Of a stretch of DNA of 64,000 nucleotides, positions 1-64,000 are shown piece by piece. A program made the translations under genes and the position numbers. This stretch comes from a virus. Under the pieces are notes generated by a model, which was not told where the DNA came from, did not search any database, and saw only the letters and a list, made by a program, of their open reading frames with translations. Within the stretch, counting starts at the first letter, position 1, and each line of letters starts with the position of its first letter. The DNA lies in IMG/VR virus record IMGVR_UViG_3300044213_000107, positions 1 to 64,000 of that record. One strand, 5' to 3'.

Positions 1-389
1 GACAATGCTTCACAACCCAATGCTGGTAGAATAGTTAGTTTGGCTAACTTGCGTCGTTCCATTTCTTTGTAGAACTCAAGTTCTGGGTCATCTTGGGCAA
101 CTAAGGTAGTATGGTCAAATTGATCTTCTAAAATCTTTTTAAGTTCTTTAAGACCGCCATAGTCTGCGGCCCAGTTGCGAACATCTAAATCGTTGGTACC
201 AAAGTAAAACTTCATACTGAACGAATAGCCATGATTTAAATTACAATGACTATCGGCACGCCATTGACGATAAGCACATGGAAATGCGTCGATGTATTCC
301 TTTGTGCTTGTATATTTGTATGATACGGGTCCGCGGTATGGAAGATTGTTTTCTAAGTGTGCGATCAGTTCAGATGCCGATGATTTCAT
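1..389 (-). CDS. QueD/PTPS-like protein, partial (3' end outside window)
   Basis: About 129 residues are visible before the window edge cuts the gene. The translation has the 6-carboxytetrahydropterin/6-pyruvoyltetrahydropterin synthase pattern: FPCAYRQW, then DSHCNLNHGYSF with the likely catalytic Cys, then a DYGGLK segment, the FDHTTL segment (DH pair) and GCEAL near the edge. It is not in a list of long ORFs because it is cut. Start ATG at 389 has a good GGAG upstream. Two of the three usual zinc histidines appear to be Tyr (AY instead of AH, HGY instead of HGH), so activity is uncertain. FolE and a second QueD-like gene lie in the same 8 kb, which supports a role in deazaguanine precursor synthesis. 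Confidence 0.7.
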   Translation of the reverse strand, partial: MKSSASELIAHLENNLPYRGPVSYKYTSTKEYIDAFPCAYRQWRADSHCNLNHGYSFSMKFYFGTNDLDVRNWAADYGGLKELKKILEDQFDHTTLVAQDDPELEFYKEMERRKLAKLTILPALGCEAL

Positions 390-398
390 GCTGTTTCT

Positions 399-437
399 CC
401 TATGTTAAATTTTAGCATAGGCGGCGGAGTTTGTATA
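399..437 (-). promoter_or_regulatory. hairpin next to SD with weak sigma70-like promoter
   Basis: CCTATG (399-404) and CATAGG (416-421) form a 6-bp stem with an 11-base loop just before the QueD-like gene; the far arm on the minus strand runs into its AGGAG. The loop holds TAAAAT (409-414), and TATACA (432-437) lies 17 bases upstream, a weak -35/-10 pair. The layout resembles the clearer element at 59854-59897. A second, GC-rich hairpin (CCGGGAC 438-444 with GTCCGG 456-461) follows the GIY-YIG stop. Confidence 0.35.
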
Positions 438-472
438 CCGGGACGACGCTCTAAAGTCCGGTTGTGGCTAAG

Positions 473-1021
473 TCAGCAATAACTATAGCCGGGCGTATTG
501 TTTCGCAACCGTTCCCTTAGTGTATCCTTGGATATTTTTAAGGCTTTCGCGGCGTAGTTAGCACATTCAAAAACGCCAATTGGTGTACTAACTTTTTTAG
601 CACGAGGGTTGTTACCTCCTGCTTTTTGTTTTTTATATAAATCAATAGTCTCGGGCCTATGGGTCTTACCATAAAAAGAGTTTTGTTCTTTGATCTTACC
701 CCAATTTGGATTATTTTCTTTTTTCATACCGGGACTTCCGGGCGCCTTGCCATCCTTGCCATTTTCGGGTCTTAAATTTGCCCACTCCTTAGACTCTACA
801 ATATTGTTTTTTTCTGAAAAATCTAAAGCAAATTCTTCACATAACTCTGGATCAGTAAACTCCCACACATTTATGGTGTCAATATCTTTGCCGTGAGTTT
901 TGAGATGACGCCTCCAATATTTTCCAGAACCTAGATAAACATATGGATCTTTTGTAACAGTCATACCAAAATATTTTAATCCTGTGATTTTATGTTGTTT
1001 AACATATAGATAAATTTTCAT
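473..1021 (-). CDS. GIY-YIG homing endonuclease with NUMOD3 motifs
   Basis: 182 residues. The N-terminal GIY-YIG domain shows YLYVKQHKITGLKYFGMT (the YIG element is degenerate, YFG) and YLGSGKYW with HLKTHG, typical of Seg-type free-standing endonucleases. The middle has NUMOD3-like repeats (NPNWGK, NSFYGKTHRPET) and the C-terminus a NUMOD1-like helix-turn-helix (VFECANYAAKALKISKDTLR). Such enzymes nick DNA and spread themselves between related phages. It stands alone, flanked by short GC-richer hairpin-prone gaps, with SD AGGAG and two late boxes upstream. The insertion site may be the gap between the QueD-like gene and the 1089-1424 gene. Confidence 0.9.
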   Translation of the reverse strand: MKIYLYVKQHKITGLKYFGMTVTKDPYVYLGSGKYWRRHLKTHGKDIDTINVWEFTDPELCEEFALDFSEKNNIVESKEWANLRPENGKDGKAPGSPGMKKENNPNWGKIKEQNSFYGKTHRPETIDLYKKQKAGGNNPRAKKVSTPIGVFECANYAAKALKISKDTLRERLRNNTPGYSYC

Positions 1022-1037
1022 AGATATCTCCTATGTT

Positions 1038-1045
1038 TATTTATC
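1038..1045 (-). promoter_or_regulatory. T4-type late promoter box GATAAATA
   Basis: GATAAATA on the minus strand, 16 bases before the GIY-YIG start codon, with its SD between. It matches the gp55-dependent late consensus TATAAATA at 7 of 8 positions. Confidence 0.55.
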
Positions 1046-1085
1046 TAATTAGCGGGATGAATGCCGGAAAGGCCGCTTGAAAAAA

Positions 1086-1093
1086 TATTTATC
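1086..1093 (-). promoter_or_regulatory. late promoter box GATAAATA overlapping a stop codon
   Basis: Second GATAAATA upstream of the GIY-YIG gene. Its TAA (1089-1091) is the stop codon of the 1089-1424 gene. Confidence 0.5.
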
Positions 1094-1424
1094 CTTCACG
1101 CTCATAGCGATCCATTGTTTCTTGCATGTTGTGCGATTCAACTTGATCCATGAACTTTAATAAGAACATGCTAGCAAGGGAGGCTGCCGAACCGGGGATT
1201 CTTAATAAGATATGACCTGTACCATCCTTCATATGATAACTGGGTTTGGCGCTGCCTAGTTGTACATGCCGAGTTTGTTGTTTACGTCCACGATGATCAT
1301 ACACTTCCGTAAGCCATGCATTTCCACCTTGTAGTACAAACCAATGACCTATGTCATCAGTGAGTTCTCGGACCGTGATGGTTATTTCATAATTAACTCG
1401 GCACCCTGGGGGCAATTGTATCAT
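1089..1424 (-). CDS. hypothetical protein, 111 aa
   Basis: I do not recognise a family. The ATG at 1424 overlaps the upstream stop as ATGA and has AAAGG 10 bases ahead, so I prefer it over an upstream start inside the cupin gene. The protein begins MIQLPPGCRVNYEITITVRE and is beta-rich in its first half (WFVLQGG, AWLTEVYDHRGR), ending in an amphipathic helix with MFLLKFMDQVESH. It is translationally coupled to the cupin-like gene upstream and probably belongs to the sugar gene cluster. Confidence 0.65.
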   Translation of the reverse strand: MIQLPPGCRVNYEITITVRELTDDIGHWFVLQGGNAWLTEVYDHRGRKQQTRHVQLGSAKPSYHMKDGTGHILLRIPGSAASLASMFLLKFMDQVESHNMQETMDRYEREG

Positions 1425-1876
1425 TGTGCACGAGCCTTTAGATATTCTTCGTGTTGTACCCAACCACTTTTTGTTAAGAAACCCCATTCTCTACGATGTG
1501 GGCCAGGTATAAACAGTGTCCATGTTTCTACTGTGGGATCTAGTTCGATACGATGATAACTGGTAGCACCACAGGTTCTAAAACTACCAGTACCACGCCA
1601 TGTGCAGGTTTCTGTTATTTTGTTGCCTTGGGCATCAAATACTGGCATCCATTCATAGTAGCCACCTTTTAAGATAACAGTGGCATAAGGCCAAGGATGA
1701 TCATGCACGTCATCGGGATCTGACTTAAGAAACTTATGCACAAATATATTAAAAGGGAACCAGGTGCGATCTTTAAGGAATACATAATATCTTTCTAAAT
1801 AGGGTTCATTATCAACCCTGTCCATAATAATACGTTTGCGGCCTAAGCGTTCAAGTAGAGTTAGAAATCGATTCAT
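1421..1876 (-). CDS. cupin-like protein
   Basis: 151 residues from ATG 1876, which has AAAGG six bases upstream and overlaps the dehydrogenase gene by 26 bases. The central part reads DDVHDHPWPYATVILKGGY, with two His in cupin motif 1 position, and a later HRIEL and WTLFIPGPHRREWGF that fit cupin motif 2. It is therefore probably a small beta-barrel metal-binding protein, but substrate cannot be read. Similar small cupins accompany nucleotide-sugar genes in T4-like aquatic phages. Coupled to the 111-aa gene downstream. Confidence 0.65.
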   Translation of the reverse strand: MNRFLTLLERLGRKRIIMDRVDNEPYLERYYVFLKDRTWFPFNIFVHKFLKSDPDDVHDHPWPYATVILKGGYYEWMPVFDAQGNKITETCTWRGTGSFRTCGATSYHRIELDPTVETWTLFIPGPHRREWGFLTKSGWVQHEEYLKARAQ

Positions 1877-2645
1877 TGCGTACCTTTTGGTTTGCTGTGT
1901 TGACTGCTTCAAAAAGACCCAATGTGGTATTGGTTTTTTGTAGTGTAGCAATTATAGCACATACATCCTTGGGAAAGCAAGCACCACCGTAGCCAAAAGC
2001 GCCATCTGGACCAGGAACCGCAAAATGACTGGAGCCCATGCGGGTATCATGTTGTAAAGCTGCCACAAAATCTGTCCAATTTGCTCCAACCGCTTGACTC
2101 AACTGGAAAAATTGATTCATGAACATTACTTTTGCAGCCAAAAAAGTATTCATAAAGTACTTGATCATGCTGGCGGTTGTAATGTCTGTTATTGTTAATG
2201 GAACCTTGGTGTTCATGGCACTGGCTTCAAACACATGCATAATATCCTGAGCTCCAGCATTTTGTCCAATAACAATAAATTCAGGATTAAGATAATCTTG
2301 TATTGCCCGACTTGCAACTAAAAACTCTGGTACATGATACACGTTTGGTTGTGGGTAATGTTGCCAAAATTCCGGTTCTGCAGTACTTTTGACAATAATA
2401 GGTCCTGTGTAATTTAACTCTAATAGACAATCTACTACTGATTCTACGATACTGGTATTACAAGATCCATCTGAGTTACTAGGTGTTGGTACGCATACAA
2501 AAATTACATCAGCGTTAATCAGATGTTCTATATCAACTCCGCCTGCGATTGCAGGATCGCAGAATAAAACACTGTGACTGGTTCCTAGATAACTGGCCTG
2601 TACTGCTTTTCCAACATAACCTAACCCAACTATGCCTATGTTCAT
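1851..2645 (-). CDS. UDP-glucose/GDP-mannose-type dehydrogenase, short form
   Basis: 264 residues, much shorter than the roughly 400-450 of cellular UDP-glucose 6-dehydrogenases. The N-terminal Rossmann domain has GIVGLGYVGKA (residues 4-14). The central domain has K162/N166 and the catalytic-site motif GYGGACFPKD with Cys223. The protein stops soon after, so the C-terminal nucleotide-sugar binding domain is missing. The retained catalytic Cys and Lys suggest it may still oxidise a UDP-hexose to the uronic acid, possibly as a dimer with altered specificity. It sits two genes from FolE and near GalE, which would supply UDP-sugars. Confidence 0.85.
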   Translation of the reverse strand: MNIGIVGLGYVGKAVQASYLGTSHSVLFCDPAIAGGVDIEHLINADVIFVCVPTPSNSDGSCNTSIVESVVDCLLELNYTGPIIVKSTAEPEFWQHYPQPNVYHVPEFLVASRAIQDYLNPEFIVIGQNAGAQDIMHVFEASAMNTKVPLTITDITTASMIKYFMNTFLAAKVMFMNQFFQLSQAVGANWTDFVAALQHDTRMGSSHFAVPGPDGAFGYGGACFPKDVCAIIATLQKTNTTLGLFEAVNTANQKVRNESISNST

Positions 2646-2977
2646 TGCGGATCTTTCTTGGCAGGTTCTTCGATAAATCTTGGACTAGGTCCGATATTGC
2701 TAGAGATAGCCCCAAATGCTCGTTTGACTGCATAAAGTGGGAAACTCACAATAGCCAATGAAAAAATTAATATCAAGCCAACAATAGAAACTATGTTCAT
2801 AAATGCAGTAATTAACATTTCGAGCACAATATTCCAAAATCCTTTTATTCCCAATCTCATCAATTGATCGGAATCGTCGCCATCGTTAAAATGTCTGATA
2901 TGATCAATAAATTGATTTTTAGTTGTACCAACAGATCCTTTTAATACGTCTAGTAGTCCGCGATATAGTTTTAACAT
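2642..2977 (-). CDS. small membrane protein, 111 aa
   Basis: No family recognised. Residues about 50-90 form a long hydrophobic stretch (FWNIVLEMLITAFMNIVSIVG, then LILIFSLAIVSF), enough for one or two membrane passes; both ends are charged. ATG of the next gene overlaps its stop by 4 bases, so it is coupled to the dehydrogenase. Confidence 0.65.
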   Translation of the reverse strand: MLKLYRGLLDVLKGSVGTTKNQFIDHIRHFNDGDDSDQLMRLGIKGFWNIVLEMLITAFMNIVSIVGLILIFSLAIVSFPLYAVKRAFGAISSNIGPSPRFIEEPAKKDPQ

Positions 2978-2978
2978 T

Positions 2979-3266
2979 TTAGTACCTCAGTGTTTCCATG
3001 GTGATGATTTGCGCGATACGATGTGTGACATCGGGGTCGTCGGCTGGTATTACATGTAATTTTGCATTGTGACGATCGGCCTTGCGATCGTATTCGTTAA
3101 ACTCCAATATGGTGCCACCTGATGCATGGTAAACAGTGAACCGCATACCATCACTGTTAATTCTATCGTTGGCTATGGGTTTTGATGCAGCGATAACGCC
3201 ATTTGACTCAACATCGGCATAGCTGTTGACCCATCGACCGAATTTGTAAAGTAATCTTCTAATCAT
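2979..3266 (-). CDS. hypothetical protein, 95 aa
   Basis: Unrecognised small soluble protein. It begins MIRRLLYKFGRWVNSYAD and has a beta-rich middle (RFTVYHASGGTILEFNEYD). One-base gap to the membrane protein gene downstream and a nine-base gap from folE. From memory, proteins of this type occur in T4-like cyanophages, with no known role. Confidence 0.65.
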   Translation of the reverse strand: MIRRLLYKFGRWVNSYADVESNGVIAASKPIANDRINSDGMRFTVYHASGGTILEFNEYDRKADRHNAKLHVIPADDPDVTHRIAQIITMETLRY

Positions 3267-3275
3267 AATGTTTCC

Positions 3276-4052
3276 TTAGCATGAATATTCTTGTTGCAGT
3301 TTTACGTTATCAAAAAACTCTTTTTTAGTTCCAGCATCGTCTTTAAATGCACCCTTGAGTACAGTAGTTTGCGTAAGACTGCTTTTGGCCATAATGCCAC
3401 GGTTCTCACAACATCCATGTGTCATTTGCATATAAACGCCTACGTCTGCGGCTCCTGTGGCACGTTGGATTTCCCGAGCAATTTCATTACAAAGTTCCTC
3501 CTGGAGAGTACCTCTTCGGGCACACCATTGTGCGATTCTTGAATATTTACTAAGTCCGATAAGTGTTTGTGCGGCAATAATACCAATATAAGCAACACCA
3601 ACCACAGGCTGGTGATGATGGCTGCAAACGCTACGCAACTCGCTGCGAACAACAAGCATGCCTTCGTAACGTTCCGACGAATCATTGGGAAATGCGGTTG
3701 GGTCTGGTCCTGGTTCATATCTTCCACTCATTATTTCTGTTATGTACATTTTAGCAAGACGTCTAGCAGTCCCTCGACTGCTAGGGTCAGTTTCACGATC
3801 AATAAGCAAACGATCAAGCACTAGCTCAAATGCTTCTGCGGCTTCGTTGATTAGACGTTCTTTATCGCCTTCTTTAAGATACTCGCTGATGTTGTCGTTG
3901 GCCCAAAAGCGTTTACCTTCACGGCGCATTTTAAAACGTAAATAATCGCCTAAATATGCTTCTTCGTATCCGCCATCTCCGGCCATGGCGTCTAATCCTG
4001 TTTCTGTTTTATCTGTCAATTTAATTCTCCGAGTTACTGACGTGGATGTCAT
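3276..4052 (-). CDS. folE: GTP cyclohydrolase I (FolE)
   Basis: 258 residues. Converts GTP to 7,8-dihydroneopterin triphosphate, the entry step to both folate and 7-deazaguanines. Family landmarks are CSHHHQPVVGVAYIG (residues 143-157, zinc Cys and His), GLSKYSRI (167-173) and THGCCENRG (211-219, second zinc Cys and substrate His). The N-terminal 60 residues are longer than in bacterial FolE. Start ATG overlaps the upstream stop as ATGA, the fourth member of a coupled chain from galE. With two QueD-like genes and dpdA nearby, it most likely feeds DNA deazaguanine synthesis rather than folate. Confidence 0.93.
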   Translation of the reverse strand: MTSTSVTRRIKLTDKTETGLDAMAGDGGYEEAYLGDYLRFKMRREGKRFWANDNISEYLKEGDKERLINEAAEAFELVLDRLLIDRETDPSSRGTARRLAKMYITEIMSGRYEPGPDPTAFPNDSSERYEGMLVVRSELRSVCSHHHQPVVGVAYIGIIAAQTLIGLSKYSRIAQWCARRGTLQEELCNEIAREIQRATGAADVGVYMQMTHGCCENRGIMAKSSLTQTTVLKGAFKDDAGTKKEFFDNVKLQQEYSC

Positions 4053-4648
4053 TTTGTGATTGTAATTTGTCGCAAATCTGGGTAAGCAACAAATTGTGGT
4101 TCTGGATTTAGATCTTTAACTCCTTCGAGTAAAGCCAAACCTTGTTCTGCTTCTTCAATAGTAGGCTTGTAGTGATAACCAATTCTAAAAGTTTTCTGCG
4201 ACTCCCATGGACTAACAGTTAAATCTCTACCATCGTATCTCATTTGTAAGATAGCCTTATATGCTTCTGCATCATCTAATAGTATAGCACCACCACGACC
4301 TATGTGTAAAGGTTTTCCATGTCCAAAACTTACACATTGTATTTGTCCTGGTCTGTACATACCACGTTGCAACAATCTGGCACTATCCCAAATTCTAGTT
4401 TTTCTAAAATGATATTCACCCACCCATTGTTTTTCGTCTTTGGTTTCGTAATAAAATTTAATACCTAGTTTATGCATTAACATTGGAATACTTAGGTATG
4501 TAAAAGGTGTAAATGCACAAAATTCTACACGATCGTAGATAAAGCATAATTCAAGCGCATGCGTACAACAATCAGTCATGATTGCGTAAGGTGCTCCTGT
4601 GAATTCTGCTAATGCTTGTTCGAACTTTAATATTTTTTCAAAACTCAT
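4049..4648 (-). CDS. short DegT/DnrJ/EryC1-type PLP aminotransferase homologue
   Basis: 199 residues, about half the family length of 360-400. It keeps the cofactor core: TDCCTHALELCF (phosphate-binding region), IWDSA with Asp88, and SFGHGKPLHIGRGG with the PLP lysine at about 112. The C-terminal small domain is largely absent. Full-length relatives transaminate nucleotide-linked keto sugars. The intact lysine and Asp argue against simple decay. ATGA overlaps on both sides link it to the cupin and folE. Confidence 0.75.
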   Translation of the reverse strand: MSFEKILKFEQALAEFTGAPYAIMTDCCTHALELCFIYDRVEFCAFTPFTYLSIPMLMHKLGIKFYYETKDEKQWVGEYHFRKTRIWDSARLLQRGMYRPGQIQCVSFGHGKPLHIGRGGAILLDDAEAYKAILQMRYDGRDLTVSPWESQKTFRIGYHYKPTIEEAEQGLALLEGVKDLNPEPQFVAYPDLRQITITK

Positions 4649-5004
4649 TTTTGACTATCACCTTTGCTTATTCTATAGTTATCTTCCACCGAGTCGGGGG
4701 TACTAACTTCAATAACAGTACCGGCGTCAATGCAAACTAGTTGATGAGGTAGTCCGGGAGGATTATGCCAAACTGAACCCACAGCCAACTCTTGTTCGTG
4801 TAGTTCTGCGGTAGCGGTATCTATCCAACGTACAGTAAACCGACCGCTTTGTACATACCAAGTTTCATCTTTGGTTAAGTGAAAATGCATACTAAATCTA
4901 GCACCAGTATCAAAATTCATCATTTTTCCGCAGTAGAGATCATTGGTGGCCCATATAAATTCAGAGCCCCATCCTTTTTTTACTTGTCCTGTTAGTCTTG
5001 TCAT
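4645..5004 (-). CDS. cupin, mannose-6-phosphate isomerase type II-like
   Basis: 119 residues from ATG 5004, which forms an ATGA overlap with the galE stop; an in-frame ATG at 5019 is the alternative. The sequence GWGSEFIWA, then SMHFHLTKDETWYVQSG (metal-binding HxH and Glu) and PPGLPHQL with IEVSTP is the pattern of the C-terminal cupin of ManC/phosphomannose isomerase. It probably isomerises a hexose phosphate or nucleotide sugar. Part of the galE-cupin-DegT-folE coupled operon. Confidence 0.8.
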   Translation of the reverse strand: MTRLTGQVKKGWGSEFIWATNDLYCGKMMNFDTGARFSMHFHLTKDETWYVQSGRFTVRWIDTATAELHEQELAVGSVWHNPPGLPHQLVCIDAGTVIEVSTPDSVEDNYRISKGDSQK

Positions 5005-5972
5005 TTTTTTGTATACCATTTATATGCACTGTCAATGATGGTAGAAACATCACTGTATACGGGTTTCCACCCTAGCCCTGTGTTGGCTAAATCAGCATTG
5101 GCTATTAACTTTGCTGGGTCTCCTTCACGTGGTGGCCCTACATATGTTTCTAGACCATATTTCTCTTTAACGTAGTTGACTATTTCTAAATTGCTTATTC
5201 CCGAAGTTGTTCCAAGATTGACTCGATAAGCACCATTTTGCGGATAGTCATCTAGTAAAAAATTAGTGGCCGCAATATGTGCCCATGCTAGATCCCACAC
5301 GTGTATATAATCCCTTATGCATGTACCATCTGGTGTTGCATAATTTCCGCCGTTGATAGTAAACGGTTGTTTATTAATACTGGCTTCTAGAGCACGTGCA
5401 ATGATGTGTGTGGCACCAGGTTCTTGTCCGAGATCGAAGTGCTCGGGCTCGGCACCTGCGGCATTAAAATATCTAAAGGCAACACTATGGATGCCGTATG
5501 CGTGATTATAATCGTCGAGAATATATTCAATCATGGCCTTGGTGCGACCATAGGGACTAATAGGGTTTATTGCGGCCTTTTCGTCGATGGGCATCACTTC
5601 GGGTTCACCGTAAACACTAGCACTACTGCTAAACAGTATAACAGGTTTCTTGTCCATGGTTCGTATCATATTCAACATAGCAATGGTTTTTGCTACATTG
5701 TTATGATAGTATTCGCCAGGGTCCATGACACTGGGTCCTACTAAACTTGTGCCTGCACAATGCACAACAACATCAGGTTCTAGTGTATAGATTGTAGCAA
5801 GTCCTTCGGTACTGGCAAAGTCACCAATATGATAACCATCACAATCTTTTAGAGTATGATCTCGTTGAACACGATCAACGATTACAACACTGTCACCGTT
5901 TTGTTTAAATGCACGAGCTACATGACTACCAATGTAGCCACATCCACCTGTTACTACTATCTTACGTGTCAT
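5001..5972 (-). CDS. galE: UDP-glucose 4-epimerase (GalE)
   Basis: 323 residues, full length for the family. The NAD-binding GGCGYIGSH is at residues 9-17, the Ser cluster SSSAS at 115-119 and the catalytic YGRTK with Tyr141 and Lys145. The SVYGEP and RYFNAAGA segments and a C-terminal GWKPVY are typical of GalE. It would interconvert UDP-glucose and UDP-galactose in the cytoplasm, supplying the dehydrogenase and glycosyltransferase encoded beside it. Its ATG overlaps the stop of a small coiled-coil gene. Confidence 0.93.
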   Translation of the reverse strand: MTRKIVVTGGCGYIGSHVARAFKQNGDSVVIVDRVQRDHTLKDCDGYHIGDFASTEGLATIYTLEPDVVVHCAGTSLVGPSVMDPGEYYHNNVAKTIAMLNMIRTMDKKPVILFSSSASVYGEPEVMPIDEKAAINPISPYGRTKAMIEYILDDYNHAYGIHSVAFRYFNAAGAEPEHFDLGQEPGATHIIARALEASINKQPFTINGGNYATPDGTCIRDYIHVWDLAWAHIAATNFLLDDYPQNGAYRVNLGTTSGISNLEIVNYVKEKYGLETYVGPPREGDPAKLIANADLANTGLGWKPVYSDVSTIIDSAYKWYTKK

Positions 5973-6148
5973 AGTTTTGTTTTTAATTCAGCGATTTCGT
6001 CTTTTAAACGAAGTTTTTCTTTTTTAAGTGCTACAATCTGCTCATGATTGCCGTATTGATTTTCTTCAGTGATAATCTTACGATCAAGTGCATCATGCTT
6101 TTCTTGTAGGTGCTTAATATGATTTTGAATCTTTTTTGGTGTGATCAT
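5969..6148 (-). CDS. 59-aa coiled-coil protein (DUF465-like)
   Basis: Short gene with ATG 6148 and an ATGA overlap with galE. The product begins MITPKKIQNHIKHLQEKHDA and continues as one charged helix ending LKKEKLRLKDEIAELK. This matches the small DUF465/YdcH-type helical hairpin pattern; function unknown. Coding is supported by position, fit between neighbours and heptad pattern. Confidence 0.7.
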   Translation of the reverse strand: MITPKKIQNHIKHLQEKHDALDRKIITEENQYGNHEQIVALKKEKLRLKDEIAELKTKL

Positions 6149-6152
6149 TGTA

Positions 6153-6344
6153 TCAACTATCGAGTTCCATTGTGTTCCATTCTCGGACTACAGCCAGCAT
6201 ATCATCTTCTGTATTGCAAAGAACTTTACAGTTTTTCCAATCGTTTTCGTCATCACGCCCGCCTACTTCGACCATAAAGCCGTTATCGTATCGGTTAATG
6301 GTGATAGTTTCGTTTACTTTTTCTAATTTGCTTAATTGTGCCAT
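6153..6344 (-). CDS. hypothetical protein, 63 aa
   Basis: Begins MAQLSKLEKVNETITINRYD, with a GFMVEVGGRD turn and a C-terminal helix; strong SD AAGGAGAG before ATG. This small protein type is common in T4-like cyanophages (from memory) without assigned function. Confidence 0.7.
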   Translation of the reverse strand: MAQLSKLEKVNETITINRYDNGFMVEVGGRDDENDWKNCKVLCNTEDDMLAVVREWNTMELDS

Positions 6345-6358
6345 TTTACTCTCCTTGA

Positions 6359-7549
6359 TTAATATTTAGATTCTAATGTGTGTCGACGATAGTCAATAGA
6401 CGTGCGCAACCATTGTTCTCCTGTGCCTTCTATAATATCACAGATGCGATCAATAGTTCCGTCAGTCCAATCACTGATCTGACCTTGATTGGGATGACGA
6501 TCATGTAATAGTGGCCATAACTTATTCATGGCATCAGCAATGCTCCAAGGTATATACAAACGCTCAGGATCATTTGAAAAAGTTTCGGGGAAACTGCGAT
6601 AAGCAGGGTAAAGGACATTACATCCCAAAGTGTCGGCTTCGGATACAGTATTGCTAACCCAATCTTGCAAAGCACAATTAAATAACACACGAGTATCGTT
6701 AAGAAGATTATAGTAGTCATTCTTTTCTAAATCCTCATAAATTGTTAATAGTCCACGTGCTTGTAGATCTCTAGTACGTGCCATGTAACTGTCGTTATTT
6801 GACTTTAGCTTACTACCTGAAAAAACTGCAAACTCCACAGGATAGTTGGGATATACTGCAGCCCAACGTTCAATCAAGTCCATAAAAAAGTCTGGTGACT
6901 TTTCTTGATCCCAACGTGCCGCAAAGCCTACACGCATTTTTCGTTCCATAAATGGCTTTAGTTCTCCAGACACACGACCACGCACTTCTGCTTTGCCAAA
7001 TGCTAGACCAGAGATGTTGTAGATTGGACAATCCCAACCAGCAACCTTCATATGCATGACCATTTCTTCGTTGGATGCTAGTACAGCACCACCTGAATCA
7101 CGAACTAGTTCGCAGACCATTTTCTCATACAAGCCCATCCACTTGCTCATACCCCAAACATGTACAAAATCATCTGGATCAATTGACTGAGCAAGGCAAC
7201 GAACATATATCCTAGGGCGCAGATGGTTAGGAACCTGATTGATAATGTAAGGAAGGCTTTCGATGCCGGGCTGAAACATGTCTTCAAAATATATAATATC
7301 ATCATGCGTGACTTCTCCGGCTTTCATCATACGCACAAGATTCATAAGTTGGCTCATACCAAAGTATGTGCGACCATGTGCGTCCAAGACCTGTCCGGTG
7401 ACAATTGCTTGATCATTACTAAGCGTATCACCGGGCACTAACAAGTAGTCAATGCCGCGACGCCGAAAGACTGCTTCATTCCAGTCTTGTAGTTGTAGAG
7501 TGTAACGAGCCTTGTATGGCTCTAACCCCATGTAATATAGTTTACGCAT
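6359..7549 (-). CDS. glycosyltransferase, GT4/GT-B-like
   Basis: 396 residues from ATG 7549 (MRKLYYMGLEPYKARYT), which follows the 7551-7829 stop directly; the longer ORF into that gene is not used. The C-terminal half has the GT-B donor-domain pattern: MRVGFAARWDQEKSPDFF, then a beta-alpha run to VLFNCALQDWVSNTVSEADTLG, where the acidic SEAD matches the EX7E region of GT4 enzymes. The N-terminal half is diverged. It would transfer a sugar from a nucleotide donor, plausibly one made by GalE and the dehydrogenase, to DNA or a surface glycan. Confidence 0.75.
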   Translation of the reverse strand: MRKLYYMGLEPYKARYTLQLQDWNEAVFRRRGIDYLLVPGDTLSNDQAIVTGQVLDAHGRTYFGMSQLMNLVRMMKAGEVTHDDIIYFEDMFQPGIESLPYIINQVPNHLRPRIYVRCLAQSIDPDDFVHVWGMSKWMGLYEKMVCELVRDSGGAVLASNEEMVMHMKVAGWDCPIYNISGLAFGKAEVRGRVSGELKPFMERKMRVGFAARWDQEKSPDFFMDLIERWAAVYPNYPVEFAVFSGSKLKSNNDSYMARTRDLQARGLLTIYEDLEKNDYYNLLNDTRVLFNCALQDWVSNTVSEADTLGCNVLYPAYRSFPETFSNDPERLYIPWSIADAMNKLWPLLHDRHPNQGQISDWTDGTIDRICDIIEGTGEQWLRTSIDYRRHTLESKY

Positions 7550-7550
7550 A

Positions 7551-7829
7551 TTAACGTGTCCGATAGCTGCGGTTGTAAGGTTGATTATTATTTCTTGATT
7601 GCCAAGGGCGCTGTTCTCTGGGTTCTTGTCCCCAATGATTACGAACATGTTTGCCCTGTAGATGACGAACCATGTCTCCATATGGACTACGTTCGTTGTA
7701 TAAGTGTCTTTCGTCAAATGTGTGACCAAAATCACAACAGAATTGTCGATAACGTTCCAAGTCTTCAAAGATATCCGAGACTTCAGGCTTCATACGTAGA
7801 TATTTGTTGAGCCATTCTGATTTTGCCAT
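7551..7829 (-). CDS. hypothetical protein, 92 aa
   Basis: Begins MAKSEWLNKYLRMKPEVSDI, is helical and acidic to about residue 60, then has a basic Asn/Arg/Tyr-rich tail. Good SD (AAGGAA). It resembles a conserved unknown of T4-like cyanophages (from memory). Confidence 0.7.
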   Translation of the reverse strand: MAKSEWLNKYLRMKPEVSDIFEDLERYRQFCCDFGHTFDERHLYNERSPYGDMVRHLQGKHVRNHWGQEPREQRPWQSRNNNQPYNRSYRTR

Positions 7830-7841
7830 TTTTATTTTTCC

Positions 7842-8282
7842 TTAAATGGATACTAGTTGTGGGCGGTGAGTTTCATATTTAATGAGTGCGCCGTTCTCAC
7901 CATCTTCGGCTACCTCAATCCAAACTGTACGGCTTGGATATCTATCAGCGATTTGTAAGTATAAATCGTCTGCAATCATTTCACAACTCTTATAATCGAG
8001 TGCAAGAATATTATCTTTGTATAAGTTTTCTAACCATCTCTTGAACTGTATAAATTCAATATCGCGATCATTATGCACGACACTAATATAGACCCTAAAG
8101 TGGAAAATGTGACGATGCGGAGTGCCAAGAAAACTAACATCATATTCATCTCCAGTGGCTAGTGCGGGGTCAGTTGCGGCTGCCGGATAACAATGAATAC
8201 CTTCTTTTTGGAATGTCACTGAAATCATTCGATCAGCACGTTGCATGATCCTGTCTGCAGTATCTCTTTGTTCTTGATTCAT
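7842..8282 (-). CDS. queD: QueD-like 6-carboxytetrahydropterin synthase
   Basis: 146 residues. The N-terminal strand ends GIHCYPAA, followed by VSFLGTPHRHIFHFRVYISV, which gives the three zinc histidines and a Cys next to the first. The segments NDRDIEFIQFKRWL and ALDYKSCEMIADDL and the late Glu-rich VAEDGENGA complete the PTPS fold as seen in phage QueD-like proteins. It would turn dihydroneopterin triphosphate from FolE into 6-carboxytetrahydropterin. Unlike the partial protein at the left edge, the metal site looks complete. Tandem sigma70-like and late boxes precede it, so it probably starts its own transcript. Confidence 0.75.
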   Translation of the reverse strand: MNQEQRDTADRIMQRADRMISVTFQKEGIHCYPAAATDPALATGDEYDVSFLGTPHRHIFHFRVYISVVHNDRDIEFIQFKRWLENLYKDNILALDYKSCEMIADDLYLQIADRYPSRTVWIEVAEDGENGALIKYETHRPQLVSI

Positions 8283-8304
8283 AATTAAATGTTGAAGTTG
8301 TGTT

Positions 8305-8312
8305 GTATTTAG
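8305..8312 (-). promoter_or_regulatory. late-type box CTAAATAC
   Basis: CTAAATAC on the minus strand, 22 bases before the queD start codon and just downstream of a strong sigma70-like promoter. The same octamer precedes several other genes here. Confidence 0.4.
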
Positions 8313-8316
8313 ATTG

Positions 8317-8345
8317 ATTATACGACAAAGAAAAATTATTGTCTA
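8317..8345 (-). promoter_or_regulatory. sigma70-like promoter TAGACA-N17-TATAAT
   Basis: -35 TAGACA (8340-8345) and perfect -10 TATAAT (8317-8322) with 17-base spacing, reading toward queD. The same -35/-10 words recur at 39976-40005 and 55537-55565, suggesting the phage's early promoter class. Confidence 0.7.
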
Positions 8346-9505
8346 GTTGCATAGATGTCCGAAAATACTTTTTTACTATCTAGATTCCGAGATAAATCAG
8401 TTTCCTCAAAAAATTTAAATATATCGTGATGTTCAATAACACCAGTCTTTAAAAAATCAATTAGTACCCGAACATTAGTACCAAATCGGTCTTCTCCAGC
8501 ATATCTTTCAGCAATTTCTATAGTATCTTTGATATATGTTTTTGGTAACATCCTCGGATCTAAATACGAAGGGTGGTGACCACCGTTAATATAGTTAACA
8601 TTTAAATTTTCTCTTGTAAATCCTAAAGAAAATAAGTAGTCAACAAAATTAAAAAAACTTTTTGTGTTTAAGGCTAGATATACCATATTAAATGCTATTT
8701 CTTGTGTTTTAGGTATATTATTTTTTAAAAATTTTAAATTAGTATCAAAAGTTGACCATACTCCGGGATATCTAATGTATTCATATCTCTCGTACATGTC
8801 TTCGGCACTAATTAACCACATTACATTCTTAAATTTTAATAACAGATTAAAAATTTTATTATTTTCAATCATTGAAAGATTTGTGTTAACTAATATTTTA
8901 CAATTAGGGTTAACTTCTAATAATCTTTCAAGAATTATTTCATTCTCTTTAATTAATAATGGTTCGCCGCCTGCCATATAAATTTTTTCTAATGTTGCAG
9001 CATTATCGCAAAAATACTGTATTAATTTAGAAATTGCAGCATCGTCGCTAACAGGGAATATCTTTTTTTCTGCAGCCCAAGTTGAGCTTAAATCCTCACT
9101 ACAATATACACATGCATAATTACACGTGTTTCTAAATCTTAAATCTGCGTATCTAAGCTCAAATTTATCAGGATTATCATAAATTGTTTTATCGAGATGC
9201 TTAAAAATGTTAAGCATAATATATCTTAAATAATTGTTGATATTTCCAGCATTATCTCCGATCGCAAGATTTTTTGGCGGATAACATCTACTGCACCCGT
9301 CGACTCGTTTGCCATCTAACATATTTTTACGTATACTGATGTTATAATCGCTGTTAATTATTTCTTCAATGGCATTATTTTTAATATTTCCAAGTCGATT
9401 TCTTGCAATACAACAAGTATCAGTAAGTCCATCTGGTTCTACGTATATGCTGGTCCATGGTAATGGACAAAAGGCATCATTGCCCCAATATTGATCTTCA
9501 GTCAT
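8336..9505 (-). CDS. radical SAM protein with N-terminal SPASM-like domain (A)
   Basis: 389 residues. The first 75 form a SPASM-like cysteine domain: CPLPW (Cys13), PDGLTDTCC (31-32), LGNIKN, then CSRC (71, 74). The radical SAM barrel follows with RNTCNYACVYC (Cys128, 132, 135) binding the SAM-coordinating 4Fe-4S cluster and AGGEPLLIKEN. This order is the reverse of canonical SPASM enzymes. Substrate unknown; not QueE, which is much shorter and lacks the Cys domain. It lies between queD and dpdA, so a role in base modification is possible but unproven. Its stop overlaps the promoter of queD. Confidence 0.88.
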   Translation of the reverse strand: MTEDQYWGNDAFCPLPWTSIYVEPDGLTDTCCIARNRLGNIKNNAIEEIINSDYNISIRKNMLDGKRVDGCSRCYPPKNLAIGDNAGNINNYLRYIMLNIFKHLDKTIYDNPDKFELRYADLRFRNTCNYACVYCSEDLSSTWAAEKKIFPVSDDAAISKLIQYFCDNAATLEKIYMAGGEPLLIKENEIILERLLEVNPNCKILVNTNLSMIENNKIFNLLLKFKNVMWLISAEDMYERYEYIRYPGVWSTFDTNLKFLKNNIPKTQEIAFNMVYLALNTKSFFNFVDYLFSLGFTRENLNVNYINGGHHPSYLDPRMLPKTYIKDTIEIAERYAGEDRFGTNVRVLIDFLKTGVIEHHDIFKFFEETDLSRNLDSKKVFSDIYATRQ

Positions 9506-10017
9506 TATATTATTTTATCCTCACTGTATTTACTCCAATCGGTAAACGCAGATCTATTCATTAAACTATGTAGGCTATAACACCACACACCTGGATTAGT
9601 TGCTTGAAAATCTCGATCATCAAGTTTAAGTGTAGCATTATAACCAAATTTATTAATGTAAGGAAGCTTAACACTAATCATTGGAATAAAGTTATTATAC
9701 TCACATAAGGAACAATTAGTAAGTCCTTCGACTAGTGCAACATCAATATCCAAAGTACATAGATAACCTTTATTTAAAAAATACTTAATAGTTTCTTCCC
9801 ATACTGCCCAATCTGCTGTACCAGGCACCGTTGGAAAACTCATATTTGCACCAAAGAATATATGTTCAACAGGATCACTGCCGCAGGTTAAATGCACTGC
9901 AATATCATCTGTAGTTTGTACACCCACAACAAACATAGTATATTTTCCAAATGCAGGAGTATGTTCTACTTCTGTTCCATAGAAGAATTGTGTATTTTCG
10001 TGTCCTTCTCTATTCAT
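9505..10017 (-). CDS. conserved hypothetical protein beside dpdA, 170 aa
   Basis: No family recognised. Visible features are TQFFYGTEVEHTPAFGKYTM near the N-terminus, FGANMSF, a CTLDIDVALVEG strand, and a NCSLCEYNN CxxC pair. Its stop and the start of the radical SAM gene share one base, and dpdA ends six bases upstream, so the three are co-transcribed. From memory similar proteins occur in T4-like aquatic phages. The steady linkage makes a part in deazaguanine insertion worth testing. Confidence 0.75.
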   Translation of the reverse strand: MNREGHENTQFFYGTEVEHTPAFGKYTMFVVGVQTTDDIAVHLTCGSDPVEHIFFGANMSFPTVPGTADWAVWEETIKYFLNKGYLCTLDIDVALVEGLTNCSLCEYNNFIPMISVKLPYINKFGYNATLKLDDRDFQATNPGVWCYSLHSLMNRSAFTDWSKYSEDKII

Positions 10018-10023
10018 ATAACA

Positions 10024-11595
10024 TTAACCTTGGGCGTGTTGTATTAATTCATTGGCTTTGCTACGACCATTAGTAGTCTTTTTACCTTTAAATCCTCTGG
10101 TGCCAATGATCTGATTCCAGTATCCTGCTGGACCAGAATATCTATGTGTATTGATAATTTCTATGCTGGCTTCACGAGAAGGTGCAGAAAATATACGTTC
10201 CACAATGTCTTCAAAATATTCATATAACCCACCATCGTGCCGCATCATAGCAGGATGCTCACCGGAGTCAAATCTACGATTTGCTTCTTGTACTGCAGTT
10301 ATATGTTGATATACATTATGTCCCATTAGCAACATATAACTAAAACTATCCCAAGATGTTTTGCCCCATTTGCCATTTTTATTTAGATCCGGCAACACAT
10401 CATACATTTCAGGGTCTTTAAAGTTATCCTCTGTTAGTACGACACCAGGCTTAGGAACTCCGGGTTTATAGATACAAATGTCTCGCATTGTTAACATATC
10501 GCTAACGGGAGATTCTTGCCAATTATCGTATACGCGGTCTGCTACTACCCCTTGGCTCCATTTACGAGTGTCTGAGGCGTATTTCTTGTTGTCGGCACTG
10601 GGAGCCATTCTATAACTCCATTTACCATCTTGTGGAAACACGTTTTCGAAGTAAACCTGTCCATTTGCTGTAGCGAGGAATGGGCTGGCACAATCAAAGG
10701 ATATAGTAAACGCCGGATTGGCATATTTTCTAACTGCCCTTTGAATCACGGTGAGTAGCACAGCCCATTCCAACTTTGACGTACCTAAGAAGTGCATCCA
10801 ATCATGTACACCTTCTTGCAACAAATTATCGTATTTTAAACTTATAATTCTTTTTAACACTAACTCAATATCGCACATGTTTTGTCCACCCATGGCCCAG
10901 CCATCAAAGTGTGTGTCCGGATAAACTGCAGGATCACAATAGTGTTTCATAGTCTGGTACCATTCTTCGGCACTGGCATGATTATCACCTTGCAGAACGT
11001 TTAAGATTTTAGTACCGCCATTATTTTTTCCACGGCGATGCTGCATAAAGTATTCATTGTTATACTTTGTTGCTGCTACAGCTTCTGGCAATGTTTTAAT
11101 CTTACATGCATCTGATGCTTTTTTATCATGAATAACCCAAGTTGGAATATCTAAGGTCATGCAGTAATCAGATATATTATCTAACCAATTAAAAACAGCT
11201 GCACGTTTAGCTTCGGCCTTGGGGCATCCTGAGCCGGCACGCCAATCACCTTCCCATAGTCCTTTAGCAATCTGGAATCCACCTGAATCACCTAGCATAA
11301 AAGTTCCGGGTTCGCGATTACGGATCATGTCTTCGCTCCAGTCTTGCTTGCTTAAATCCAAATTGGCATGCCCACCTGAATAAAGACTCCAACGGTAAGG
11401 AAAAAGACCTTTTGACGAATTAAGCCAGTTTAACTGTTCCATGTCTGTTAGGCCTTGCGGAAATCGAGCAGGGTCTACATAAGGATTTTGCGGATCTTGT
11501 CTTTGTTTTCCTATAAATGTAGCATAGAATCCACTGATAGCCGGGAGGTAAACGGCGTAGTCTTTTTGTTTTGCGGTTAAGTCATCTTGTGCCAT
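10024..11595 (-). CDS. dpdA: DpdA-like 7-deazaguanine DNA transglycosylase (TGT family)
   Basis: 523 residues from ATG 11595; a TTG at 11613 is a weaker alternative. It carries the tRNA-guanine transglycosylase landmarks: GDSGGFQ (residues 102-108, base-binding Asp), GWAMGG (232-237), HFLGTSK (268-274) and SFDCASPF with Asp301, the likely nucleophile. It lacks the tight zinc site expected of tRNA enzymes and has phage-specific insertions, which fits the DpdA branch that swaps guanine for a 7-deazaguanine in DNA. Together with FolE and QueD this predicts hypermodified DNA resistant to host restriction. QueE, QueC and partners are not in this window. Confidence 0.85.
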   Translation of the reverse strand: MAQDDLTAKQKDYAVYLPAISGFYATFIGKQRQDPQNPYVDPARFPQGLTDMEQLNWLNSSKGLFPYRWSLYSGGHANLDLSKQDWSEDMIRNREPGTFMLGDSGGFQIAKGLWEGDWRAGSGCPKAEAKRAAVFNWLDNISDYCMTLDIPTWVIHDKKASDACKIKTLPEAVAATKYNNEYFMQHRRGKNNGGTKILNVLQGDNHASAEEWYQTMKHYCDPAVYPDTHFDGWAMGGQNMCDIELVLKRIISLKYDNLLQEGVHDWMHFLGTSKLEWAVLLTVIQRAVRKYANPAFTISFDCASPFLATANGQVYFENVFPQDGKWSYRMAPSADNKKYASDTRKWSQGVVADRVYDNWQESPVSDMLTMRDICIYKPGVPKPGVVLTEDNFKDPEMYDVLPDLNKNGKWGKTSWDSFSYMLLMGHNVYQHITAVQEANRRFDSGEHPAMMRHDGGLYEYFEDIVERIFSAPSREASIEIINTHRYSGPAGYWNQIIGTRGFKGKKTTNGRSKANELIQHAQG

Positions 11596-12223
11596 AAAAT
11601 TCAACTTGTTCAATTAATTCGTAGTCTAATTGAAAATAATTTTTCAATTGCCGTTGATATTTAGAATTTTTTTCTAACTCTTGTTTAAAAATATTTTTAA
11701 TTCTTTGTCTTTCGGGACTGTTTTCACTTACATGCTGATAGTCGTATCTATGGTATCCATTTTCGCCTAGGTGTTTAGCAACAAACTCACCAAAGTTTTG
11801 TCTATAATTTTTGTCGCATAGAAAAAATGTAGCACGAGCAGTATCTATACCCGATATAAAGTTTACTTGACGTTCAGTATGGTCGTCAAATGCAATTCTA
11901 TCAAATACCAAATCAAAGAAACCACGACCTAAAAAAGCCAAGTCTATGTTTTTATGATATAAAGTAAAATATTCGCCAATGCCACTTAACCAACGATCAA
12001 CAGGATCTCGTAGAACTATTATGGCATGTTTATAAGGTGATACCATATCCAAGTGGTAGTTGTAAAACTCCCAGCCCCAGTCTTGCAAGTTTGGCTTGGT
12101 CCAGGAGCTGGCATTTTTAGGAATATGGATGTACATAAGGTCAGTGGTGGCGCTGGTCATGCATTCGCCATAACAATGACCTTTATGTTGCCATTGATTT
12201 AAAAAGTCTGCGTTGACAATCAC
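11582..12223 (-). CDS. sulfotransferase-like P-loop protein
   Basis: 213 residues from a GTG at 12223 that overlaps the clamp gene stop as GTGA; the longer ORF to 12259 would run into the clamp gene. MYIHIPKNASSW matches the PAPS 5'-phosphosulfate loop of the family 2 sulfotransferases (HIPKTAGTS) and VLRDPVDRWLSGI the 3'-phosphate motif RDPxxRxxS. The C-terminal half is charged helices. A cytoplasmic sulfotransfer to a glycan or small molecule is likely, but the acceptor is unknown. It sits between gp45 and dpdA. Confidence 0.75.
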   Translation of the reverse strand: MIVNADFLNQWQHKGHCYGECMTSATTDLMYIHIPKNASSWTKPNLQDWGWEFYNYHLDMVSPYKHAIIVLRDPVDRWLSGIGEYFTLYHKNIDLAFLGRGFFDLVFDRIAFDDHTERQVNFISGIDTARATFFLCDKNYRQNFGEFVAKHLGENGYHRYDYQHVSENSPERQRIKNIFKQELEKNSKYQRQLKNYFQLDYELIEQVEFYGTR

Positions 12224-12951
12224 TTGGTTTGTGCAGGAATAATATATGTGTATACACACAGACCTGAATCGACTTCAATCTCTGCAGCACCTTGATCGCT
12301 AAAGCGCATCTTTTTATCACCAGATAGTGCAAGAATATTCATAACAACTGCAACGGGCCAGTTCCATGATTTTGCAATAGTTCCAGCAACATTGCTTTCA
12401 AATGTAAAGTTGCCTGAATGGTTTGCAGGATCACCAAAGTAAAACTTTAAACTACCGTTTTCTGTTTTGGCTGTAAACGTAGTTTCTTCACTGTTTGCAC
12501 TTGCTTGCAAACGCAAACGCTGAATACCGTTTACGCTCGGCGTAAAGTCTACACCCCACTTAACCTGGGCCATGGTAAATGATTTTAGTTTATCATTTAC
12601 TACTTCTGCACTCATGTATCGGTAATCATTTTTAAAGTCACCGGCTTGATTTTCGAAATGAACTCCAACAGGAACATCTACCCCATCTTTATTTTGTAGA
12701 GTTGGAGTAATAGTTGCATTTTCTTTGTATTCTGGAATGTTAAGGATGGTAGTTAATTTTCCTAGATTAGGCATACCAAATGTACCAACAAACTCGGGCA
12801 CTGGATTGGCAAACTTTGCTTTTAAAATAACACTGCGATCTTCGGCAATAGCCGAAATCACAGTTTCAGTATCTGATCCAACAACTTTAACAAGGTCAAT
12901 ACAACCAAGGCGATGCGTATGCTCAACGATATCTAATAGATAATCTTTCAT
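12220..12951 (-). CDS. gp45: sliding clamp (T4 gp45 family)
   Basis: 243 residues, close to the 228 of T4 gp45. The sequence begins MKDYLLDIVEHTHRLGCIDL, has the inter-domain region with KLTTILNIPEY and repeats the two-domain clamp fold, ending VYTYIIPAQTK. The trimeric ring tethers gp43 to DNA and, in T4, activates late transcription together with gp33 and gp55. An AGGAG lies before ATG. A palindromic promoter region lies upstream. Confidence 0.92.
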   Translation of the reverse strand: MKDYLLDIVEHTHRLGCIDLVKVVGSDTETVISAIAEDRSVILKAKFANPVPEFVGTFGMPNLGKLTTILNIPEYKENATITPTLQNKDGVDVPVGVHFENQAGDFKNDYRYMSAEVVNDKLKSFTMAQVKWGVDFTPSVNGIQRLRLQASANSEETTFTAKTENGSLKFYFGDPANHSGNFTFESNVAGTIAKSWNWPVAVVMNILALSGDKKMRFSDQGAAEIEVDSGLCVYTYIIPAQTK

Positions 12952-12978
12952 TAAAACTCCTAATAATGTAATATGAAT

Positions 12979-13008
12979 AGTTTAACAGATTGTATTTAGA
13001 TCTGTCAA
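12979..13008 (-). promoter_or_regulatory. composite gp45 promoter with palindromic late box
   Basis: TTGACA (13003-13008) is a perfect -35 with a weak TAAACT (12979-12984) 18 bases away. Between them lies CTAAATAC (12992-12999), framed by CAGAT (12986-12990) and ATCTG (13000-13004) as an inverted repeat. Early and late signals therefore share one palindromic site. Confidence 0.45.
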
Positions 13009-13961
13009 ATGTTTCTGCGATTAATTGCACCCATTGCTTGGCTGGCTTTTACCGTTTTTAATTCGCCAGGGCGACGAATTTCCAACCAACTAACCGCAGG
13101 TTCTAGATCTTGACCGTGTATGATTTCAAAACCTAGTTGTTCGCACACAGGTACTAACATGCTTCTAGGCACATAACTCATGTAGTAGTTTTCTGCATAA
13201 GCAGCACCGGCGCTGATATCTCCATTATTAAATGTAAATATAAACACGCCACCTGGACGAAGTAGTTCGTATATTTGTACGAGATATTTTTGTATATTTT
13301 CTAAAGTTAGATAGTTAAAAAAGTTCCAGCTAAACACTAGATTAAATTGTTCTTTTGGCAGTCCTACAAGACGATATTCTTTAACACCATCTTCATCGGC
13401 GATTGTTTGTATTAGATACTTGCGTAAACGGTGTTGATATTCACCACTGAATTGACCAGCAGTAGTATCTAAAAATTCTTGATATATGTCGGTGATATAC
13501 AATGGATCTGCAGCAACTAATTGTTGGGTCCATTTACCATCTCGGCATCCAATTTCTAATGCTGGATATCGCCAATCTACCAATTGGTGTACACGATTTA
13601 GCAGTATTTGATCTGCTTCTTCACTGAGATGCAGACGTCTTACTTGACGTATATTATCAGGATTAGTATATTCTAACTCCTTTTGATAGTCGGGAGCAAA
13701 AAAATGTTGACTTTTATCTGCAATATCTTGATCAATTGCATTTGCAATTACATCCACAGTATCTAACGATGAATCTAATAGCTTAACTGTAGATTTATAT
13801 ACCTTTGACAGTTCTAATAACTTTTCTTTGTAAGGGTCGTCAATTTGAAACGCAAGATTTTCCATTCGATCTATAATGGAATTAAGCTCGTGTTCAGCTT
13901 TAGAAAAATCTGCAATAGATTCTAAACGTAATCGAAGAGCAACTAATTCATTGAGTTTCAT
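13005..13961 (-). CDS. class I SAM methyltransferase with helical N-terminal region
   Basis: 318 residues. The first 130 are predicted helices with heptad character (LRLESIADFSKAEHELNSII). The methyltransferase core begins near 150 with ALEIGCRDGKWTQQL (motif I), then VFSWNFFNYLTLE and LLRPGGVFIFTFNNGD (motifs IV-V). Target not evident; small molecule, protein or glycan are all possible. It lies between gp43 and gp45, transcribed with them. Confidence 0.8.
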   Translation of the reverse strand: MKLNELVALRLRLESIADFSKAEHELNSIIDRMENLAFQIDDPYKEKLLELSKVYKSTVKLLDSSLDTVDVIANAIDQDIADKSQHFFAPDYQKELEYTNPDNIRQVRRLHLSEEADQILLNRVHQLVDWRYPALEIGCRDGKWTQQLVAADPLYITDIYQEFLDTTAGQFSGEYQHRLRKYLIQTIADEDGVKEYRLVGLPKEQFNLVFSWNFFNYLTLENIQKYLVQIYELLRPGGVFIFTFNNGDISAGAAYAENYYMSYVPRSMLVPVCEQLGFEIIHGQDLEPAVSWLEIRRPGELKTVKASQAMGAINRRNI

Positions 13962-13978
13962 ATAATACCGTTATCTAG

Positions 13979-13986
13979 TATTTATT
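13979..13986 (-). promoter_or_regulatory. late promoter box AATAAATA over gp43 stop
   Basis: AATAAATA on the minus strand; its TAA (13982-13984) is the stop codon of the polymerase gene. It lies 17 bases before the methyltransferase ATG. Confidence 0.5.
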
Positions 13987-16642
13987 CGAAGGTAAACAGT
14001 TGATCAAAAGTTGTTTTTATATCTGTGTGTCCGGGAATATCCCAATCAAGTACACCAAGTAAGTTTTCTACTTTTTGATTTACAATGCCCATTTCCATTA
14101 GATCATCATCAAATGGCAGCTCTTTAAACCAAGCAGGAATATGCGACTCGTCTGTGGGATAGCCAACTGATGTGTATCCTAGTGGATTATCTTTAAGTTT
14201 ACACACAATTGTTTTCATACCATCCACAATCTGCATACTATAGTTGTCGCCGTACATGCGGCGCAGATTATTCCAGTTCATTGCAGCACGCACGTGTCCA
14301 GGCATGTTGGCTTTGCCCAAACGCTGTTCTTCGGCAGTATATTTTGTTAGATTGTTTACACGCTTTGGAGTACCTTTTTCCCAAGCAGGTCTGTCAGCAA
14401 ATGCTATTTTAAATTCACGTACTTTATCATAGATCTGTTCCTTTTCGGCACCAGTCAAGACATCTAACAAGATTTCACTTAAGAATTCCTGCACAATCTT
14501 TGGAGTGTCTGACCGCTTTAGGTCCAAGCCCATGGCTTTTACTTTACCAGGCTTACCACTTTTGTCTTGACGATTGCCTTCTAGATCATAAATCAGCACT
14601 GCATAACGTTTCTTTTTAATAAACAAACTCTTACTTGCAACAAGTTCACGACCGCCTCGAATAATAGCACCCATTTCTCGGGGACAATGACAAGCACGTT
14701 CCATGAATGCCGGAAATGATTCATTTACACTATCAGCAATGGCATCATACATCTGTATGCAAACGTCTTTGTTCCACTCTAAGGTACCCGCTTCAACTTC
14801 CGTTTTAATTGCCGGCCATGCGGAGAAGTAGACAGAATCCGTGTCACCGTAGATGACAGCCTGGCCAACATGATCGTAAGTGCCCGTGATTGCTTCATTG
14901 ACGTGCGAGTCCATATGTTTTGCGATAATGCGGCCTGTAAGCGTTGTACTTTGCCCAATACGTTGATCAAAGAACCTGCACCCGGGGTTAAGGATAGCGC
15001 CGTATAAGGAGTTAAGGTTAATTTTTTTGACGAGTTGTCTTTTATCCCAGAACGCAATGTCTTCAGCAGTTTCTGCGGTCTTCTTTTTTGCTTGCATTTC
15101 TTTTCGTTCTGCATACCATCTCTCCAATAAACCTGGGATTATTCCCTTCATGTCATACTTAAAAATTGTTCCGTTGGCACTAAGTGTCCAAGGCTCTCGC
15201 CCTTCAAAGATTAATCGCCATACATCGGCGGCACTAAGCACATCACTGCCACCAGATTCCCAGTCTATGGTAATTTCTGTGCCGGCTTCTAAATTCATTA
15301 CTGCTTGGTATTCTAAACTACCAAACATGTTTTCCCAGGCATCGGCAAAACTTGCACCGGCGTCCATCTTTTCTTTAATATAGTGGTCAGTCATTACCGG
15401 GCGGAGTTGCCCAACGACTGTTTCTGGTCCCATGTTAAGGGCTCGAATAGCCGAGGGGTAGAGACTGTTGATGTCAATGGCGCCGACCCATTCGTGCATT
15501 CCTTTTTTGGGATAAGCAACATAGGCACCTGCGGCTTGCGTGTTTTCTTTGTCATCTCGGTTTTTCCTATTAGGTACAATCATACCACGTTGATGTGCTT
15601 CATTGATAATAGCTTGTTCTGTAACTGCAACTGCACCCATTGTAGTTGCTAACAGCACAGTATTATCATGTGCAATTTCGTTTGCAAGGTCGATAAAACG
15701 TAGTTTCTTATCAAACTTTGCAATCAACATGGTATCTTGTCGGTTATAGTCAATGAACTTAGGAAAGTCTCGATTATACAATTGATCAAGAGTGCCTTCG
15801 TAGGCAACTTTGCGTTCATCCAGTTCATATTCGCCGATAGCGTCTAGGCTATAACTGTGTCGTTCTTCATATGTGTATTTACGATATAACTGCATATAGT
15901 CCATATGAACACGACCTATTAGGTCAAAGGTTATATTTTCTGCACCAAACCGTTCAAAGGTACGTTGTTTTGGATATTGTCCCCATAAACACATTCTACG
16001 TGTGTCGTCTTTGCTTAACACACGAGTAATGCGCATTGTGGTATATGGAATATCAAAACCTTCTGAGTTCCATCCGCTTAAAATATCTGCATCGTCGATC
16101 AAGTCAAGGAAGGTGTTAAGCATATCCTCTTCACGTTCGAACAAAAAGCAGTTTTCAAATTTACTACAAATTTCTTCGGCGGATTCCCGGGAATAACTCT
16201 TCGGCGGTATAACCAGGGTGACTAATTTATCCATCCAGTCAAGGTACACAGAAATAGCAGTAATTGGATTAAACGGATCTTCAGGTTTAGAATACCCACG
16301 CTCGGGGTCAAAGTCGACCTCAATATCAAAAAACGCTGTATGTAATTTTGGTGAAGTAGCACCCAAGTAGTTGGTTTCTAAACAACGAAAGATAGGATTG
16401 ATGTCAGACTCCCACAAACGTGTACCCGACATTACTTTTAATTCTTTGTGATATTCTTTTGAATTTCTTGTGTTGAATCTTGACACAGGAGTGTCAAAGA
16501 TTGTTCTAAACTTACCGCGAGGATCATCATAGTAAAATATATAATCCGCCGGATATTCGCGATACTCTCTTTGGCCGTTTACACGTTCAACAACGTGAAT
16601 ACGATCCTTTTGACGATCATAGAGTGCATCAACATACGACAC
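13982..16642 (-). CDS. gp43: DNA polymerase, family B (T4 gp43)
   Basis: 886 residues, near the 898 of T4 gp43. Exonuclease motifs: DIE at 106-108, WNSEGFDIP at 191-199, and Tyr299/Asp303 in DYNRQD. Polymerase motifs: DINSLYPS (390-397), KKINLNSLYGA (539-549) and YGDTDS (598-603). All catalytic acids are present, so both proofreading and synthesis should work. The C-terminus ends DQLFTFE, in the position of the clamp-binding tail. SD AGGAG precedes ATG. It replicates the phage genome with gp45 and gp44. Confidence 0.97.
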   Translation of the reverse strand: MSYVDALYDRQKDRIHVVERVNGQREYREYPADYIFYYDDPRGKFRTIFDTPVSRFNTRNSKEYHKELKVMSGTRLWESDINPIFRCLETNYLGATSPKLHTAFFDIEVDFDPERGYSKPEDPFNPITAISVYLDWMDKLVTLVIPPKSYSRESAEEICSKFENCFLFEREEDMLNTFLDLIDDADILSGWNSEGFDIPYTTMRITRVLSKDDTRRMCLWGQYPKQRTFERFGAENITFDLIGRVHMDYMQLYRKYTYEERHSYSLDAIGEYELDERKVAYEGTLDQLYNRDFPKFIDYNRQDTMLIAKFDKKLRFIDLANEIAHDNTVLLATTMGAVAVTEQAIINEAHQRGMIVPNRKNRDDKENTQAAGAYVAYPKKGMHEWVGAIDINSLYPSAIRALNMGPETVVGQLRPVMTDHYIKEKMDAGASFADAWENMFGSLEYQAVMNLEAGTEITIDWESGGSDVLSAADVWRLIFEGREPWTLSANGTIFKYDMKGIIPGLLERWYAERKEMQAKKKTAETAEDIAFWDKRQLVKKINLNSLYGAILNPGCRFFDQRIGQSTTLTGRIIAKHMDSHVNEAITGTYDHVGQAVIYGDTDSVYFSAWPAIKTEVEAGTLEWNKDVCIQMYDAIADSVNESFPAFMERACHCPREMGAIIRGGRELVASKSLFIKKKRYAVLIYDLEGNRQDKSGKPGKVKAMGLDLKRSDTPKIVQEFLSEILLDVLTGAEKEQIYDKVREFKIAFADRPAWEKGTPKRVNNLTKYTAEEQRLGKANMPGHVRAAMNWNNLRRMYGDNYSMQIVDGMKTIVCKLKDNPLGYTSVGYPTDESHIPAWFKELPFDDDLMEMGIVNQKVENLLGVLDWDIPGHTDIKTTFDQLFTFE

Positions 16643-16662
16643 TAAAATTACTCCTTTTGTTA

Positions 16663-17931
16663 TTAGTAATAGATACTATAAATTTTCTTAACATCTAAAT
16701 CTGGATGAAAGCGTTGTACTTGGTCTAAACAAAAATGTATTATAGCATAATCATCTGCAAATTTACTAGAGCGTGTTAGTTCTTTCATATAACTATGGGC
16801 AAATCTAATTTTTTCATAGTCTGATCCAGTGAAGTCGCAGTCTAAATTATCGGCAACTTGATCTGCGACTGATTGCGGAACGCTGGCAATACCAAAGTTA
16901 ATGTCTGCGTGCCAGACTAAATTTGGTTCAGCAATACTGAAACGATTTTTGGGATAACGCTTAACCAAGTACCGCCAGAAATCCATAACATGATGAAAGT
17001 TTAAACTTGTAAGTGTAGTAATTACATTTACCTTAACTGACTTACCTAGCAGTTGTTGTTCTAGTTGCCATGCCATGAGTAAATCAACATTAGATTCTAT
17101 GCTAGGCCAATCACTTGGTGTTCTTTGGATGTAGGCTATTTCGTCCATGCCATCTAGGCTTAGATTAAGTTCTATAGTTTGATATTTGCTCAGAGTATCA
17201 AGCAAGCGACGATTAATATTTGTACAGTTGGTACTGGGCCAAACTTTTATCTGTTGACTGTATCCTAGTTCTACTAGTCGTTCTAAAAAATCTATGTTTT
17301 CTTTAACCAGTGTGGGTTCGCCACCTGTGATAAACAAACTGCGAATACTGTTATAATGGTCTGCAAATACCCGTTCTAGTCCAATTGACACGGGCCAATC
17401 AAACACAGTATTAAAATCTGTGTCGTGATTAAGTGGTGGAATGATACCTGGAACAAATGTTAGTTCCTGTGGTGTGTCGACAAAGCGTTTAAAAAACTTA
17501 CCAAAGTTTGTGCTAAATGCAGGATTACACATTTTGCATGCAAGGTTGCAAAGATTCCCTGAACTAACTTGAAAGTCAAATGCTAACTTAGATAAGCGAC
17601 CATTATTTTCTTTGGCTTCTGTGATACGGTCTTGTATAGATTCAACGGGAATTCTATTTAATGTTTTAAGTCGTAGACTATTGCCGGCGGCAGCTTCTTG
17701 TTCCCAACACACACGACATGCTTCGGGCTTTTCTCCGACAATTAAACTTTGTCTAAGGCTTTGTAGCCGATCACTGTTCCAAGCTTCTGTTAGTGTGTGC
17801 GTTGCAATGTTGTAGACATCACCGTTGGCATCCGTGTGCTCGCCGCTTATTGCCGCACAACAATATTTTATTTCACCGTTGGGTTCGATGTCAGTGTGTG
17901 CAAACGGATAAGGACAAATCGTTGAACTCAT
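16663..17931 (-). CDS. radical SAM protein with N-terminal SPASM-like domain (B)
   Basis: 422 residues. N-terminal cysteine domain CPYPF (Cys6), PNGEIKYCC (24-25) and CRVC (72, 75), then the barrel motif SGNLCNLACKMC (Cys128, 132, 135), identical in spacing to protein A, and ITGGEPTLVKEN. The C-terminal part carries NLSLDG and NVITTLTS strands. Substrate unknown. ATGA overlap with the small membrane gene upstream; 20 bases ahead of gp43. Confidence 0.88.
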   Translation of the reverse strand: MSSTICPYPFAHTDIEPNGEIKYCCAAISGEHTDANGDVYNIATHTLTEAWNSDRLQSLRQSLIVGEKPEACRVCWEQEAAAGNSLRLKTLNRIPVESIQDRITEAKENNGRLSKLAFDFQVSSGNLCNLACKMCNPAFSTNFGKFFKRFVDTPQELTFVPGIIPPLNHDTDFNTVFDWPVSIGLERVFADHYNSIRSLFITGGEPTLVKENIDFLERLVELGYSQQIKVWPSTNCTNINRRLLDTLSKYQTIELNLSLDGMDEIAYIQRTPSDWPSIESNVDLLMAWQLEQQLLGKSVKVNVITTLTSLNFHHVMDFWRYLVKRYPKNRFSIAEPNLVWHADINFGIASVPQSVADQVADNLDCDFTGSDYEKIRFAHSYMKELTRSSKFADDYAIIHFCLDQVQRFHPDLDVKKIYSIYY

Positions 17932-18239
17932 TCTAATGCGTGTATGATTAATTTAATTAGGCCAACCATGTCAATGCAGAACAATAGCGCATAGTTAGCC
18001 AGCATGCCAAAACTGCCCCGAGTCCAGGCGGCCCAGGCATACACTAGAGTACTGGCTACCCATATGCAATACAATTGCAATAGTGGTGGATTAGGCAAGA
18101 ATATTGTCATGCCTAATGCACATCCTACGCTACCAAACCAACCTGCGATTTCTAAACAAAATCGCAGAGGCCACTCACGGTAGTCTCTGCGTGCCCAATC
18201 AAGAGTATTATTGTACCATGACGAAATGGTTTGTTTCAC
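17928..18239 (-). CDS. small three-helix membrane protein, 103 aa
   Basis: After a basic N-terminus (WARRDYREWPLRF) there are three hydrophobic segments at about 27-45, 54-70 and 77-98, including WAAWTRGSFGMLANYALL. Similar unnamed membrane proteins are conserved in T4-like cyanophages (from memory). Couplings of four bases on both sides join it to the DsbA-like and radical SAM genes. Holin, pore or superinfection roles cannot be told apart. Confidence 0.7.
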   Translation of the reverse strand: MKQTISSWYNNTLDWARRDYREWPLRFCLEIAGWFGSVGCALGMTIFLPNPPLLQLYCIWVASTLVYAWAAWTRGSFGMLANYALLFCIDMVGLIKLIIHALE

Positions 18240-18496
18240 AGGGTTTTACCTACAGTTTCTAAAATAGTATTTAGATCTTCGTGATCCCTATTTGTCTCGC
18301 CAAGTTTGGCTTTGTGAGCAATACGAATTGCTTTTTTTAGCACAGCAGGCTTAACTTCTAACTCTTCGGCCACTGCTTTGATAGTGTCATTTAACCCTGC
18401 GGTAAGGTCTTCAACTTCACGCATTACCTGCATACCTTCGTTGATGATTTGAGTTAATTTTGCTTTTTGTTCACTTCCAAACATTAATGATGCCAT
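18236..18496 (-). CDS. DsbA-like small DNA-binding protein (tentative)
   Basis: 86 residues, almost all helical: MREVEDLTAGLNDTIKAVAE, then LEVKPAVLKKAIRIAHKAKL, then an acidic C-terminal helix. Length and layout resemble T4 DsbA, a double-strand DNA-binding protein that aids late transcription; I assign this only by overall pattern. First gene of the gp43-region operon, with SD AAAGGA, divergent from the 18533 gene. Confidence 0.45.
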   Translation of the reverse strand: MASLMFGSEQKAKLTQIINEGMQVMREVEDLTAGLNDTIKAVAEELEVKPAVLKKAIRIAHKAKLGETNRDHEDLNTILETVGKTL

Positions 18497-18519
18497 ATAT
18501 TTCCTTTGTTTTTATGTTG

Positions 18520-18527
18520 AATAAATA
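18520..18527 (+). promoter_or_regulatory. late promoter box AATAAATA, leaderless layout
   Basis: The box ends five bases before the ATG at 18533. In T4 the late octamer spans -13 to -6, which would place +1 exactly on the A of ATG. No SD is present. Confidence 0.55.
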
Positions 18528-18532
18528 TTTTT

Positions 18533-19888
18533 ATGAATATCAATCACAATCAAGTTGCTGTCGTATTGTACGATAACATACTACCCCAATACAAGAGTGT
18601 TAGAGCAAACTTACACGATTTTACTGAATTTAAACTAAATGGTAAACAACAATTTACTATTTTTGAAACAGAAAATGTATCCGATACTTTAACTGAACTC
18701 ACCGATCGAGAATTTGATTGGGCAGTTGTTATTGCAATTGGTACATACCTGCAAGGACAACATACTGTATTTAATACTTTGGATTTTGTCACAAATGAAA
18801 ATAGTCCACTATGTTGTCATATTATAAACAAGAACAACTGTTTTTATATGGATAGCCAATATTTTGCCATAGATTTAAAAACATACAAACAATTAGGTTG
18901 TCCTAGATTCGAAGAAACTGATAACACACAAATTGAAATTCCTGACATTCTAAGAAGTACAGATAATGTACACGATGATTATACTCCGTGGTGGATCAAA
19001 CCCGGTAATGGAACAAAACAACAGTATTCGGGTATGGGCCACTTTGGAATTCAAGCGGTATCAACATATATAGATGCTGGATATCAAATTGTTAACATTC
19101 CGCAATCGGTTCGTAGTCAAAAGAATTATAGTTATCCAAATTGGAATTACAATGATCTAGTAAATTTAATTGCAGATCCCAAATATGCAGTTCCGGAAAA
19201 CACAGGATTATTTTGGTTTAATCGGGATCTGAAAGTATTAACAAATAGTTTGAATCATGGCTATTATGTTATAAACACAGAAACTTTTTCTCGCAGTCCA
19301 CGTTCGGATAAAACACCATTGGATGTATTCATTGGTGTGTGCGGAGGATTTAAACCTGCATGCATAGTAGGTAAAGATAATTTTAGTGAAGATACAAAAG
19401 TATATCTTTATGATATTAGTCAAGCTGCAATTGATTGGCAACGATATTTAAAAACAAATTGGGACGGCGACCTAGACAAATTTGAATCTACGTTCAATTC
19501 TTTTCAGTCACAAAACCCAACTTACATGCCATTGTATTATGCTCATGAACCAATGAAAATAAACATAGATTGGTTTTTACAATCAGCAAACTTATCCGCA
19601 GAAGAATTCACCGCTCGTTGGCAAAAATATTTAAAAATGCCAACGGAGTTTATAAATCTAAATTTATTAGACAATGATGCAGTTGATCAATTAATTGCAA
19701 TATCTAAGAATTGCTCAAAAGGTGCTTACATATGGACCAGTAATGCATTTTTTATGGATTATATAATGTTCTTTAAATCTCGTGCCTGGACAAATCAAAA
19801 ACAACAAGATTTTATCAATGAACTAACATCAAAGGCCACTAAAACTATAGTGTTGGAAAACTGTGGTCAATTGACATTTATCAAGTAG
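18533..19888 (+). CDS. unknown 451-aa protein with possible Rossmann half
   Basis: I do not recognise a family. The N-terminal part (to about 130) looks like an alpha/beta domain with WAVVIAIGTYLQG. The middle repeats aromatic segments such as YTPWWIKPGNGTKQQYSG. From about 275, VFIGVCGGFKPACIVGKD followed by KVYLYDISQAAIDWQ resembles a SAM-binding Gly motif and acidic strand, so a diverged methyltransferase is possible. It is one of five plus-strand genes and converges on the oxygenase gene with an eight-base overlap. Context is the tailoring cluster of radical SAM proteins and oxygenases. Confidence 0.75.
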   Translation: MNINHNQVAVVLYDNILPQYKSVRANLHDFTEFKLNGKQQFTIFETENVSDTLTELTDREFDWAVVIAIGTYLQGQHTVFNTLDFVTNENSPLCCHIINKNNCFYMDSQYFAIDLKTYKQLGCPRFEETDNTQIEIPDILRSTDNVHDDYTPWWIKPGNGTKQQYSGMGHFGIQAVSTYIDAGYQIVNIPQSVRSQKNYSYPNWNYNDLVNLIADPKYAVPENTGLFWFNRDLKVLTNSLNHGYYVINTETFSRSPRSDKTPLDVFIGVCGGFKPACIVGKDNFSEDTKVYLYDISQAAIDWQRYLKTNWDGDLDKFESTFNSFQSQNPTYMPLYYAHEPMKINIDWFLQSANLSAEEFTARWQKYLKMPTEFINLNLLDNDAVDQLIAISKNCSKGAYIWTSNAFFMDYIMFFKSRAWTNQKQQDFINELTSKATKTIVLENCGQLTFIK

Positions 19889-20549
19889 CGTGTATTAGTA
19901 TTACGTCTTTGTGATCAACGACGTTATATTTTCGCCAGTTACTACTTGCATGCACGTATGTGCGATCAAACATACCCAATGAACCTAATTCATAGTTGTA
20001 TATGCCATCTAGTTCTAGGTAATTACAGATAATGCGATTACCTAATACACAGTGGTCAACATCATCGGCATGGCTAAGCTCGGGCAATTGTTGACCTTGT
20101 TCTAATTGAGTATTAATTTCTAGCAGTCCTGCTATTAATTCTTCGTTTGTAAAAAATTCTTGTTTCCAAACTATAGTTTTAAAAATATTGTTGGTATTTT
20201 CATATAGTGGAATTATACAACTTTTACCTATTTGTTTAGCATTTCTGTCGCCAGGTTCGTCAACATGTATCGAATGTGGAAGAATTTGTCTTTGATAAGC
20301 AACATATAATTGCACATGTTGTTTCATTAGAGATCTAAATGTTTTTTCTATGATTTTAAATGCACGATCAGAATGATCTAATACAACTCTTAAATCTAAT
20401 ACATCTGTGTCTACATTGTAGATTTGTTTGGCTTTTTCTCTATCATATGGTCTACTAGTAACACGGTCTGTGGCGAACTTTTCTGCCATGTCAGATCTAA
20501 GCCATTCTATTTGTTCTAGCGTTAAAAAATTTTTAAAACTCTCAACCAT
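19881..20549 (-). CDS. 2-oxoglutarate/Fe(II) oxygenase-like protein
   Basis: 222 residues. PHSIHVDEPGD supplies a HxD pair and DRTYVHASSNWRKYNVVDHKD the distal His and Arg/Lys expected of the double-stranded beta-helix oxygenases. N-terminal 90 residues are helical and basic. It probably hydroxylates a protein or small molecule. Overlap of eight bases with the next oxygenase gene indicates coupling. Confidence 0.6.
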   Translation of the reverse strand: MVESFKNFLTLEQIEWLRSDMAEKFATDRVTSRPYDREKAKQIYNVDTDVLDLRVVLDHSDRAFKIIEKTFRSLMKQHVQLYVAYQRQILPHSIHVDEPGDRNAKQIGKSCIIPLYENTNNIFKTIVWKQEFFTNEELIAGLLEINTQLEQGQQLPELSHADDVDHCVLGNRIICNYLELDGIYNYELGSLGMFDRTYVHASSNWRKYNVVDHKDVILIHAT

Positions 20550-21252
20550 TTTGCGCTTTCTTATAACTGTCTAATACTAGTCGGTTCCAATTGGGGTTTT
20601 TAGGTTCGCCGTGTACTATTATATGATACCGAGGGATATCACTATCGTTGTATACTGCATGTGTAATCCCATTGTCAAATAAAAATACACTACCGGTATT
20701 TTTAAATGGTAAACATCCGTCTGTGGTAACCATATTACAACCTTCAGGATGATTTAAACTTATATTAACGGCTGCATGCAAATGCCTTCTTTGATTGTCT
20801 CGATGTGGAGTGATATATCCTCCGGGTTCTAACAACATATATCGTAGTCTATGATATTTGGTGTAGGGAAAGATATTTTTAAAATAGTTTACTGTAACAG
20901 GACAACGATCTTGAATTTCTGTCCAGGTATAAGGTGCAGTATCCCAGGTCATTCCGTAACTTTCTGCACTACCAGTGTGTGTTGCACTTATTCCGTGAAC
21001 ACATAAACTATGCCAGCCTTGATGACTATTTTCGTCACCACGATGTTCAACGAACAGTTCTCTGAGATTTTTAGCCTCCTCTAGCATTTCTGTATATGGA
21101 GCATCGATTAATAATTCTAGCCATGGAGCCATTGATTTTGTATACACCCATTCTGTTTGTTCCCACCAATTGGCAATATCTTCGGGAATATGCGGATACG
21201 TGAATGTATTGTTTTTATTTTCGTCTACAAATTTTTGTGCGGCCGGGTGCAT
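20542..21252 (-). CDS. aspartyl/asparaginyl beta-hydroxylase-like oxygenase
   Basis: 236 residues from ATG 21252, which has AAGGA seven bases upstream; a GTG at 21273 lies further up. The jelly-roll shows YITPHRDNQRR (HxD), NISLNHPEGCNM, FDNGITHAVYNDSDIPRYH (distal His and Arg). This is the aspartyl/asparaginyl hydroxylase layout; such enzymes use 2-oxoglutarate and oxygen to hydroxylate protein side chains or peptidyl residues. The leader between it and the upstream gene is an unusual GC-rich structured segment. Partner substrate may be made by the neighbouring radical SAM proteins. Confidence 0.8.
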   Translation of the reverse strand: MHPAAQKFVDENKNNTFTYPHIPEDIANWWEQTEWVYTKSMAPWLELLIDAPYTEMLEEAKNLRELFVEHRGDENSHQGWHSLCVHGISATHTGSAESYGMTWDTAPYTWTEIQDRCPVTVNYFKNIFPYTKYHRLRYMLLEPGGYITPHRDNQRRHLHAAVNISLNHPEGCNMVTTDGCLPFKNTGSVFLFDNGITHAVYNDSDIPRYHIIVHGEPKNPNWNRLVLDSYKKAQNG

Positions 21253-21276
21253 AGTTAAATCCTTGGTGCTCACTTT

Positions 21277-21347
21277 CGGGATGTTTGGGCACGACTCCTA
21301 CTAATCCCGGGCCAGCAGCCGGCCCACACCTCCGTTACGAATAACGG
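21277..21347 (-). ncRNA. GC-rich structured RNA leader (candidate)
   Basis: In a 98-base gap, three hairpins follow one another on the minus strand: CCGTTA-TTCG-TAACGG (21332-21347, a UUCG tetraloop), GGGCC-7-GGCCC (21309-21325) and CGGGAT-21-ATCCCG (21277-21309). Their GC content contrasts with the AT-rich genome. No T-run follows, so it is not a simple terminator. It lies before the beta-hydroxylase start and after a radical SAM stop; a cis-regulatory RNA, processing site or attenuator are possible. Confidence 0.5.
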
Positions 21348-21350
21348 GTC

Positions 21351-22502
21351 CTAAGGGTGTTTTAGTAGCTGATACGCTTCGGGAAATGTATCGGCAAAAT
21401 TCTCTTTACGTAGGGAATCATACCCATCGGTAACACGTTTAAATTCTTGTAATAACTCCGGCGAATTATCGACACCCATCTCAAGCTGTGGAATCAAATG
21501 TTTCACAGCAGTATTGGTTAATTTATTTTTAACAGCTTGTTTCATTGAATCAGGTGCTATACGCATATTTAAGTGCAATGGTCTATGCAGTATATTAAAT
21601 CCACATGTTATTCCACGTTGGTTAAAGTACTGCCATATATCACTGGCATAATATATATTTAACAAACTTACAGTAACACATACACTTAAAACAACATTTG
21701 GATTTTCTGCAGCTAACTGTTGATATTTTGATAAGTTAACTTCAATCTCTGACCATTTTGCAGGATAACGCATATACTCAAATTGTTTGCCAATGCCATC
21801 CATGCTAATACCTATATCAACACTACGAAACTTTTTAAAAATTTCATAGTAATCATCTCTCCATACGGTTCCGTTAGTGTTTATGTGTATATCTACCGTA
21901 TCGGCTAAAGGCAGTTGGCTTGCAGCAGCAAGTAGTGACCAAAGAGGTTCAATTAGCAACGGCTCGGCGCCGTACAGGTCATAATAAACTATATCTTGAG
22001 CCCATTGATTTAATGTAGCCCAGGTTGCACTATCATCGGCAAAACTTTGTTGCGCACCACGAAACTGTTCTAGATAAACGGGATACGATGTTTCATCCGC
22101 TTCCACATGATAGTAATCACGAATCCAACGACTGCTCGTATGAGGGTTACAGTGCCTACAAGCAAGGTTGCACAAATTACCGGGCTTGAGCATAATAACA
22201 CGAGGATGGTCCGTAGGTATAACATTGGCAAACTGTTCATTACTTAATAACCTTTTACTGCGCCTTCCGGCTGCTTCTTCGTCCCAGCAGTCTTGGCAGT
22301 TGTGATGTTGCTGATTTGATTTTAATGCACTGGCAATTTCTTGTCTTGTGGGACTCGCCCATGCGTCTTCTAGCGTATGTTGATCAAGTCGAATAAGTGA
22401 TTGATCGTGATGTTGAAACCAAACACGACTTTGATTACACATTGATGCATAGCCACCATTTTGTGTACTTAGTCCTAGATCGGCTAACACACAATAGGTC
22501 AT
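21351..22502 (-). CDS. radical SAM protein with divergent N-terminal Cys domain (C)
   Basis: 383 residues from ATG 22502, an ATGA overlap with the upstream radical SAM stop. N-terminal Cys at 4, 22, 69 and 72 (NCQDCWDEEAAGR) match the SPASM-like domain in sparse form. The radical SAM motif is NLCNLACRHC (111, 115, 118). The glycine motif is YGAEPLLIEP, with Ala replacing the usual second Gly of GGEP, which may alter SAM binding. Paired in one operon with protein D. Confidence 0.85.
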   Translation of the reverse strand: MTYCVLADLGLSTQNGGYASMCNQSRVWFQHHDQSLIRLDQHTLEDAWASPTRQEIASALKSNQQHHNCQDCWDEEAAGRRSKRLLSNEQFANVIPTDHPRVIMLKPGNLCNLACRHCNPHTSSRWIRDYYHVEADETSYPVYLEQFRGAQQSFADDSATWATLNQWAQDIVYYDLYGAEPLLIEPLWSLLAAASQLPLADTVDIHINTNGTVWRDDYYEIFKKFRSVDIGISMDGIGKQFEYMRYPAKWSEIEVNLSKYQQLAAENPNVVLSVCVTVSLLNIYYASDIWQYFNQRGITCGFNILHRPLHLNMRIAPDSMKQAVKNKLTNTAVKHLIPQLEMGVDNSPELLQEFKRVTDGYDSLRKENFADTFPEAYQLLKHP

Positions 22503-23635
22503 TGAAATTCGGGCCAAAGATCGGCAAATTTTAGTGGACTATCGGGCCAGTATGTGTGTTCTTGTTCTGCATGCCAATCGTATAAGGTTTGAGTTTCTGC
22601 ATCGGGATTGTTGGCCTTAACTAAATTAGCAGCTTGCTCTTTAAAAAATTCTGCGGACTGTGGATTATATTTGATACTTTTAATTAATTCTCGTGCAGAT
22701 TGTTGCATAAATTTGTTAGGCAAACTAAATGCACTCAATCTATGTGGATGTGTTAGTTCTGCCCAACGTATTGGTGGCAGTTGGTTGTCTGCAAAATATT
22801 CATGTATGCTGCTAATATCTAAACAATTATACACACTAAACTGACCAGTTACATTAACACTTTGATGTGGTGCAGCATCTTTTAATGTTTGTATGTTGTG
22901 CAGCATCAACTGCCAGTCTGCCCCATGCCGCACATATTCAAAACGATCTTCTATGGTTTCAAAACTTATATCCCAGGTAACATTGTCAAGCTCGGTTAGT
23001 CTACGAAATATTTTATTTTTTTCTAATGGAACACTAAGATTGGTTATTACATTTATGTGTACTGAATTGTCAATGACATCTAGTAGTAGTTCGTTTTCTT
23101 TTTGTAACAACGGCTCACCACCAAGTAGTCCTAGATTTTTAATTGTGCTGCGATGCTGAACAATATAATCCATTATGCCTTGGATGTCAGCATAGTCTGC
23201 ACGTTCAAGTGGGTGTCCTTTTAATTGAGCCCAAATACTGCTAGCTTCTGACCCACAGTATACACAACTTAAATTACAGGTATTTGACCAACGAATGTCG
23301 AGATTTTGTAGTGGTTGATCTTTTAAACTAACAATAGGTATAGTTCGACGTTCGGCAATATCGTTATACCATGTGCGTTCTGTTACAGGAGTGTGTCGTT
23401 CGCGATCAATGCAAATGCGGCAATTATCATGTTCTTGATTATTAACAATAGCTGTTTTAATTTCATCTAGTAGACTATTGTTAATTGCAGAATCTAAACT
23501 AACTTCTCGCAGATTTCCCAATTCTGTTTGGCCAGCACAACAGGTCTTATAAACACCCAACGGGTTTATATGTATATTTGTCCAAGGAGCATAGCAAAAG
23601 TTTGACCCAATATCCGGGGTTAAATTGATTGTCAT
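22499..23635 (-). CDS. radical SAM protein with N-terminal SPASM-like domain (D)
   Basis: 378 residues. N-terminal CYAPW (Cys14), PLGVYKTCC (32-33), LGNLREV and CRIC (72, 75) form the SPASM-like domain; the barrel motif is SNTCNLSCVYC (120, 124, 127), followed by LLGGEPLLQKEN. It most resembles protein A by eye. Late-like TTAAATAC sits three bases before ATG. Function unknown; tandem organisation with C suggests two successive reactions or two related substrates. Confidence 0.88.
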   Translation of the reverse strand: MTINLTPDIGSNFCYAPWTNIHINPLGVYKTCCAGQTELGNLREVSLDSAINNSLLDEIKTAIVNNQEHDNCRICIDRERHTPVTERTWYNDIAERRTIPIVSLKDQPLQNLDIRWSNTCNLSCVYCGSEASSIWAQLKGHPLERADYADIQGIMDYIVQHRSTIKNLGLLGGEPLLQKENELLLDVIDNSVHINVITNLSVPLEKNKIFRRLTELDNVTWDISFETIEDRFEYVRHGADWQLMLHNIQTLKDAAPHQSVNVTGQFSVYNCLDISSIHEYFADNQLPPIRWAELTHPHRLSAFSLPNKFMQQSARELIKSIKYNPQSAEFFKEQAANLVKANNPDAETQTLYDWHAEQEHTYWPDSPLKFADLWPEFQ

Positions 23636-23638
23636 TGT

Positions 23639-23646
23639 GTATTTAA
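23639..23646 (-). promoter_or_regulatory. late-like box TTAAATAC at a start codon
   Basis: Ends three bases before the ATG of radical SAM gene D, with no SD between. Weaker match than the TATAAATA class. Confidence 0.3.
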
Positions 23647-23649
23647 CTA

Positions 23650-24297
23650 TTATTTTAAAGCATGGGGCAATAAAGTATTCAGCCTTATCTGTATAGTCAG
23701 TAATAATTCATCATAATTTAATGGTTTAGGAGTCTGCATGTGAATACTAAGCCAATTTAACGGTATATCTTCATAAAATATTTCTTGGTCATATCTAATA
23801 GAATTACTTCTGGGATCTTGTAAAATGCTTTCAAGTATAGATTCATCTATAATAGACATGTCTATATCAATAGGAGAATTTTCAACATCAGCATATGCAT
23901 CACGCACTAATTTTTCTTCAGTAGTGTACCACCATATATTTCTTTTTTTAGCAATATACAAACTCTCTATTCTCTCTATTTCATTTTTTCTTTGTAATTT
24001 TATTATATATGCATCACTCATTATTTTTTCTAAAAGTGATCTTGGATATTTAACAGGTTTAGAATGAGTGTCAGGGTAGTCTATTAGATTATGATTTGGT
24101 GTTTTTAAAATATATTGATCGTTGTTTGCGGCAAAATCTAAGAAATCTAAAAATTCAGATGCATTGTGTTCAGGTTCTAAAAATAATCTAAGAGACGGAT
24201 ATAAAGAATGAAGATACGTTGCAAATACATTGCTGCCAGTTCTTGGTCGACAAGCAATGACTATTGGAAATTTGTTTATATTATTGAAGAAGTCCAT
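23650..24297 (-). CDS. sulfotransferase-like P-loop protein
   Basis: 215 residues. The N-terminal PIVIACRPRTGSNVFATYLHS is a sulfotransferase-type phosphosulfate-binding loop (RTGSN), followed by FLEPEHNAS and ILKTPNH, which fit the strand order of the family. The C-terminal part is charged and ends with an amphipathic helix. The acceptor is unknown. Its own promoter region, with TATAAT and TTAAATAC, lies upstream, and it stops 14 bases before the radical SAM pair. Confidence 0.65.
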   Translation of the reverse strand: MDFFNNINKFPIVIACRPRTGSNVFATYLHSLYPSLRLFLEPEHNASEFLDFLDFAANNDQYILKTPNHNLIDYPDTHSKPVKYPRSLLEKIMSDAYIIKLQRKNEIERIESLYIAKKRNIWWYTTEEKLVRDAYADVENSPIDIDMSIIDESILESILQDPRSNSIRYDQEIFYEDIPLNWLSIHMQTPKPLNYDELLLTIQIRLNTLLPHALK

Positions 24298-24326
24298 ATG
24301 ATAGGTCTACAGATACTGCAGAAATA

Positions 24327-24359
24327 ATTATAATGTATTTAATCTGTAATTTTTACAGA
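24327..24359 (-). promoter_or_regulatory. promoter region with hairpin
   Basis: The 64-base gap holds a 7-bp hairpin TCTGTAA-3-TTACAGA (24343-24359), TTAAATAC (24335-24342) and a perfect TATAAT (24327-24332) without a good -35. The hairpin has no T-run, so it is not a clear terminator for the amidoligase gene. Confidence 0.35.
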
Positions 24360-24361
24360 CT

Positions 24362-26254
24362 TTACTTTTTTGTGTACTGCTTACGCAATAGTACCTTAAT
24401 AAGATTTTGAACCCTAGGATCAGTAGGTGGCAACATAGTCTTTTCAACGTGCCAATAACCTAGAGTTTTATCTTCCCAGCTGCCAAATTTGACAATTTTG
24501 TTGACTCCTGGGCCAAACTGTGCCTGTGCCATAGCACCCAGAGATTTGACAGAATCTGGTACAAAAGTCATGGTGTAGAATTTATTGACATTTTGACCAT
24601 CAAGTTTAGCTCGAAATTCTTGATTTTGTACTCGAGATACTATGCGAGTTTTGGCCTGAGCATCGCCGGCCTGTATCGAAGAAGCCGTCAACTTGATACC
24701 ATTGTTTTCCAAACCTGCTTTGGCCACTTTGTCAACATCAGATCGACCAGTATACACACTGGCCGTGATCATGGGCGCACCCTTGGTACGCACAAAATCC
24801 AGCACTCGTTCTATGGCAGTGTTTTTTTGTATTTGATCAGTATCAGGGCCTTGCATTAACTTAGCCAACTTGGACTGATACTCTTGACGATAAGCAGCAG
24901 GATCGCTGGCTATGATCATGGCACGCACAAAACGTCCTATCACATTGTACACACCCTGAAAGTCCTGTAGATAGTTGCCACCAGCATGTCTAAAACTAAT
25001 ATACTTGCCGTTGTTGCTGATACTACTGGTATGGCTGCCAGTGGCATTGTTGGCTATGCTCTGCAACATTTTCAAATCTGTATCTTTATTGACTGCGTTC
25101 TTTACCAGGTGTCCCTGCGCACTGCGGGCATAGTCATTGTGCTCGCGACCAAAGTATTTGAGCACATATTGGTCGCCCAGAAATACTGCCAATTTTAACA
25201 AATCCAGTTTCTGCGGAATACTGACATTGATGTGTAGGCCAGTGGTTTTGTTGGTATACAGTCCCTGTTGCTGAGCCAAGGCATAGAAATTCTTGACAGC
25301 ATCTATGGCTTCGGCCACCGGCAAGGGCGGACTCACTATTTCGGCACTGGCATCTTCGTCTTTGTCAGCAGTCAAACTGCCGTCGGGCTCGATGTACCAG
25401 TTTTTTAAATTTTTGTCTTCTTGATGATAGCTGTCAAACACAGTGACCTTGCGTCCCATGACAGACTGTATTATGGGTTTGAGTGCATCGGCCGCTTTTC
25501 TATAGAGTCGGTCATCGTCATCATCGTAGTCATCATCGGCGTAATCTTTGAGATTTAATTCTGCCCATACTGCCGAAGGAGAGTATTGAAAAAATCGGCT
25601 GGTGTGACGGTCTATACCCATGCTAGCACCAGTCAACCATGACAAAAATCCATTCCAGCTTGATGAGTCATCAACGGTACGAACTATCTCTGATCCTACA
25701 GCAAATATTTTTGATTTGTTGTAGTCTGCATACACATATCGACCAAACAGTCTTGCGAATCGCATCTGATCCTGTAGGCTGGTACTGTCAAAGGAAAAAT
25801 CAGGTTTGCTGTCGCGCATCAGCTTTAGAGCTTTTTTGGCACATTTTTCTTTTACATCATCAGGCAGCTTGTTGTAGAGTTCTATGATTTTTGGCAGGTG
25901 GCCCGAATACCAGACTTGATAAGCCTCATTAGCAGTACGGAATCCGCGATAGGGTCTTTTGAATTTGAACAAGGAGTCAAACCATTTGGTAGAAAGTACC
26001 ACACCGTTTTCAAAAGTTGAGCCAACGTTGTTGTCCCAAACATTGGCATAGTACATGGCATCATCTGCTTGCTTGGCAGTGATCGTGGCATCATCTGATG
26101 TTTTTTGAAATACAGCCGGGGGCACATGCACTTCAAATTCAAATCCGATTAATACACCAGCACCCTGCCCTTGCTCAATGGCGTTAGCAAAAGCACTAGG
26201 ATTCATTGGTGCTTCAACAACGCTGCGTGATTCAATGATGTCTTTTATATACAT
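24362..26254 (-). CDS. amidoligase-family protein with capsid-targeting-like N-terminus
   Basis: 630 residues. Amidoligase (COOH-NH2 ligase) landmarks are GFEFEVHVPP (about 38-47), then EPDGSLTADKDEDASAEIVSPPLP (shown only to 20 residues: DGSL...AEIVSPPLP) and TGLHINVSIP. In that family these acidic and His residues bind ATP/Mg and substrate to form amide or isopeptide bonds. An internal acidic tract (YADDDYDDDDDRLY) and a long C-terminal region are extra. The N-terminus MYIKDIIESRSVVEAP resembles T4 capsid-targeting sequences with IIE and VVE cleavage-like sites, as in the next genes. Confidence 0.7.
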   Translation of the reverse strand: MYIKDIIESRSVVEAPMNPSAFANAIEQGQGAGVLIGFEFEVHVPPAVFQKTSDDATITAKQADDAMYYANVWDNNVGSTFENGVVLSTKWFDSLFKFKRPYRGFRTANEAYQVWYSGHLPKIIELYNKLPDDVKEKCAKKALKLMRDSKPDFSFDSTSLQDQMRFARLFGRYVYADYNKSKIFAVGSEIVRTVDDSSSWNGFLSWLTGASMGIDRHTSRFFQYSPSAVWAELNLKDYADDDYDDDDDRLYRKAADALKPIIQSVMGRKVTVFDSYHQEDKNLKNWYIEPDGSLTADKDEDASAEIVSPPLPVAEAIDAVKNFYALAQQQGLYTNKTTGLHINVSIPQKLDLLKLAVFLGDQYVLKYFGREHNDYARSAQGHLVKNAVNKDTDLKMLQSIANNATGSHTSSISNNGKYISFRHAGGNYLQDFQGVYNVIGRFVRAMIIASDPAAYRQEYQSKLAKLMQGPDTDQIQKNTAIERVLDFVRTKGAPMITASVYTGRSDVDKVAKAGLENNGIKLTASSIQAGDAQAKTRIVSRVQNQEFRAKLDGQNVNKFYTMTFVPDSVKSLGAMAQAQFGPGVNKIVKFGSWEDKTLGYWHVEKTMLPPTDPRVQNLIKVLLRKQYTKK

Positions 26255-26259
26255 ATCAA

Positions 26260-26267
26260 TATTTATC
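26260..26267 (-). promoter_or_regulatory. late promoter box GATAAATA, stop-codon overlap and leaderless layout
   Basis: Its TAA (26263-26265) is the stop of the upstream deaminase fusion gene. The predicted +1 falls exactly on the A of the amidoligase ATG at 26254. Confidence 0.55.
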
Positions 26268-27795
26268 GTAAACTTAAAGCTTGATCTTGTTGGCTAGCAT
26301 ATGCTTTATGTAGTTTATCAATATAACCCAGGTTTCGTAATATTTTAAATGATAAGTTTTCTACGCCAAACTCGCCATGTTTGTCTAATCCCGATCTGCG
26401 CATTTGTTTTAACTTATATACAATTCGTATAATATCTTCGGGGTCGTTGGCTTGATTTACTGCAACATCTATTTGTTTCATTAGATCACGTGTTTTTGCA
26501 TTTATAGCACGATCATCAATTTGTGGGCGATCAAATTTGGGTTCCTTAATCCACTTTCCGTGTAATAAACTGTAAACACCGGCACTAACAGGAGGATTGT
26601 TAACATCCTCGACATACATTTCTACTTCATGTCCGTATATGGTAATATCATGTTCGGTATTCCAAATACGCTTTTTCGCAGAATAAAATTTTTCTGCTAG
26701 GTCATCACATTTTAAGTCTGCGTATTTGGTTACTACATGTACATCAAAATCACTGTATTTGGTATAGTTGTAGTTAGCCATACTTCCTGTTAATACTACA
26801 TCAATGACACGAAAATCTGGTATGTCTAAACTGTGTGTAAAAAATAGTGCAGTTTTTAATAACTGTAATTGCACCCGTGGATCAATGTCATTATCATGCC
26901 AGACCCGCGGATTTAATGCATCGTGGTAAGCAACATTGTTCTGTACATAACTTTCAGCAACAATAGGTTTATTTTTATAATATTCTGGAAAGCGTCGCCC
27001 AAACTCTCTCATGATAATGCCGGCAACTGCATTAGCTTCATTTTCTTGATCACTGCCAGTTTCGCCGTCACTGTAGTTTAAATTGCCTGTTTGATCCTGG
27101 CGAAAGTGTGTCAACTCATGGCCCATGGTTCTTACAATGTCTAACGGATGACGATTCGCAATACCAAGAACCATTTCACTTTGATCTGCATCATAATAAC
27201 CGAATGTTGGTTGTCCACCTTGTGGCGGTATTTCTCGAACTAGCTTTATTCGAGGTACATGTGTAATACCAATTATCTCTGCGGCCATTGGCAAAAAGTC
27301 CTGCATCATAGCGATAAAATCGTCGTCGCTGGTTTCAAGAAACTCATTGGCAATAGACTGACAAATTTTTCTAATTTTAGGATTAGACGTTTCAACTTCG
27401 GCAAACTGTCGTTGCTCTCCGTGCTGTGTTGGATCCTTATATCCGCAGTAGACTTTTTTAACTGTGCTTTGATTTATTAAATCTGTACAACTTGATTGAT
27501 ATCTATCATCCATGTCTTGATTGCATGGACTTAGTGTTGTGACAATGATACTACCTTCGGGTATATCACCATACTTGTTTTGATAGTTGTCAATTGCTAC
27601 TCTTTCGGCATGCACACGTTGACCATCTGGTCCTGGAGAATTCACACCAACTGCAATACGATGGTCGGGATCTAATACACAGGCTGCAACTAATCCAAAG
27701 TCTTGTTGGCTTTTTTGTCCATTGATGACTGCCTGGCAAAGTTCAATCAATACCGAGTCTAAATGCTGATAGTTACTGACTTCATTGTCTTTCAT
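26263..27795 (-). CDS. RibD-like deaminase / zincin peptidase / nucleotidyltransferase fusion
   Basis: 510 residues from ATG 27795 (ATGA overlap with dps). Three domains are visible. (1) A zinc deaminase with VHAER and TTLSPC-11-C, the RibD-type spacing rather than PCxxC. (2) A metallopeptidase-like segment with TMGHELTHFRQD and a downstream Glu in ENEANAVAG. (3) A pol-beta-type nucleotidyltransferase with VLTGSMANYNYTKYSDFDVH, the GS and DxD residues, and HEVEMYVED. All catalytic residues are kept. I know of no standard enzyme with this order. Located in the capsid-cargo cassette but without a targeting-like N-terminus. Confidence 0.75.
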   Translation of the reverse strand: MKDNEVSNYQHLDSVLIELCQAVINGQKSQQDFGLVAACVLDPDHRIAVGVNSPGPDGQRVHAERVAIDNYQNKYGDIPEGSIIVTTLSPCNQDMDDRYQSSCTDLINQSTVKKVYCGYKDPTQHGEQRQFAEVETSNPKIRKICQSIANEFLETSDDDFIAMMQDFLPMAAEIIGITHVPRIKLVREIPPQGGQPTFGYYDADQSEMVLGIANRHPLDIVRTMGHELTHFRQDQTGNLNYSDGETGSDQENEANAVAGIIMREFGRRFPEYYKNKPIVAESYVQNNVAYHDALNPRVWHDNDIDPRVQLQLLKTALFFTHSLDIPDFRVIDVVLTGSMANYNYTKYSDFDVHVVTKYADLKCDDLAEKFYSAKKRIWNTEHDITIYGHEVEMYVEDVNNPPVSAGVYSLLHGKWIKEPKFDRPQIDDRAINAKTRDLMKQIDVAVNQANDPEDIIRIVYKLKQMRRSGLDKHGEFGVENLSFKILRNLGYIDKLHKAYASQQDQALSLR

Positions 27796-28226
27796 CTTAG
27801 GCTTGACTTTAACATCCACCCGTGTTTTTCATGTGCATCCATGCGTTCAGCAAGGAAGTTACTAAATCCATGTTTGCCTTCGGCTTCGGCTAAATCATAG
27901 ACTATTTTAAACATACCAATGGCTTTTTGATTGTCTTCAATAAGTTGATGTACCATGGCCATCTGTGGCGGTATTTCTGTTTCATCTTCGATTTGTGTTA
28001 GTACACTAAATCTAGTGTAGCTGGCCGGCACAAATGCTCCTAGACTGCGAATCTTTTCTGCAAAGTCGTCAATCGCATCATAAACTTCTTCGTAGATTTT
28101 ACCAAAAAGACCGTGATACTCATAGAAGTCAGCACCAGTTACATTCCAGTGATAGTTGTGTGCTTTTAGATAAAAGCTGAATTCTGTGGCAAATGCTATT
28201 TTTGCTGCTTTTTGTAGTTCATCCAT
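27792..28226 (-). CDS. dps: Dps-like ferritin
   Basis: 144 residues, slightly shorter than bacterial Dps. The ferroxidase centre is clear: KAHNYHWNVTG, then FYEYHGLFGKIYEEVYDAIDD (shown as two parts: FYEYHGLFGKIYEEVYD and DFAEKI), and a second helix pair ending EKHGWML. Dps dodecamers oxidise Fe(II) and bind DNA, protecting it from oxidative damage. The gene sits between the large cargo protein and the deaminase fusion with one- to four-base junctions, so it is made with the putative capsid cargo. Confidence 0.88.
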   Translation of the reverse strand: MDELQKAAKIAFATEFSFYLKAHNYHWNVTGADFYEYHGLFGKIYEEVYDAIDDFAEKIRSLGAFVPASYTRFSVLTQIEDETEIPPQMAMVHQLIEDNQKAIGMFKIVYDLAEAEGKHGFSNFLAERMDAHEKHGWMLKSSLR

Positions 28227-28228
28227 TG

Positions 28229-31207
28229 TTATACCTCATATCCTGCTTGACGCATTTCTAACAACATACTATCAAGTAAGGAATCATAATCTTCTTTAAT
28301 GTGTCCACCTACAGGACTGGTGCTGTCTACTGCCACCGGCATGTTGCTGTCTTCTGTTTGTCGAGCAGGTCTGCAATCAAGTATAGTAGCATTATGTCGT
28401 TCTGCCCAATCACGTGCGGCAGATTCACTGCTAAACACTCGTGTTGCTAATACACGTTGATCTCTACGATTATACACATAATAACGACATTCTACTGCGG
28501 TGTTTTCGGCCAAATGCCATGCCGCTTGGTCCGCATCATGATCTGGTCTTACTGCTTTATTTTTTTGTACTTCGGCAGCACCTAGTCCTAGTTTGGCTCG
28601 ACGCTTTTTTTCTGCCATTTGTGTTTCGTAGTCTTTTATGCCGTGATAAACTTCACCGTGTGGTGGTTGCAAAGGACGATCCTTTGACACTAGATTTTTA
28701 ACATCAGAGTAGTTTATTTTTGGTTTCTTTTTAGGACTTTGAAATCCGAAGATACTTTCTTGTTCAATGTCTTCGTGCCATTGATTGTTGCTGCCGGCCC
28801 AAGCATCTCCTTGATCGCTATGCCATTGGTTGTCAGCGCCTGTCCATGCATCTTCGTCTACACTTTGCTCACGAATAAAATCGTCATCGCCGTAGTGTAA
28901 TTCCCAAGGCTCAATAAAATCATCGTCATCACGTTGTCTTGGTGCTATACCAGTGCCATGACATACTCTGCAACTGGTATTATCAGTAAGTCCTTCGCCA
29001 GTGCCACGACATGTATAACACTCGTTATCAGCATCTTCTGGGCCTTCGGACACTTTTGCTACTGGTGGTTTTTGCTTGGCTATCTCTAATTCATTTGTTG
29101 TAACAACTTTAAATTGTGCGCCGCCACCGCGTGCCAATAGTGTTTTAATTTTATCTGCGGAACCATAGTTATCACCGGCAACTACAACAGTTCCATCGGG
29201 TTGGATTTGTTTTATAACTCTAGTAACAAAAGCATGATCTGTATTAGGATACTGTTTTTGCACTGCCGCTAGTCCACGTTGCAATGCTTGTGAGGCTTGT
29301 TGCATTTGTGGAGTTTGCTGACTATCTTCCGCCACACCTTGCTTACCTCCATGGACGGCATTTAATAATAATTGGTATAGTGCTTTTTTAGCAAGATCAA
29401 ATGATGGGAATACTTGTTTGTTTTTTGTACTTCTGTTTACGTAAATTTTGTATACATTACCTTGTTTTACTAAACGATATTCGTTTCCATTTATTGTTTT
29501 AAGGAATAATAACTTAATATGTGCGGATGGATCATCTGATATTGTAAACTCACCTTCCGCCAATTGTTTACCGGTCAAAGTTATAGTTTTATCCGGATTC
29601 ATTCTAATAATTCTGTCGTTTAATAAACTTGTATAAACATGACGTTGTGCAGGTGTAATACCATTTCTATCTATCTTAAAAGGCAGATTATGATTTTCTG
29701 CTGTTTCAATGGCCTTTATTAATAATATTTTACCATGTCCCAACCCTCTGACGTCGGAATGTATCATGGCATCATTCTCTACATCATTTGTTTCAGGGAA
29801 ATATTGATAGGCAAAAAATCCTGCTTCTCTACCGTCTACGGCCAGTTCAACTTCAAATGATGTTTCGTAGTTATCTCTTGAGAATATGTTAAAAGATGGT
29901 TGTGATTGTTCTGAGCCTTCCGCCACACCTTCTTTGTATGTAACAGGATCAGTTTGTTTTAAAAATTCGTCAGGATCAAAATCTTTTACACTATAGGATT
30001 CGATATAGTCTTTATAATTTGATAATTTTTTAATTATCTCGGGGGAATTGTTAATCCACATAGCACGAGGAACATCTAATACAGTATATTGTCCTTCTGA
30101 CATTAATTTTATATTGTTATAATGTTCAGGAATCCCTGGCATAAATGTAGTAAAATATTTTAATAAACTCATTAGTGATGTATAATTTTTATACAAAGGA
30201 TCTGTTTTGGAAGTAGTAGACATTGACACCGCGGTTGCAATAGCAGGCATTATTGGACCATTTGGGGCAATAACCTCATCGATTAATTGCTGACGCAAAT
30301 TCTCTTTAATTTTTGCATCTTCAGAATTAGTAGTATTTTGATTACTAGTATTATTTTTTGACGGGTTCACTGTAGATTTTTGTGATGCCGGTTCCGTAGG
30401 ATTGATATTATTTTGCCATGAACTTCTAGTATTTTTTTGTTGAAAATTATCTTTTGATTGAACATATTTTTTAATGTAATCGTATACGGCCTCTGCTCCA
30501 GAAAATGCTGCAGTCGCTATTCCTATACTTGCTAAATCGATACCTACTTTCTTTAAAAAATTTCTACGATTGTTATTAGGTGACTGGTTGGGTTGTGCTT
30601 TAGGCGGCTCTTGCGAAGCACGCTCTGCATTCACTGCGTCCAATATTTCTTTTTCGGTAATGTTGTACTTACGCATCAATGCCGATAATTGTCTTTTCAA
30701 TAAATCTGTTTCGTGCTGAGGTTTATTATGACTATTTTGTATTTCTTTATATAATTGAATACAACTATTTAACGCCCCATCTCTTGTACCAGCCTCCGCT
30801 ACACCTTGTAAACTCTTGCGAATAGCAGCAGAAGTTTTATCAATCTGCTTACCAGTGGCCCGCATTACATTGCCCATACGGTCTGTGGCTTGGCGGTGCT
30901 TGCCAGCAGCAGCAAGTTCGTCTGCAGACTTTCGAGCCTTTTGTTTATAACTAGACAATGTGTCTGAACTTAGTTCGTCAACTATTTCATCTTGGCTTTC
31001 ATCTGCAGGTCTTGTATAAACTTGTTGTACATTTTTTGGATCTTTATCAAGGATTACATTCGGCAATGGTGCATTTTTATCTTTTGCAAAATGCTGGCGC
31101 ATGTCTGCAACGCTAGGTGTTGGTTTAGGTGCAGGTTTTTTAGCAGGCTGAAAATGAAAAATTCCTTCTACAGATTTTTCTTTTTCAAATAAATCGCTGA
31201 TAAACAT
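28229..31207 (-). CDS. large modular protein with GVAEG sites (candidate capsid cargo polyprotein)
   Basis: 992 residues. The N-terminus MFISDLFEKEKS resembles that of T4 Alt, a packaged protein. GVAE sites occur near residues 135, 427 and 624, plus LAEG near 550. Modules between them: helical region; about 212 RRNFLKKVG before a hydrophobic helix; a GNAT-like domain at about 440-530 (DVRGLGHGKILLIKAIE); a segment after 624; a DnaJ-type zinc pair CYTCRGTG and CRVCHGTG near 730-752; two 13-aa DAW repeats; and a C-terminal domain with WHLAEN. In T4 the gp21 protease cuts after LxE/IxE, so the GVAE-G sites may be processed. Function inferred, not shown. Confidence 0.6.
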   Translation of the reverse strand: MFISDLFEKEKSVEGIFHFQPAKKPAPKPTPSVADMRQHFAKDKNAPLPNVILDKDPKNVQQVYTRPADESQDEIVDELSSDTLSSYKQKARKSADELAAAGKHRQATDRMGNVMRATGKQIDKTSAAIRKSLQGVAEAGTRDGALNSCIQLYKEIQNSHNKPQHETDLLKRQLSALMRKYNITEKEILDAVNAERASQEPPKAQPNQSPNNNRRNFLKKVGIDLASIGIATAAFSGAEAVYDYIKKYVQSKDNFQQKNTRSSWQNNINPTEPASQKSTVNPSKNNTSNQNTTNSEDAKIKENLRQQLIDEVIAPNGPIMPAIATAVSMSTTSKTDPLYKNYTSLMSLLKYFTTFMPGIPEHYNNIKLMSEGQYTVLDVPRAMWINNSPEIIKKLSNYKDYIESYSVKDFDPDEFLKQTDPVTYKEGVAEGSEQSQPSFNIFSRDNYETSFEVELAVDGREAGFFAYQYFPETNDVENDAMIHSDVRGLGHGKILLIKAIETAENHNLPFKIDRNGITPAQRHVYTSLLNDRIIRMNPDKTITLTGKQLAEGEFTISDDPSAHIKLLFLKTINGNEYRLVKQGNVYKIYVNRSTKNKQVFPSFDLAKKALYQLLLNAVHGGKQGVAEDSQQTPQMQQASQALQRGLAAVQKQYPNTDHAFVTRVIKQIQPDGTVVVAGDNYGSADKIKTLLARGGGAQFKVVTTNELEIAKQKPPVAKVSEGPEDADNECYTCRGTGEGLTDNTSCRVCHGTGIAPRQRDDDDFIEPWELHYGDDDFIREQSVDEDAWTGADNQWHSDQGDAWAGSNNQWHEDIEQESIFGFQSPKKKPKINYSDVKNLVSKDRPLQPPHGEVYHGIKDYETQMAEKKRRAKLGLGAAEVQKNKAVRPDHDADQAAWHLAENTAVECRYYVYNRRDQRVLATRVFSSESAARDWAERHNATILDCRPARQTEDSNMPVAVDSTSPVGGHIKEDYDSLLDSMLLEMRQAGYEV
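28769..28852 (-). repeat. tandem 13-aa DAW..NQWH repeat
   Basis: Two 39-base units (28814-28852 and 28769-28807) encode DAWTGADNQWHSD and DAWAGSNNQWHED, separated by two codons, inside the large modular protein. Confidence 0.75.
29324..29341 (-). repeat. GVAEG-site repeat, copy 4 (GVAED)
   Basis: Minus strand CAAGGTGTGGCGGAAGAT, encoding QGVAED at about residue 623 of the large protein. Near-identical to copies in two other genes. Confidence 0.7.
29914..29932 (-). repeat. GVAEG-site repeat, copy 3
   Basis: Minus strand GAAGGTGTGGCGGAAGGCT, encoding EGVAEG at about residue 426. Identical over 19 bases to copies 1 and 2 in other genes. Confidence 0.8.
30791..30808 (-). repeat. GVAEG-site repeat, copy 5 (GVAEA)
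   Basis: Minus strand CAAGGTGTAGCGGAGGCT, encoding QGVAEA at about residue 134; two silent or site changes relative to the main form. Confidence 0.65.
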
Positions 31208-32631
31208 TATTTCATTGCTCCTGCAGATTTAACCAAGTTTGCTAATTGTTGTCCTTGGGGACCTTGTAAAATTTTACCTAGTGCTGGCGCCATTTTACTT
31301 ATAGCAGCTTGATCAGCGGTGCTCATAGGTGCACCTGTTTCGGCTTTTTGTAATGCTGGTCCAGTTTTAGCTGGATCTACATCAACACCGGCAGTTTTTA
31401 GAACGCCAAGATTCTTTTGTTGTAATGCTTGTTGTTGTTGTAGTTTTGCAGCATCTTGAGGTTTGTTTGCACCACCAGCGGTTGTTTGTGCCATGGTTGT
31501 TTGTGCAGTGGGTGTGAGATCTTCTGCCATATCCTCATCCATGCTGCCTTTTAATAACCCTGCTTTTTCCATAGCTGCCGACGATTCGGGCCCTAACTTT
31601 TGTACACCACTAGCAACACCTTTAGCATTGATGGCAATATATGGAGCAGGTGTCCTTACCATTCCGTTGTTAGACACAATGTATGTGTTGTTTTGTGTAT
31701 CCAATACCGCTTTAACTGTTTGTCCAGCAAAAGGTACAGTAGTTAAAGTAAATCCATTGCCTAGATCTTGTTGTGCATGTGCACCTAGCGCACCCAATGC
31801 CATGGCCCCGCCAACAACTGCATCTTTCCAGCCTTCCGCCACACCTTCATTAGGCACACAGTTGTTTACACGCACACCACCTTTGATCTTTGTACCTTCT
31901 TTGTGCTTACCAGTCCAGCACTTGGGATCTAGGCGTGTTTTAATTTCGTTTACAGCTGCACCTGTGGGTACAGCACTTTCGCAATTCCACTTGCGTAGTG
32001 CTTTATTGATACGGCTATTTGGATCTCTCTTGGTCTTGGCTCCAGTACGATGTTTCTTCATACCTTTCATACGAGCACAAAAACTCTTACGACGCTTTGA
32101 GGCCTTTGAGCCTTTCTTTAACTTGCTGGGTTTGGTTGTGACTGCAGTTTGTAGTTTGCTACCAGGATGACTACGACGATAACTTGCTACACCTTTTTTA
32201 TTCAAGCCGCCATTTTTATTCTTACCTGATGACTTTTGCCAGGCTTCTGCTTCGGCTAATAATTCTTCATCATCACAGTCATCGAAATCTTCCCAGATTA
32301 GATCTGCGTCAACACCATTTTGTTCAGCAATTGACTCAATCATTTCTTCAATAATGTCAAACTGCGAATTTAACAATTGTTCTTCTACTAGTAGATCCGC
32401 CTGAAACTGTTGCCAAGCTTCACTGATTTCCCGATGAACATTTCGTTCTTTGCTGGTACGATCAAGTTCTGGTAGTACACTTTCGGCGGCACCAACAAGG
32501 CGACCTTTGAACGGATGTTGCTTACCACCAGTCTTGGCTTTTTCAGTTCCACGCACTTGATCGCCGGGTTTTTGTCCTACCGCTTGTCCGGCGAACTTAT
32601 CCATTGATTCTAATAGTTTACGCATGTCCAT
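31207..32631 (-). CDS. basic, Cys-containing structural-type protein with GVAEG site
   Basis: 474 residues from ATG 32631. The N-terminus MDMRKLLESMDKFAGQ fits a short capsid-targeting-like helix with an LLE site. Residues about 150-250 are a strongly basic domain (YRRSHPGSKLQTAV, KASKRRKSFCARMKGMKK, KRDPNSRINKALRKWNC) that I recall as a recurring phage domain and that could bind DNA. EGVAEG lies at 262-267, followed by a hydrophobic AVVGGAMALGALGAHA, a beta segment, and an Ala/Gln-rich C-terminus. Its TAA overlaps the next ATG. Likely a packaged or head-associated protein. Confidence 0.6.
   Translation of the reverse strand: MDMRKLLESMDKFAGQAVGQKPGDQVRGTEKAKTGGKQHPFKGRLVGAAESVLPELDRTSKERNVHREISEAWQQFQADLLVEEQLLNSQFDIIEEMIESIAEQNGVDADLIWEDFDDCDDEELLAEAEAWQKSSGKNKNGGLNKKGVASYRRSHPGSKLQTAVTTKPSKLKKGSKASKRRKSFCARMKGMKKHRTGAKTKRDPNSRINKALRKWNCESAVPTGAAVNEIKTRLDPKCWTGKHKEGTKIKGGVRVNNCVPNEGVAEGWKDAVVGGAMALGALGAHAQQDLGNGFTLTTVPFAGQTVKAVLDTQNNTYIVSNNGMVRTPAPYIAINAKGVASGVQKLGPESSAAMEKAGLLKGSMDEDMAEDLTPTAQTTMAQTTAGGANKPQDAAKLQQQQALQQKNLGVLKTAGVDVDPAKTGPALQKAETGAPMSTADQAAISKMAPALGKILQGPQGQQLANLVKSAGAMK
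31830..31848 (-). repeat. GVAEG-site repeat, copy 2
   Basis: GAAGGTGTGGCGGAAGGCT on the minus strand, encoding EGVAEG between the basic domain and the hydrophobic segment of the 31207-32631 protein. Confidence 0.8.
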
Positions 32632-32632
32632 A

Positions 32633-33130
32633 TTAATATACACCTTTTCCTACTTGCACCACCTGAGGTCTACGAATAACATTGCTGATCTTTTTTGGTT
32701 TTCCAGTTGGTGGTTTTCCACCTAATTCACCGACCACCGCACCAATGCTGGCTGCACCAGTTGCACCACCAGTTGCATCTTCTTTTAAGGAGCCTTCCGC
32801 CACACCTTCCTCTAACACAGCCGTTAATTGTTGTTGAGCTGACTCCATAGCAAACTCGGGCATGCCTTCGGCTTCTTGGCTTAATTGATCATACTCTAAA
32901 TATTCACGCACAGTTTTTAAATAGTCTGCAGCAATGCTGATCTTTTCACTGACCCATCCATCGAGCCCGTCTAGTTCTGATACTCGTTTTAATAGTTTGT
33001 GCAATTCAATTGCATCTTTTGCAGCGTGATAACATTCTTCACGAGCCATTTGTACTTCGTGGTCTTTGTGCATAGCATGTGCATCATCGCCGATAAATTC
33101 ATTTTCTACGATAAAATCTGTGGTTTTCAT
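32633..33130 (-). CDS. candidate capsid-targeted protein with GVAEG site, 165 aa
   Basis: The N-terminus MKTTDFIVENEF is strikingly like the T4 internal-protein targeting sequence MKTYQEFIAEA, including the FIVE/FIAE site. The middle is acidic and helical (HKLLKRVSELDGLDGWVSEK). EGVAEG at 108-113 separates it from a Gly/Ala-rich C-terminal part (GATGAASIGAVVGELGG) with a basic end. Overlaps nothing upstream and has SD AGGAT; a CTAAATAC box precedes it, so it may start the cassette's late transcript. Confidence 0.6.
   Translation of the reverse strand: MKTTDFIVENEFIGDDAHAMHKDHEVQMAREECYHAAKDAIELHKLLKRVSELDGLDGWVSEKISIAADYLKTVREYLEYDQLSQEAEGMPEFAMESAQQQLTAVLEEGVAEGSLKEDATGGATGAASIGAVVGELGGKPPTGKPKKISNVIRRPQVVQVGKGVY
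32791..32809 (-). repeat. GVAEG-site repeat, copy 1
   Basis: GAAGGTGTGGCGGAAGGCT on the minus strand, encoding EGVAEG at 108-113 of the 165-aa protein. Identical to copies 2 and 3. Confidence 0.8.
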
Positions 33131-33151
33131 GGTAATTATCCTGGGTATAGT

Positions 33152-33159
33152 GTATTTAG
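33152..33159 (-). promoter_or_regulatory. late-type box CTAAATAC
   Basis: On the minus strand, 21 bases before the ATG at 33130, with TATACC and AGGAT following. Directly abuts the TAA of the 33160-33426 gene. Confidence 0.4.
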
Positions 33160-33426
33160 TTAGCCGATATTGAACACAGTATCTGAACTTTGACCGTTAA
33201 CCTGTACATTTCTTACACTAAATGTGCCGTTAGCATCGAGTGCTTCTAGTCTTACTGCATGTGTTCCGGGGTCAAGATTACAAATAACTGTTTCTTGCAG
33301 ATATATTTCTGCTGGCGGAAATCTAAAAGTTCTTTCGGTGATTAAATCACGATCAACATAAATCCTGTATGCCGGAGCAGCATCTGCGTAATCACAATAG
33401 ATATCTGCAGAGATCTTAACTTCCAT
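33160..33426 (-). CDS. small beta-sandwich protein, carbohydrate-binding-module-like
   Basis: 88 residues, entirely beta-rich: MEVKISADIYCDYADAAPAY, IYLQETVICNLDPGTHAVRL, then FSVRNVQVNG. The pattern of a short Ca-dependent xylan-binding-type module (CBM) with PGTH and a late DxxFNIG end is plausible. The 34524-34994 protein has a similar layout. Could decorate the virion or be an adaptor for the neighbouring enzymes. Confidence 0.55.
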   Translation of the reverse strand: MEVKISADIYCDYADAAPAYRIYVDRDLITERTFRFPPAEIYLQETVICNLDPGTHAVRLEALDANGTFSVRNVQVNGQSSDTVFNIG

Positions 33427-34492
33427 GTTGTGCTCGCAGTTGTTTTAGTTGATGTTGCAACTTACCTAATGTTTCTACTAAACGAAATGCACGAGCATTT
33501 TTCATTGGTGTATCTGGGTGCACATCCCGGGTTAGGCTCATGCTATAACGTGGGTCTCGCGCCATTTTAGCATTGCTGGCGACAACACCAACTCCGGCTG
33601 CTTCATTAACTGACAAATCTTTTATTAACTTTGATAATTGTTTTATCTGTTGCGCAACACGTTCTAGTTTTTCTTCGGTGCTGTGTTCTTCTTGTTCAAC
33701 ATGATCAACATCACGTTCTTCTTTGTCCAACACATACATCGCTAGTGCTTGATCGTCGGTTTTTGCTATTGGATACATAACACGTGCACGTCTGACTAAA
33801 AGATCAACTTTGGTGTTAGAATGCTCGTGGCTTTCGGCAACTGCTTTAGGTATTTTATCTAGAATTAACCCAATTTCTGGATCTGCACGACCATACAATT
33901 GTTTAATGTATTCTAATCTTGCAGTAGGATCATCCCGTACCATGTTCCAGAGATTCCTGCAGTCTGTACCATGGCTAGCATCGTATGTTTTGCCACCGAT
34001 TACTAAACTGGCCTTTACTTCAGGAACAATAATAACATAGCCATGTTGGTCAGCAGTAGTGGCTTCTTTGATGTTTTTCCAGGTTTTGAAGTAAGTTTCG
34101 TCACCGGCACGTATGCTTTTTGCAGGATTGTCTCGTTTATAAACAGCATCGGGTTGGAGTCTATCTGCATCTGGCGCCCCAACTGCAGTGATAAAAATAG
34201 TATTGGTTTTATCTATGCTGTCTGGTAATGCGTACACATTACTGGTTTCTACAACACGATCCTGCGGAACGCCGGCGGCAGTCATTAGTTGTATTTTATC
34301 GCTAAAATTAAAAGGACTTTTAGCGCCATCAGTTTTGTTGCTGGTTAAAATATACACCGCATCACGGCCAAATTTAGCCTGCAGTTGTTGAAAAACCGCA
34401 GCATGTCCACGGTGAAAAGGTTGAAAGCGGCCAGGATAAGTTACTACTATTCTGGGACCGCTTTCTTTTATAAACATTTCAGCAATAAACAT
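33416..34492 (-). CDS. NMN adenylyltransferase-like nucleotidyltransferase with targeting-like N-terminus
   Basis: 358 residues. After MFIAEMFIKESGPR comes VVTYPGRFQPFHRGHAAVFQ, the HxGH cytidylyltransferase motif of NMNAT/NadR, and YILTSNKTDGAKSPFNFSDKI, where a canonical ISxTxxR would bind phosphate. Such enzymes make NAD from NMN and ATP. The C-terminal third is a separate helical region with VAESHEHS near residue 216 and a coiled coil (EEKLERVAQQIKQLSKLI). FIAE, IKES and VAES look like prohead-protease sites, so the enzyme may be packaged and matured by cleavage. Confidence 0.7.
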   Translation of the reverse strand: MFIAEMFIKESGPRIVVTYPGRFQPFHRGHAAVFQQLQAKFGRDAVYILTSNKTDGAKSPFNFSDKIQLMTAAGVPQDRVVETSNVYALPDSIDKTNTIFITAVGAPDADRLQPDAVYKRDNPAKSIRAGDETYFKTWKNIKEATTADQHGYVIIVPEVKASLVIGGKTYDASHGTDCRNLWNMVRDDPTARLEYIKQLYGRADPEIGLILDKIPKAVAESHEHSNTKVDLLVRRARVMYPIAKTDDQALAMYVLDKEERDVDHVEQEEHSTEEKLERVAQQIKQLSKLIKDLSVNEAAGVGVVASNAKMARDPRYSMSLTRDVHPDTPMKNARAFRLVETLGKLQHQLKQLRAQHGS

Positions 34493-34512
34493 AAAAAATC
34501 TCGCCTATTGCT

Positions 34513-34520
34513 GTATTTAG
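34513..34520 (-). promoter_or_regulatory. late-type box CTAAATAC
   Basis: Minus strand, 20 bases before the NMNAT-like ATG, with a GGCGAG SD between. Confidence 0.4.
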
Positions 34521-34523
34521 CAG

Positions 34524-34994
34524 TTACATATTTTCCAGTAACCAGATGTAAAATGGACTTTCAAACGCAATCTTATATGCGCCATTCCACCCTAGATTAA
34601 CACATTCACGCATTGTTGTAATAGTTTTGCCGTTGTTGACTACTGGTGTATCTAATACATATTCACTGGCTTTGTGTCGTAAGTTACCAATATCAATATC
34701 GTCAATTATAATGCTTTCTATGTTTAGTAACATATCTTGCAAAATAGTCCATGTGCCATCTGCATCTGTTTCTGTTACAGTATCGCCATCGGCTTTGTTT
34801 AGCAAAACAACAGCAAGCACCGCAGGACCTTCAGGTAAATCAACAGAAAATTCATGTGTTTCTACTGATCCCGACTCGCCCGATATAGTAGTCCTTACAT
34901 ATTCAGTGTCATTTACCCGAATAGCAAATTCTGGTCGTTTTGACCAGTATGTGCCCGAAACGCCAATTTTAAAATTTAATGCTTCTGTGGTCAT
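34524..34994 (-). CDS. beta-rich protein, carbohydrate-binding-module-like
   Basis: 156 residues. TEALNFKIGVSGTYWSKRPEF..., shown here as TEALNFKIGVSG and WSKRPEFAIRVND, then VETHEFSVDLPEGPAVLAVV and SIIIDDIDIG match the strand order of xylan-binding-type CBMs, with acidic residues (DDIDIG) able to bind Ca. Its C-terminal third (GWNGAYKIAFESPFYIWLLE) is extra. ATGA overlap with the glycosyltransferase gene suggests a glycan-related or virion-decoration role. Confidence 0.55.
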   Translation of the reverse strand: MTTEALNFKIGVSGTYWSKRPEFAIRVNDTEYVRTTISGESGSVETHEFSVDLPEGPAVLAVVLLNKADGDTVTETDADGTWTILQDMLLNIESIIIDDIDIGNLRHKASEYVLDTPVVNNGKTITTMRECVNLGWNGAYKIAFESPFYIWLLENM

Positions 34995-35893
34995 GCTGCT
35001 GGAGCCTTGTCGGTTTTTGCAGCCATTTTCATAGCATCACTTAATGCCTGTGGAACTGCTAGTTCTTTGTTGTCTAGTTCTAGTCCTTGTCCAACTGGTT
35101 GTCCAAACTGTGGCATTTTGCTTAAATCACCAGCAAACTCGTAATGTCCAATGTGATTTAACAATACTTTACCGTGCGCCCAAATCTCTCCGCCAATCTT
35201 AGACCAGCGACGGCAAAATAACCAGTCTTCGCTTAGATAATGTCCACGTTCATCAATGTTGCAATCAAAAATTGCATACATCATTGGCTCGTATTGTTTA
35301 CCTAAGCCAACATCGTCGACATATTTTGACTCAGGATGTTCCTGAATCAAACGCTCATAAACACCACGCTTAAACATTAAGAAACCAGTGCCCATTGTGT
35401 CTACAGTAAAGATATCACCTTGTACTTTTGTCTGTTGATTTAAGTTAATAACATAGTTAACCGGCAATGCTTTTTTAGGATACAATCCGCCAATAACATC
35501 TTTATCGCAGGCCATCATTTGCAAAATACTTTCTGGTTGGAAACGAATATCTGCATCAATAAACATAAAGTGAGTTGCTTGTTTATTGGTCATCATTTTA
35601 GCCATTAGATTATTACGTGCTCGTTGTACTAAAGATTCGTTTACCATAGTATCAAGCGACCAGTTAAGTCCTGCTTGCTGAGCCAATAAAATAAAACGTA
35701 AAAAACTAGTCATTGTCGGCTCAGATACCATGCCACCATAGCATGGAATACCAATGTGCAAATGACATTTTGTAAAATCAAACGGCACACCTTGTTGTGG
35801 TGTAGCTGATTGTTGAGCTTGACGTGCGGCAGCAGCTTTGATCATTTCTACTGCGCTTTTTTGATTAACAGGGGTTGGAGTTTTCTTACTCAT
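34991..35893 (-). CDS. glycosyltransferase, GT2/GT-A-like
   Basis: 300 residues. CHLHIGIPCYGGMVSEPT begins a GT-A fold, RARNNLMAKMM follows and FMFIDADIRFQPESIL has the DxD metal motif. MGTGFLMFKRGVYERL and LSEDWLFCRRW fit the acceptor region and catalytic ED of GT2 enzymes. It would transfer a sugar, perhaps to DNA, a virion protein or a host glycan. C-terminus is Ala/Lys-rich. Confidence 0.75.
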   Translation of the reverse strand: MSKKTPTPVNQKSAVEMIKAAAARQAQQSATPQQGVPFDFTKCHLHIGIPCYGGMVSEPTMTSFLRFILLAQQAGLNWSLDTMVNESLVQRARNNLMAKMMTNKQATHFMFIDADIRFQPESILQMMACDKDVIGGLYPKKALPVNYVINLNQQTKVQGDIFTVDTMGTGFLMFKRGVYERLIQEHPESKYVDDVGLGKQYEPMMYAIFDCNIDERGHYLSEDWLFCRRWSKIGGEIWAHGKVLLNHIGHYEFAGDLSKMPQFGQPVGQGLELDNKELAVPQALSDAMKMAAKTDKAPAA

Positions 35894-35910
35894 TTGGGTC
35901 TTTCTTTAGG

Positions 35911-36087
35911 TTATGCTTTGCTTATTTCTACAACGACACCTTCGCCGAGCAATTCTTGTGCTACATCTTCTAATGCAGCCAATGTTGTTGCGCTAACAAG
36001 ATCACTGTCAGTTATAGTACCATTTGGATCATTTTTTTGTAGTTTACTTACTGTGATAACAATCACTTCTTCTTGAATACGTGCCAT
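35911..36087 (-). CDS. hypothetical protein, 58 aa
   Basis: Short gene with strong SD AAGGAG six bases before ATG 36087. Product begins MARIQEEVIVITVSKLQKND, has a beta-hairpin-then-helix pattern and ends EGVVVEISKA. Similar tiny proteins recur in T4-like cyanophages (from memory); no function. Confidence 0.7.
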   Translation of the reverse strand: MARIQEEVIVITVSKLQKNDPNGTITDSDLVSATTLAALEDVAQELLGEGVVVEISKA

Positions 36088-36111
36088 GTTGGCTCCTTGA
36101 TAATATACTAC

Positions 36112-36119
36112 TATTTATT
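36112..36119 (-). promoter_or_regulatory. late promoter box AATAAATA over a stop codon
   Basis: Its TAA (36115-36117) ends the upstream 238-aa gene; the box lies 24 bases before the 58-aa gene. Confidence 0.5.
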
Positions 36120-36831
36120 CAGGCCTATGCACCAGTTCATGAATTTTTCTCACAAACCCGGGACTAATAATAGACAAAAAAGTAGCTATCTTTTCATCGT
36201 TGGCATAAAAAAATGCGCCATAAAGATAATTAAAAATTTGAAATTGGCGTATGGTGCCTGCACTTAGTTTAACATCATCTTGTGAATTTAAATAGTTAAA
36301 AATCGATGATCTTACATCATCGGGATAATATCCATCTCTGATCATGAATTTAAATTTATACTCAGGTTTTTGTTTTCTAATAATTTTGTCGCTACTGAGT
36401 ATTTCTAAATCTTCGTTGTCTTTGGGCCATGTTACACTTTGGATTTTTGACTGTAGAGATTCGTTCATGGCAACAGCAACCTCTCGCAATACCTCTTGGT
36501 CTTCGGTATAAATCTGCACATAAGGATCTTCAATACGAATTTTTATTTTTGATCCAAACGAATCTTTAATGTCTCGAAGATTTTGTAGATCTGCAGAGGA
36601 AAATAAGTCAACATTTCTACGTGGACGCCAACTACCACCAAAATTATAATGCCGAATATTAAAAATCATAGCATCTAACTCGGCGGATATATTGCCAGTC
36701 CTAGCATCTGTTACTACACGACTGCCGTGCACTACTAGTTCCATGCGACAATAAAAACGATTGTAGTATCGTTTTTTTGTAAATAGGTAGTTAATGTTTT
36801 TATTGATCTTGCGCCAAAACGATGAAGCCAT
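36115..36831 (-). CDS. hypothetical protein, 238 aa
   Basis: Begins MASSFWRKINKNINYLFTKK, a basic amphipathic start, then alternating strands (MELVVHGSRVVTD, KIKIRIEDPYVQIYTED) and ends in a helical segment. No family recognised. It overlaps the end of clpA by 32 bases and probably is translated with it. An adaptor or regulator of the Clp unfoldase is one possibility from context only. Confidence 0.65.
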   Translation of the reverse strand: MASSFWRKINKNINYLFTKKRYYNRFYCRMELVVHGSRVVTDARTGNISAELDAMIFNIRHYNFGGSWRPRRNVDLFSSADLQNLRDIKDSFGSKIKIRIEDPYVQIYTEDQEVLREVAVAMNESLQSKIQSVTWPKDNEDLEILSSDKIIRKQKPEYKFKFMIRDGYYPDDVRSSIFNYLNSQDDVKLSAGTIRQFQIFNYLYGAFFYANDEKIATFLSIISPGFVRKIHELVHRPE

Positions 36832-39088
36832 CGGTGTCTACTCCTGGTGCTGATTCAGATGCCGAAAAGCCAACAACATCAAATTCAATTTTATTATCTC
36901 TATAGTCAACACTGATTATACTGCCATTTACAACATTATCAAAAAGAATCTTTTTACTTAGTGGCACTTTAATTAAGTCTGTGATCTTGCGTTGTACAGG
37001 TCTTGCACCCATCTTAGGATCAAAACTTTCTTTTACTATATACTCGACTGCGGATTCAGTAAGTCTAATTTTTATATCTTTTTCAGACAACAGTTCGTTA
37101 AGTTCTACAATAAACTTAGCAACAATTTTCCTCATGCTTAGATCTGTTAGTCGGTTAAACTTAACAATACCATCTAGCCTATTGCGAAACTCTGGTTTAA
37201 AGAAGTTTTTAACAGCCTTGTCATCCTCGCCTGACTTTTGTAAATCTCTACCAAAGCCAATTGAGTTTTTGTCATTGTCTGCGGCACCTAGATTGCTGGT
37301 TAAAATAACAACAGTATTTCTACAATCAGCTTTCTTACCATTACTGCTAGTTACTACACCTTCGTCCATAAGACTTAACAATAAATTGCTAACATCTGGA
37401 TGTGCTTTTTCAATTTCATCAAACAAAATAATGCTATTGGGATTCTGTTCAATGTCTCTGATCAACATACCACCACCTAAATTACCATCATCGTAGCCTA
37501 CATATCCCGGGGGAGCACCGATTAGTTTAGCAACGGTGTGTTTTTCTTGATATTCGCTCATATCATATCTCAGCAGTTTCATCCCAAGATTTTCTGCTAG
37601 TAGTTTAGCAAGTTCTGTTTTGCCTGTTCCGGTCGGGCCCAGGAATAAAAACGACCCAATTGGTTTATTAATAGATTTAAGTCCGGCCTTGCTGATATAA
37701 ATTTTTTCTAATACATTATCAACTGCTTCGTTTTGGCCAAACAAACGATCTTTAATGTTGTGTTCAAGACTAGAAATATTTTTAACACCGTCTGCACTGC
37801 CCATGATTTGATCAACGGGAATTTTTGTTGATTTACTTATTGCTTCAATAACATGTCCACGCAATACTGTAAAATCTGTTTGACGTATTTTTAATCTTGC
37901 AGCACAGGTATCGATTAAATCAATTGCTTTGTCTGGTAGTTTTTTATCTGCTTGATATCTTACACTTAGATCAACTGCGGCATCAATTGCTTCATCGGAG
38001 ATTTTACCAATGTGAAATTCTTCAAATTTATCACGAAGTCCACGCAAAATATCTTTGGCAACTTTTGGTGTTGGCTCGTCAATAGTAACACGTTGGAAAC
38101 GACGCATCAACGCACGATCTTTATCGAAACTTTGATTGTATTCTTCCCAGGTAGTACTTGCAATAACCTTGATCCTACCTTTTGTTAGTGCTGGTTTGAT
38201 CATATTTGCAAAATCTACACTACTGCCACTACTACCACTGCCAGCACCTTGCATTTGATGTGCTTCGTCAATAAACAAAATACATTTGCCTTTGGCATTA
38301 AGTGATGCCAACACTACTTGTAGTTTTTCTTCAAACTCGCCGCGATATTTACTGCCTGCTAATAAACTGCCAATATCAAGATTATAAACAGTATAGTCTT
38401 TTAGATATTCGGGTACATTTTTGTTAATAATGTTTAACGCCAGGCCTTCGGCAATAGCAGTTTTGCCTACACCAGGATCTCCGACCATTAGAATGTTACT
38501 CTTATTGCGCTTTGCTAAAATTTCTGTAATTTCTTGCAGTTCAGTTTCTCGGCCAATAACAGGATCAATACCACCTTCTTGGGCAACAATATTTAGATTG
38601 TCACAATAGTGTTCTAGAATTTCATCAACTTTACCTGCTGTCACTTTGTTTTTCCCACCAAGATGATCGTATGTTTTATTAAAATGCTCAACTAGTCCTG
38701 CACGATCTAACCCGTACTTGACCATAAAATAATGTGTATAACTATTTTTTTCTGCATGCATGCTCAAAAATAAATCCATGATGGTGATATCACTGCGGGC
38801 ACTAAACAATACTTGAGTTACTGCACGATTAAACACACGTTCTAGTGTATGTGTTTTCTTTGGTTCAACTTCTTCTCGAACCAAATAAGTTTGATTTAAC
38901 AAATATGTATGTACATCAAGAATTAATCCTTCGATGTCGGCACCATAGTTCCGAAGAAACTTGTTAAATGTTTCATATTTTAACATACTTAAAAATAAAT
39001 GCTCGAGCGTTACATACTCGTGTTTGTAGCCTTTGGCGATAGCACTAGATTCAGCAATGATGTGTTCAATTTCGGGAGTTGTGTTCAT
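36800..39088 (-). CDS. clpA: ClpA-type AAA+ unfoldase
   Basis: 762 residues, the length of ClpA. N-domain repeats (EYVTLEHLFLSMLKY), first AAA with GDPGVGKT (203-210) and FIDEAH, second AAA with GPTGTGKT (484-491), ILFDEIEKAHPDV, and sensor FRNRLD. The loop after the second sensor-1 strand contains NSIGFG (IGF at 610-612), the position of the ClpP-docking IGL/IGF loop of ClpA/ClpX. It lacks the ClpB middle domain. No clpP is in the window, so it likely docks to host ClpP and redirects proteolysis. C-terminus carries an acidic extension. Late box just upstream of the start. Confidence 0.92.
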   Translation of the reverse strand: MNTTPEIEHIIAESSAIAKGYKHEYVTLEHLFLSMLKYETFNKFLRNYGADIEGLILDVHTYLLNQTYLVREEVEPKKTHTLERVFNRAVTQVLFSARSDITIMDLFLSMHAEKNSYTHYFMVKYGLDRAGLVEHFNKTYDHLGGKNKVTAGKVDEILEHYCDNLNIVAQEGGIDPVIGRETELQEITEILAKRNKSNILMVGDPGVGKTAIAEGLALNIINKNVPEYLKDYTVYNLDIGSLLAGSKYRGEFEEKLQVVLASLNAKGKCILFIDEAHQMQGAGSGSSGSSVDFANMIKPALTKGRIKVIASTTWEEYNQSFDKDRALMRRFQRVTIDEPTPKVAKDILRGLRDKFEEFHIGKISDEAIDAAVDLSVRYQADKKLPDKAIDLIDTCAARLKIRQTDFTVLRGHVIEAISKSTKIPVDQIMGSADGVKNISSLEHNIKDRLFGQNEAVDNVLEKIYISKAGLKSINKPIGSFLFLGPTGTGKTELAKLLAENLGMKLLRYDMSEYQEKHTVAKLIGAPPGYVGYDDGNLGGGMLIRDIEQNPNSIILFDEIEKAHPDVSNLLLSLMDEGVVTSSNGKKADCRNTVVILTSNLGAADNDKNSIGFGRDLQKSGEDDKAVKNFFKPEFRNRLDGIVKFNRLTDLSMRKIVAKFIVELNELLSEKDIKIRLTESAVEYIVKESFDPKMGARPVQRKITDLIKVPLSKKILFDNVVNGSIISVDYRDNKIEFDVVGFSASESAPGVDTDGFIVLAQDQ

Positions 39089-39095
39089 TATAAAA

Positions 39096-39103
39096 TATTT
39101 ATT
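39096..39103 (-). promoter_or_regulatory. late promoter box AATAAATA over dnaJ stop
   Basis: Its TAA (39099-39101) is the dnaJ stop codon. Predicted +1 lies two bases before the clpA ATG at 39088. Confidence 0.5.
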
Positions 39104-39950
39104 TGGTTGTTAGATTTCTAATAGTGTCTAGTTGGTCTGGCGTTAAGTCGGTTGGAACTACGATGTTCACTAATAACATTAAATTTCCTCGGTGATTTTG
39201 ATTTAGTGCATATAATCCTTGTTGTGATAATCTTAATTTTGTACCATGTTGCGTACCAGGTGGAATAGTAAATTCGAACATTTTACCATCAATACCTTGC
39301 ACAACTGTTGCAGTACCAATTATAGCATCTAAACAGTTTATGTCAACAGGTTTGACTAAATCTAAATGATCGATAGCATATTCGGTTTGTGGCATTACTA
39401 CAATTACTACATATAAATCACCACGCGGTAAACTTTCGAAAAAATTATCTCCTAGGCCGGGATATTTTATGGTGCTACCAGAATGTACACCTCTCGGGAT
39501 TTGAACTTCAACTGCTTGTCTTTGTCCATTTGTTGTTTGGACACTTACTGTTTTTGTTTGTTGGGTTAATGTACTTGCTAGATCGATTGCAACTTCAACT
39601 CGTAGATCTTTGTTTTTACGGGGTTGCCTAAATGCTGCAAATGGATCACTGCCACCAAAGTTAAAATTAAAATTTCTAAATAACTCGTCCATTCCCGGGG
39701 GCATGCCATTCATTTCTTGGCCATTTACAGTAAAGCGAACTCCGCCAAAATTACCTTGACGTTCAGCGTTGTATTGTGCTCTGCGATTGTCGTCGCTTAA
39801 GGTATCATAGGCCGTTTGAATGCGTTGAAATGTAGCGGTATCTCCACCTTTATCTGGATGGTGTTGACTTGCTAGTTTTCTATAGGCTCGTTTAATTTCG
39901 TCGGGACCGGCTGATTCTGCTACGCCCAACGTTTCGTAGTGATTTTCCAT
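39099..39950 (-). CDS. dnaJ: DnaJ/CbpA-type co-chaperone
   Basis: 283 residues. J domain at 1-65 with YRKLASQHHPDKGGDTATF containing HPD, a short Gly-rich linker (NFGGVRFTVNGQEM), then the two-part client-binding barrel (TLTQQTKTVSVQ..., IPRGVHSGSTIKYPGLGD, IPPGTQHGTKLRLSQQGL). The four-repeat zinc domain is absent, so it is CbpA-like. It should stimulate host DnaK ATPase. Paired with clpA, it suggests phage control of folding and proteolysis. A promoter-in-hairpin lies upstream. Confidence 0.92.
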   Translation of the reverse strand: MENHYETLGVAESAGPDEIKRAYRKLASQHHPDKGGDTATFQRIQTAYDTLSDDNRRAQYNAERQGNFGGVRFTVNGQEMNGMPPGMDELFRNFNFNFGGSDPFAAFRQPRKNKDLRVEVAIDLASTLTQQTKTVSVQTTNGQRQAVEVQIPRGVHSGSTIKYPGLGDNFFESLPRGDLYVVIVVMPQTEYAIDHLDLVKPVDINCLDAIIGTATVVQGIDGKMFEFTIPPGTQHGTKLRLSQQGLYALNQNHRGNLMLLVNIVVPTDLTPDQLDTIRNLTTK

Positions 39951-39960
39951 TCAATAAAAA

Positions 39961-39995
39961 GCAACTAAAGTAGCTATTATACTACTTATAGTTGC
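39961..39995 (-). terminator. long hairpin with T-run, terminator-like
   Basis: GCAACTA+AAGTAG (39961-39973) pairs with CTACTT+A-bulge+TAGTTGC (39982-39995), loop of eight. On the minus strand it is followed by TTTTTA, so it can end transcripts from the 40-kb genes. The loop also holds a TATAAT. Confidence 0.6.
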
Positions 39996-40005
39996 TGGTT
40001 GTCTA
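39976..40005 (-). promoter_or_regulatory. sigma70-like promoter TAGACA-N18-TATAAT inside hairpin
   Basis: -10 TATAAT (39976-39981) lies in the loop and far arm of the hairpin; -35 TAGACA is at 40000-40005. It reads into dnaJ and clpA. Same words as at 8317-8345 and 55537-55565. Confidence 0.55.
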
Positions 40006-40013
40006 TCTGCTAA

Positions 40014-40196
40014 TTACTTTTTAGCAGGTGCGTCAGGAATCGGTGTTGCTTCTGCTTTTTTGTGATGTTTAACCTCGGGCTTGTCTTCGGCTTTTTTAGC
40101 CGGAGCAGCTTTGGGTGTTTCGGCTTTTTTGGGTGTTTCGGCTGCTACCGCAACTCCCAATGACACCGCTAATAAAATTGCTAATAGATTTTTCAT
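40014..40196 (-). CDS. exported K/A/P-rich peptide, 60 aa
   Basis: MKNLLAILLAVSLGVAVAAE is a clean Sec signal peptide with cleavage near AVAA-E. The mature 40 residues are low complexity (ETPKKAETPKAAPAKKAED, HHKKAEATPIPDAPAKK), strongly basic and repetitive. Such exported K/A/P-rich peptides are familiar from betaproteobacteria, so it may be host-derived. Located in the lysis and membrane gene region; a periplasmic role is likely, but I cannot say which. Confidence 0.7.
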   Translation of the reverse strand: MKNLLAILLAVSLGVAVAAETPKKAETPKAAPAKKAEDKPEVKHHKKAEATPIPDAPAKK

Positions 40197-40205
40197 TTTG
40201 ATTCC

Positions 40206-40925
40206 TTATAAAATTGGATCTTGTGTTGTAGGAACAACCTTCTGTCCCTTACTATTTAACGCCGGAGCAGTAGAACCTGTTGACGCCGATGGATCAGTTA
40301 TGGAACTGGTTTGTCCAAATCCTGATGATGCTGATGTTGTAGCTGTTGTAGATGTGCTTCCAAACCCACCTCCGCCAAAACTACTTGTTGTTGATGCGGG
40401 CGTTGAACCAAAACCTGAACTGGAAGAGCCGAAGCCTCCTGCCGCAGGTGTGCCAAATGCTGAAGCCCCGCTCGATGATGAACCGAATCCGCCACTGCTT
40501 GATCCTCCGAAACCACCAGACATTCCGCCGCCAAAGCCGCCACCCATTACTGGTTGGTTGCTTACATTAACACTACCTTGTCCTGGTGGAACATAAGTTG
40601 TGCCAGCACCTTGTGGAAACTGCATTGTGGGTCCTGCAGCACCACCTAATTTTTCCTGTGTTCTTCCGTATGCACTAATACCAATAACAGCACCCATGGC
40701 AATATGGAACAAACCTGCACCTTGTAATGTTAGTGGTTGCCATTGGCTACCTACATTACCGTGACTTATCATTTGTAGTAAACTCCATAACACCGGAAAT
40801 CCTACAAAATCCATAGTACATACTAACATGTACATCCAACCCATCATTGGACGCCATTTACTATTCATCCAATCTTCTTTTTTTATTTCACTTTCGCTTG
40901 GTTTGTATTCTTGCTCGTCTGCCAT
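40206..40925 (-). CDS. holin candidate (3TM-type) with Gly/Ser/Phe-rich tail
   Basis: 239 residues. NSKWRPMMGWMYMLVCTMDF begins a two- to three-segment membrane domain (to about residue 95, ending LFHIAMGAVIGISAYGRTQEK split over two helices), which fits the 3TM holin pattern known from gene-transfer agents and T4-like cyanophages. The C-terminal 130 residues are low-complexity GGFGSSSSG repeats. Gene context (exported peptide, membrane proteins, spanins, endolysin) supports a lysis function. An ATAAATA box and SD AGGAGC precede it. Confidence 0.5.
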   Translation of the reverse strand: MADEQEYKPSESEIKKEDWMNSKWRPMMGWMYMLVCTMDFVGFPVLWSLLQMISHGNVGSQWQPLTLQGAGLFHIAMGAVIGISAYGRTQEKLGGAAGPTMQFPQGAGTTYVPPGQGSVNVSNQPVMGGGFGGGMSGGFGGSSSGGFGSSSSGASAFGTPAAGGFGSSSSGFGSTPASTTSSFGGGGFGSTSTTATTSASSGFGQTSSITDPSASTGSTAPALNSKGQKVVPTTQDPIL

Positions 40926-40950
40926 TATAGCTCCTAATCGATTATATTGT

Positions 40951-40958
40951 TATTTATG
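40951..40958 (-). promoter_or_regulatory. late promoter box CATAAATA
   Basis: Minus strand, 25 bases upstream of the holin candidate's ATG, with SD AGGAGC between. Confidence 0.5.
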
Positions 40959-41015
40959 TATTTTTGGACATAATGTGCTATGTATATGTTTTGCAAAGGA
41001 AATTTAAATATTAAA

Positions 41016-41159
41016 ATGAGCGATAAACTAAGTTTTGCAGATTGGCTATTAGAATTACCTGTAAAAGTCTTCCTATGGGGACTTATGGGTGTTTTATTTG
41101 GTTTTTGGCTAATCGCTATGTTAGTTGTGATTTGTTTTGTTTATATTACTAATCACTAG
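41016..41159 (+). CDS. 47-aa membrane peptide
   Basis: Short plus-strand gene between minus-strand genes. MSDKLSFADWLLELPVKVFL is followed by one long hydrophobic span (WGLMGVLFGFWLIAMLVVIC) and a short end. A TTTAAATA box ends five bases before ATG; AAAGGA lies further upstream. It converges on the 41149-41943 gene with 11 bases overlap. Small opposite-strand membrane peptide beside a holin candidate suggests an antiholin or pinholin, not proven. Confidence 0.6.
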   Translation: MSDKLSFADWLLELPVKVFLWGLMGVLFGFWLIAMLVVICFVYITNH

Positions 41160-41943
41160 CCATTTCTCGTTCTTGTCGTTCTTGTTGTGCTCGCCACCAC
41201 TCTAATTTTTCACGATGTCTTTGTGCTTTAGCCTCGGGCTCTAATTCAGGCCAGCGTGTTTTTCTATCGTATGTAACATAAGACATCAATAACACAAAAG
41301 TAACAGCAACTATAATCATAAATCCAGCATAAGACAATTCTGTTACATATGTTTTTAGACGTTCGCGGCGACGTCGTGCAGCACGTTCTTCTTGTTGCAT
41401 TTTACGGGCAATAAGAATTTTTTGTTCTTTGCCCATTGACTCCATCATTTCCGACACATCAGTAAACAATGCACCCAATTCGGCCGGGGCATTATAAATC
41501 ATCATTTCACGAATTTCTTTCGTCATTGCTTCTAACTTCTTTTTCATTAGAACACGTTGTAGTGCACGTTTAGCAAGACTAGCGTCTCCAGAATAAACTT
41601 GTGTTCGACTAACACGTTCTTCTTCTTCAAGAACCGCCAAGCACTTGTTCATGTTGTCAAGGTAATCGCCTAATTGGTTACCAATTTCTGTGTAGATGTC
41701 ATCAGTTTCGCCGGCTTTTTTGTTTAATTCGATAACACGATTTTTTTCTTCAATGAATTGGTTGCGTTGCGCAGTCGTAGGTGGATTCTCAGGCGGATGC
41801 GACTTATGAAATTGATCGTCAAGATCTTTAAGTACAGCCTTAACGTCCCCGGCGGCACCCTTTATATCTTTATAAAGTTGGCAACCTTTCTTGATCGCTG
41901 AAACTGCCCCGTTGGCCAGGGCAAATAGTGTAAACGGATCCAC
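41149..41943 (-). CDS. membrane-anchored coiled-coil protein, 264 aa
   Basis: GTG start at 41943 with AAAGGA eight bases upstream. The first 200 residues are helices rich in Lys/Glu (FIEEKNRVIELNKKAGETDD, KIREMMIYNAPAELG region), followed by a basic RRRRERLK run, one membrane segment (YAGFMIIVAVTFVLLMSYV) at about 205-225 and a charged tail. Unknown family. The topology, a long soluble domain and a late anchor, differs from the spanins. Confidence 0.7.
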   Translation of the reverse strand: MDPFTLFALANGAVSAIKKGCQLYKDIKGAAGDVKAVLKDLDDQFHKSHPPENPPTTAQRNQFIEEKNRVIELNKKAGETDDIYTEIGNQLGDYLDNMNKCLAVLEEEERVSRTQVYSGDASLAKRALQRVLMKKKLEAMTKEIREMMIYNAPAELGALFTDVSEMMESMGKEQKILIARKMQQEERAARRRRERLKTYVTELSYAGFMIIVAVTFVLLMSYVTYDRKTRWPELEPEAKAQRHREKLEWWRAQQERQEREMASD

Positions 41944-41955
41944 ACTCCTGGTCCT

Positions 41956-42546
41956 TTAGAACCAGAGGAATACACCTTGTGCTGAAAGTAATAGTCCTAA
42001 TCCTGCGACAAAGAAACTGCCCCAGAACATCTCCATACTTACTGCTAAGATGCTTGCGGATAGAACTACAATTGATAATTGATATAAAGTGCTAGCAAAT
42101 CCAATCCATGGACTTTGCTTTTTAGCATAATCGCGATCTGCTTCAAGTTTTTTGGCCTTTGCCATTAATTCAACTTTGCCTTCGCCTGTTTTTGGGTCGC
42201 TTTCGTAACGAGCGATCTTAGCGTTTAACTGCTCAATTTTCTTTTCGTCTTTGCGAACAATAGCATCATCTAGGCTTTGCTCGGCTAACATTTGCTTGAT
42301 ACTTTTAGCTTCGTAAAAACTCCAAACATCATTTGCTGCAATTGTGTTGTTAAGGGTAATACTACTTAACTTACCTCCGTACCATGAATTGACTGCTAGA
42401 ATAAGTGCAAACACACTAATAACCATACCGGCTTTGTCTTTTAATTTTGCTTCACGTTCACTTCTTGACCCAACAGGTGGTTGTACTGCATTTGGATCTT
42501 TCGGTTTTTTGTTTATTAAATTTAGTACCGAATCAAATAATGCCAT
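41956..42546 (-). CDS. DUF4337-like membrane protein
   Basis: 196 residues from ATG 42546 with strong SD AAAGGAGC; the longer ORF adds 12 Lys/Asn-rich residues and is unlikely. One N-terminal membrane segment (GMVISVFALILAVNSWYGGK), a helical hairpin with ANDVWSFYEAKSIKQMLAEQ, and two C-terminal membrane segments. This is the DUF4337 layout, function unknown. Coupled with the 41149 gene. Confidence 0.65.
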   Translation of the reverse strand: MALFDSVLNLINKKPKDPNAVQPPVGSRSEREAKLKDKAGMVISVFALILAVNSWYGGKLSSITLNNTIAANDVWSFYEAKSIKQMLAEQSLDDAIVRKDEKKIEQLNAKIARYESDPKTGEGKVELMAKAKKLEADRDYAKKQSPWIGFASTLYQLSIVVLSASILAVSMEMFWGSFFVAGLGLLLSAQGVFLWF

Positions 42547-42571
42547 TTTATGCTCCTTTTTTTTATTTTTA

Positions 42572-42820
42572 TTATACTGCACCTGAAAGTGCTACTAACG
42601 CATTTAACACTCCATTTATTTTTTCTTTTAGTGCTAAATCTTGTACCGCTGCATTAATATTTTTACTACGAACTAGGTCATTGAGTAGATCTATGTATTC
42701 AGCATTGGTAACATCTCCTCGATCAAACATGCCTTTAATCTGTTCAGCTTGATCGGCCAAGTCCATTAGGAATGGATCACCACTATCTCGCATTGCATGT
42801 AAATCTGTTTCTACGCTCAT
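42572..42820 (-). CDS. hypothetical protein, 82 aa
   Basis: Acidic helical protein (ETDLHAMRDSGDPFLMDLAD, EYIDLLNDLVRSKN). ATGA-type overlap of four bases with the lipoprotein gene. No family recognised. Confidence 0.65.
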   Translation of the reverse strand: MSVETDLHAMRDSGDPFLMDLADQAEQIKGMFDRGDVTNAEYIDLLNDLVRSKNINAAVQDLALKEKINGVLNALVALSGAV

Positions 42821-43218
42821 TTTGGTTTCCTCCCAACAACATTTTGTACAAGAACTGCATTTTTCTCTAAACTACCAAATTTAATTGTGCAGTACGGAGT
42901 ACTGACATTTGGAGTATTGTGATAATGATCACTAAAATTTTTTGCTATTTCAACAAACTCTTTACTAAGTCTTATAACTTCATCGTTGTGAGGAATATAC
43001 TCGGCATAGTTTCTGAATTCCATAGCAGTATGATAAACATCATCTACGGCAACTATAGCTTCAGGTGTACCACATTTTGCAGCACCAAAGTTTGCTTTTG
43101 TACGAATATCATTTATAAGTTTATATTCGTTGTTGTCAAATCGTGCCATAAAGTAAGCATCATACAAAGCACAACCATTTAGTAATAATATAGATGCTAG
43201 TATTATAATCTTTTTCAT
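42817..43218 (-). CDS. lipoprotein, 133 aa
   Basis: MKKIIILASILLLNGCALYD has a signal II lipobox LLNGC. The mature part is helical with two further Cys (KCGTPEA and TPYCTIK) that could form a disulfide. Directly follows the spanin pair with a four-base overlap, so a third cell-envelope lysis factor is possible. Confidence 0.7.
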   Translation of the reverse strand: MKKIIILASILLLNGCALYDAYFMARFDNNEYKLINDIRTKANFGAAKCGTPEAIVAVDDVYHTAMEFRNYAEYIPHNDEVIRLSKEFVEIAKNFSDHYHNTPNVSTPYCTIKFGSLEKNAVLVQNVVGRKPK

Positions 43219-43481
43219 TTGATGCTTTCAAAAATTTTACGTTGACTATCATACCACTCCAACCATCCATCGACTCTTATTTTACAATCATGATATTGTG
43301 TGTAGTTGTCAACTACTACATCTGATACAATACTAATCTTATCAGTATCTTCAGGAATAGTTTTCAAGTCAGGACAAGTTTGTGATAAACTTTCTGGAAT
43401 TTGTGGAAATTTTACAGTAACAGGAACAGTAGTAGAACATCCACTTAATATAACGGCTAATGCAATTATTGATCGTTTCAT
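43215..43481 (-). CDS. outer-membrane spanin (Rz1-like lipoprotein)
   Basis: 88 residues with lipobox ALAVILSGC in the first 18 residues. The mature protein has a short proline-containing region (KFPQIPESLSQTCPDL) and a C-terminal helix, as in o-spanins. Start overlaps the end of the i-spanin candidate as ATGA, the usual spanin arrangement. It would sit in the outer membrane and bridge to the inner-membrane partner at lysis. Confidence 0.7.
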   Translation of the reverse strand: MKRSIIALAVILSGCSTTVPVTVKFPQIPESLSQTCPDLKTIPEDTDKISIVSDVVVDNYTQYHDCKIRVDGWLEWYDSQRKIFESIK

Positions 43482-43927
43482 TTACTATCCTTTGATGCTG
43501 TTGCTGCTTTATTTAACGATTTTACTATTTCTGGGTCCACTTTGCATTCAGCATCGGCCTTTGCTGCAATTTCTCGTATGCGTTCTTTCACTACAACCTG
43601 TACATCGTGAACAACTTTAGTTTTAGTTTGTATTTTATTATCTATAGTTACATTTGCAGTTTTACTTTTTTCTTCTGCAACTGCTACTTTGGCCTGCATG
43701 TCTTCTACACGTTTACGCCATGTCATTTCTGTATCGTAGCTGCCGTAAAAATATGCGCCTACTATAGTAAGAACTGTAGCTATAATACGCACAGGTTCTC
43801 TGTATGGACGAGTAGCAGGCCAGAAGTTCATTAATAATCCACCAAGATATAACCCTATACCAGTACATAATGTGCCAAATACAGCCAATTGTAAAATACT
43901 ATCAGGAATAAAACTTAAAATCCACAT
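43478..43927 (-). CDS. inner-membrane spanin candidate (Rz-like)
   Basis: 149 residues. Two N-terminal hydrophobic segments (LQLAVFGTLCTGIGLYLGGL and IIATVLTIVGAYFYG) are followed by a periplasmic coiled coil (RKRVEDMQAKVAVAEEKSKT) and a C-terminal ECKVDPEIVKSLNKAA typical of Rz tails. Rz proteins usually have one membrane segment, so the extra one is odd. Partner is the overlapping lipoprotein downstream. Confidence 0.65.
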   Translation of the reverse strand: MWILSFIPDSILQLAVFGTLCTGIGLYLGGLLMNFWPATRPYREPVRIIATVLTIVGAYFYGSYDTEMTWRKRVEDMQAKVAVAEEKSKTANVTIDNKIQTKTKVVHDVQVVVKERIREIAAKADAECKVDPEIVKSLNKAATASKDSK

Positions 43928-43928
43928 A

Positions 43929-45164
43929 TTAAACCTCTAAAAATGGGAACAGTTCTTTCCAGTTTGTTCCACGACGTCGATCTAATTCATCAAAATATGT
44001 TACAAATCTTTTTATTTGAAATTCGTCCCTTTGTTTATTTTCTATAGTTTTAAATAACCCTAGATAATGATCATAATATGCAAGATTATTATTTTTCATA
44101 AAATCTATAATATTTTCAAAATCTTTACGCCAAAAATCTCCGCCCCATATTCCGAGATCTAAAAATGTTTTACAGGGATCTGTGTTAAGTTGAAATTTAA
44201 AATAATGTGGTTTAATATTCCATTGTAGTGCTTTTTCTAACAATGGAACTGTTTCTTTAATAGTAGTAGCAACTAAAGTTTGATTTAACCCAATATCAAT
44301 ATCTACGTTATGATTTAAACAATATTCGATATTACGTTCAAACACGGTTAAGTCTAATCCAAATCTAGTGAATTCGCTCATTGGTCCCCAACCATCAATA
44401 CTTCCTGTAATATGTGGTTTACCTAATAAACCACGTTCAGTAAGATTTGCCAATCGATCTATTTGTTTTTCAAATATTTTTTCTTTTACCATTAGATTAC
44501 TGATAATATTTAAAATTAAATCTGGGCTTGGGTGCTCTTCAAAAAAATCAAATAAAAGATCAATTTCTTTTTCTAAAAATGGTTCTCCACCTAATAAATG
44601 CAATCTTTTTAATGCTTTATGATTATTACCAAGCCAGATAAAAAATTCATCTACATATTGTTCTCTATTAGGCAATTCTGGTTCGTAGTCATTTATCAAG
44701 ATGTCTAATTTTTTATTATAATAGTGACCAAATTTTTGATTTTCTTTTTGAATGCTCGAACTTAACATAGGATCACAGTAAACACACTTTAAATTGCATG
44801 TGTTGTTAACAAATATTTCTACTAATCGCGGTGTAACCGATAATGCAACAGGATTAGTTTCAAATTCTGGCGGAGTCCAATCATCATGGTCTTTGCCTAG
44901 ATGTATCAATCTATCACTGGTTCCCCCGGCTGCTTCTACATCTCTGCAATATTCGCATCCATGCCCTGGCCATTGTCCGTTTAACATTAATGTTCTTTGC
45001 CGTATTTTTTCCGGTGTGTTATTAAAATTTTGAAAATCTTCAATAGGAACAGAGTGTAATTCTACTCTATGACAGTTCGCAGTCTTTCCGTTTGTTAGCC
45101 ATAGTGTGCTCCAGGTCCACTTGTTCAAACACGCGGCTTCATTTCGAATTGGAAATTTTGTCAT
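43929..45164 (-). CDS. radical SAM protein, twitch-type, paralogue (E)
   Basis: 411 residues. N-terminal Cys at 12, 31, 70 and 73 (ACLNKWTWST, ANCHRVE, GCEYCRDVEAAGGTSDR) and radical SAM NNTCNLKCVYC (123, 127, 130), with LLGGEPFLEKE. The Cys positions are the same as in protein F at 50641-51879 and the two are clearly paralogues. The C-terminus DELDRRRGTNWKELFPFLE is also shared. Substrate unknown. One-base overlap with the endolysin gene. Confidence 0.88.
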   Translation of the reverse strand: MTKFPIRNEAACLNKWTWSTLWLTNGKTANCHRVELHSVPIEDFQNFNNTPEKIRQRTLMLNGQWPGHGCEYCRDVEAAGGTSDRLIHLGKDHDDWTPPEFETNPVALSVTPRLVEIFVNNTCNLKCVYCDPMLSSSIQKENQKFGHYYNKKLDILINDYEPELPNREQYVDEFFIWLGNNHKALKRLHLLGGEPFLEKEIDLLFDFFEEHPSPDLILNIISNLMVKEKIFEKQIDRLANLTERGLLGKPHITGSIDGWGPMSEFTRFGLDLTVFERNIEYCLNHNVDIDIGLNQTLVATTIKETVPLLEKALQWNIKPHYFKFQLNTDPCKTFLDLGIWGGDFWRKDFENIIDFMKNNNLAYYDHYLGLFKTIENKQRDEFQIKRFVTYFDELDRRRGTNWKELFPFLEV

Positions 45165-45799
45165 TAGGCACCTAGTACTTGAAGAGCATGTTGGTAATGG
45201 CTTTGACGTTCGGCAAGTCCTAGTGTACCGCCGTTGATTTTTTTAGTTAAGGTTAATACGTCACCTTGGTCTGCCCAACGATTTAAATTATTTGTTTCCC
45301 AGAACCAACAGGCACTTTGAATGCATCCTTCGAAGGTGCATAAAAATTCTGTTATTTCTTCTAGCGGAGTATCGATACTTTCGGCAAAACGTTTATAGTT
45401 GCTTTTACCAGTGAGCTGAATCAATCCACGACCACAAAATCTAAAACCATCGCCTGATGATTCAGGTCCGTTGCCCATGCGATTTGCATATATTCTGTTG
45501 GCAATTGCTTCTTGATTATGTGCAAATTGTTGTGCTTCGGTTAGACCACCAGGAAAATACTTACCAAATATTTTAATTAAACTTTCTGCACGATAGTTTA
45601 AATTTTCTTTAATTGCTTTAAAGCCATTGCTTTCGTGTGCGCATTGACTTACAAATGCCGCAACACGCAATGGTGTGTTAATATCATAGTCGGGTAATAT
45701 CTTGCAAAACCCTTCAAACCAGTGATCAATGTACGGATTTCCTGGTACCATTTGATTAAGTTGATCTTGTGTAAAATTAAATGTAAAACTGTCAGCCAT
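45164..45799 (-). CDS. endolysin, GH19 family
   Basis: 211 residues, no signal peptide. The GH19 chitinase/lysozyme fold is clear: RVAAFVSQCAHESNGFKAIK with the catalytic Glu, LNYRAESLIKIFGKYFP, then GDGFRFCGRGLIQLTGKSNY and the ending KKINGGTLGLAERQ. It would cut peptidoglycan (GH19 phage lysozymes hydrolyse the glycan chain). Release needs a holin, a role offered by the 40-kb candidate. SD AAAGGAGC. Confidence 0.92.
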   Translation of the reverse strand: MADSFTFNFTQDQLNQMVPGNPYIDHWFEGFCKILPDYDINTPLRVAAFVSQCAHESNGFKAIKENLNYRAESLIKIFGKYFPGGLTEAQQFAHNQEAIANRIYANRMGNGPESSGDGFRFCGRGLIQLTGKSNYKRFAESIDTPLEEITEFLCTFEGCIQSACWFWETNNLNRWADQGDVLTLTKKINGGTLGLAERQSHYQHALQVLGA

Positions 45800-45819
45800 C
45801 TTGAATGCTCCTTTTATTT

Positions 45820-46383
45820 TTATATTATTCCTGCTAGTGTCCTTAAACTTTCTGTATAATCGTTTTTAGGTGCTTTTGTTTTAACTTCGACACCTGCAGC
45901 ATTACGAAGTTTATCTAGGTCTTCTTTTCCGTAACGACGATCATAGTCCTCTGGCGTCAATGGTAATAAACTAGCAAATGTTTCTTCAGACAAATCGTGA
46001 TCTTTAGTGTTGCTGCGATAACGCACACGCCAATCAGTTAATTTTTGTTCAGTGAGATTCATGATGTCTTCCATCATCTCCATAATCCTTGATGGTAAAT
46101 CTCTATTGCGTTCTATTTCTACAAACACAATGTAATCGCCGTCATCCATTTCGCCCGAACTGGTGTCTGCATCTAGGACCCAATCATAGCCTTTTTCGCA
46201 GAAGTTTACTAAATCTAATGCTGGGTCTTTGCCACGCACTTTGAAACTAACAACTGCAACATCTTTGTCTTCGCCTAGCTTGCTTTTAAATTCATCAAGA
46301 TGCATTTCGGTATGCACTAAACGTTTAAGGTCGCCTTGCTCAAGGCCTTCGTATAGATTAGATTGTTGGTTGTTGAGTTGCAT
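45820..46383 (-). CDS. conserved T4-like phage protein, 187 aa
   Basis: Contains DVAVVSFKVRGKDPALDLVN, YDWVLDADTSSGEMDDGDYI and VFVEIERNRDLPSRI, an alpha/beta protein of unknown role that I recall from T4-like cyanophages. Acidic throughout. Overlaps the upstream 194-aa gene by 26 bases. Structural or assembly function is possible. Confidence 0.7.
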   Translation of the reverse strand: MQLNNQQSNLYEGLEQGDLKRLVHTEMHLDEFKSKLGEDKDVAVVSFKVRGKDPALDLVNFCEKGYDWVLDADTSSGEMDDGDYIVFVEIERNRDLPSRIMEMMEDIMNLTEQKLTDWRVRYRSNTKDHDLSEETFASLLPLTPEDYDRRYGKEDLDKLRNAAGVEVKTKAPKNDYTESLRTLAGII

Positions 46384-46942
46384 TATTACCTGCTCCTGCG
46401 TCTACGGCGGCTGTGCCCTGGGGATTTAACGGTGCAGCTCCACCTTGTTTATACATATTATCGTCTTGGCCTGTTTCGTAACTTTGTTCAATGTCTTCCA
46501 TGTCAATAGTTCCAGATTCTAGTTCCAAACTACCTTGATGTATTTCTTGCATAAGTTTTTTGGGCATGACAACTTTTACTAGCCATATAGGTGCATGTGC
46601 CATTTTAGGCACTTTTGTTCCTGGTTTAAAATCAGATGGGTTTTTTACTTTAACTGGGTATGCAATGTGATCATGCGCATAAGAAACTTCACATCCATAA
46701 TCAACTAAACGTTCTGCACCACGTGGATCAGGCATTTTTTTGTAGGGCCACATAAAAGTACAAGTAACAAAGTACTTTTCGTACACAGGACCTTCTACTA
46801 ATTCACCACTTTTCCAGTTAGAAAATGTGTAAATATCCAATTCGTCAATGACACGTTCAAAATCTAACAAACTGTTTACTGCACTGTCAGTCATGTAAAC
46901 AGATTTTGTATTTTCTATTACGTCTTTAATATCGTGAGCCAT
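46358..46942 (-). CDS. conserved T4-like phage protein, 194 aa
   Basis: Features: SVYMTDSAVNSLLDFERVID, then YEKYFVTCTFMWPYKKMPDP and DYGCEVSYAHDH, strands for which I know no fold. C-terminus acidic, then Ala/Asn-rich with low complexity (NNATQQPTI end). Companion of the 187-aa gene; both recur together in T4-like aquatic phages (from memory). Confidence 0.7.
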   Translation of the reverse strand: MAHDIKDVIENTKSVYMTDSAVNSLLDFERVIDELDIYTFSNWKSGELVEGPVYEKYFVTCTFMWPYKKMPDPRGAERLVDYGCEVSYAHDHIAYPVKVKNPSDFKPGTKVPKMAHAPIWLVKVVMPKKLMQEIHQGSLELESGTIDMEDIEQSYETGQDDNMYKQGGAAPLNPQGTAAVDAGAGNNATQQPTI

Positions 46943-46945
46943 CTT

Positions 46946-47578
46946 TTATTCCGCTTTTTTATTATTTAGCCCACTTACTCTTCTTACAAGACTATCTAAC
47001 GGTTGGTCAACTGCTGCATGAAAATATTTTGCATTTGGATCTGTTTTTAGTATTTCTTCTATAACTGCAGAGTCTTCGCCAACAGGAAAATCTAAAAGTT
47101 TTGATAAACTACGCACATAATGTTCACGATATAGATATAACAATTCTGTGCTTAAAAATACAGGGTTAAATGACATTAAGTAATCAAGATGTTTTTTAAA
47201 TCTTGGATAGCTGTGGTTATCTCTTACTCGCAGTTGTTGATGTTGTAAAACTGTTTGGTCACGTCCTATGATCGCTAGTTTAACCTTATAGCCAATGTTA
47301 ATCGCAGATTTTATAAATTCTTGATATTTAGGTTCTTGTGTTTGCCCATAATAAGCGTAAGGACAACTAATGCTAGTCACAGCATATTCGTTAAATGTTA
47401 CAGAATCTAATAGAAAAGGATAGTTCCAGGCTTCAGCAAAAGGTTCTTGGTCATGCGCTACCCAATATTCTTTGTTTAGTGCCGACCAGGAAAATACCGC
47501 TGGATGTTGTGCAAATATTTTACTGAACAGGTGATTACCGGACCCTTGTGGCCCGGTAATAATTAACAAAGTTTTCAT
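46946..47578 (-). CDS. sulfotransferase/kinase-like P-loop protein
   Basis: 210 residues. LLIITGPQGSGNHLFSKIFA is a P-loop of the sulfotransferase-like group, with WSALNKEYW and LAIIGRDQTV placing the second strand. A C-terminal helix region ends LNNKKAE. Cofactor not certain: sulfotransferase (PAPS) and kinase folds share this loop. ATGA overlap with the oxygenase gene. Confidence 0.65.
   Translation of the reverse strand: MKTLLIITGPQGSGNHLFSKIFAQHPAVFSWSALNKEYWVAHDQEPFAEAWNYPFLLDSVTFNEYAVTSISCPYAYYGQTQEPKYQEFIKSAINIGYKVKLAIIGRDQTVLQHQQLRVRDNHSYPRFKKHLDYLMSFNPVFLSTELLYLYREHYVRSLSKLLDFPVGEDSAVIEEILKTDPNAKYFHAAVDQPLDSLVRRVSGLNNKKAE
46962..46969 (-). promoter_or_regulatory. late-type box CTAAATAA
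   Basis: Inside the C-terminal codons of the P-loop gene, 19 bases before the ATG of the 194-aa gene. Confidence 0.35.
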
Positions 47579-48246
47579 ACTGCTAATGATGTAGAGTTTT
47601 TAAGTCTAGTTAAAAACTTTCTAGTGTCGGGGGTTTTAACCCCAGTTAATTGAAAAGTTGCCCGTGGACGATGACCGGCATTTGCAGTACTGTGCGGAAC
47701 GTTCGCCCAATCAAATGTTGTTACATCACCCGCACGCCACCCAGAGTACATGTAGTTTCCATAACTCCAAAAGTGACCTTGTTCCCAATCAGTCAGCGCA
47801 ATAAACACACGCAAGACTTTGCCGGGATCTTCAGGATTCCATTTGTATAATTTGTCGATGTGCAGATTCCAAACTTCTCCGGGCATCTGAACATGAATAC
47901 GATTCATACAATCATCTAAGGCAAAAGCATCACTAATACGTTGCAGTGATTCTGGGATAGTCCAGTTTAAGTGAGTGATAACATAGTCTTTGCCATAGCC
48001 GGTCTGCTCTAGATCGTATTCTTCTTTGGCAAGTTCTTCGCTAGGTGCTTGAACATCTTGACCTTTGTAACCTCGTGTTGCCCATGTTGCCGGCCTACTG
48101 TTTACTAATATATCCTGTAAATCACTGGCCCAAGTTGGTTTTAAGTGACCTAAGGTTGTTACACCATCATATCGCGGATCTATTTTAAAGTTGTCAAAGT
48201 GATACTCACTGCGTGCTCGGCTTTCTTCCCAGTTGCTGGTTGTCAT
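47575..48246 (-). CDS. 2OG/Fe(II) oxygenase-like protein
   Basis: 223 residues. WNLHIDKLYKW gives HxD, NVPHSTANAGHRPRATFQLTG the distal His and Arg (the run is 21 residues; key part HSTANAGHRPRA). VFIALTDWEQGHFWSYGNYM is the core strand. This matches the prolyl/aspartyl hydroxylase-type jelly roll. Coupled by ATGA on both sides to P-loop proteins. Confidence 0.75.
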   Translation of the reverse strand: MTTSNWEESRARSEYHFDNFKIDPRYDGVTTLGHLKPTWASDLQDILVNSRPATWATRGYKGQDVQAPSEELAKEEYDLEQTGYGKDYVITHLNWTIPESLQRISDAFALDDCMNRIHVQMPGEVWNLHIDKLYKWNPEDPGKVLRVFIALTDWEQGHFWSYGNYMYSGWRAGDVTTFDWANVPHSTANAGHRPRATFQLTGVKTPDTRKFLTRLKNSTSLAV

Positions 48247-48875
48247 AATAATACCCTTACTTCTATGTCGTGTTCGATGTAACTTTGTTGATATTCTGCT
48301 GGTGGCAGTTCTAGATCCAGTATCTTTGCTAGTCCAACATTAGAATAAACTCTATGTGGTTTCATTCTTTCCATAGCATCTTGTATAGCAGAATTTTGTC
48401 GTTTAATCAACTTGGCCATGTGTTTAAAATCTTTAAAGTATTCATGGTAGTCTGGGTATGTAATATCAAAGTGACCACACTTTACCCACCATCCTAGACA
48501 AGCATCGTCGCCACGACGAACAAGAACAACAGGGGTATCGGGAAACATTTTACGCAGTAACGGAATATGTTCGCTAAAGATATGACTTTTGATGATACGA
48601 TATGCCAGGTTATTGGGTCCAGAAGTAAAGGGAGCATTGAATATTTCCTCTAATTGTTCTCTTGTTAGACTTTCTAAGTCCTCGGGTAAATTACACTCCA
48701 TGCCAGGATCAAAGTAAGCACCGAGATGCATTAGTTGCCGTGTACCACTTGCATCGTGATAGTAAGTCCACGCATCACGGTAATCACTACTATCAACACT
48801 AGGACTATAGTAAATGTTTTTAACAACGCTGCTCCACTTTGAGCCAGGAGCACCTGCTACGAAAATATACTTCAT
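48243..48875 (-). CDS. P-loop sulfotransferase-like protein
   Basis: 210 residues. IFVAGAPGSKWSSVVKNIY has the phosphate loop (GAPGSKWS). RIIKSHIFSEHIPLLRKMFP and VVLVRRGDDACLGWW fit the 3'-phosphate strand-helix. Second P-loop gene of the four-gene operon, overlapping the oxygenase start. Begins one base after the TctC-like stop. Confidence 0.65.
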   Translation of the reverse strand: MKYIFVAGAPGSKWSSVVKNIYYSPSVDSSDYRDAWTYYHDASGTRQLMHLGAYFDPGMECNLPEDLESLTREQLEEIFNAPFTSGPNNLAYRIIKSHIFSEHIPLLRKMFPDTPVVLVRRGDDACLGWWVKCGHFDITYPDYHEYFKDFKHMAKLIKRQNSAIQDAMERMKPHRVYSNVGLAKILDLELPPAEYQQSYIEHDIEVRVLL

Positions 48876-49850
48876 TTATTCCTTTGACAAGTCAAGTTTA
48901 TTTAACACTGGCAGGAATGTGGCACGCAGTTCTTCCATGTGCCTGTGCAACCCTGCAGGAGTTAATTCACTTTCTTCGTAGAATACAACATTTGCTCTAC
49001 GCCATTCTTTGTATTCTTCACTACGCACAGCATCACCAAAAGTTTTAACATACCAATCTACAACATCTTTGGCGGTGTTTACTGGTAACTCAATGGACCA
49101 AGCGGCATAAACATTGATACCTGGTGCTACTGTACTCAACATAGCAACATCTGGATACTGCGGCATTTTGTGTGTGCCAGTGAATCCAATGATTTTAACC
49201 TTACCTGCTTCTACTAACGGTCTAGCAACTGCAATTGGCATGATACCAAACTCTGTGCCAGTGATTCCATCATATTGCGCTACACTTTGTACTGCTGGTG
49301 CAGGACCGTTAAACTTAATTGGTTTAATCAAATCTCTGTTGCCGTGTCCGCGATCCATTAGGTACTCAAATGCTGTTCTATGAGCCCCGCCGCCCACTGC
49401 TACATTGATTGGTTTAGTGGTTGTGCTGATTAGTCGTACAAAGTCTTGCGGAGTATTTACGGTACTCTTTGGCCATGCTACAAGTGTTAGCGGACTTTTG
49501 CCAATGGTCATAACATCAATGAAACTATCCCACTGAAACCGTTTAATATTCTTTTCCCATACATCATTTGTAACATAGGAACTCATGTGACTGGGTAAGT
49601 TTAATGTGTAGCCATCTGGTGCGGCATCTAAGAACTTATTATTAGCAATAACCGAATCTGCACCAGGAATGTTCTGGACAACATATGTAAAGTTTGGATG
49701 TGTGTGTTGCACAATCTCTGCTAATTTTCTAAATGCTATTTCATTACCTGCCCCGGGTGTATTGCCTACATATACTGTAACTGGCTTAGTGGGTTCCCAT
49801 GCAAATGCTAAAATAGGTAATAGTAATAATAGGGCTAATAATTTTTTCAT
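48876..49850 (-). CDS. Bug/TctC-type periplasmic solute-binding protein
   Basis: 324 residues with a Sec signal MKKLLALLLLLPILAFAWEP. The mature part follows the Bug family of tripartite tricarboxylate transporters: KPVTVYVGNTPGAGNEIAFR, ANNKFLDAAPDGYTL, GGGAHRTAFEYLM, PVNTAKDVVDW. Bug proteins bind carboxylates such as citrate and are greatly expanded in Burkholderiales. No TctA/TctB membrane partners are here, so it would need a host transporter or act alone. A strong TATAAATA late box is upstream. Confidence 0.9.
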   Translation of the reverse strand: MKKLLALLLLLPILAFAWEPTKPVTVYVGNTPGAGNEIAFRKLAEIVQHTHPNFTYVVQNIPGADSVIANNKFLDAAPDGYTLNLPSHMSSYVTNDVWEKNIKRFQWDSFIDVMTIGKSPLTLVAWPKSTVNTPQDFVRLISTTTKPINVAVGGGAHRTAFEYLMDRGHGNRDLIKPIKFNGPAPAVQSVAQYDGITGTEFGIMPIAVARPLVEAGKVKIIGFTGTHKMPQYPDVAMLSTVAPGINVYAAWSIELPVNTAKDVVDWYVKTFGDAVRSEEYKEWRRANVVFYEESELTPAGLHRHMEELRATFLPVLNKLDLSKE

Positions 49851-49871
49851 GTGTGTTCCTTTGTTTAAATA

Positions 49872-49928
49872 CTTATAGAAAATTCAACTAAGATGTAAAA
49901 TTTTTTACATAAAGCAAAAATATTTATA
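49872..49928 (-). promoter_or_regulatory. late TATAAATA and weak sigma70 pair for the tctC operon
   Basis: Perfect TATAAATA on the minus strand (49921-49928), its first base being over the ATG of the plus-strand gene. A weak TTTACA (49894-49899), N16, TATAAG (49872-49877) pair also points to tctC. A 7-bp hairpin ATGTAAA/TTTACAT (49893-49910) lies between. Confidence 0.6.
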
Positions 49929-50653
49929 TGAATACTAAAATTTTTAAACTAATCACAGAAAATTTGCAAACTGCATTTAATTTACCTAAATATCAAAATA
50001 TTGTCATTGATGCTAACACACAAGTAGATCAACTTCCATGGACTCCTGCTCGTTATCGCAAGTTCAAAGGCGCAGTAGAAGCAGAATTGCACTTACCTTG
50101 TGACTATGTTGGCGCATTGGGCAACATTGTTGCTGATCTGAGCGAACGCTATACACATAGATTTTTTGCTGAAATTTGGAAACCCAGAACTGGCGATTAT
50201 GATTACACTGGTTGGGCGTTAGTAGATGAAATTAATAAACAGAATCCTCAAGCGGTGCTTGACGTTGGCTGTGGATATCATCCTTTTAAAGGACGTATCA
50301 ACAATCTAGTAGGTATTGATCCTTATAATAACTGCGCCGACTTTGAAGTTGATATCTTAGACTACCGAGTCAAACAAAAATATGATCACATTTTAGCACT
50401 AGGATCAATTAACTTTAACAGCCAAGATGAAATTGAAGCACGTTTCAGTCATTGCGTAGACTTGCTTGCAGATAGAGGTAAGTTTTATCTACGTGCTAAT
50501 CCAGGTATTCCACATAAGACTGGTCCGTATGTGGATATTTTTCCGTGGACTTTTGAAATCGTAAACAAGTTTGCTGAAAAGTACGATCTTAAATTATTAG
50601 AATTCAAACGGGACGGCAACGAACGTTTGTATTTTTCCTATCAAAAATTTTGA
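49928..50653 (+). CDS. class I SAM methyltransferase
   Basis: 241 residues. VLDVGCGYHPFKGRINNLVG is motif I, IDPYNNCADFEVDILDY motif II/III, HILALGSINF motif IV and DRGKFYLRANPG motif V. The first 90 residues are helical and specific to this protein. Product likely methylates a small molecule or protein; target unknown. Converges on radical SAM gene F with 13 bases overlap. No SD before ATG. Confidence 0.82.
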   Translation: MNTKIFKLITENLQTAFNLPKYQNIVIDANTQVDQLPWTPARYRKFKGAVEAELHLPCDYVGALGNIVADLSERYTHRFFAEIWKPRTGDYDYTGWALVDEINKQNPQAVLDVGCGYHPFKGRINNLVGIDPYNNCADFEVDILDYRVKQKYDHILALGSINFNSQDEIEARFSHCVDLLADRGKFYLRANPGIPHKTGPYVDIFPWTFEIVNKFAEKYDLKLLEFKRDGNERLYFSYQKF

Positions 50654-51879
50654 TCCAGCCAAGGGAATAATTCGCGCCAGTTAGTTCCACGGCGGCGATC
50701 CATTTCATCTAAATATACCCGTAGTTGATGAATACGATTAAGATCTCTGGGATGATTAGCAATTTTCATTTTAATGCCTAACATATGTTCTTTGTGTCCG
50801 CGTTGCCTAAATGTGTCGTCGGGCATTAAAGCAAGTATCCGATCAAAATCTTCGTCAAATACCCCAGCACCAAACACTTCGGGGTTTAGCAAATTTGGAT
50901 CAGTTACATTCATAAAACTGTGATGAATTTCGTGTTGCTCTTGCCACACATTCATTCTTTCTATTAGATCTGGTAATGTTTTGATAGTTAAACTACTAAT
51001 GGCGTGATTAATAGCCAACATAGCCCAGTCTTGTTTTAATAAATAATTCCAGTTTTTTTGCCAATCATCTAAATTTAGTCCCCAACGTGCGTATTCCTGT
51101 TGTGGGCCCCAGGCATCTAAACTGGCAGTTATCTGTAATCGTTTAATTTTATTGTTATCTATTAGATTATGAAAGCGATCAATAATTTCTACAAACTTTG
51201 CATACGGTACTTTTAAATTACTAACAATATTAAACGCTAGATCCGGATTTGGATGAGCATCCCAAAAATCTATACTTTGTTCTAGTTCGGGCTGAAAAAA
51301 TGGCTCTCCGCCCAGCACATGATAAAAATGTAGTTTACGACCGTGTTCTTCTAACCAGCGCCAAAGACCTGCAACCATTTCATCATAATGCGGTGCAGGC
51401 TCCCAGGAGCCTTCGATTCTTACACCATCCTTTTCAAATCGGCCAAACCGACGATTTTCTTCTTCCCATTTACTGCTAAACCACGGGCCGCAGTATAAAC
51501 AGCTCATGTTGCAGACATTGTTAAAATACACCTCCAGTAGTCTCGGTGTAATTTCTGTAGAAGTTATATCACCTTGTTCAACTTCGTCGGGAATCATCTC
51601 TTCAGCAAACATCAGTTGCATTTTGCGATCGCTGGTTCCACCTGCGGCTTCGATATCTCTACAGTATTCGCACCCGTTGCCAGGCCACTCACCTTGCAAC
51701 ATTTTGGCTCTCGCAGCCATCTTGGCGTCAGTATTGTGAAATCTATGAATAGTATCTTTGTTTATAGGATCTTGGTCTACACGATGGCAACTACTTGTAG
51801 TACCACGGCTTAAGAATACTGTGCTCCAAGACCATTTTAATACACAAGCAGTATCGGTTTTGATTGGAAATGTTTTCAT
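50641..51879 (-). CDS. radical SAM protein, twitch-type, paralogue (F)
   Basis: 412 residues, paralogue of protein E. N-terminal Cys at 12, 31, 70 and 73, radical SAM NNVCNMSCLYC (123, 127, 130) and VLGGEPFFQPE. The shared GCEYCRDxEAAGGTSDR and the C-terminal DEMDRRRGTNWRELFPWLD are nearly the same in both. Divergent from phoH, with CTAAATAT upstream. Confidence 0.88.
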   Translation of the reverse strand: MKTFPIKTDTACVLKWSWSTVFLSRGTTSSCHRVDQDPINKDTIHRFHNTDAKMAARAKMLQGEWPGNGCEYCRDIEAAGGTSDRKMQLMFAEEMIPDEVEQGDITSTEITPRLLEVYFNNVCNMSCLYCGPWFSSKWEEENRRFGRFEKDGVRIEGSWEPAPHYDEMVAGLWRWLEEHGRKLHFYHVLGGEPFFQPELEQSIDFWDAHPNPDLAFNIVSNLKVPYAKFVEIIDRFHNLIDNNKIKRLQITASLDAWGPQQEYARWGLNLDDWQKNWNYLLKQDWAMLAINHAISSLTIKTLPDLIERMNVWQEQHEIHHSFMNVTDPNLLNPEVFGAGVFDEDFDRILALMPDDTFRQRGHKEHMLGIKMKIANHPRDLNRIHQLRVYLDEMDRRRGTNWRELFPWLDQNF

Positions 51880-51899
51880 TTTATTTTGAGGCTAGCCTA

Positions 51900-51907
51900 A
51901 TATTTAG
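51900..51907 (-). promoter_or_regulatory. late-type box CTAAATAT
   Basis: Minus strand, 20 bases before the radical SAM gene F start, in the divergent region with phoH. Confidence 0.4.
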
Positions 51908-51956
51908 TTTTTAGTTTTGTGTAATATAGCATATGTTTGTCAGAGAAAGCAACCAT

Positions 51957-51964
51957 CTAAATAC
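51957..51964 (+). promoter_or_regulatory. late-type box CTAAATAC for phoH
   Basis: Plus strand, 39 bases before the phoH ATG at 52004. It lies inside the upstream extension of the phoH ORF, supporting the later start. Confidence 0.45.
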
Positions 51965-52003
51965 ATTGTGGGCTTAATAAAACAAGTCCGAAAGGGCAGG
52001 GTT

Positions 52004-52792
52004 ATGCGAGACCACATATTTGAGACAGAAAAGGAGTACCACTTGTCCAAACAGCGTAGAAATCGATCAGCTGCATTACCTGCAGCACAAGCAACAAATT
52101 TTAACAATAACACAATAGACTTTAATTCATATGCAAAATCACGAAGACCAATTAATCTAATACCCAAAACACTAAAACAAGAAACTTATATCGATTTACT
52201 AACTGACCCAGAAAAAATAATTGTATTTGCCACAGGCCCAGCTGGAACTGGAAAAACCATGCTAGCAGTATTGGCTGCGTTAAAAGCATATAGAGAAGGC
52301 GAATGCAGCAAGATTGTTATTACACGCCCTGCAGTTGGCGTCGATGACGAAAAACACGGATTCCTCCCCGGCGACTTAAATGCTAAAATGGAACCTTGGA
52401 CTAGACCTATAATAGACTACATGCAAGAATATTATAGACCAGTTGAAATCACCCGAATGCTAGAAGAACAACACCTTGAGATATCTCCACTAGCATTCAT
52501 GCGCGGACGGACATTTAAAAACTCGTGGATTATTGCAGATGAAATGCAAAACGCGACTCCAAGCCAAATGAAAATGCTGTTAACACGTATAGGTGAAGGT
52601 TCTAAAATTGTAGTCACCGGAGACACACAACAGGCCGACAGAAAAGCTGCCGACAACGGTCTGTTGGATTTTAAACGACTAGTAGACGGTTACCAAGACA
52701 GCAAGTATGTTAATGGTGTCGAGTTTACTGGTCGTGATATACAAAGACATCCAGCAGTATCGGAGATCCTAAAGATATATAAAGAAATCTAA
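52004..52792 (+). CDS. phoH: PhoH-like ATPase
   Basis: 262 residues from ATG 52004 with SD AAAGGG, preferred over 51917. Walker A GPAGTGKT, IVITRPAVGVDDEKHGFLPG, Walker B IIADEMQNATPSQMKMLLTR and VTGDTQQAD are the full PhoH signature. A basic/Gln-rich N-terminal 60 residues precede the domain. PhoH is an RNA-binding ATPase/helicase common in aquatic phages; its role in infection is unsettled. Confidence 0.95.
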   Translation: MRDHIFETEKEYHLSKQRRNRSAALPAAQATNFNNNTIDFNSYAKSRRPINLIPKTLKQETYIDLLTDPEKIIVFATGPAGTGKTMLAVLAALKAYREGECSKIVITRPAVGVDDEKHGFLPGDLNAKMEPWTRPIIDYMQEYYRPVEITRMLEEQHLEISPLAFMRGRTFKNSWIIADEMQNATPSQMKMLLTRIGEGSKIVVTGDTQQADRKAADNGLLDFKRLVDGYQDSKYVNGVEFTGRDIQRHPAVSEILKIYKEI

Positions 52793-52801
52793 AATTTCAA
52801 C

Positions 52802-52809
52802 TATAAATA
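52802..52809 (+). promoter_or_regulatory. perfect late promoter TATAAATA, leaderless layout
   Basis: Consensus T4 late octamer, four bases before the ATG at 52814. T4 spacing would place +1 at or one base inside ATG. No SD. Confidence 0.65.
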
Positions 52810-52813
52810 CTTA

Positions 52814-53869
52814 ATGATCAAATACAAAGATATAAGAAGTATTCAATTTGAAATTTCTACTAGATGTAATGCGGTATGCCCGATGTGTCCGAGGAACGCA
52901 TCGGGTTATCAAACTGACACAGGATTTCCTTTAACAGAACTAACATTAACTGACGTAAAAAAGATTTTGCCAATTGAGTTCATACTGCAGTTAAATCATA
53001 TACTGTTTAATGGTAATTTTGGAGATTTTATCGCCGCACGTGATGCTTTAGAAATTGTCAGATATATAACTGAATCAAACAAAAATTTATCAATAATGAT
53101 AAACACCAATGGATCAGCAAGATCAACAAAATGGTGGCAAGAACTTGGAAGTTTAAAAAATATACAAGTGGGATTTGATTTAGATGGCCTAAAAGATACT
53201 CACCATTTGTATAGAAGAAATACCAATTGGGACACAATTATAAAAAATGCTCAGGCATTTATGTCTGCTGGTGGTCATGCAATATGGAGGTTTATACATT
53301 TTAAACATAACGAACATCAAATAGATGACTGTAAAAAATTAGCAAAAGAACTAGGATTTGCACGCTTTGATATATTGTACGGTGGGAGAACTGATTCTCC
53401 TGTGTACAATATAAAAACAGGCAAGTATGAATATACCATTGGTATAGAAATGGCCGATATACCAAAAACTGCGTTAGATCATCAATTACATAAATTTAAT
53501 TATAGATCACCAGAGAAAAGAATAGAATTTTATAAAACAGTTAAAGTATCAGAATCTATTGATTGCCTTGCTAAAAAACAAAAAGAAATATATATTACTG
53601 CCACAGGTGATGTGTATCCGTGCTGTTATTTTGGGCACTATCCAACTATACCTGAATATAAACAATATTGGCAAATGGATAATTTTGCTATTACACCATT
53701 AATAAAAAACAATAATGCATTAGAATATGGAATAGAAGAAGCAATTAAATGGTTTAATTCTGTTGAAGAATCGTGGAGTAAACAATCTTATCTAGAAGGA
53801 AGATTGTATAAATGTGATGAGTTCTGCGGAGTGAACTCGGTGATTGATACTAAACGTCATCGGTTATAA
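52814..53869 (+). CDS. radical SAM protein with C-terminal SPASM-like domain (G)
   Basis: 351 residues, of different type from A-F. The barrel starts at once: STRCNAVCPMC (Cys18, 22, 25). The glycine motif is NGNFGDF rather than GGEP, as in SPASM enzymes with GDGEP variants. Aux-cluster Cys are C-terminal: DCLAKKQ, VYPCCYFGHY, YKCDEFCG. Function unknown, but the layout is that of sulfatase/peptide-maturase relatives. Ends overlapping the HAD gene by 20 bases, convergent. Confidence 0.85.
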   Translation: MIKYKDIRSIQFEISTRCNAVCPMCPRNASGYQTDTGFPLTELTLTDVKKILPIEFILQLNHILFNGNFGDFIAARDALEIVRYITESNKNLSIMINTNGSARSTKWWQELGSLKNIQVGFDLDGLKDTHHLYRRNTNWDTIIKNAQAFMSAGGHAIWRFIHFKHNEHQIDDCKKLAKELGFARFDILYGGRTDSPVYNIKTGKYEYTIGIEMADIPKTALDHQLHKFNYRSPEKRIEFYKTVKVSESIDCLAKKQKEIYITATGDVYPCCYFGHYPTIPEYKQYWQMDNFAITPLIKNNNALEYGIEEAIKWFNSVEESWSKQSYLEGRLYKCDEFCGVNSVIDTKRHRL

Positions 53870-54440
53870 TATTAAAAACATCACGCCAATTTTTAACTGT
53901 GGTAATACTATCGTGATAATGATGCATATTGTGACCATGTTCCATTAACAGTGCTCGCAATCCTAAGTTATATCCTACTAGGGCATTTTCGGGTTTGTCT
54001 TCGATCCACCAACATCCTGTATCGCGATATGGTTCAAGTGCGTTATCTTTGTTGGCACCAGTTTCCAAACACACTACTCGAGAAAATGCAGTTTTGCCAA
54101 ATAGTTTTGCTAGATTCATTTCACGTAGCTTCACAGCGTTTGGATCAGTACTTAAACTTGTGATGCAATGGAATGTATATCCGTATTCCTCATGTAAGCG
54201 TTTAACATAATACATAGCATCACGCAACGGGGGCAAAAACCCAATGGCAGCAGATTCGTTAAAGATTTTAATTAACTTTCGCCCTTGCTCGTAATCAATG
54301 CCATATCGTTCTCCGATATCATAATTAAATTCACCACCGGGTACTCGTGTAAATCCGTGTTGTTCCATCCATACTGCGAAAGCATATTCCCAGTTTAACA
54401 ACACACCATCTGCATCAACTAAAATTACTGAATCTTTCAT
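53850..54440 (-). CDS. HAD-superfamily phosphatase
   Basis: 196 residues. VILVDADGVLLNW is motif I with nucleophile Asp and DxD; HCITSLSTDP is motif II (Thr/Ser) and WWIEDKPENALVG motif III-IV with the acidic pair. An all-helical cap lies between. Likely a 5'-nucleotidase or polynucleotide-phosphatase relative; substrate not evident. Confidence 0.82.
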   Translation of the reverse strand: MKDSVILVDADGVLLNWEYAFAVWMEQHGFTRVPGGEFNYDIGERYGIDYEQGRKLIKIFNESAAIGFLPPLRDAMYYVKRLHEEYGYTFHCITSLSTDPNAVKLREMNLAKLFGKTAFSRVVCLETGANKDNALEPYRDTGCWWIEDKPENALVGYNLGLRALLMEHGHNMHHYHDSITTVKNWRDVFNIITDDV

Positions 54441-54457
54441 TAATTTATAATTCCTTT

Positions 54458-54865
54458 TTAAAAAAACTCTAATGCATTTTCTAATTGATCTAGAGGAACA
54501 CCGTGCACTTGATATCCTTCGACTAACATATCTAAATAACCTTGAGACGGTAACCGATCACTGTTTCCTGGATTCATATAGTATGCGATTGCAGAAACTA
54601 TTTGGCCTTGGTGTTCGACTTGAAATTCTTTTCTAGCGTAATAAAAAGGATACCCTTCTAAAGCGTCTAAACTTTTTAGATGTTGGTCGTTAATATCCCA
54701 TAACACACCATCTGTGTCCGCACCATCACATTCTACAATGTCAGCATGTTGTGCAAATCTAAAATAACAATTTAATAAACGTGCAGCACCAAGACTAACA
54801 GCACCCGGGCATCTGTACGACATTTCGTTGATATTTGTATTCATTCCGTACGCAAAATATAACAT
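54458..54865 (-). CDS. gamma-glutamylcyclotransferase-like (AIG2/GGCT)
   Basis: 135 residues. YFAYGMNTNINEM is the substrate-binding loop and LDALEGYPFYYARKEF has the catalytic Glu. GVLWDIND lies between. GGCT enzymes release 5-oxoproline from gamma-glutamyl amines. Amidoligase systems are often linked to such enzymes, and this phage has an amidoligase-like gene at 24.4-26.3 kb. One-base overlap with the upstream gene. Confidence 0.85.
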   Translation of the reverse strand: MLYFAYGMNTNINEMSYRCPGAVSLGAARLLNCYFRFAQHADIVECDGADTDGVLWDINDQHLKSLDALEGYPFYYARKEFQVEHQGQIVSAIAYYMNPGNSDRLPSQGYLDMLVEGYQVHGVPLDQLENALEFF

Positions 54866-55515
54866 TAAGCAGCCTTTACAAAATTAAGTTGAGTGACTCG
54901 TGCGTTGTTGCGATATGAGTCGTTTATGTGACTTTTAACTTTACCAGTAAGATTAAATTCTCCGGCTGTAAGTGATTCATGGTTAGTTAAAAAACTTAAT
55001 AAGTTGCCATTCTCGTCGTGGCCACTTACTGCCCATCTTTCAAATTTTCTAATCCAACGACATTCTATTACTGAAAACTTACACGCAATTTTTTCTTTGG
55101 GTTTTCCGATGTGCTTACTGCTAGAAATATATTGATAAGTTTCTTCTTGTGCAGATTCTCGTAGTTTTATATCTAAAACAACTTTTGGTAACCATACTGC
55201 TATTCCAAATTCACGGGTGTCTAACATTGGTTTATTGATTGCAGAATGTACTGTTCTAGCAAAACTGTTAACTGGTTTACTTGTTAACTCGCCCATTGTT
55301 ACCGCATGGCCAAGGTGTTGTATTAGTTTTTCTGCGTTGTCTAGTTGCTCGGTGGTTAGTTCAACAGGATTGGTTGCGTGATCAAAAAGATAAGTTTTAT
55401 TTGGTATATAAGTTATATCATTTTCAACAAACCTGTCTCGGACTATTCGATCTCGGTTTTTTGTGTAAGCTATAACTGCAACAGCAACTGCTTCGACGGT
55501 TTTAATCTTAGACAT
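54865..55515 (-). CDS. conserved hypothetical protein, 216 aa
   Basis: VAVAVIAYTKNRDRIVRDRF begins it; later strands EFGIAVWLPKVVLDIKL and IECRWIRKFERWAVSG. No domain recognised; a related protein is common in T4-like cyanophages (from memory). Preceded by a good sigma70-like promoter, so likely early. Confidence 0.72.
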   Translation of the reverse strand: MSKIKTVEAVAVAVIAYTKNRDRIVRDRFVENDITYIPNKTYLFDHATNPVELTTEQLDNAEKLIQHLGHAVTMGELTSKPVNSFARTVHSAINKPMLDTREFGIAVWLPKVVLDIKLRESAQEETYQYISSSKHIGKPKEKIACKFSVIECRWIRKFERWAVSGHDENGNLLSFLTNHESLTAGEFNLTGKVKSHINDSYRNNARVTQLNFVKAA

Positions 55516-55536
55516 AATATATCCTGTTAAAAATAT

Positions 55537-55565
55537 ATTATACTATATAAACGGCATTTTGTCTA
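55537..55565 (-). promoter_or_regulatory. sigma70-like promoter TAGACA-N17-TATAAT
   Basis: -35 TAGACA (55560-55565), 17-base spacer, perfect -10 TATAAT (55537-55542), 22 bases before the 216-aa gene, with SD AGGAT. Confidence 0.7.
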
Positions 55566-55570
55566 CCAAT

Positions 55571-55813
55571 TTACTTGTTACTGTAGATTCTTTGTGTAAG
55601 TGCTTGAATATAATCCGTTTGTCTATTGAGTTTACTGCGTAATTCTGTGATTTCGTTTTGTAGTCTAAAAACAACATGTTGTAAATCTGCAACAGACTGC
55701 ATTTGTTCACGCAATCGAACTTCGTGCGTCATTAGATTAGGTCGTGGGGGAGCATTTGGGTCTACTGCACGTTTTTTCTTTGGACGCATAGCACGAAGCA
55801 TTTTTGGGTTCAT
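55571..55813 (-). CDS. small coiled-coil protein, 80 aa
   Basis: Basic N-terminus (RAMRPKKKRAVDPNAPPRP) and a heptad helix (LQHVVFRLQNEITELRSKLN). ATGA overlap with the cupin gene. Known only as a conserved unknown in T4-like aquatic phages. Confidence 0.7.
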   Translation of the reverse strand: MNPKMLRAMRPKKKRAVDPNAPPRPNLMTHEVRLREQMQSVADLQHVVFRLQNEITELRSKLNRQTDYIQALTQRIYSNK

Positions 55814-56130
55814 AATAGATATTTATCGTTAGGCCCACTAGGAAATTTAACACACACAGTATCAGTTTCTTCTAAAAATTCTAGTTGTCCAATATCCCCG
55901 GGCTCTAGTATACATATATCCCCGGCTTCAAAAATAACACCATTAACCAGCATTCGGCCACGAGTGACTAATTGTATTTCGGTTACTATTTTGTGTAGGT
56001 GTGTGGGACTGTGGCCACGTGCATTGGTTTGCCAATTTACTTCAAACTCTTTTGTACGGTAAACGGCTTCATCAAAATCCCCAATGAACCATCCACGTGC
56101 ACCGGCATCACTCAGTCGTTTCTTTTGCAT
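55810..56130 (-). CDS. cupin-domain protein, 106 aa
   Basis: THLHKIVTEIQLVTRGRMLV (HxH and Glu) and FEAGDICILEPGDIGQLEFL are cupin motifs 1 and 2; the final motif His is not obvious. Single-domain sensor or metal enzyme, substrate unknown. Overlaps the upstream gene by 23 bases. Confidence 0.75.
   Translation of the reverse strand: MQKKRLSDAGARGWFIGDFDEAVYRTKEFEVNWQTNARGHSPTHLHKIVTEIQLVTRGRMLVNGVIFEAGDICILEPGDIGQLEFLEETDTVCVKFPSGPNDKYLL
55820..55827 (-). promoter_or_regulatory. late promoter box GATAAATA, near-leaderless
   Basis: Lies in the last codons of the cupin gene; predicted +1 is one base before the ATG at 55813. Confidence 0.45.
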
Positions 56131-56485
56131 TTTCTGTTGCTGATTTTTCTTTAGGCAGGAATTGTGCTAGGTATTCGGGGTCAAGTTCTTGCATGACTTT
56201 AACTACATACTGAGGATATCCTTCTAGAAAATACTTAAACAAGTGATCAAAATCACTGTTTTGTTTTGTTATATCGTATCTATTGGTGACCACAGTTTTT
56301 TTGTTTAGATTTAAGATTACTGCGGCATAGATTTGATCTTTTGGAGACAATCCTCTAGTGAATTCCACACGTTCATCATATTGATGGTTAGCAGGATCAC
56401 TCATGTAACCTTTTTGTGAGGTCATTTTAGGATCTCGTGGTTTAACAACATAAAATGCCAGTAGGTGTAGGTCTTTGATTTTCAT
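56108..56485 (-). CDS. hypothetical protein downstream of gp44, 125 aa
   Basis: Position matches T4 gene 62, but the sequence (MKIKDLHLLAFYVVKPRDPK, YDERVEFTRGLSPKDQIYAA) does not show the gp62 pattern I know. Mixed alpha/beta with a charged tail. One-base overlap with gp44 stop. A diverged small clamp-loader subunit cannot be excluded. Confidence 0.65.
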   Translation of the reverse strand: MKIKDLHLLAFYVVKPRDPKMTSQKGYMSDPANHQYDERVEFTRGLSPKDQIYAAVILNLNKKTVVTNRYDITKQNSDFDHLFKYFLEGYPQYVVKVMQELDPEYLAQFLPKEKSATENAKETTE

Positions 56486-57402
56486 TATAGTCTTGAGAGT
56501 TCGATTAGTGTTGACGAAAGATTGATTTCGGGATCGGCAATCATACTATGATTTACCAATCCTTGCTTGATGATAATAACAGCATCATCTTGTTTTTCTT
56601 GGGTGTCGCCCCAGAGTTCTAGGTTGTTGTATAACCAAGTAAATACTTCTTCCATTTCTTCGGGCCGAGCTTGACTGCAAATAAGTTGGCGTGCTTCTAT
56701 TAGTCTACGTTGTTTAAATAAATCAACTGCAGCTAGTTTATAGTCTGCAGTCCCAGAATCTGTTTCGCTGGGAGGTGCCAATTGTCCGCCCTTACTATTT
56801 GGTTGTAAAAGTTGCAGACATTTACGGAGATCTGGGTATGTGGCTTTTACATAACTGTCTAAGGTATCTAGATCAAACTCAACGCCTTCGGTTACTAATA
56901 CTGTGGCAGCACGGGCAGTAAATTCTGTTTGATCAGATTTATCAATTTGTAATTCTACACAACGACTTTTTAAAGGAGTAATAATCCTGTGTGCAAAATT
57001 ACAGGTAAAAATAAACCTAGCTTGACTTTGATATGTTTCCATTAGGCCACGCATAATTGCCTGTGCGTTTGGACTTAGATAATCTGCCTCGTCTAGCAAT
57101 ACAACTTTGAAACTGCCAAACGGCATAGTCTGCACAAAGCCTTCGACCTTGCCTTTAATAAAGTCAACACCATTGTCTCGACTTGCGTTAATATGCAAAA
57201 AGTCATAGCCGTCAATTTTTAATTCATTAACCAATACTTTGGCCAATGTTGTTTTACCAGTACCTGCACCGCCGTATAACAACAAATGCGGAATACTGCC
57301 CTCGGCAATCCATGTTTTTATTTGATCTTCAGTTTTCGGATTAGTGAATACATATTCACCGACTGTTTTGGGCCTATACTTTTCCGTCCAAAGTTCTATC
57401 AT
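56485..57402 (-). CDS. gp44: clamp loader large subunit (T4 gp44)
   Basis: 305 residues, like T4 gp44 (319). MIELWTEKYRPKTVGEY start, Walker A GGAGTGKTTLAKVL, Walker B VVLLDEADYL and the arginine-finger SRC motif (LKSRCVELQI) are intact. AAA+ ATPase that loads gp45 onto primed DNA. ATGA overlap with the zinc protein gene. Confidence 0.94.
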   Translation of the reverse strand: MIELWTEKYRPKTVGEYVFTNPKTEDQIKTWIAEGSIPHLLLYGGAGTGKTTLAKVLVNELKIDGYDFLHINASRDNGVDFIKGKVEGFVQTMPFGSFKVVLLDEADYLSPNAQAIMRGLMETYQSQARFIFTCNFAHRIITPLKSRCVELQIDKSDQTEFTARAATVLVTEGVEFDLDTLDSYVKATYPDLRKCLQLLQPNSKGGQLAPPSETDSGTADYKLAAVDLFKQRRLIEARQLICSQARPEEMEEVFTWLYNNLELWGDTQEKQDDAVIIIKQGLVNHSMIADPEINLSSTLIELSRL

Positions 57403-57749
57403 TCGTATCTCGATCCTGGTTGGCCTGACTCATTGCTGTTAGTACAGGCTAGGTTGTGGTCTGTGGCATGCGGACATCTTTTATTGCCGCATTCGGGACA
57501 AACAATAAATGTGTAAGCGGTCACGGGCAATCCGTTGTTGCCTACTTTATCTTTGTTACAATTATAACACCAGCACTGCATTTTTGCTTGACTATTTTTG
57601 CCAATTGCAGCAAATGCTTCATCCTCAAGCAGTTGGTCTTCGACTTCACGAGGAGTCTTTTTGCCAAAAATCTTCTCCCAGTTGGCCGCAAATTCTTCCT
57701 GACTTACAGAGAAAGGTCTGGCACTGGATCCTTTTCCACCGTCACCCAT
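57399..57749 (-). CDS. zinc-ribbon protein, 116 aa
   Basis: N-terminal RPFSVSQEEFAANWEKIFG helix; C-terminal CWCYNCNKD and CPECGNKRCPHAT give a four- to six-Cys metal site. Conserved in T4-like cyanophages (from memory), role unknown. In the replisome/chaperone operon. Confidence 0.7.
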   Translation of the reverse strand: MGDGGKGSSARPFSVSQEEFAANWEKIFGKKTPREVEDQLLEDEAFAAIGKNSQAKMQCWCYNCNKDKVGNNGLPVTAYTFIVCPECGNKRCPHATDHNLACTNSNESGQPGSRYE

Positions 57750-57761
57750 GGCGATCTCCTA

Positions 57762-58181
57762 TTATTCGTATTGTGTGCGTTCTTTGCGCTCTGCGTGTAC
57801 AGCAGTGCTGATTGTTTCGAAATCTGGCTCATCGTCTTGAATACCAATAACGCATTCGGGATCTACCCTGCGTAAGGTTAAGTCTTCACCATTGATTCTA
57901 ACTTCTATACCACGACTCCAACGCCCGTGTTCGACTAGTATCCATTGTCCGACAGCAATATCTTCCTGTTCCGGGCCAACATGTGTTACCTTACCCCAAC
58001 GTGGACGAATACCGTCGGTCTTTTTATCATCGCCCAACAGTATAATTCCACTGTTTAGTGTGCGTTGGCTAAACTGCATGTCGGTGACAATTACATGATC
58101 CTTGATTGCACGTATACCTGCGACTTCGTTGGTAAATTTGAATTTGTTGCTTGCTTGAAATAATTGTTCGTCTTTTGCCAT
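57762..58181 (-). CDS. GroES-like co-chaperonin (gp31-type)
   Basis: 139 residues. IRAIKDHVIVTDMQFSQRTL, the mobile-loop region NSGIILLGDDKKTDGIRP with a GIIL hydrophobic tip, and GKVTHVGPEQEDIAVGQWIL are GroES features. T4 gp31 replaces host GroES to fold the capsid protein. No GroEL here, so host GroEL is the expected partner. Confidence 0.85.
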   Translation of the reverse strand: MAKDEQLFQASNKFKFTNEVAGIRAIKDHVIVTDMQFSQRTLNSGIILLGDDKKTDGIRPRWGKVTHVGPEQEDIAVGQWILVEHGRWSRGIEVRINGEDLTLRRVDPECVIGIQDDEPDFETISTAVHAERKERTQYE

Positions 58182-58190
58182 TGTTGTCTC

Positions 58191-58652
58191 TTAGATACGT
58201 TGTGGGCCCCGAGCCTTGGCCTGTTGTTTTGGAGTTTTCATTAACTCTTGCGTTACTGTCTGTGGTTTACTTGCAACTGCTGCTGCTAGCGTTCCACGCA
58301 TCGATGGAGTTGCAGATTCAAGTGCCGAAGGTGGTGGCTCTGCCGATGTTGGCACAGGTACAGTCTGAGGCACAGGTGGGTCAACCCACTCATCTTCTAA
58401 TGCTTGATTGTTTGTTGTGTTTGTCACCATAGTATCCTCCTGTATAGTAGGTTGCGTAATAGTTGGAGTATTTAACGCATAGTATTCGGACATTATCTGT
58501 TCTTTGGTTTTAACGACCCGTCCGCCGTGACCTAATTCATCGCCGCGAGCATTTACTTTCATGTTGCCAACTGCAATTGTACTTTCATTGCTGGCCATGA
58601 TTGTATCTAAATTGATTGCTTTTCCCATAGCGGTCTTATAAGTTCTCGCCAT
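58191..58652 (-). CDS. conserved T4-like phage protein, 153 aa
   Basis: MARTYKTAMGKAINLDTIMA and TIAVGNMKVNARGDELGHGG form a conserved N-terminal block known from cyanophages; the rest is Pro/Thr-rich, disordered, ending in a basic KQQAKARGPQ. Possibly virion-associated. Confidence 0.75.
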   Translation of the reverse strand: MARTYKTAMGKAINLDTIMASNESTIAVGNMKVNARGDELGHGGRVVKTKEQIMSEYYALNTPTITQPTIQEDTMVTNTTNNQALEDEWVDPPVPQTVPVPTSAEPPPSALESATPSMRGTLAAAVASKPQTVTQELMKTPKQQAKARGPQRI

Positions 58653-58671
58653 ATTTTTCTCCTTGATAGGG

Positions 58672-58679
58672 TATTTATC
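58672..58679 (-). promoter_or_regulatory. late promoter box GATAAATA over a stop codon
   Basis: TAA (58675-58677) is the stop of the DnaE-like gene; 19 bases before the 58652 ATG with AAGGAG between. Confidence 0.55.
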
Positions 58680-59193
58680 GTAAAAATTCTTCTATGTTTA
58701 AATCATAGTATATACTGTTGATTTTATGTACACCAATAAGATATAAACAATAACTTGCTACGCTAGAGCCTCTTCCTACACCCCAGACTACCGAATTTGC
58801 TCGCATAGTGTCCACAAAATATTTTAAGTATCTAAGTAAATCAAATAGATCACGTTCTTGATACAATAGTAGTTCCTTGCCAACACGTTGCAATTCTTCT
58901 TGTTGTTTGCATTGATCTAACAACCATTTGGCTATGTCTAATTTCTTATATTCATCGGGCATGTGCCAACAACTTTGTTGAGTCCGGTGAAATGTATCAA
59001 CATCATAATCTGGCGGTAACTGATGATATTCCTGAACTTTTGGGAAATCACTGTAGGTTAGTCGCACGCTGGTATTATACCGATCCCAATCTTCTACTAA
59101 AAATTTAGACAGGTCTAACTCAGGATCTTGGTAAAGTAGATCACAAAGTTCCTGAGTTGTTGTATACGTTTGACCAAGGTGATCGTGCTTCAT
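58675..59193 (-). CDS. DNA polymerase III alpha (DnaE)-like fragment
   Basis: 172 residues. The last 60 (YLKYFVDTMRANSVVWGVGR, then GSSVASYCLYLIG, then YDLNIEEFLR) match the region of DnaE before the catalytic palm (GPGRGSAAGSLVAY...YDLLFERFLN). The protein ends exactly there, so PHP and palm catalysis are absent. N-terminal half is helical and unrelated by eye. A polymerase relic reused as an adaptor or DNA-binding protein is likely. Confidence 0.65.
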   Translation of the reverse strand: MKHDHLGQTYTTTQELCDLLYQDPELDLSKFLVEDWDRYNTSVRLTYSDFPKVQEYHQLPPDYDVDTFHRTQQSCWHMPDEYKKLDIAKWLLDQCKQQEELQRVGKELLLYQERDLFDLLRYLKYFVDTMRANSVVWGVGRGSSVASYCLYLIGVHKINSIYYDLNIEEFLR

Positions 59194-59438
59194 CCGATAT
59201 CGTAAGACCCGCCTGAGTCCTTGTCTTTCTTTACTTTTTCCATCATGTCCGACATAATCTTTTCTTGCCTACGTGCAATTTCGGACTGGTAGCTAGAAAT
59301 CATCATTTGCAATTGTGGCACAGCACTACTAGGACCAGATTGATATGCTTGACCTAGTCGCTTCATTAGATCATTGTACTTCTTATACAAATCTTCTTGA
59401 CTAACTTCTGATAAATCTGGTGCTAGTGGGTGGAACAT
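59190..59438 (-). CDS. hypothetical protein, 82 aa
   Basis: Helical (EVSQEDLYKKYNDLMKRLGQ, SEIARRQEKIMSDMMEKVKK), Gly/Ser end. Four-base overlap with the DnaE-like gene and one-base with mazG. Conserved unknown. Confidence 0.7.
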   Translation of the reverse strand: MFHPLAPDLSEVSQEDLYKKYNDLMKRLGQAYQSGPSSAVPQLQMMISSYQSEIARRQEKIMSDMMEKVKKDKDSGGSYDIG

Positions 59439-59845
59439 TATAAGTCTCCTGCTTGACGATTCTCACTATAGTATGCGTCGAATTCTCCGCCGGGATAACG
59501 AGTTTTTAATTTATTTACATTCTCGGCAATAACCTCGTTAGGGTCTAGGTTCAAAGCTCGACAAGCATTGATCCAGTACCACATGATATCACCTAACTCA
59601 CGCTTCATGTGAAATAAATTTTCTTCATTAACTGGTTTGCCTTGAAAGAAAATTTTCTTAGGTATCTCAGTAAATTCCCCAGCCTCGGCCGCAAGCCCAA
59701 GACAAGCAGTTAATAACAATGCAGGATTTACTGTGGTGTTGGTGTTAACATCCTCTAACCGTTCGATCATTACATCTGTAAAATTAGATTCTTTACTTGT
59801 TACTTCACGGACAAAATCTGTGTATTTGTTTAAATCAATTTGCAT
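59438..59845 (-). CDS. MazG-like nucleotide pyrophosphohydrolase
   Basis: 135 residues from ATG 59845; the TTG at 59854 would overlap the SD. LLTACLGLAAEAGEFTEIPK and HMKRELGDIMWYWINACRAL show the EExxE12-28ExxD metal motif of all-alpha NTP pyrophosphatases. Phage MazG enzymes cleave dNTPs or (p)ppGpp-like nucleotides. Its translation looks regulated by a hairpin and internal promoter. Confidence 0.85.
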   Translation of the reverse strand: MQIDLNKYTDFVREVTSKESNFTDVMIERLEDVNTNTTVNPALLLTACLGLAAEAGEFTEIPKKIFFQGKPVNEENLFHMKRELGDIMWYWINACRALNLDPNEVIAENVNKLKTRYPGGEFDAYYSENRQAGDL

Positions 59846-59853
59846 AAAAGGCA

Positions 59854-59897
59854 ACTCCTAATAGTCTAAGTATACACTTTCAACTATTAGGAGTCAA
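59854..59897 (-). promoter_or_regulatory. sigma70 promoter inside SD-sequestering hairpin before mazG
   Basis: ACTCCTAATAG (59854-59864) and CTATTAGGAGT (59884-59894) are an 11-bp perfect inverted repeat with a 19-base loop. The SD AGGAG lies in the downstream arm. TTGACT (59892-59897), N17, TATACT (59869-59874) is a near-consensus sigma70 promoter whose transcript would begin inside the stem. Confidence 0.75.
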
Positions 59898-59914
59898 TGA
59901 TTTAGATTAAACTT

Positions 59915-60823
59915 TTAGCTCTTTAACCAAACGTTTGCGGCAAGGTCGTAAGTGAGTTTTACGGTTACATTACCTGAACTAAATGCAGAATTAGCAACCC
60001 ATTTAACTGGTACATTAATTGGAGAATGTACATAAAATGTAGTCACTGGCGCTAAACTAGTTATGCGCATTTCTCGTCCATTTTCTGGATTAGTGGGTAA
60101 GTTAAACCATATATTCGAAACTGTTGCGCTGTTGACGCTATCGACAATAAATGCATTATAATTTAAGTTGCCTTGGATACTAGTTCCGGTGGCTTGATTT
60201 GCTAGATAGATATGATACGGATTTACACCAGGATCCAACGAAGTCGCTAGATCAACGATCCAAAAGTTAGTTCCGTCTACGGTGATAAACTCAAACAAGT
60301 AATCACCGGTTCTCACAGACGACGGAGTGAATACCGGTACACCACCAGAAATTTGCATACCTTCGATATTAGTAACATCACCAATTGCTACAGTACTTGG
60401 CAAAGTCAGTGTGTACCCAGGGTTTGTTGCATTGACCCATAACTTAATGCTGCTTTTTCCAGCAGTTGGAAAGTTAATAAAGTTTATAGTAGTTGGACCA
60501 CTTAGCGTAATCTTTTGGAAATTACCATATTGAAAGTCAATAGTATAACTTCCAGTTTGTGTTCCATTGTCCTGGAAACTTTCGCTCCAACTAGTTAATG
60601 TTGGGTTTACAACTGCATTACCTGCAAAGTTATTGTTTAGTGTTGTATTTAATAAAGCAGATTTAAGAACTGCTTTGTTTTGAATATCTTCAATTTCTGC
60701 TTTAACATAAGCAAAATTATTGCGAATGTTTGTAAAATTAGTACGGAAACCTTCGCTGTCATTGTCTTGACCGGCTACTGGATATGCTCCGTTGATAATA
60801 TTTGGGTTAACTTGTGATGTCAT
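59915..60823 (-). CDS. virion structural protein, 302 aa
   Basis: N-terminal VNPNIINGAYPVAGQDNDSE and FRTNFTNIRNNFAYVKAEIE are hallmarks of a tail/baseplate-associated family in T4-like phages; the rest is beta-rich (SIKLWVNATNPGYTLTLPST). TAATG overlap with the upstream large gene, and GATAAATA at 60857 gives a 28-base leader. Confidence 0.75.
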   Translation of the reverse strand: MTSQVNPNIINGAYPVAGQDNDSEGFRTNFTNIRNNFAYVKAEIEDIQNKAVLKSALLNTTLNNNFAGNAVVNPTLTSWSESFQDNGTQTGSYTIDFQYGNFQKITLSGPTTINFINFPTAGKSSIKLWVNATNPGYTLTLPSTVAIGDVTNIEGMQISGGVPVFTPSSVRTGDYLFEFITVDGTNFWIVDLATSLDPGVNPYHIYLANQATGTSIQGNLNYNAFIVDSVNSATVSNIWFNLPTNPENGREMRITSLAPVTTFYVHSPINVPVKWVANSAFSSGNVTVKLTYDLAANVWLKS

Positions 60824-63800
60824 TATCTAAAAACTCCGATTTGTGGAAACTTAATATATTTATCCAATGCGCCTGGTGCTGCATAACTATCTCTGTGGCT
60901 GATAAATTTAGTGCCATTACCATCAAAAGTTGTTTTAGCAGCAACCTTGGCAACAACAATACTATACGCAGGAACTGTGCGTGTTTCACCTAAGCTTATG
61001 TCATAGAATAATGTTGTCTGTGGATAGTTAACGCCACTTTGTACAATAACCTGCTGACCTACGATTATTTCTTGCACAAAAGTTAATGTAACAACTTGGT
61101 CAATCCCGGTTCCGGTAAAATCAATTCTCCAGACACCTGCTTGTTGATTAACAGCGTTAGCTCCCGACAATTTATCTAGATATCCAGGAACAGTGTTGGT
61201 TTGGCTATATTCAACTGCATCAAAATTATTACTATCAAAAGGATCACGATAATTGTTCCAGCCGTTGTTTCCACCATAGGTCAATTCAAAATTTTCCTGC
61301 TGGGCAAATATTAATGTTTGTCCAGGGAAGAATGAACTTTGGCCGTCAATCCGTAGATTTTTTCTAAGCTCCGATACTAATCGGCCGTTGATGTTTTCAA
61401 AGCTTTCAGTGACTGCATAGTTAACTGTTGCAGACCCTGATATTTCTATTTTGGCACCTGTAACCGCTGTTATATTTGCATTAACAGTTATGGCTGTTCC
61501 ATTAACTGCGATTACTGTAGTACCATCTGGTATTGATGAATTTGTATCTACACTTGTAACCGACCAACCGTAGCCAATGTTTAAACTTGTTGTTATATTA
61601 AATGTAGTGGTTCCGCCAGTGCCAACAACCGAATTAGTAATATAATCTGTAAATGTATCTAGTGCAGCATCTTTAAGTAAGTTATCAAATGTGGTTTGAC
61701 TTCCAAGACTAAATGTTGTGGCAGCTATTACTACATTGGTTGTGGCATTTGCTTTATTATAAAATGAATTTGTTGCTAGATTGTAATTTGTTGATAAACC
61801 ATTATCCCATTGATATCTATCTGCTACAAAGTTAATTTCATTAAATGTTACATTTTTATTTTTTAATCGATAAGCAATTAAATTACCAGCACCTGGCACA
61901 ACATAGGCCAATACAACCGCTCGTGTTAATCCTAAAATTTTTCCATTTGTCTGTGGACTAGTCATCCATCCAGGCAATGCTCCTCGATTTGTATATCCAA
62001 TACTTTCCAATCTAGTCTGCATATTCGGAAAACTATTTGGATAAAATGCATTGTAAGAATTAAGGCCATACAGGTACGGGTTATTCTTCATAAAGATTTC
62101 TAATCCCGGTCCCATGTCGTTTATGCTTTGATCGTCTATAACATTAACATAAACAACTTCGTATTTTACATTAAAGTTAGCATCAACAGCTCGTGCTACA
62201 TTTATATCTCCAAAGTTGATTCGTTTGTTATAATGATTTTTTTGTATAGCATCGATAAATGTTGCAGCAGTACTAGGATGCAATCCTGCTAAAAATAAAA
62301 ACTTAATTTCTTTTGCAATACCAAACCAAGGATCATCTGGACGATATATTAACTCTCTAGGGAAAATATCATTGTCTGTAACAATATTTTGAAATTGTTG
62401 ACGTTGGTCAGCAGTAGTTAGTGCTTTTAAATAAACATTTTCGTAAGGACCCAGATTGTAATTTTGTACTGTTAAGGTAAAATTATTTGTAGTAGATATT
62501 GCACCATCTGCGGTAACCGCCTGCACGCCAAATCGATATGTGTTATCAAATGTAGTCGCACCACCATCTATTGTGGTACTTTGAGAATTGGAAACAACTG
62601 TTACTGTATACTGATTGCCGTTGGTGTTGCTTATTACTAATTCTGTACCTTGAGCCACAAAAATACTTGGACTAACAACAATAATGTCATTGACTTGATC
62701 AATAGCAATAATAGTACATCCAGATGCAACACCAGGGCCAGTGACCGACATGCCATTAGATAAATTTAAAACAGAACTTACTGTAATTTTTGCCGAAGTA
62801 CTGTCTAAACTGAAGTATTCAAAACTAGCACGACCAACAAGTCTTCCCGAAGGTAATAGTTTTATGCCATTAGGTAATCTTGCGTAAGGTTCATCAATTA
62901 ATGAATAAACTAAATTAGTTTCGCCATTACTGCGTACTGCACTCACTGATAATTCACTAACTGCACCATTTTGTATAGTTCCAATGTTGGCAGGAGAAGT
63001 CCATGTAACTATATCGTTGGCATTCTTGAAAACCGTGATTGAAAAATTCTTTGGCAAACTGCTATAATTTTTATTATATGTAATAGGTTGGTTAGGAGTT
63101 ATATGTACAGGACTGTTTACTTCGATTACTTCGTATTGACTGGTATTTAAAATGTCATTTTTATAAAATGCAATAGCATTAACTGGGGGAGTAATACCAG
63201 TTAGTAAATCGCCCACTGACAAATTACTAGGAATTCTAGAAACTAAAATGTTTGCATTTGAAGTAGTAATATTTGCGGTAATAAAACTATATTCTACAGT
63301 TTTGCTAGCAACTACACTAAAGTCATAAGATTTTTGTGTTTCAGTTTGACTTGGTAGTATCCCAGTTAACCAACCTGTGTTAGGATTGATGCTTACATTG
63401 GCAGGTAAACTCTGGAGTCCTTGGTCAAATTTATAAACTACACCATTTGTATCTGTATAGTCAAATGGTATTTGGTCAAACCCGTAGACATCCTGCACCA
63501 ATAATTCCCATGTTAGTGGATAACCTTCGATGTCATATCCTTGGAACTTATATGCAAAATTGCTATTCTGTACTAGATTTGGTATTGCGGCAGGATTACT
63601 TGTAATAATCGGTACATAAACATTGTCGGTATCAACTGGTATGTAGGTGTTATTGACATTTGTTAGATTATTATCAGCACTAAATCTTGCCTTGCTAATA
63701 ATCCATATTTTTACATCTTTGGTTGTGTAGTTGTTGCCATCAAATAACTGTACAGTAAAATTAAAATATTTGTCTACGCTCAATTGAACTGGGTCGTACT

Positions 63801-64000
63801 GTGTTATATCGCTAAGATTTGTGTCAAACCCATCACTGTTAATTGTGCTTGCTATTGGATCTGCATACCCAGATAATACCCCATCTGAACTAAGACTTAG
63901 CCCCGGCGGTAGTTCTCCTGCGGCCACAGACCAAACTAATACAGCGTTTGAGTTTGTCTGACTGCTGTTAAATTTATATTCAATATAAGTGCCGTCAAAA
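60823..64000 (-). CDS. large virion structural protein with Ig-like modules, 5' end cut
   Basis: At least 1058 residues; the frame stays open to the window edge past a GTG at 63927, so the start lies outside. GELPPGLSLSSDGVLSG and TGLLTG-like turns match putative Ig (He_PIG) modules, repeated at about 230-560. Middle carries LNLSNGMSVTGPGVASGCT and SLNIGYGWSVTSVDTNSSIP, related beta modules. A central ADQRQQFQNIVTDNDIFPRE to FIDAIQKNHYNKRINFGDIN region is conserved in T4-like cyanophage tail proteins (from memory). Probably a tail fibre or baseplate adhesin. Confidence 0.8.
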   Translation of the reverse strand, partial: FDGTYIEYKFNSSQTNSNAVLVWSVAAGELPPGLSLSSDGVLSGYADPIASTINSDGFDTNLSDITQYDPVQLSVDKYFNFTVQLFDGNNYTTKDVKIWIISKARFSADNNLTNVNNTYIPVDTDNVYVPIITSNPAAIPNLVQNSNFAYKFQGYDIEGYPLTWELLVQDVYGFDQIPFDYTDTNGVVYKFDQGLQSLPANVSINPNTGWLTGILPSQTETQKSYDFSVVASKTVEYSFITANITTSNANILVSRIPSNLSVGDLLTGITPPVNAIAFYKNDILNTSQYEVIEVNSPVHITPNQPITYNKNYSSLPKNFSITVFKNANDIVTWTSPANIGTIQNGAVSELSVSAVRSNGETNLVYSLIDEPYARLPNGIKLLPSGRLVGRASFEYFSLDSTSAKITVSSVLNLSNGMSVTGPGVASGCTIIAIDQVNDIIVVSPSIFVAQGTELVISNTNGNQYTVTVVSNSQSTTIDGGATTFDNTYRFGVQAVTADGAISTTNNFTLTVQNYNLGPYENVYLKALTTADQRQQFQNIVTDNDIFPRELIYRPDDPWFGIAKEIKFLFLAGLHPSTAATFIDAIQKNHYNKRINFGDINVARAVDANFNVKYEVVYVNVIDDQSINDMGPGLEIFMKNNPYLYGLNSYNAFYPNSFPNMQTRLESIGYTNRGALPGWMTSPQTNGKILGLTRAVVLAYVVPGAGNLIAYRLKNKNVTFNEINFVADRYQWDNGLSTNYNLATNSFYNKANATTNVVIAATTFSLGSQTTFDNLLKDAALDTFTDYITNSVVGTGGTTTFNITTSLNIGYGWSVTSVDTNSSIPDGTTVIAVNGTAITVNANITAVTGAKIEISGSATVNYAVTESFENINGRLVSELRKNLRIDGQSSFFPGQTLIFAQQENFELTYGGNNGWNNYRDPFDSNNFDAVEYSQTNTVPGYLDKLSGANAVNQQAGVWRIDFTGTGIDQVVTLTFVQEIIVGQQVIVQSGVNYPQTTLFYDISLGETRTVPAYSIVVAKVAAKTTFDGNGTKFISHRDSYAAPGALDKYIKFPQIGVFR
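60857..60864 (-). promoter_or_regulatory. late promoter box GATAAATA in coding sequence
   Basis: In the last codons of the large structural gene, giving a 28-base leader for the 302-aa gene. Confidence 0.45.

Follow-up and report, generated by a model that had tools for sequence, protein, structure and literature searches.

The window analysed here, a 64,000-nt stretch of the phage record IMGVR_UViG_3300044213_000107, holds six N_Twi_rSAM genes, each of them one intact minus-strand ORF (proteins A–F; Table 1), whose sequences identify them as paralogues within the NCBIfam subfamily NF033640 (N_Twi_rSAM, twitch domain-containing radical SAM protein). We consider it highly probable that these proteins have an N-terminal-Twitch architecture and form a two-cluster class of radical-SAM enzymes, a judgement that does not extend to their substrate. 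All six gave full-length matches to NF033640 with 208–282 bits (E 1e-61 to 1e-83; curated cut-off 170 bits), values that exclude a chance match, and the alignments started at profile position 1–2 and protein residue 2–11. The window proteins share the domain order of the family and display no family-defining difference from it, although C, E and F have one Cys in place of the CC pair. The CxxxCxxC motif within a partial β/α barrel that marks the radical SAM superfamily was likewise found and, as originally predicted, begins at the same residue (128) in A and B.

Because the NF033640 model includes the N-terminal domain right from its start, the Twitch-first layout is already catalogued, and the novelty implied by the original prediction is not supported: the layout is that of an NCBI-curated family, and several copies per genome are a recurrent finding. 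The accompanying remark that databases label such proteins only as twitch-type is half right: the NCBI model starts with the N-terminal domain and bears the short name N_Twi_rSAM. In the literature searched, the family name, the accession and an N-terminal Twitch or SPASM did not appear beyond general use of the terms, and no reaction was described for the family; reviews and papers present SPASM/Twitch as C-terminal extensions (PMC9012708 among these). In the N_Twi enzymes, the same Twitch domain is conserved at the opposite end of the protein.

Table 1. Features of the window and of the record (positions are those of the window unless stated otherwise).
Feature	Position	Strand	Details
Nucleotide-sugar dehydrogenase and epimerase	1851-5972		
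Protein A	8336-9505	-	389 aa; Twitch ~residues 10-78, barrel from ~113; NF033640 257.9 bits; Pfam SPASM 13-75 (over cut-off), Radical_SAM 126-277
A, N-terminal Twitch domain	9272-9505	-	residues 1-78; Cys 13, 31/32, 71, 74
A, radical-SAM CxxxCxxC	9101-9124	-	residues 128/132/135
DSGGFQ-motif protein	10024-11613		no match in Pfam or PHROGs
Protein B	16663-17931	-	422 aa; adjoins DNA polymerase gene; NF033640 236.0 bits; Pfam SPASM 6-76
B, N-terminal Twitch domain	17698-17931	-	Cys 6, 24/25, 72, 75
B, radical-SAM CxxxCxxC	17527-17550	-	residues 128/132/135
Asp/Arg-hydroxylase-like gene	20542-21273		adjoins C
Protein C	21351-22517	-	388 aa; four-Cys form; NF033640 282.0 bits, top score in window; start overlaps end of D by 19 bases
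C, radical-SAM CxxxCxxC	22149-22172	-	residues 116/120/123
Protein D	22499-23635	-	378 aa; NF033640 220.1 bits; copy used for structure prediction
D, N-terminal Twitch domain	23402-23635	-	Cys 14, 32/33, 72, 75; Pfam SPASM 14-75
D, radical-SAM CxxxCxxC	23255-23278	-	residues 120/124/127
Protein E	43929-45164	-	411 aa; one Cys at CC position; NF033640 208.4 bits
E, radical-SAM CxxxCxxC	44775-44798	-	residues 123/127/130
Protein F	50641-51879	-	412 aa; same clade as E; NF033640 241.1 bits
F, radical-SAM CxxxCxxC	51490-51513	-	residues 123/127/130
Seventh radical-SAM protein	52814-53869	+	canonical order: barrel, then SPASM-like 254-290
A-type carrier and IscU-like protein	145037-145643 of record		Fe-S assembly type

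The N-terminal four-cysteine domain

Pfam SPASM was found above cut-off and ahead of Radical_SAM in A, B and D, in agreement with the SPASM-like domain originally placed before the barrel in these three proteins; the match was weak in C and absent from E and F, and 21 of 23 N-terminal domain pieces gave one. The motif pattern noted for A, B and D needs a small correction for B, in which C-x-PF and VYN take the place of PW and LGN. The sparser version noted for C and the E/F pair was also recovered, with one Cys replacing the CC of A, B and D and four N-terminal Cys in all. Conservation was assessed in alignments of the 11 copies of the phage record and of 83 relatives (D numbering). C14, C72 and C75 were present in 83/83 relatives and are as invariant as the barrel C120, C124 and C127 (also 83/83), while the fourth N-terminal site was represented by C32 in 78/83 and by C33 in 79/83. 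Behind the CxxC, between the two domains, lies a conserved E-x5-S-x-R (E79 in 75/83, S85 as Ser in 77/83, R87 in 81/83), in which D itself has Thr at position 85. A full SPASM with two clusters and a seven-Cys motif, as the motif is given in PMC6231123, was rejected: besides the paired C33, four N-terminal Cys sites are conserved, and the domain therefore corresponds to the one-cluster Twitch form. The N-terminal Cys domain of the original prediction stands, as a Twitch rather than a full SPASM domain.

When a profile of 23 N-terminal domains was compared with PDB sequences (E ≤1), only two BtrN entries matched, through residues 168–236 and 188–256 of the C-terminal Twitch (E 5.5e-5 and 6.7e-5). 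In this modest sequence match, which shows the Twitch domains to be homologous, the four Cys are in register, and BtrN has no partner for the latter Cys of the CC pair. The AlphaFold model of D (pLDDT 95.1, pTM 0.91) contains a barrel that aligned to anSME with Z 12.5, and anSME, PFL activase, BlsE, SkfB and viperin all scored Z about 12. The isolated N-terminal domain of D was predicted with pLDDT 90.8, and Foldseek placed BtrN first (TM 0.58, 1.5 Å, 65 columns), followed by TigE, SkfB and anSME, a ranking that we take as agreement rather than proof because the E-values exceeded 0.1. VIA-align matched the isolated domain to anSME (4k37 251–351, Z 5.1) and BtrN (4m7s 165–245, Z 4.0), in both cases at the C-terminal Twitch/SPASM region. 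Residues 3–5 form a strand in the whole D model that is absent from the isolated-domain model, a hint that this predicted strand may pair with other parts of the chain; in SkfB, the barrel sheet is continued by the first strand of the Twitch domain (PMC6231123). The four Cys, hairpin and two helices that define a Twitch domain are thus all indicated by the sequence, the BtrN Cys register and the predicted fold. Together with the Cys conservation, these lines of evidence support the domain order and the putative second, N-terminal Fe-S site of the original prediction, and they speak indirectly against a scatter of the N-terminal Cys, the outcome that the prediction had named as its refutation.

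The fading SPASM match in C, E and F could also mean that, at least in these copies, the N-terminal Cys bind no cluster and are a leftover, either degenerate or structural. We regard this as very improbable, given the three Cys that are invariant in all 83 sequences and given that the only Cys missing from C, E and F is the latter one of the CC pair, a residue without a counterpart in BtrN. Moreover, E and F fall in a clade with cellular members (support 99), so the single-Cys form is old and has been retained.

In the mechanism that we propose for a cluster-bearing N-terminal Twitch, the barrel CxxxCxxC cluster would cleave SAM to yield a 5'-deoxyadenosyl radical, which would abstract a substrate hydrogen atom. 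The N-terminal Twitch, probably docking where the C-terminal Twitch does in other enzymes, would bind a second [4Fe-4S] cluster through its four Cys, most likely in a fully ligated state, and by analogy with the proposal for BtrN this auxiliary cluster may be the electron acceptor that completes a two-electron oxidation. The auxiliary cluster of BtrN has four-Cys ligation and is a likely electron acceptor, whereas that of MoaA has an open site and binds substrate (PMC9012708). Four Cys and a fully ligated cluster as in BtrN, unlike the open-site MoaA, would therefore lead one to expect an oxidative reaction; both the occupancy of the cluster and its redox role are what we infer for the N-terminal Twitch.

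Copy number, distribution and phylogeny

The whole phage record (260,723 bases) encodes 11 N_Twi proteins above the cut-off and 14 Radical_SAM matches in total. Related viral contigs found with D, which are fragments, carry 1–7 N_Twi genes each above the cut-off, including one contig with seven in 35 kb and another with five within 62.5–70.6 kb. Among cultured phages, D as query retrieved 41 records, 40 of them from Vibrio, with 1–4 places per record among those listed; F retrieved two records, and C gave no match to the phage collection by tblastn. A DNA pattern that favours close matches to GNxCNLxCRxCxPxxSSxW identified 32 cellular stretches, labelled mostly as Bdellovibrionota-type bacteria, though some cellular-labelled contigs, such as those of Rickettsiales and Neisseriaceae, seem to stem from phages. 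The 24 genomes from this pattern search contained 2–42 matches each, some of them under the cut-off. Of 59 genomes drawn from the phylum to which one pattern-found genome belongs, 18 had a match above the cut-off, and the family is therefore patchy as well as widespread and multi-copy. Six copies in 64 kb had been called exceptional; this is so in comparison with cultured phages, judged from the single query above, but not in comparison with related environmental phages or Bdellovibrionota-type genomes, and the multiplicity in this phage is not unique. A 2017 publication describes a 183-kb T4-like marine genome that carries 12 radical-SAM genes along with a gene for an Fe-S carrier (PMC5332604).

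A phylogeny of the phage copies had been proposed as a check on the original prediction, and in the FastTree tree, whose deep nodes are weak, the 11 copies of the record are indeed spread over several lineages. A set of 25 viral copies forms a group with D (support 100), next to which A is placed (98), and C, B and E/F are each joined by copies from related phages (support 99–100). E and F pair with each other (support 100) and group with 13 cellular copies at the support given above; a second pair is made up of the copies at record positions 189 and 204 kb (support 94). A recent tandem duplication of all phage copies is unsupported, as these two pairs are the only ones and the rest are separate lineages. 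In most contigs found with D, the D gene lies between ferritin-like and alpha/beta-hydrolase-like genes, near the DNA polymerase.

As to its origin rather than its function, the Twitch-first layout might go back to distinct SPASM and barrel genes that became fused, as a mobile module and not a constrained design. In one Bdellovibrionia genome, a barrel-only ORF is immediately preceded by a short ORF with SPASM-like Cys (short ORF L089:12171-12584, then 11475-12170, minus strand), and in the same genome another such short ORF immediately follows a barrel-only one (L088:13294-14046, then 14043-14399). However, Pfam support for these short ORFs is weak (E 0.013) or nil, and the split ORFs may be fissions and not ancestors, so that we consider such a fusion unlikely.

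A still more doubtful proposal is that the phage lineage keeps an old, diversified N_Twi set as a radical-chemistry tool-kit acting on host-surface or phage molecules. In this reading, at least five lineages of the window have orthologues in related phages, the Fe-S assembly genes of the phage would support the set, and the Twitch would work equally well on either side of the barrel. In the Fe-S assembly pair, the IscU match is divided between two frames in this assembly, which makes its function doubtful. IscU as a general N_Twi companion was rejected, being found in this record only and in none of 13 related, partial contigs.

Gene neighbourhood and candidate substrates

Genes in other loci were called with a simple ORF picker. 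Across phage and cellular loci, two additional radical-SAM families are the commonest neighbours outside N_Twi itself, occurring in 10 and 9 genomes (raw counts). The former includes the window's seventh radical-SAM protein (Table 1), whose barrel scores a weak 42.8 bits with the N_Twi model. A family with a 'YDEP' motif and no Pfam match recurs in 6 genomes. A phage queuosine pathway was discarded as the setting: FolE is present in the window, but a search of the record yielded no QueC, and the DSGGFQ-motif protein (Table 1) is without a Pfam or PHROGs match. Several cellular N_Twi arrays look, on reading the sequence, adjacent to housekeeping genes such as ATP synthase, and no glycan locus was seen beside these arrays.

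MoaA, BtrN and SkfB all contain a Twitch domain, and their respective substrates are a nucleotide, an aminocyclitol and a peptide, so the Twitch domain does not tell the substrate. Our tentative choice, a guess that may well be wrong, is that the N_Twi enzymes act on sugars or surface glycans, which we favour over peptides or proteins. The sugar gene context, namely the dehydrogenase and epimerase genes of the window, a carbamoyltransferase gene adjoining one N_Twi cluster and a GT2 gene adjoining a cellular one, is suggestive only. Modification of ribosomal peptides or proteins by RiPP-like maturases seems to us somewhat unlikely. Many studied SPASM/Twitch enzymes do have peptide substrates, the best barrel profile matches in the PDB include TigE and SkfB, and the hydroxylase-like gene adjoins C. 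Against this, no leader-binding domain was seen ahead of the barrel, where the N-terminus is the Twitch itself, and the search for small peptide substrates suggested in the original prediction yielded no candidate, as no short ORF near the N_Twi genes was conserved across independent genomes. Other substrates, nucleotides included, are further candidates.

Comparison with known enzymes

A close counterpart is BtrN, the Twitch dehydrogenase of butirosin biosynthesis (PDB 4M7T/4M7S), whose Twitch domain is homologous, with its four Cys in register, but is C-terminal; the barrels are only generally alike, and we make no claim of a common substrate. anSME, SkfB, TigE and SuiB share the barrel fold with N_Twi and carry their auxiliary domain at the C-terminus; in anSME, SkfB and TigE this domain matches the N_Twi Twitch more weakly. 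In peptide enzymes such as SkfB and SuiB, a leader-binding domain comes in front, and a SPASM domain binds two clusters compared with the one predicted for the N_Twi Twitch. Related radical-SAM families are present in PHROGs, and the copies in cultured Vibrio phages make the N_Twi family testable. Among these phages, the moaA/nifB/pqqE family proteins of KVP40 and phi-pp2 have a similar predicted fold; they are ~25% identical and present in fewer copies per genome than in the phage studied here, and the KVP40 match begins at query residue 13 and so includes the N-terminal domain.

Radical-SAM genes and domain arrangements

The family of the canonical-order radical-SAM protein (barrel first, SPASM-like domain last) that adjoins F, one of the six N_Twi proteins (NF033640, Twitch domain N-terminal to the barrel), was found no more than two genes from N_Twi genes in 16 of its 18 cases, spread over 10 genomes. 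Other arrangements, among them separate barrel and SPASM-like ORFs at two loci of one Bdellovibrionia genome, are listed below.

Features in the window, the phage record and related loci
Feature	Position	Strand	Remark
Radical-SAM/SPASM-like protein, canonical order	52814-53869	+	adjoins F
529-aa protein, GDSGGFQ motif	10024-11613	-
Ferritin-like protein	27792-28226	-	Pfam Ferritin, 74 bits
Small protein, apparently membrane-spanning	17928-18239	-
A-type Fe-S carrier and IscU-like genes, adjacent	record 145037-145643 (L098 3037-3643)		outside window
Barrel-only radical-SAM ORF, separate short SPASM-like ORF upstream	L089:11475-12584	-	Bdellovibrionia
Barrel-only radical-SAM ORF, separate short SPASM-like ORF downstream	L088:13294-14399	+	same genome as L089
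735-aa single ORF, N-terminal SPASM match, two CxxxCxxC barrels	L090:6906-9113	+
TctC-type solute-binding protein, phage-encoded	48876-49850	-

Neighbours of D; putative Fe-S assembly genes

A homologue of the ferritin-like protein adjoins the N_Twi protein D in most related contigs. At related loci the family of the small protein (24 members) is retained in the vicinity of D or of the gene for DNA polymerase. Elsewhere in the record, the IscU-like match is broken across two reading frames in this assembly. A second protein resembling the TctC-type one was observed near record position 193374.

The GDSGGFQ protein

The motif of the 529-aa protein is reminiscent of tRNA-guanine transglycosylases; searches of the protein against Pfam and PHROGs returned no match. 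Proteins 36% identical to it are encoded by PA5oct-type Pseudomonas jumbo phages.

Follow-up and report, generated by a model that had tools for sequence, protein, structure and literature searches.

The window analysed here, 64,000 nucleotides in length, is part of the 260,723-bp record of a giant T4-type phage. Between its positions 24,362 and 34,492 lies a run of minus-strand genes, five of which (24362, 28229, 31207, 32633 and 33416, named by their first coordinate) begin with short tags that an earlier note had likened to T4 capsid-targeting sequences. All five N-termini are present as quoted there, and the Dps protein encoded among them indeed lacks a tag-like N-terminus. The genes and candidate sites are as follows (a slash follows the Glu of each site).

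24362–26254, minus, tagged amidoligase, 630 aa (PF12224, E 2e-8)
26213–26224, minus, SVVE/A site in the amidoligase
26231–26254, minus, amidoligase tag MYIKDIIE/S
26263–27819, minus, untagged deaminase–zincin-like–nucleotidyltransferase (NTase) fusion, 518 aa (PF00383, E 1e-12; PF01909, E 4e-4)
26953–26964, minus, IVAE/S directly ahead of the NTase domain of the fusion
27792–28226, minus, Dps/ferritin-like protein, 144 aa (PF00210, E 2e-20)
28229–31207, minus, tagged putative polyprotein, 992 aa, MFISDLFEKE/K
29325–29338, minus, joint repeat, one mismatch, in frame as GVAED in 28229 (GVAE/D at 29327–29338)
29555–29566, minus, QLAE/G in 28229
29916–29929, minus, joint repeat GGTGTGGCGGAAGG, exact match, in frame as GVAEG in 28229 (GVAE/G at 29918–29929)
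30794–30805, minus, GVAE/A in 28229
31207–32631, minus, tagged multi-module protein, 474 aa, MDMRKLLE/S (DUF6321, E 2e-15)
31832–31845, minus, joint repeat, in frame as GVAEG in 31207 (GVAE/G at 31834–31845)
31945–31956, minus, AVNE/I before the KCWTGKHK module of 31207
32251–32262, minus, LLAE/A before DUF6321 of 31207
32383–32394, minus, LLVE/E before the QFDIIE module of 31207
32633–33130, minus, tagged small protein, 165 aa, helical hairpin
32780–32791, minus, SLKE/DATGGATGAASIG tail of 32633, resembling the major capsid protein's N-arm
32793–32806, minus, joint repeat, in frame as GVAEG in 32633 (GVAE/G at 32795–32806)
33104–33130, minus, tag MKTTDFIVE/N of 32633
33416–34492, minus, tagged NMNAT/cytidylyltransferase-like protein, 358 aa (PF01467, E 3e-11)
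33833–33844, minus, AVAE/S site in 33416
34463–34492, minus, tag MFIAEMFIKE/S of 33416

Among the cargo domains proposed earlier, the amidoligase and NMNAT have the profile matches listed, whereas the GNAT-like module (residues 431–548) and the CxxCxGxG zinc-finger-like stretch (near 730–757) of 28229 give weak Pfam matches below the gathering cut-off. This protein carries additional VSE/G and HLAE/N sites and has no match in named phages, in which 33416 and 24362 found weak matches only; a search of viral contigs by peptide patterns for relatives of 28229 and the amidoligase confirmed none. The AlphaFold model of 32633 comprises two helices (4–53 and 58–111) and a disordered region (residues 112–165), that of the DUF6321 region is modest (mean pLDDT 68, pTM 0.49), and neither has a significant PDB match. 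Promoter and terminator scans were uninformative. The deaminase fusion is untagged, as had been stated, but its IVAE/S site precedes an NTase domain whose homologue is a virion protein; its zincin-like match is weak, and the deaminase and NTase give the chain the at least two disparate domains that mark polyvalent proteins. In relatives, NTase and zincin segments are fused in proteins of 1250–1860 aa that also bear the amidoligase motif. Related locus L024 (11024–12571) was considered as an ortholog of the entire fusion, with GVAE at the corresponding joint, but this was dropped because the deaminase part alone aligns.

In T4, cleavage by gp21 follows L/I-x-E, and a stretch of 10 residues is enough for targeting (PMC9026906). 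A pattern derived from T4 tags (M.{2,4}[DE][ILFVM][ILFVM].E) matched 9 of the 302 gene starts in this genome against 1 of 1323 internal Met (Fisher p 2e-6), and a looser one, which also takes MYI/MFI tags, 16/302 against 16/1323 (p 5e-5). The strict form, M[KR]xx[DE][FILV][ILV]xE, was found at 123 of 2083 starts versus 6 of 10580 internal Met across 194 related loci (p 4e-89), and in none of 173 genes from unrelated bacterial contigs. The tags are real and above chance, and the enriched form is that of T4 internal proteins, in which a gp21 site (L/I-x-E) closes a stretch of about ten N-terminal residues. The T4 likeness claimed for the five window tags is nonetheless uneven: 32633 alone fits both the T4-derived pattern and the strict one, the loose pattern is the only one that 24362, 28229 and 33416 match, and 31207, the weakest (with an alternative GTG start at 32643), matches none. 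The V/I/L/F-x-E site noted in each tag can be seen but was rejected as stand-alone evidence, since such sites are frequent by chance and the untagged Dps carries three. Nor are the tags confined to the 24–34 kb stretch; they are spread genome-wide, with further tagged genes at 90038, 90928, 145802, 150940, 152025, 220465 and 233348. In orthologs of 32633 and 33416 the tag is kept at the peptide level while the remainder diverges: the 15 aligned orthologs of 32633 conserve tag and tail, and those of 33416 start MFIAELFE, MFISELFE or MYITELFE, followed at once by the GRFQPFHxGH motif. Relatives with the amidoligase motif start MKITEFAHQ, MRFREFELTE or MKYREILEQVITE.

The earlier note had held that a genome without a prohead protease would speak against packaging. 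A profile search located a gp21-like Peptidase_S77 gene at 259479–260117 (PF03420, E 1.7e-25), adjoining genes for a gp22-like scaffold and the gp23 capsid protein (PF07068, E 2e-99); protease and scaffold are 54% and 42% identical to those of PA5oct. The genome thus has the gp21-type protease, scaffold and gp23 that accompany capsid-targeted internal proteins of the T4 type. S77 and gp23 are present in exactly the same 11 of 28 long related records. The other 17, including records of 343 kb and 214 kb, have neither and also lack a T4 portal match, and are therefore fragments or represent other head types; no HK97-type S78 protease was found in the records without S77.

Five internal GVAE joints, absent from the earlier note, lie within 28229–33130. 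In relatives, the tag Glu and the internal GVAE Glu are interchangeable module starts (MKFNEFITE/KWSQKYK versus EQGVAE/EWSQKYK): 58 HSP pairs from about 10 module families place the same module start behind a tag in one protein and behind GVAE in the other. The GNAT module follows a tag in related locus L054 and GVAE in 28229, and three 31207 modules are preceded by a Glu whose counterpart in relatives belongs to a tag or to GVAE. Starts and ends of BLAST alignments cluster at GVAE/ (495 versus 135 expected, random maximum 232; 389 versus 123, maximum 214). The capsid protein arm E/xATAGATSxGNVAT follows a Glu in 29 related proteins, 23 of them with a tag or GVAE, and related phages string many cargo modules together. 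Because of this interchangeability we take the window genes to be a cassette of cargo targeted to the capsid, in which two or three products are multi-module polyproteins with several predicted protease sites; since the modules are joined by (V/I/L)-x-E sites, the same protease would release several domains. The earlier proposal of a cassette of packaged enzymes stands as regards capsid targeting, which protease, tag conservation and virion homologues support, but it had missed the shuffled polyproteins.

Alternatively, the proteins could be packaged and lose the tag as in T4, with GVAEG a flexible linker and the polyvalent protein acting as a single chain after injection. The long fused proteins of relatives, which carry the same domains, are compatible with this, as is the prior description of polyvalent proteins as a class (PMC5512222). 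We consider it unlikely, however, given that the Glu of GVAE and that of the tag can stand in for one another where a module begins, that a plain linker need not end in (hydrophobic)-x-E, and that the non-GVAE joints of the window (LLVE/, LLAE/, AVNE/, IVAE/ and QLAE/) share the motif end.

The GVAEG joint is nearly invariant as DNA, GGTGTGGCGGAAGGC, with near-fixed codons (Ala is GCG in 88% versus 7% in the background), in contrast to the tags, whose codons follow background usage. The window holds four matches to the repeat at ≤2 mismatches against 0.16 expected. In one ortholog pair (L184 and L185) exactly two modules (222 aa) are present or absent between 18-bp repeats, and the joint therefore also looks like a recombination site. 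Such conservation at the DNA level might suggest that GVAEG is a selfish or recombinogenic repeat with no protease site, and that the tags are just the usual helices found at the N-termini of late structural proteins. Copies in other frames and between genes would then be expected, whereas the 18-mer is in frame in 153 of 153 viral copies (16 of 26 in bacterial genomes), all 153 lying in one frame of open genes; what is conserved in the tags, moreover, is the peptide, their codon use being that of the background, and the genome encodes a gp21-type protease, so that we find this explanation very improbable. A point against cleavage at the joint is that V-A-E carries V at the place where T4 prefers L/I. 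On balance we lean towards a dual-use joint, in which a repeat of 15–18 bp would serve both as a site of module recombination and as an in-frame prohead protease site freeing each module.

Homologues of two of the window proteins have been detected in virions by mass spectrometry (MS). Cyanophage S-CREM2 gp137, gp154, gp156 and gp160 are MS-identified virion proteins (PMC10665884), although the authors note that co-purification is possible. Of these, gp137 (DUF6321) and gp160 contain modules also present in 31207, and the C-terminal NTase domain of 26263 has its match in gp156 (E 4e-44). The NMNAT-like gp154 starts MKNFSSFLTE/A and is no more than a superfamily relative of the window NMNAT (E 0.03); NMNAT-like proteins occur in cyanophage virions (PMC9602691, PMC10665884). 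A T4-IP-like tag is borne by 3 of 50 MS-positive S-CREM2 proteins and 0 of 165 others (p 0.012); the strict tag matches none. Among relatives with virion MS annotation the nearest one found is PA5oct, in which the tagged gp333 and gp246 are MS-positive, as is gp135, a homologue of the 90928 module; 2 of 4 strict-tag proteins are MS-positive (p 0.19), and a relaxed pattern, picked after the N-termini were seen, gives p 0.004. As to location in the head, it is homologues (S-CREM2 gp137, gp156 and gp160, PA5oct gp135) that were detected, and MS reports presence in the virion rather than position inside. That the tagged proteins are external or tail components, as the label 'structural' of some in PA5oct might imply, seems scarcely credible considering their enzymatic cargo (amidoligase, NMNAT), the resemblance of the tags to those of Alt and the T4 internal proteins, and the tail of 32633 with its capsid-arm peptide.

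Taken together, we suggest that the cassette probably codes for cargo that this T4-type giant phage packages in its head, targeted by tags, released by protease and exchanged by modules at the joint. A tag of 8–10 residues (M-[KR]-x-x-[DE]-[FIL]-[IL]-x-E, or Alt-like MFIxELFE) would take the protein into the prohead core, where the gp21-type protease would cut behind the tag Glu. Polyprotein modules, linked by further (V/I/L)-x-E sites, mostly GVAE/G, would be freed by the same protease as separate domains inside the head (GNAT-like, basic Cys-containing modules, NTase and others) and would leave with the DNA at infection alongside cargo proteins of a single domain, among them the amidoligase and NMNAT. 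Modules may be gained, lost and swapped by recombination at the 15–18 bp in-frame GVAEG repeat. Cleavage at the tag and GVAE Glu, packaging of these exact proteins, their injection and a role in the host are what we infer. The tags would offer a sequence rule for locating proteins that giant T4-type phages bring into cells, and dozens of 'hypothetical' aquatic phage proteins would become testable candidates for injected cargo. In-frame swaps at a joint cleavable by the head protease would be a route to rapid cargo evolution; the dual-use joint, if true, would give the phage group an open-ended format, with release by protease, in which exchangeable proteins are carried into hosts. We also propose such packaging as an explanation for NMNAT and similar enzymes in cyanophage virion proteomes.

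Like IPI–IPIII and Alt of T4, these proteins have unrelated cargo behind similar N-terminal tags of about ten residues ending in (hydrophobic)-x-E, in a genome encoding a gp21-type S77 protease. T4, however, has few internal proteins of one module each, whereas here the tag family extends over about ten genes, an amidoligase and NMNAT are among the cargo, and some of the proteins consist of successive modules with sites inside the chain. Polyvalent proteins (Iyer et al., 2017; PMC5512222) similarly combine disparate enzymatic domains per chain, including GNAT, Pol-beta NTase and zincin, and their delivery with DNA is predicted, as it is here. Their processing was proposed to depend mainly on zincin-like peptidase domains, whereas in this phage it is the motif of the head protease that stands at the joints, an explicit tag is present, and the joint itself forms a repeat at the DNA level. 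In phiKZ and SPN3US a gp21-related protease processes many head proteins, injected ones included, behind (S/A)-x-E or a comparable site, and the sections of PMC9026906 consulted report neither a common short tag nor a modular DNA-repeat joint. The cyanomyoviruses S-CREM2 and S-SCSM1 have virion-associated NMNAT, SAM hydrolase, kinase and Cas9. No GVAEG repeat was noticed among the S-CREM2 proteins examined, and targeting tags go unmentioned in the S-CREM2 paper, although on inspection in this analysis several S-CREM2 N-termini show T4-like ones. Homologues of the DUF6321 and NTase modules of the present phage, together with proteins of its NMNAT-like class, were found by MS in cyanomyovirus virions.

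All five window N-termini that the earlier note had likened to T4 capsid-targeting tags were confirmed in the sequence. Among the 302 gene starts of this genome, 9 match a pattern built on T4 Alt and internal proteins, versus 1 of 1323 internal Met residues (p 2e-6); with a looser pattern the counts are 16/302 and 16/1323 (p 5e-5). Among the window tags, that of the small protein 32633 (genes are named by start coordinate) alone fits the T4-derived pattern, those of 24362 (amidoligase), 28229 (polyprotein) and 33416 (NMNAT-like) fit only the looser one, and that of the multi-module gene 31207 (MDMRKLLE) fits neither. Within a related set of 194 loci (2083 non-redundant ORFs, gathered by four homology searches), M[KR]xx[DE][FILV][ILV]xE occurs at 123/2083 starts versus 6/10580 internal Met. 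Since codon use in the tags follows the background, the tag is conserved at the peptide level. The V/I/L/F-x-E sites earlier placed at the tags are present as quoted; a lone hydrophobic-x-E is, however, uninformative, the untagged Dps having three. A GH19 endolysin with LysM (111824–112744 of the record; L004 9824–10744) has an N-terminus that resembles a tag and passes directly into a twin-arginine-like signal (MKISDVLNDDISRRGFLRG; the Pfam TAT_signal match, E 2.5e-4, falls just short of the cut-off), and a tag followed by a Tat-like stretch also occurs in related loci L081, L166 and L190.

The gp21-like protease that was to be sought elsewhere in the genome is encoded, with other head genes, in the linear 260,723 bp IMG/VR record (the window being its bases 1–64000):

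257146–258336, gp23 major capsid gene
258365–259465, gp22-like scaffold gene
259479–260117, Peptidase_S77 (gp21-type) gene

The nearest capsid-protein relatives are Vibrio phage 2.275.O, Sinorhizobium phage Phosso and the PA5oct group (68–69% identity). In a set of 28 long related records, S77 and gp23 are present together in 11 and both absent from 17; because neither a profile of the group's own protease nor a search for the T4 portal added matches in these 17, most are probably fragments. The records of L120 (342,865 bp) and L127 (214,006 bp) contain cargo modules and gave no S77, gp23 or T4 portal match; they may be incomplete, or belong to phages whose heads are of a different type.

Five copies of GVAE lie in the three neighbouring genes 28229–33130 and two in the tagged gene 90928–92562; one further copy, in a DnaJ-like gene of this genome, is probably due to chance. 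In relatives it divides modules (it is found 223 times, against 20 when the proteins are shuffled), and their alignments make the last tag Glu and the GVAE Glu equivalent as module starts, as in these pairs (slash, predicted cut):

MKFNEFITE/KWSQKYKSSINC and KEQGVAE/EWSQKYKSSINC
MRIKEIILE/SFDQPYPL (this genome, 90928) and LTQGVAE/AFDQPYAT (related locus L122)
MRAIEFIIE/DTVLQNQFDMIE and DEGVAE/DLELEEQFNIIE

In 31207, like module kinds sit behind LLVE/, LLAE/ and AVNE/, other sequences of the same (hydrophobic)-x-E form. PMC9026906 gives the specificity of gp21 as L/I-x-E. Judged by sequence, the tag, GVAE and 31207 joints have the form that would be expected for a protease with gp21 specificity.

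Capsid proteins of this phage group carry E/xA[ST]AGAT[SQ]xGN[VI]AT near the position at which T4 gp23 is cut. In 29 related proteins, of which 23 have a tag or GVAE, this peptide stands behind a Glu; its form in 32633 is SLKE/DATGGATGAASIG. The AlphaFold model of 32633 has a helical hairpin (residues 4–111), then a disordered tail holding the last sites.

At the DNA level GVAEG is nearly constant, with Val as GTG in 106/120 (background 19%) and Ala as GCG in 105/120 (background 7%). All 167 exact 14-mers of the joint in related loci lie within open genes and share one reading frame, as do all listed copies of the joint 18-mer from a viral-wide scan (at least 153 copies); only 26 matches to the 18-mer turned up in 257 Gb of genomes from bacteria and archaea, that frame being the longest in 16. 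L184 and L185, orthologues of 32633 with ends 92% and 96% identical, differ by the presence or absence of two whole modules (71 + 151 aa) at one joint, and the shorter, with AAAAAGTTTCAGCAAGGTGTGGCGGAAGAGTGGAGTCAA, matches exactly what results when the longer one's two ends are joined over 18 shared bases. Protein-level indels at GVAE were found in the further pairs L203/L207, L025/L059, L046/L048 and L089/L106. Module swapping at the DNA joint is thus supported by one DNA-checked exact indel, four protein-level pairs, and the frame and codon evidence; since some indels in related proteins have no GVAE at the joint, it is not the sole route of module change.

When gene starts of cyanophage S-CREM2 are set against its virion mass spectrometry (MS) table (from PMC10665884, a paper that does not mention targeting tags), the T4-like tag (M[KR].{1,4}[DEQSRK][FILV][ILV].E) stands at 3/50 MS-positive genes versus 0/165 others (p 0.012):

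SAM hydrolase, MKDFDSFLEE
gp13, MKDLHSFLTE
cytidylyltransferase, MKNFSSFLTE

Also MS-positive are gp137, with the DUF6321 module of 31207 (E 6e-19), gp160, with its KCWTGKHK module (E 2e-5), and gp156, matching the C-terminal domain of 26263, the untagged deaminase/zincin-like/nucleotidyltransferase (NTase) fusion (E 4e-44). In PA5oct, tagged gp333 and gp246 are MS-positive, as is gp135, a homologue of the 90928 module; the strict-tag test has four cases only, and the relaxed-tag association (p 0.004), its pattern set after the N-termini were inspected, is suggestive only. By eye, tag resemblance is also seen in S-CREM2 kinase gp14 (KRFDAFLTE) and in virion-detected, Cas9-like gp12 (LRFASFMAE/A; OR473000.1 7704–10313, L247).

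Nine related loci (L107, L112, L120, L127, L142, L143, L144, L154 and L166) encode single chains of ~1250–1860 aa that unite domains split over 26263 and 24362; they carry the amidoligase motif EPDGSLxxD, and in most of them BLAST also aligns an NTase and a zincin segment with 26263. This genome has a second amidoligase at 95233–97449 (L003; PF12224 E 2e-10; start MRYTDIKPLSEQQLSE). Some ten of its proteins have, by eye, radical-SAM/SPASM-like Cys patterns (FCYAPWTNIHINPLGVYKTCCAG and similar), elsewhere in the record and at these window positions:

8336–9505
16663–17931
21351–23635
43929–45164
50641–51879
52814–53869

We suggest that the prohead core would recognize the tag, by analogy with T4, that a cut would fall after the tag Glu, as tag/GVAE equivalence strongly suggests, and that GVAE and similar joints may also be cut, the modules staying with the DNA and then being injected. 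Virion presence is reported for homologous proteins, and the amidoligase, NMNAT and NTase suggest that the cargo may modify proteins or nucleotides at an early stage of infection. No paper found in the open-access literature describes the GVAEG joint or DUF6321; already known are the T4 internal proteins, the phiKZ/SPN3US ejection proteins, polyvalent proteins and virion NMNATs.
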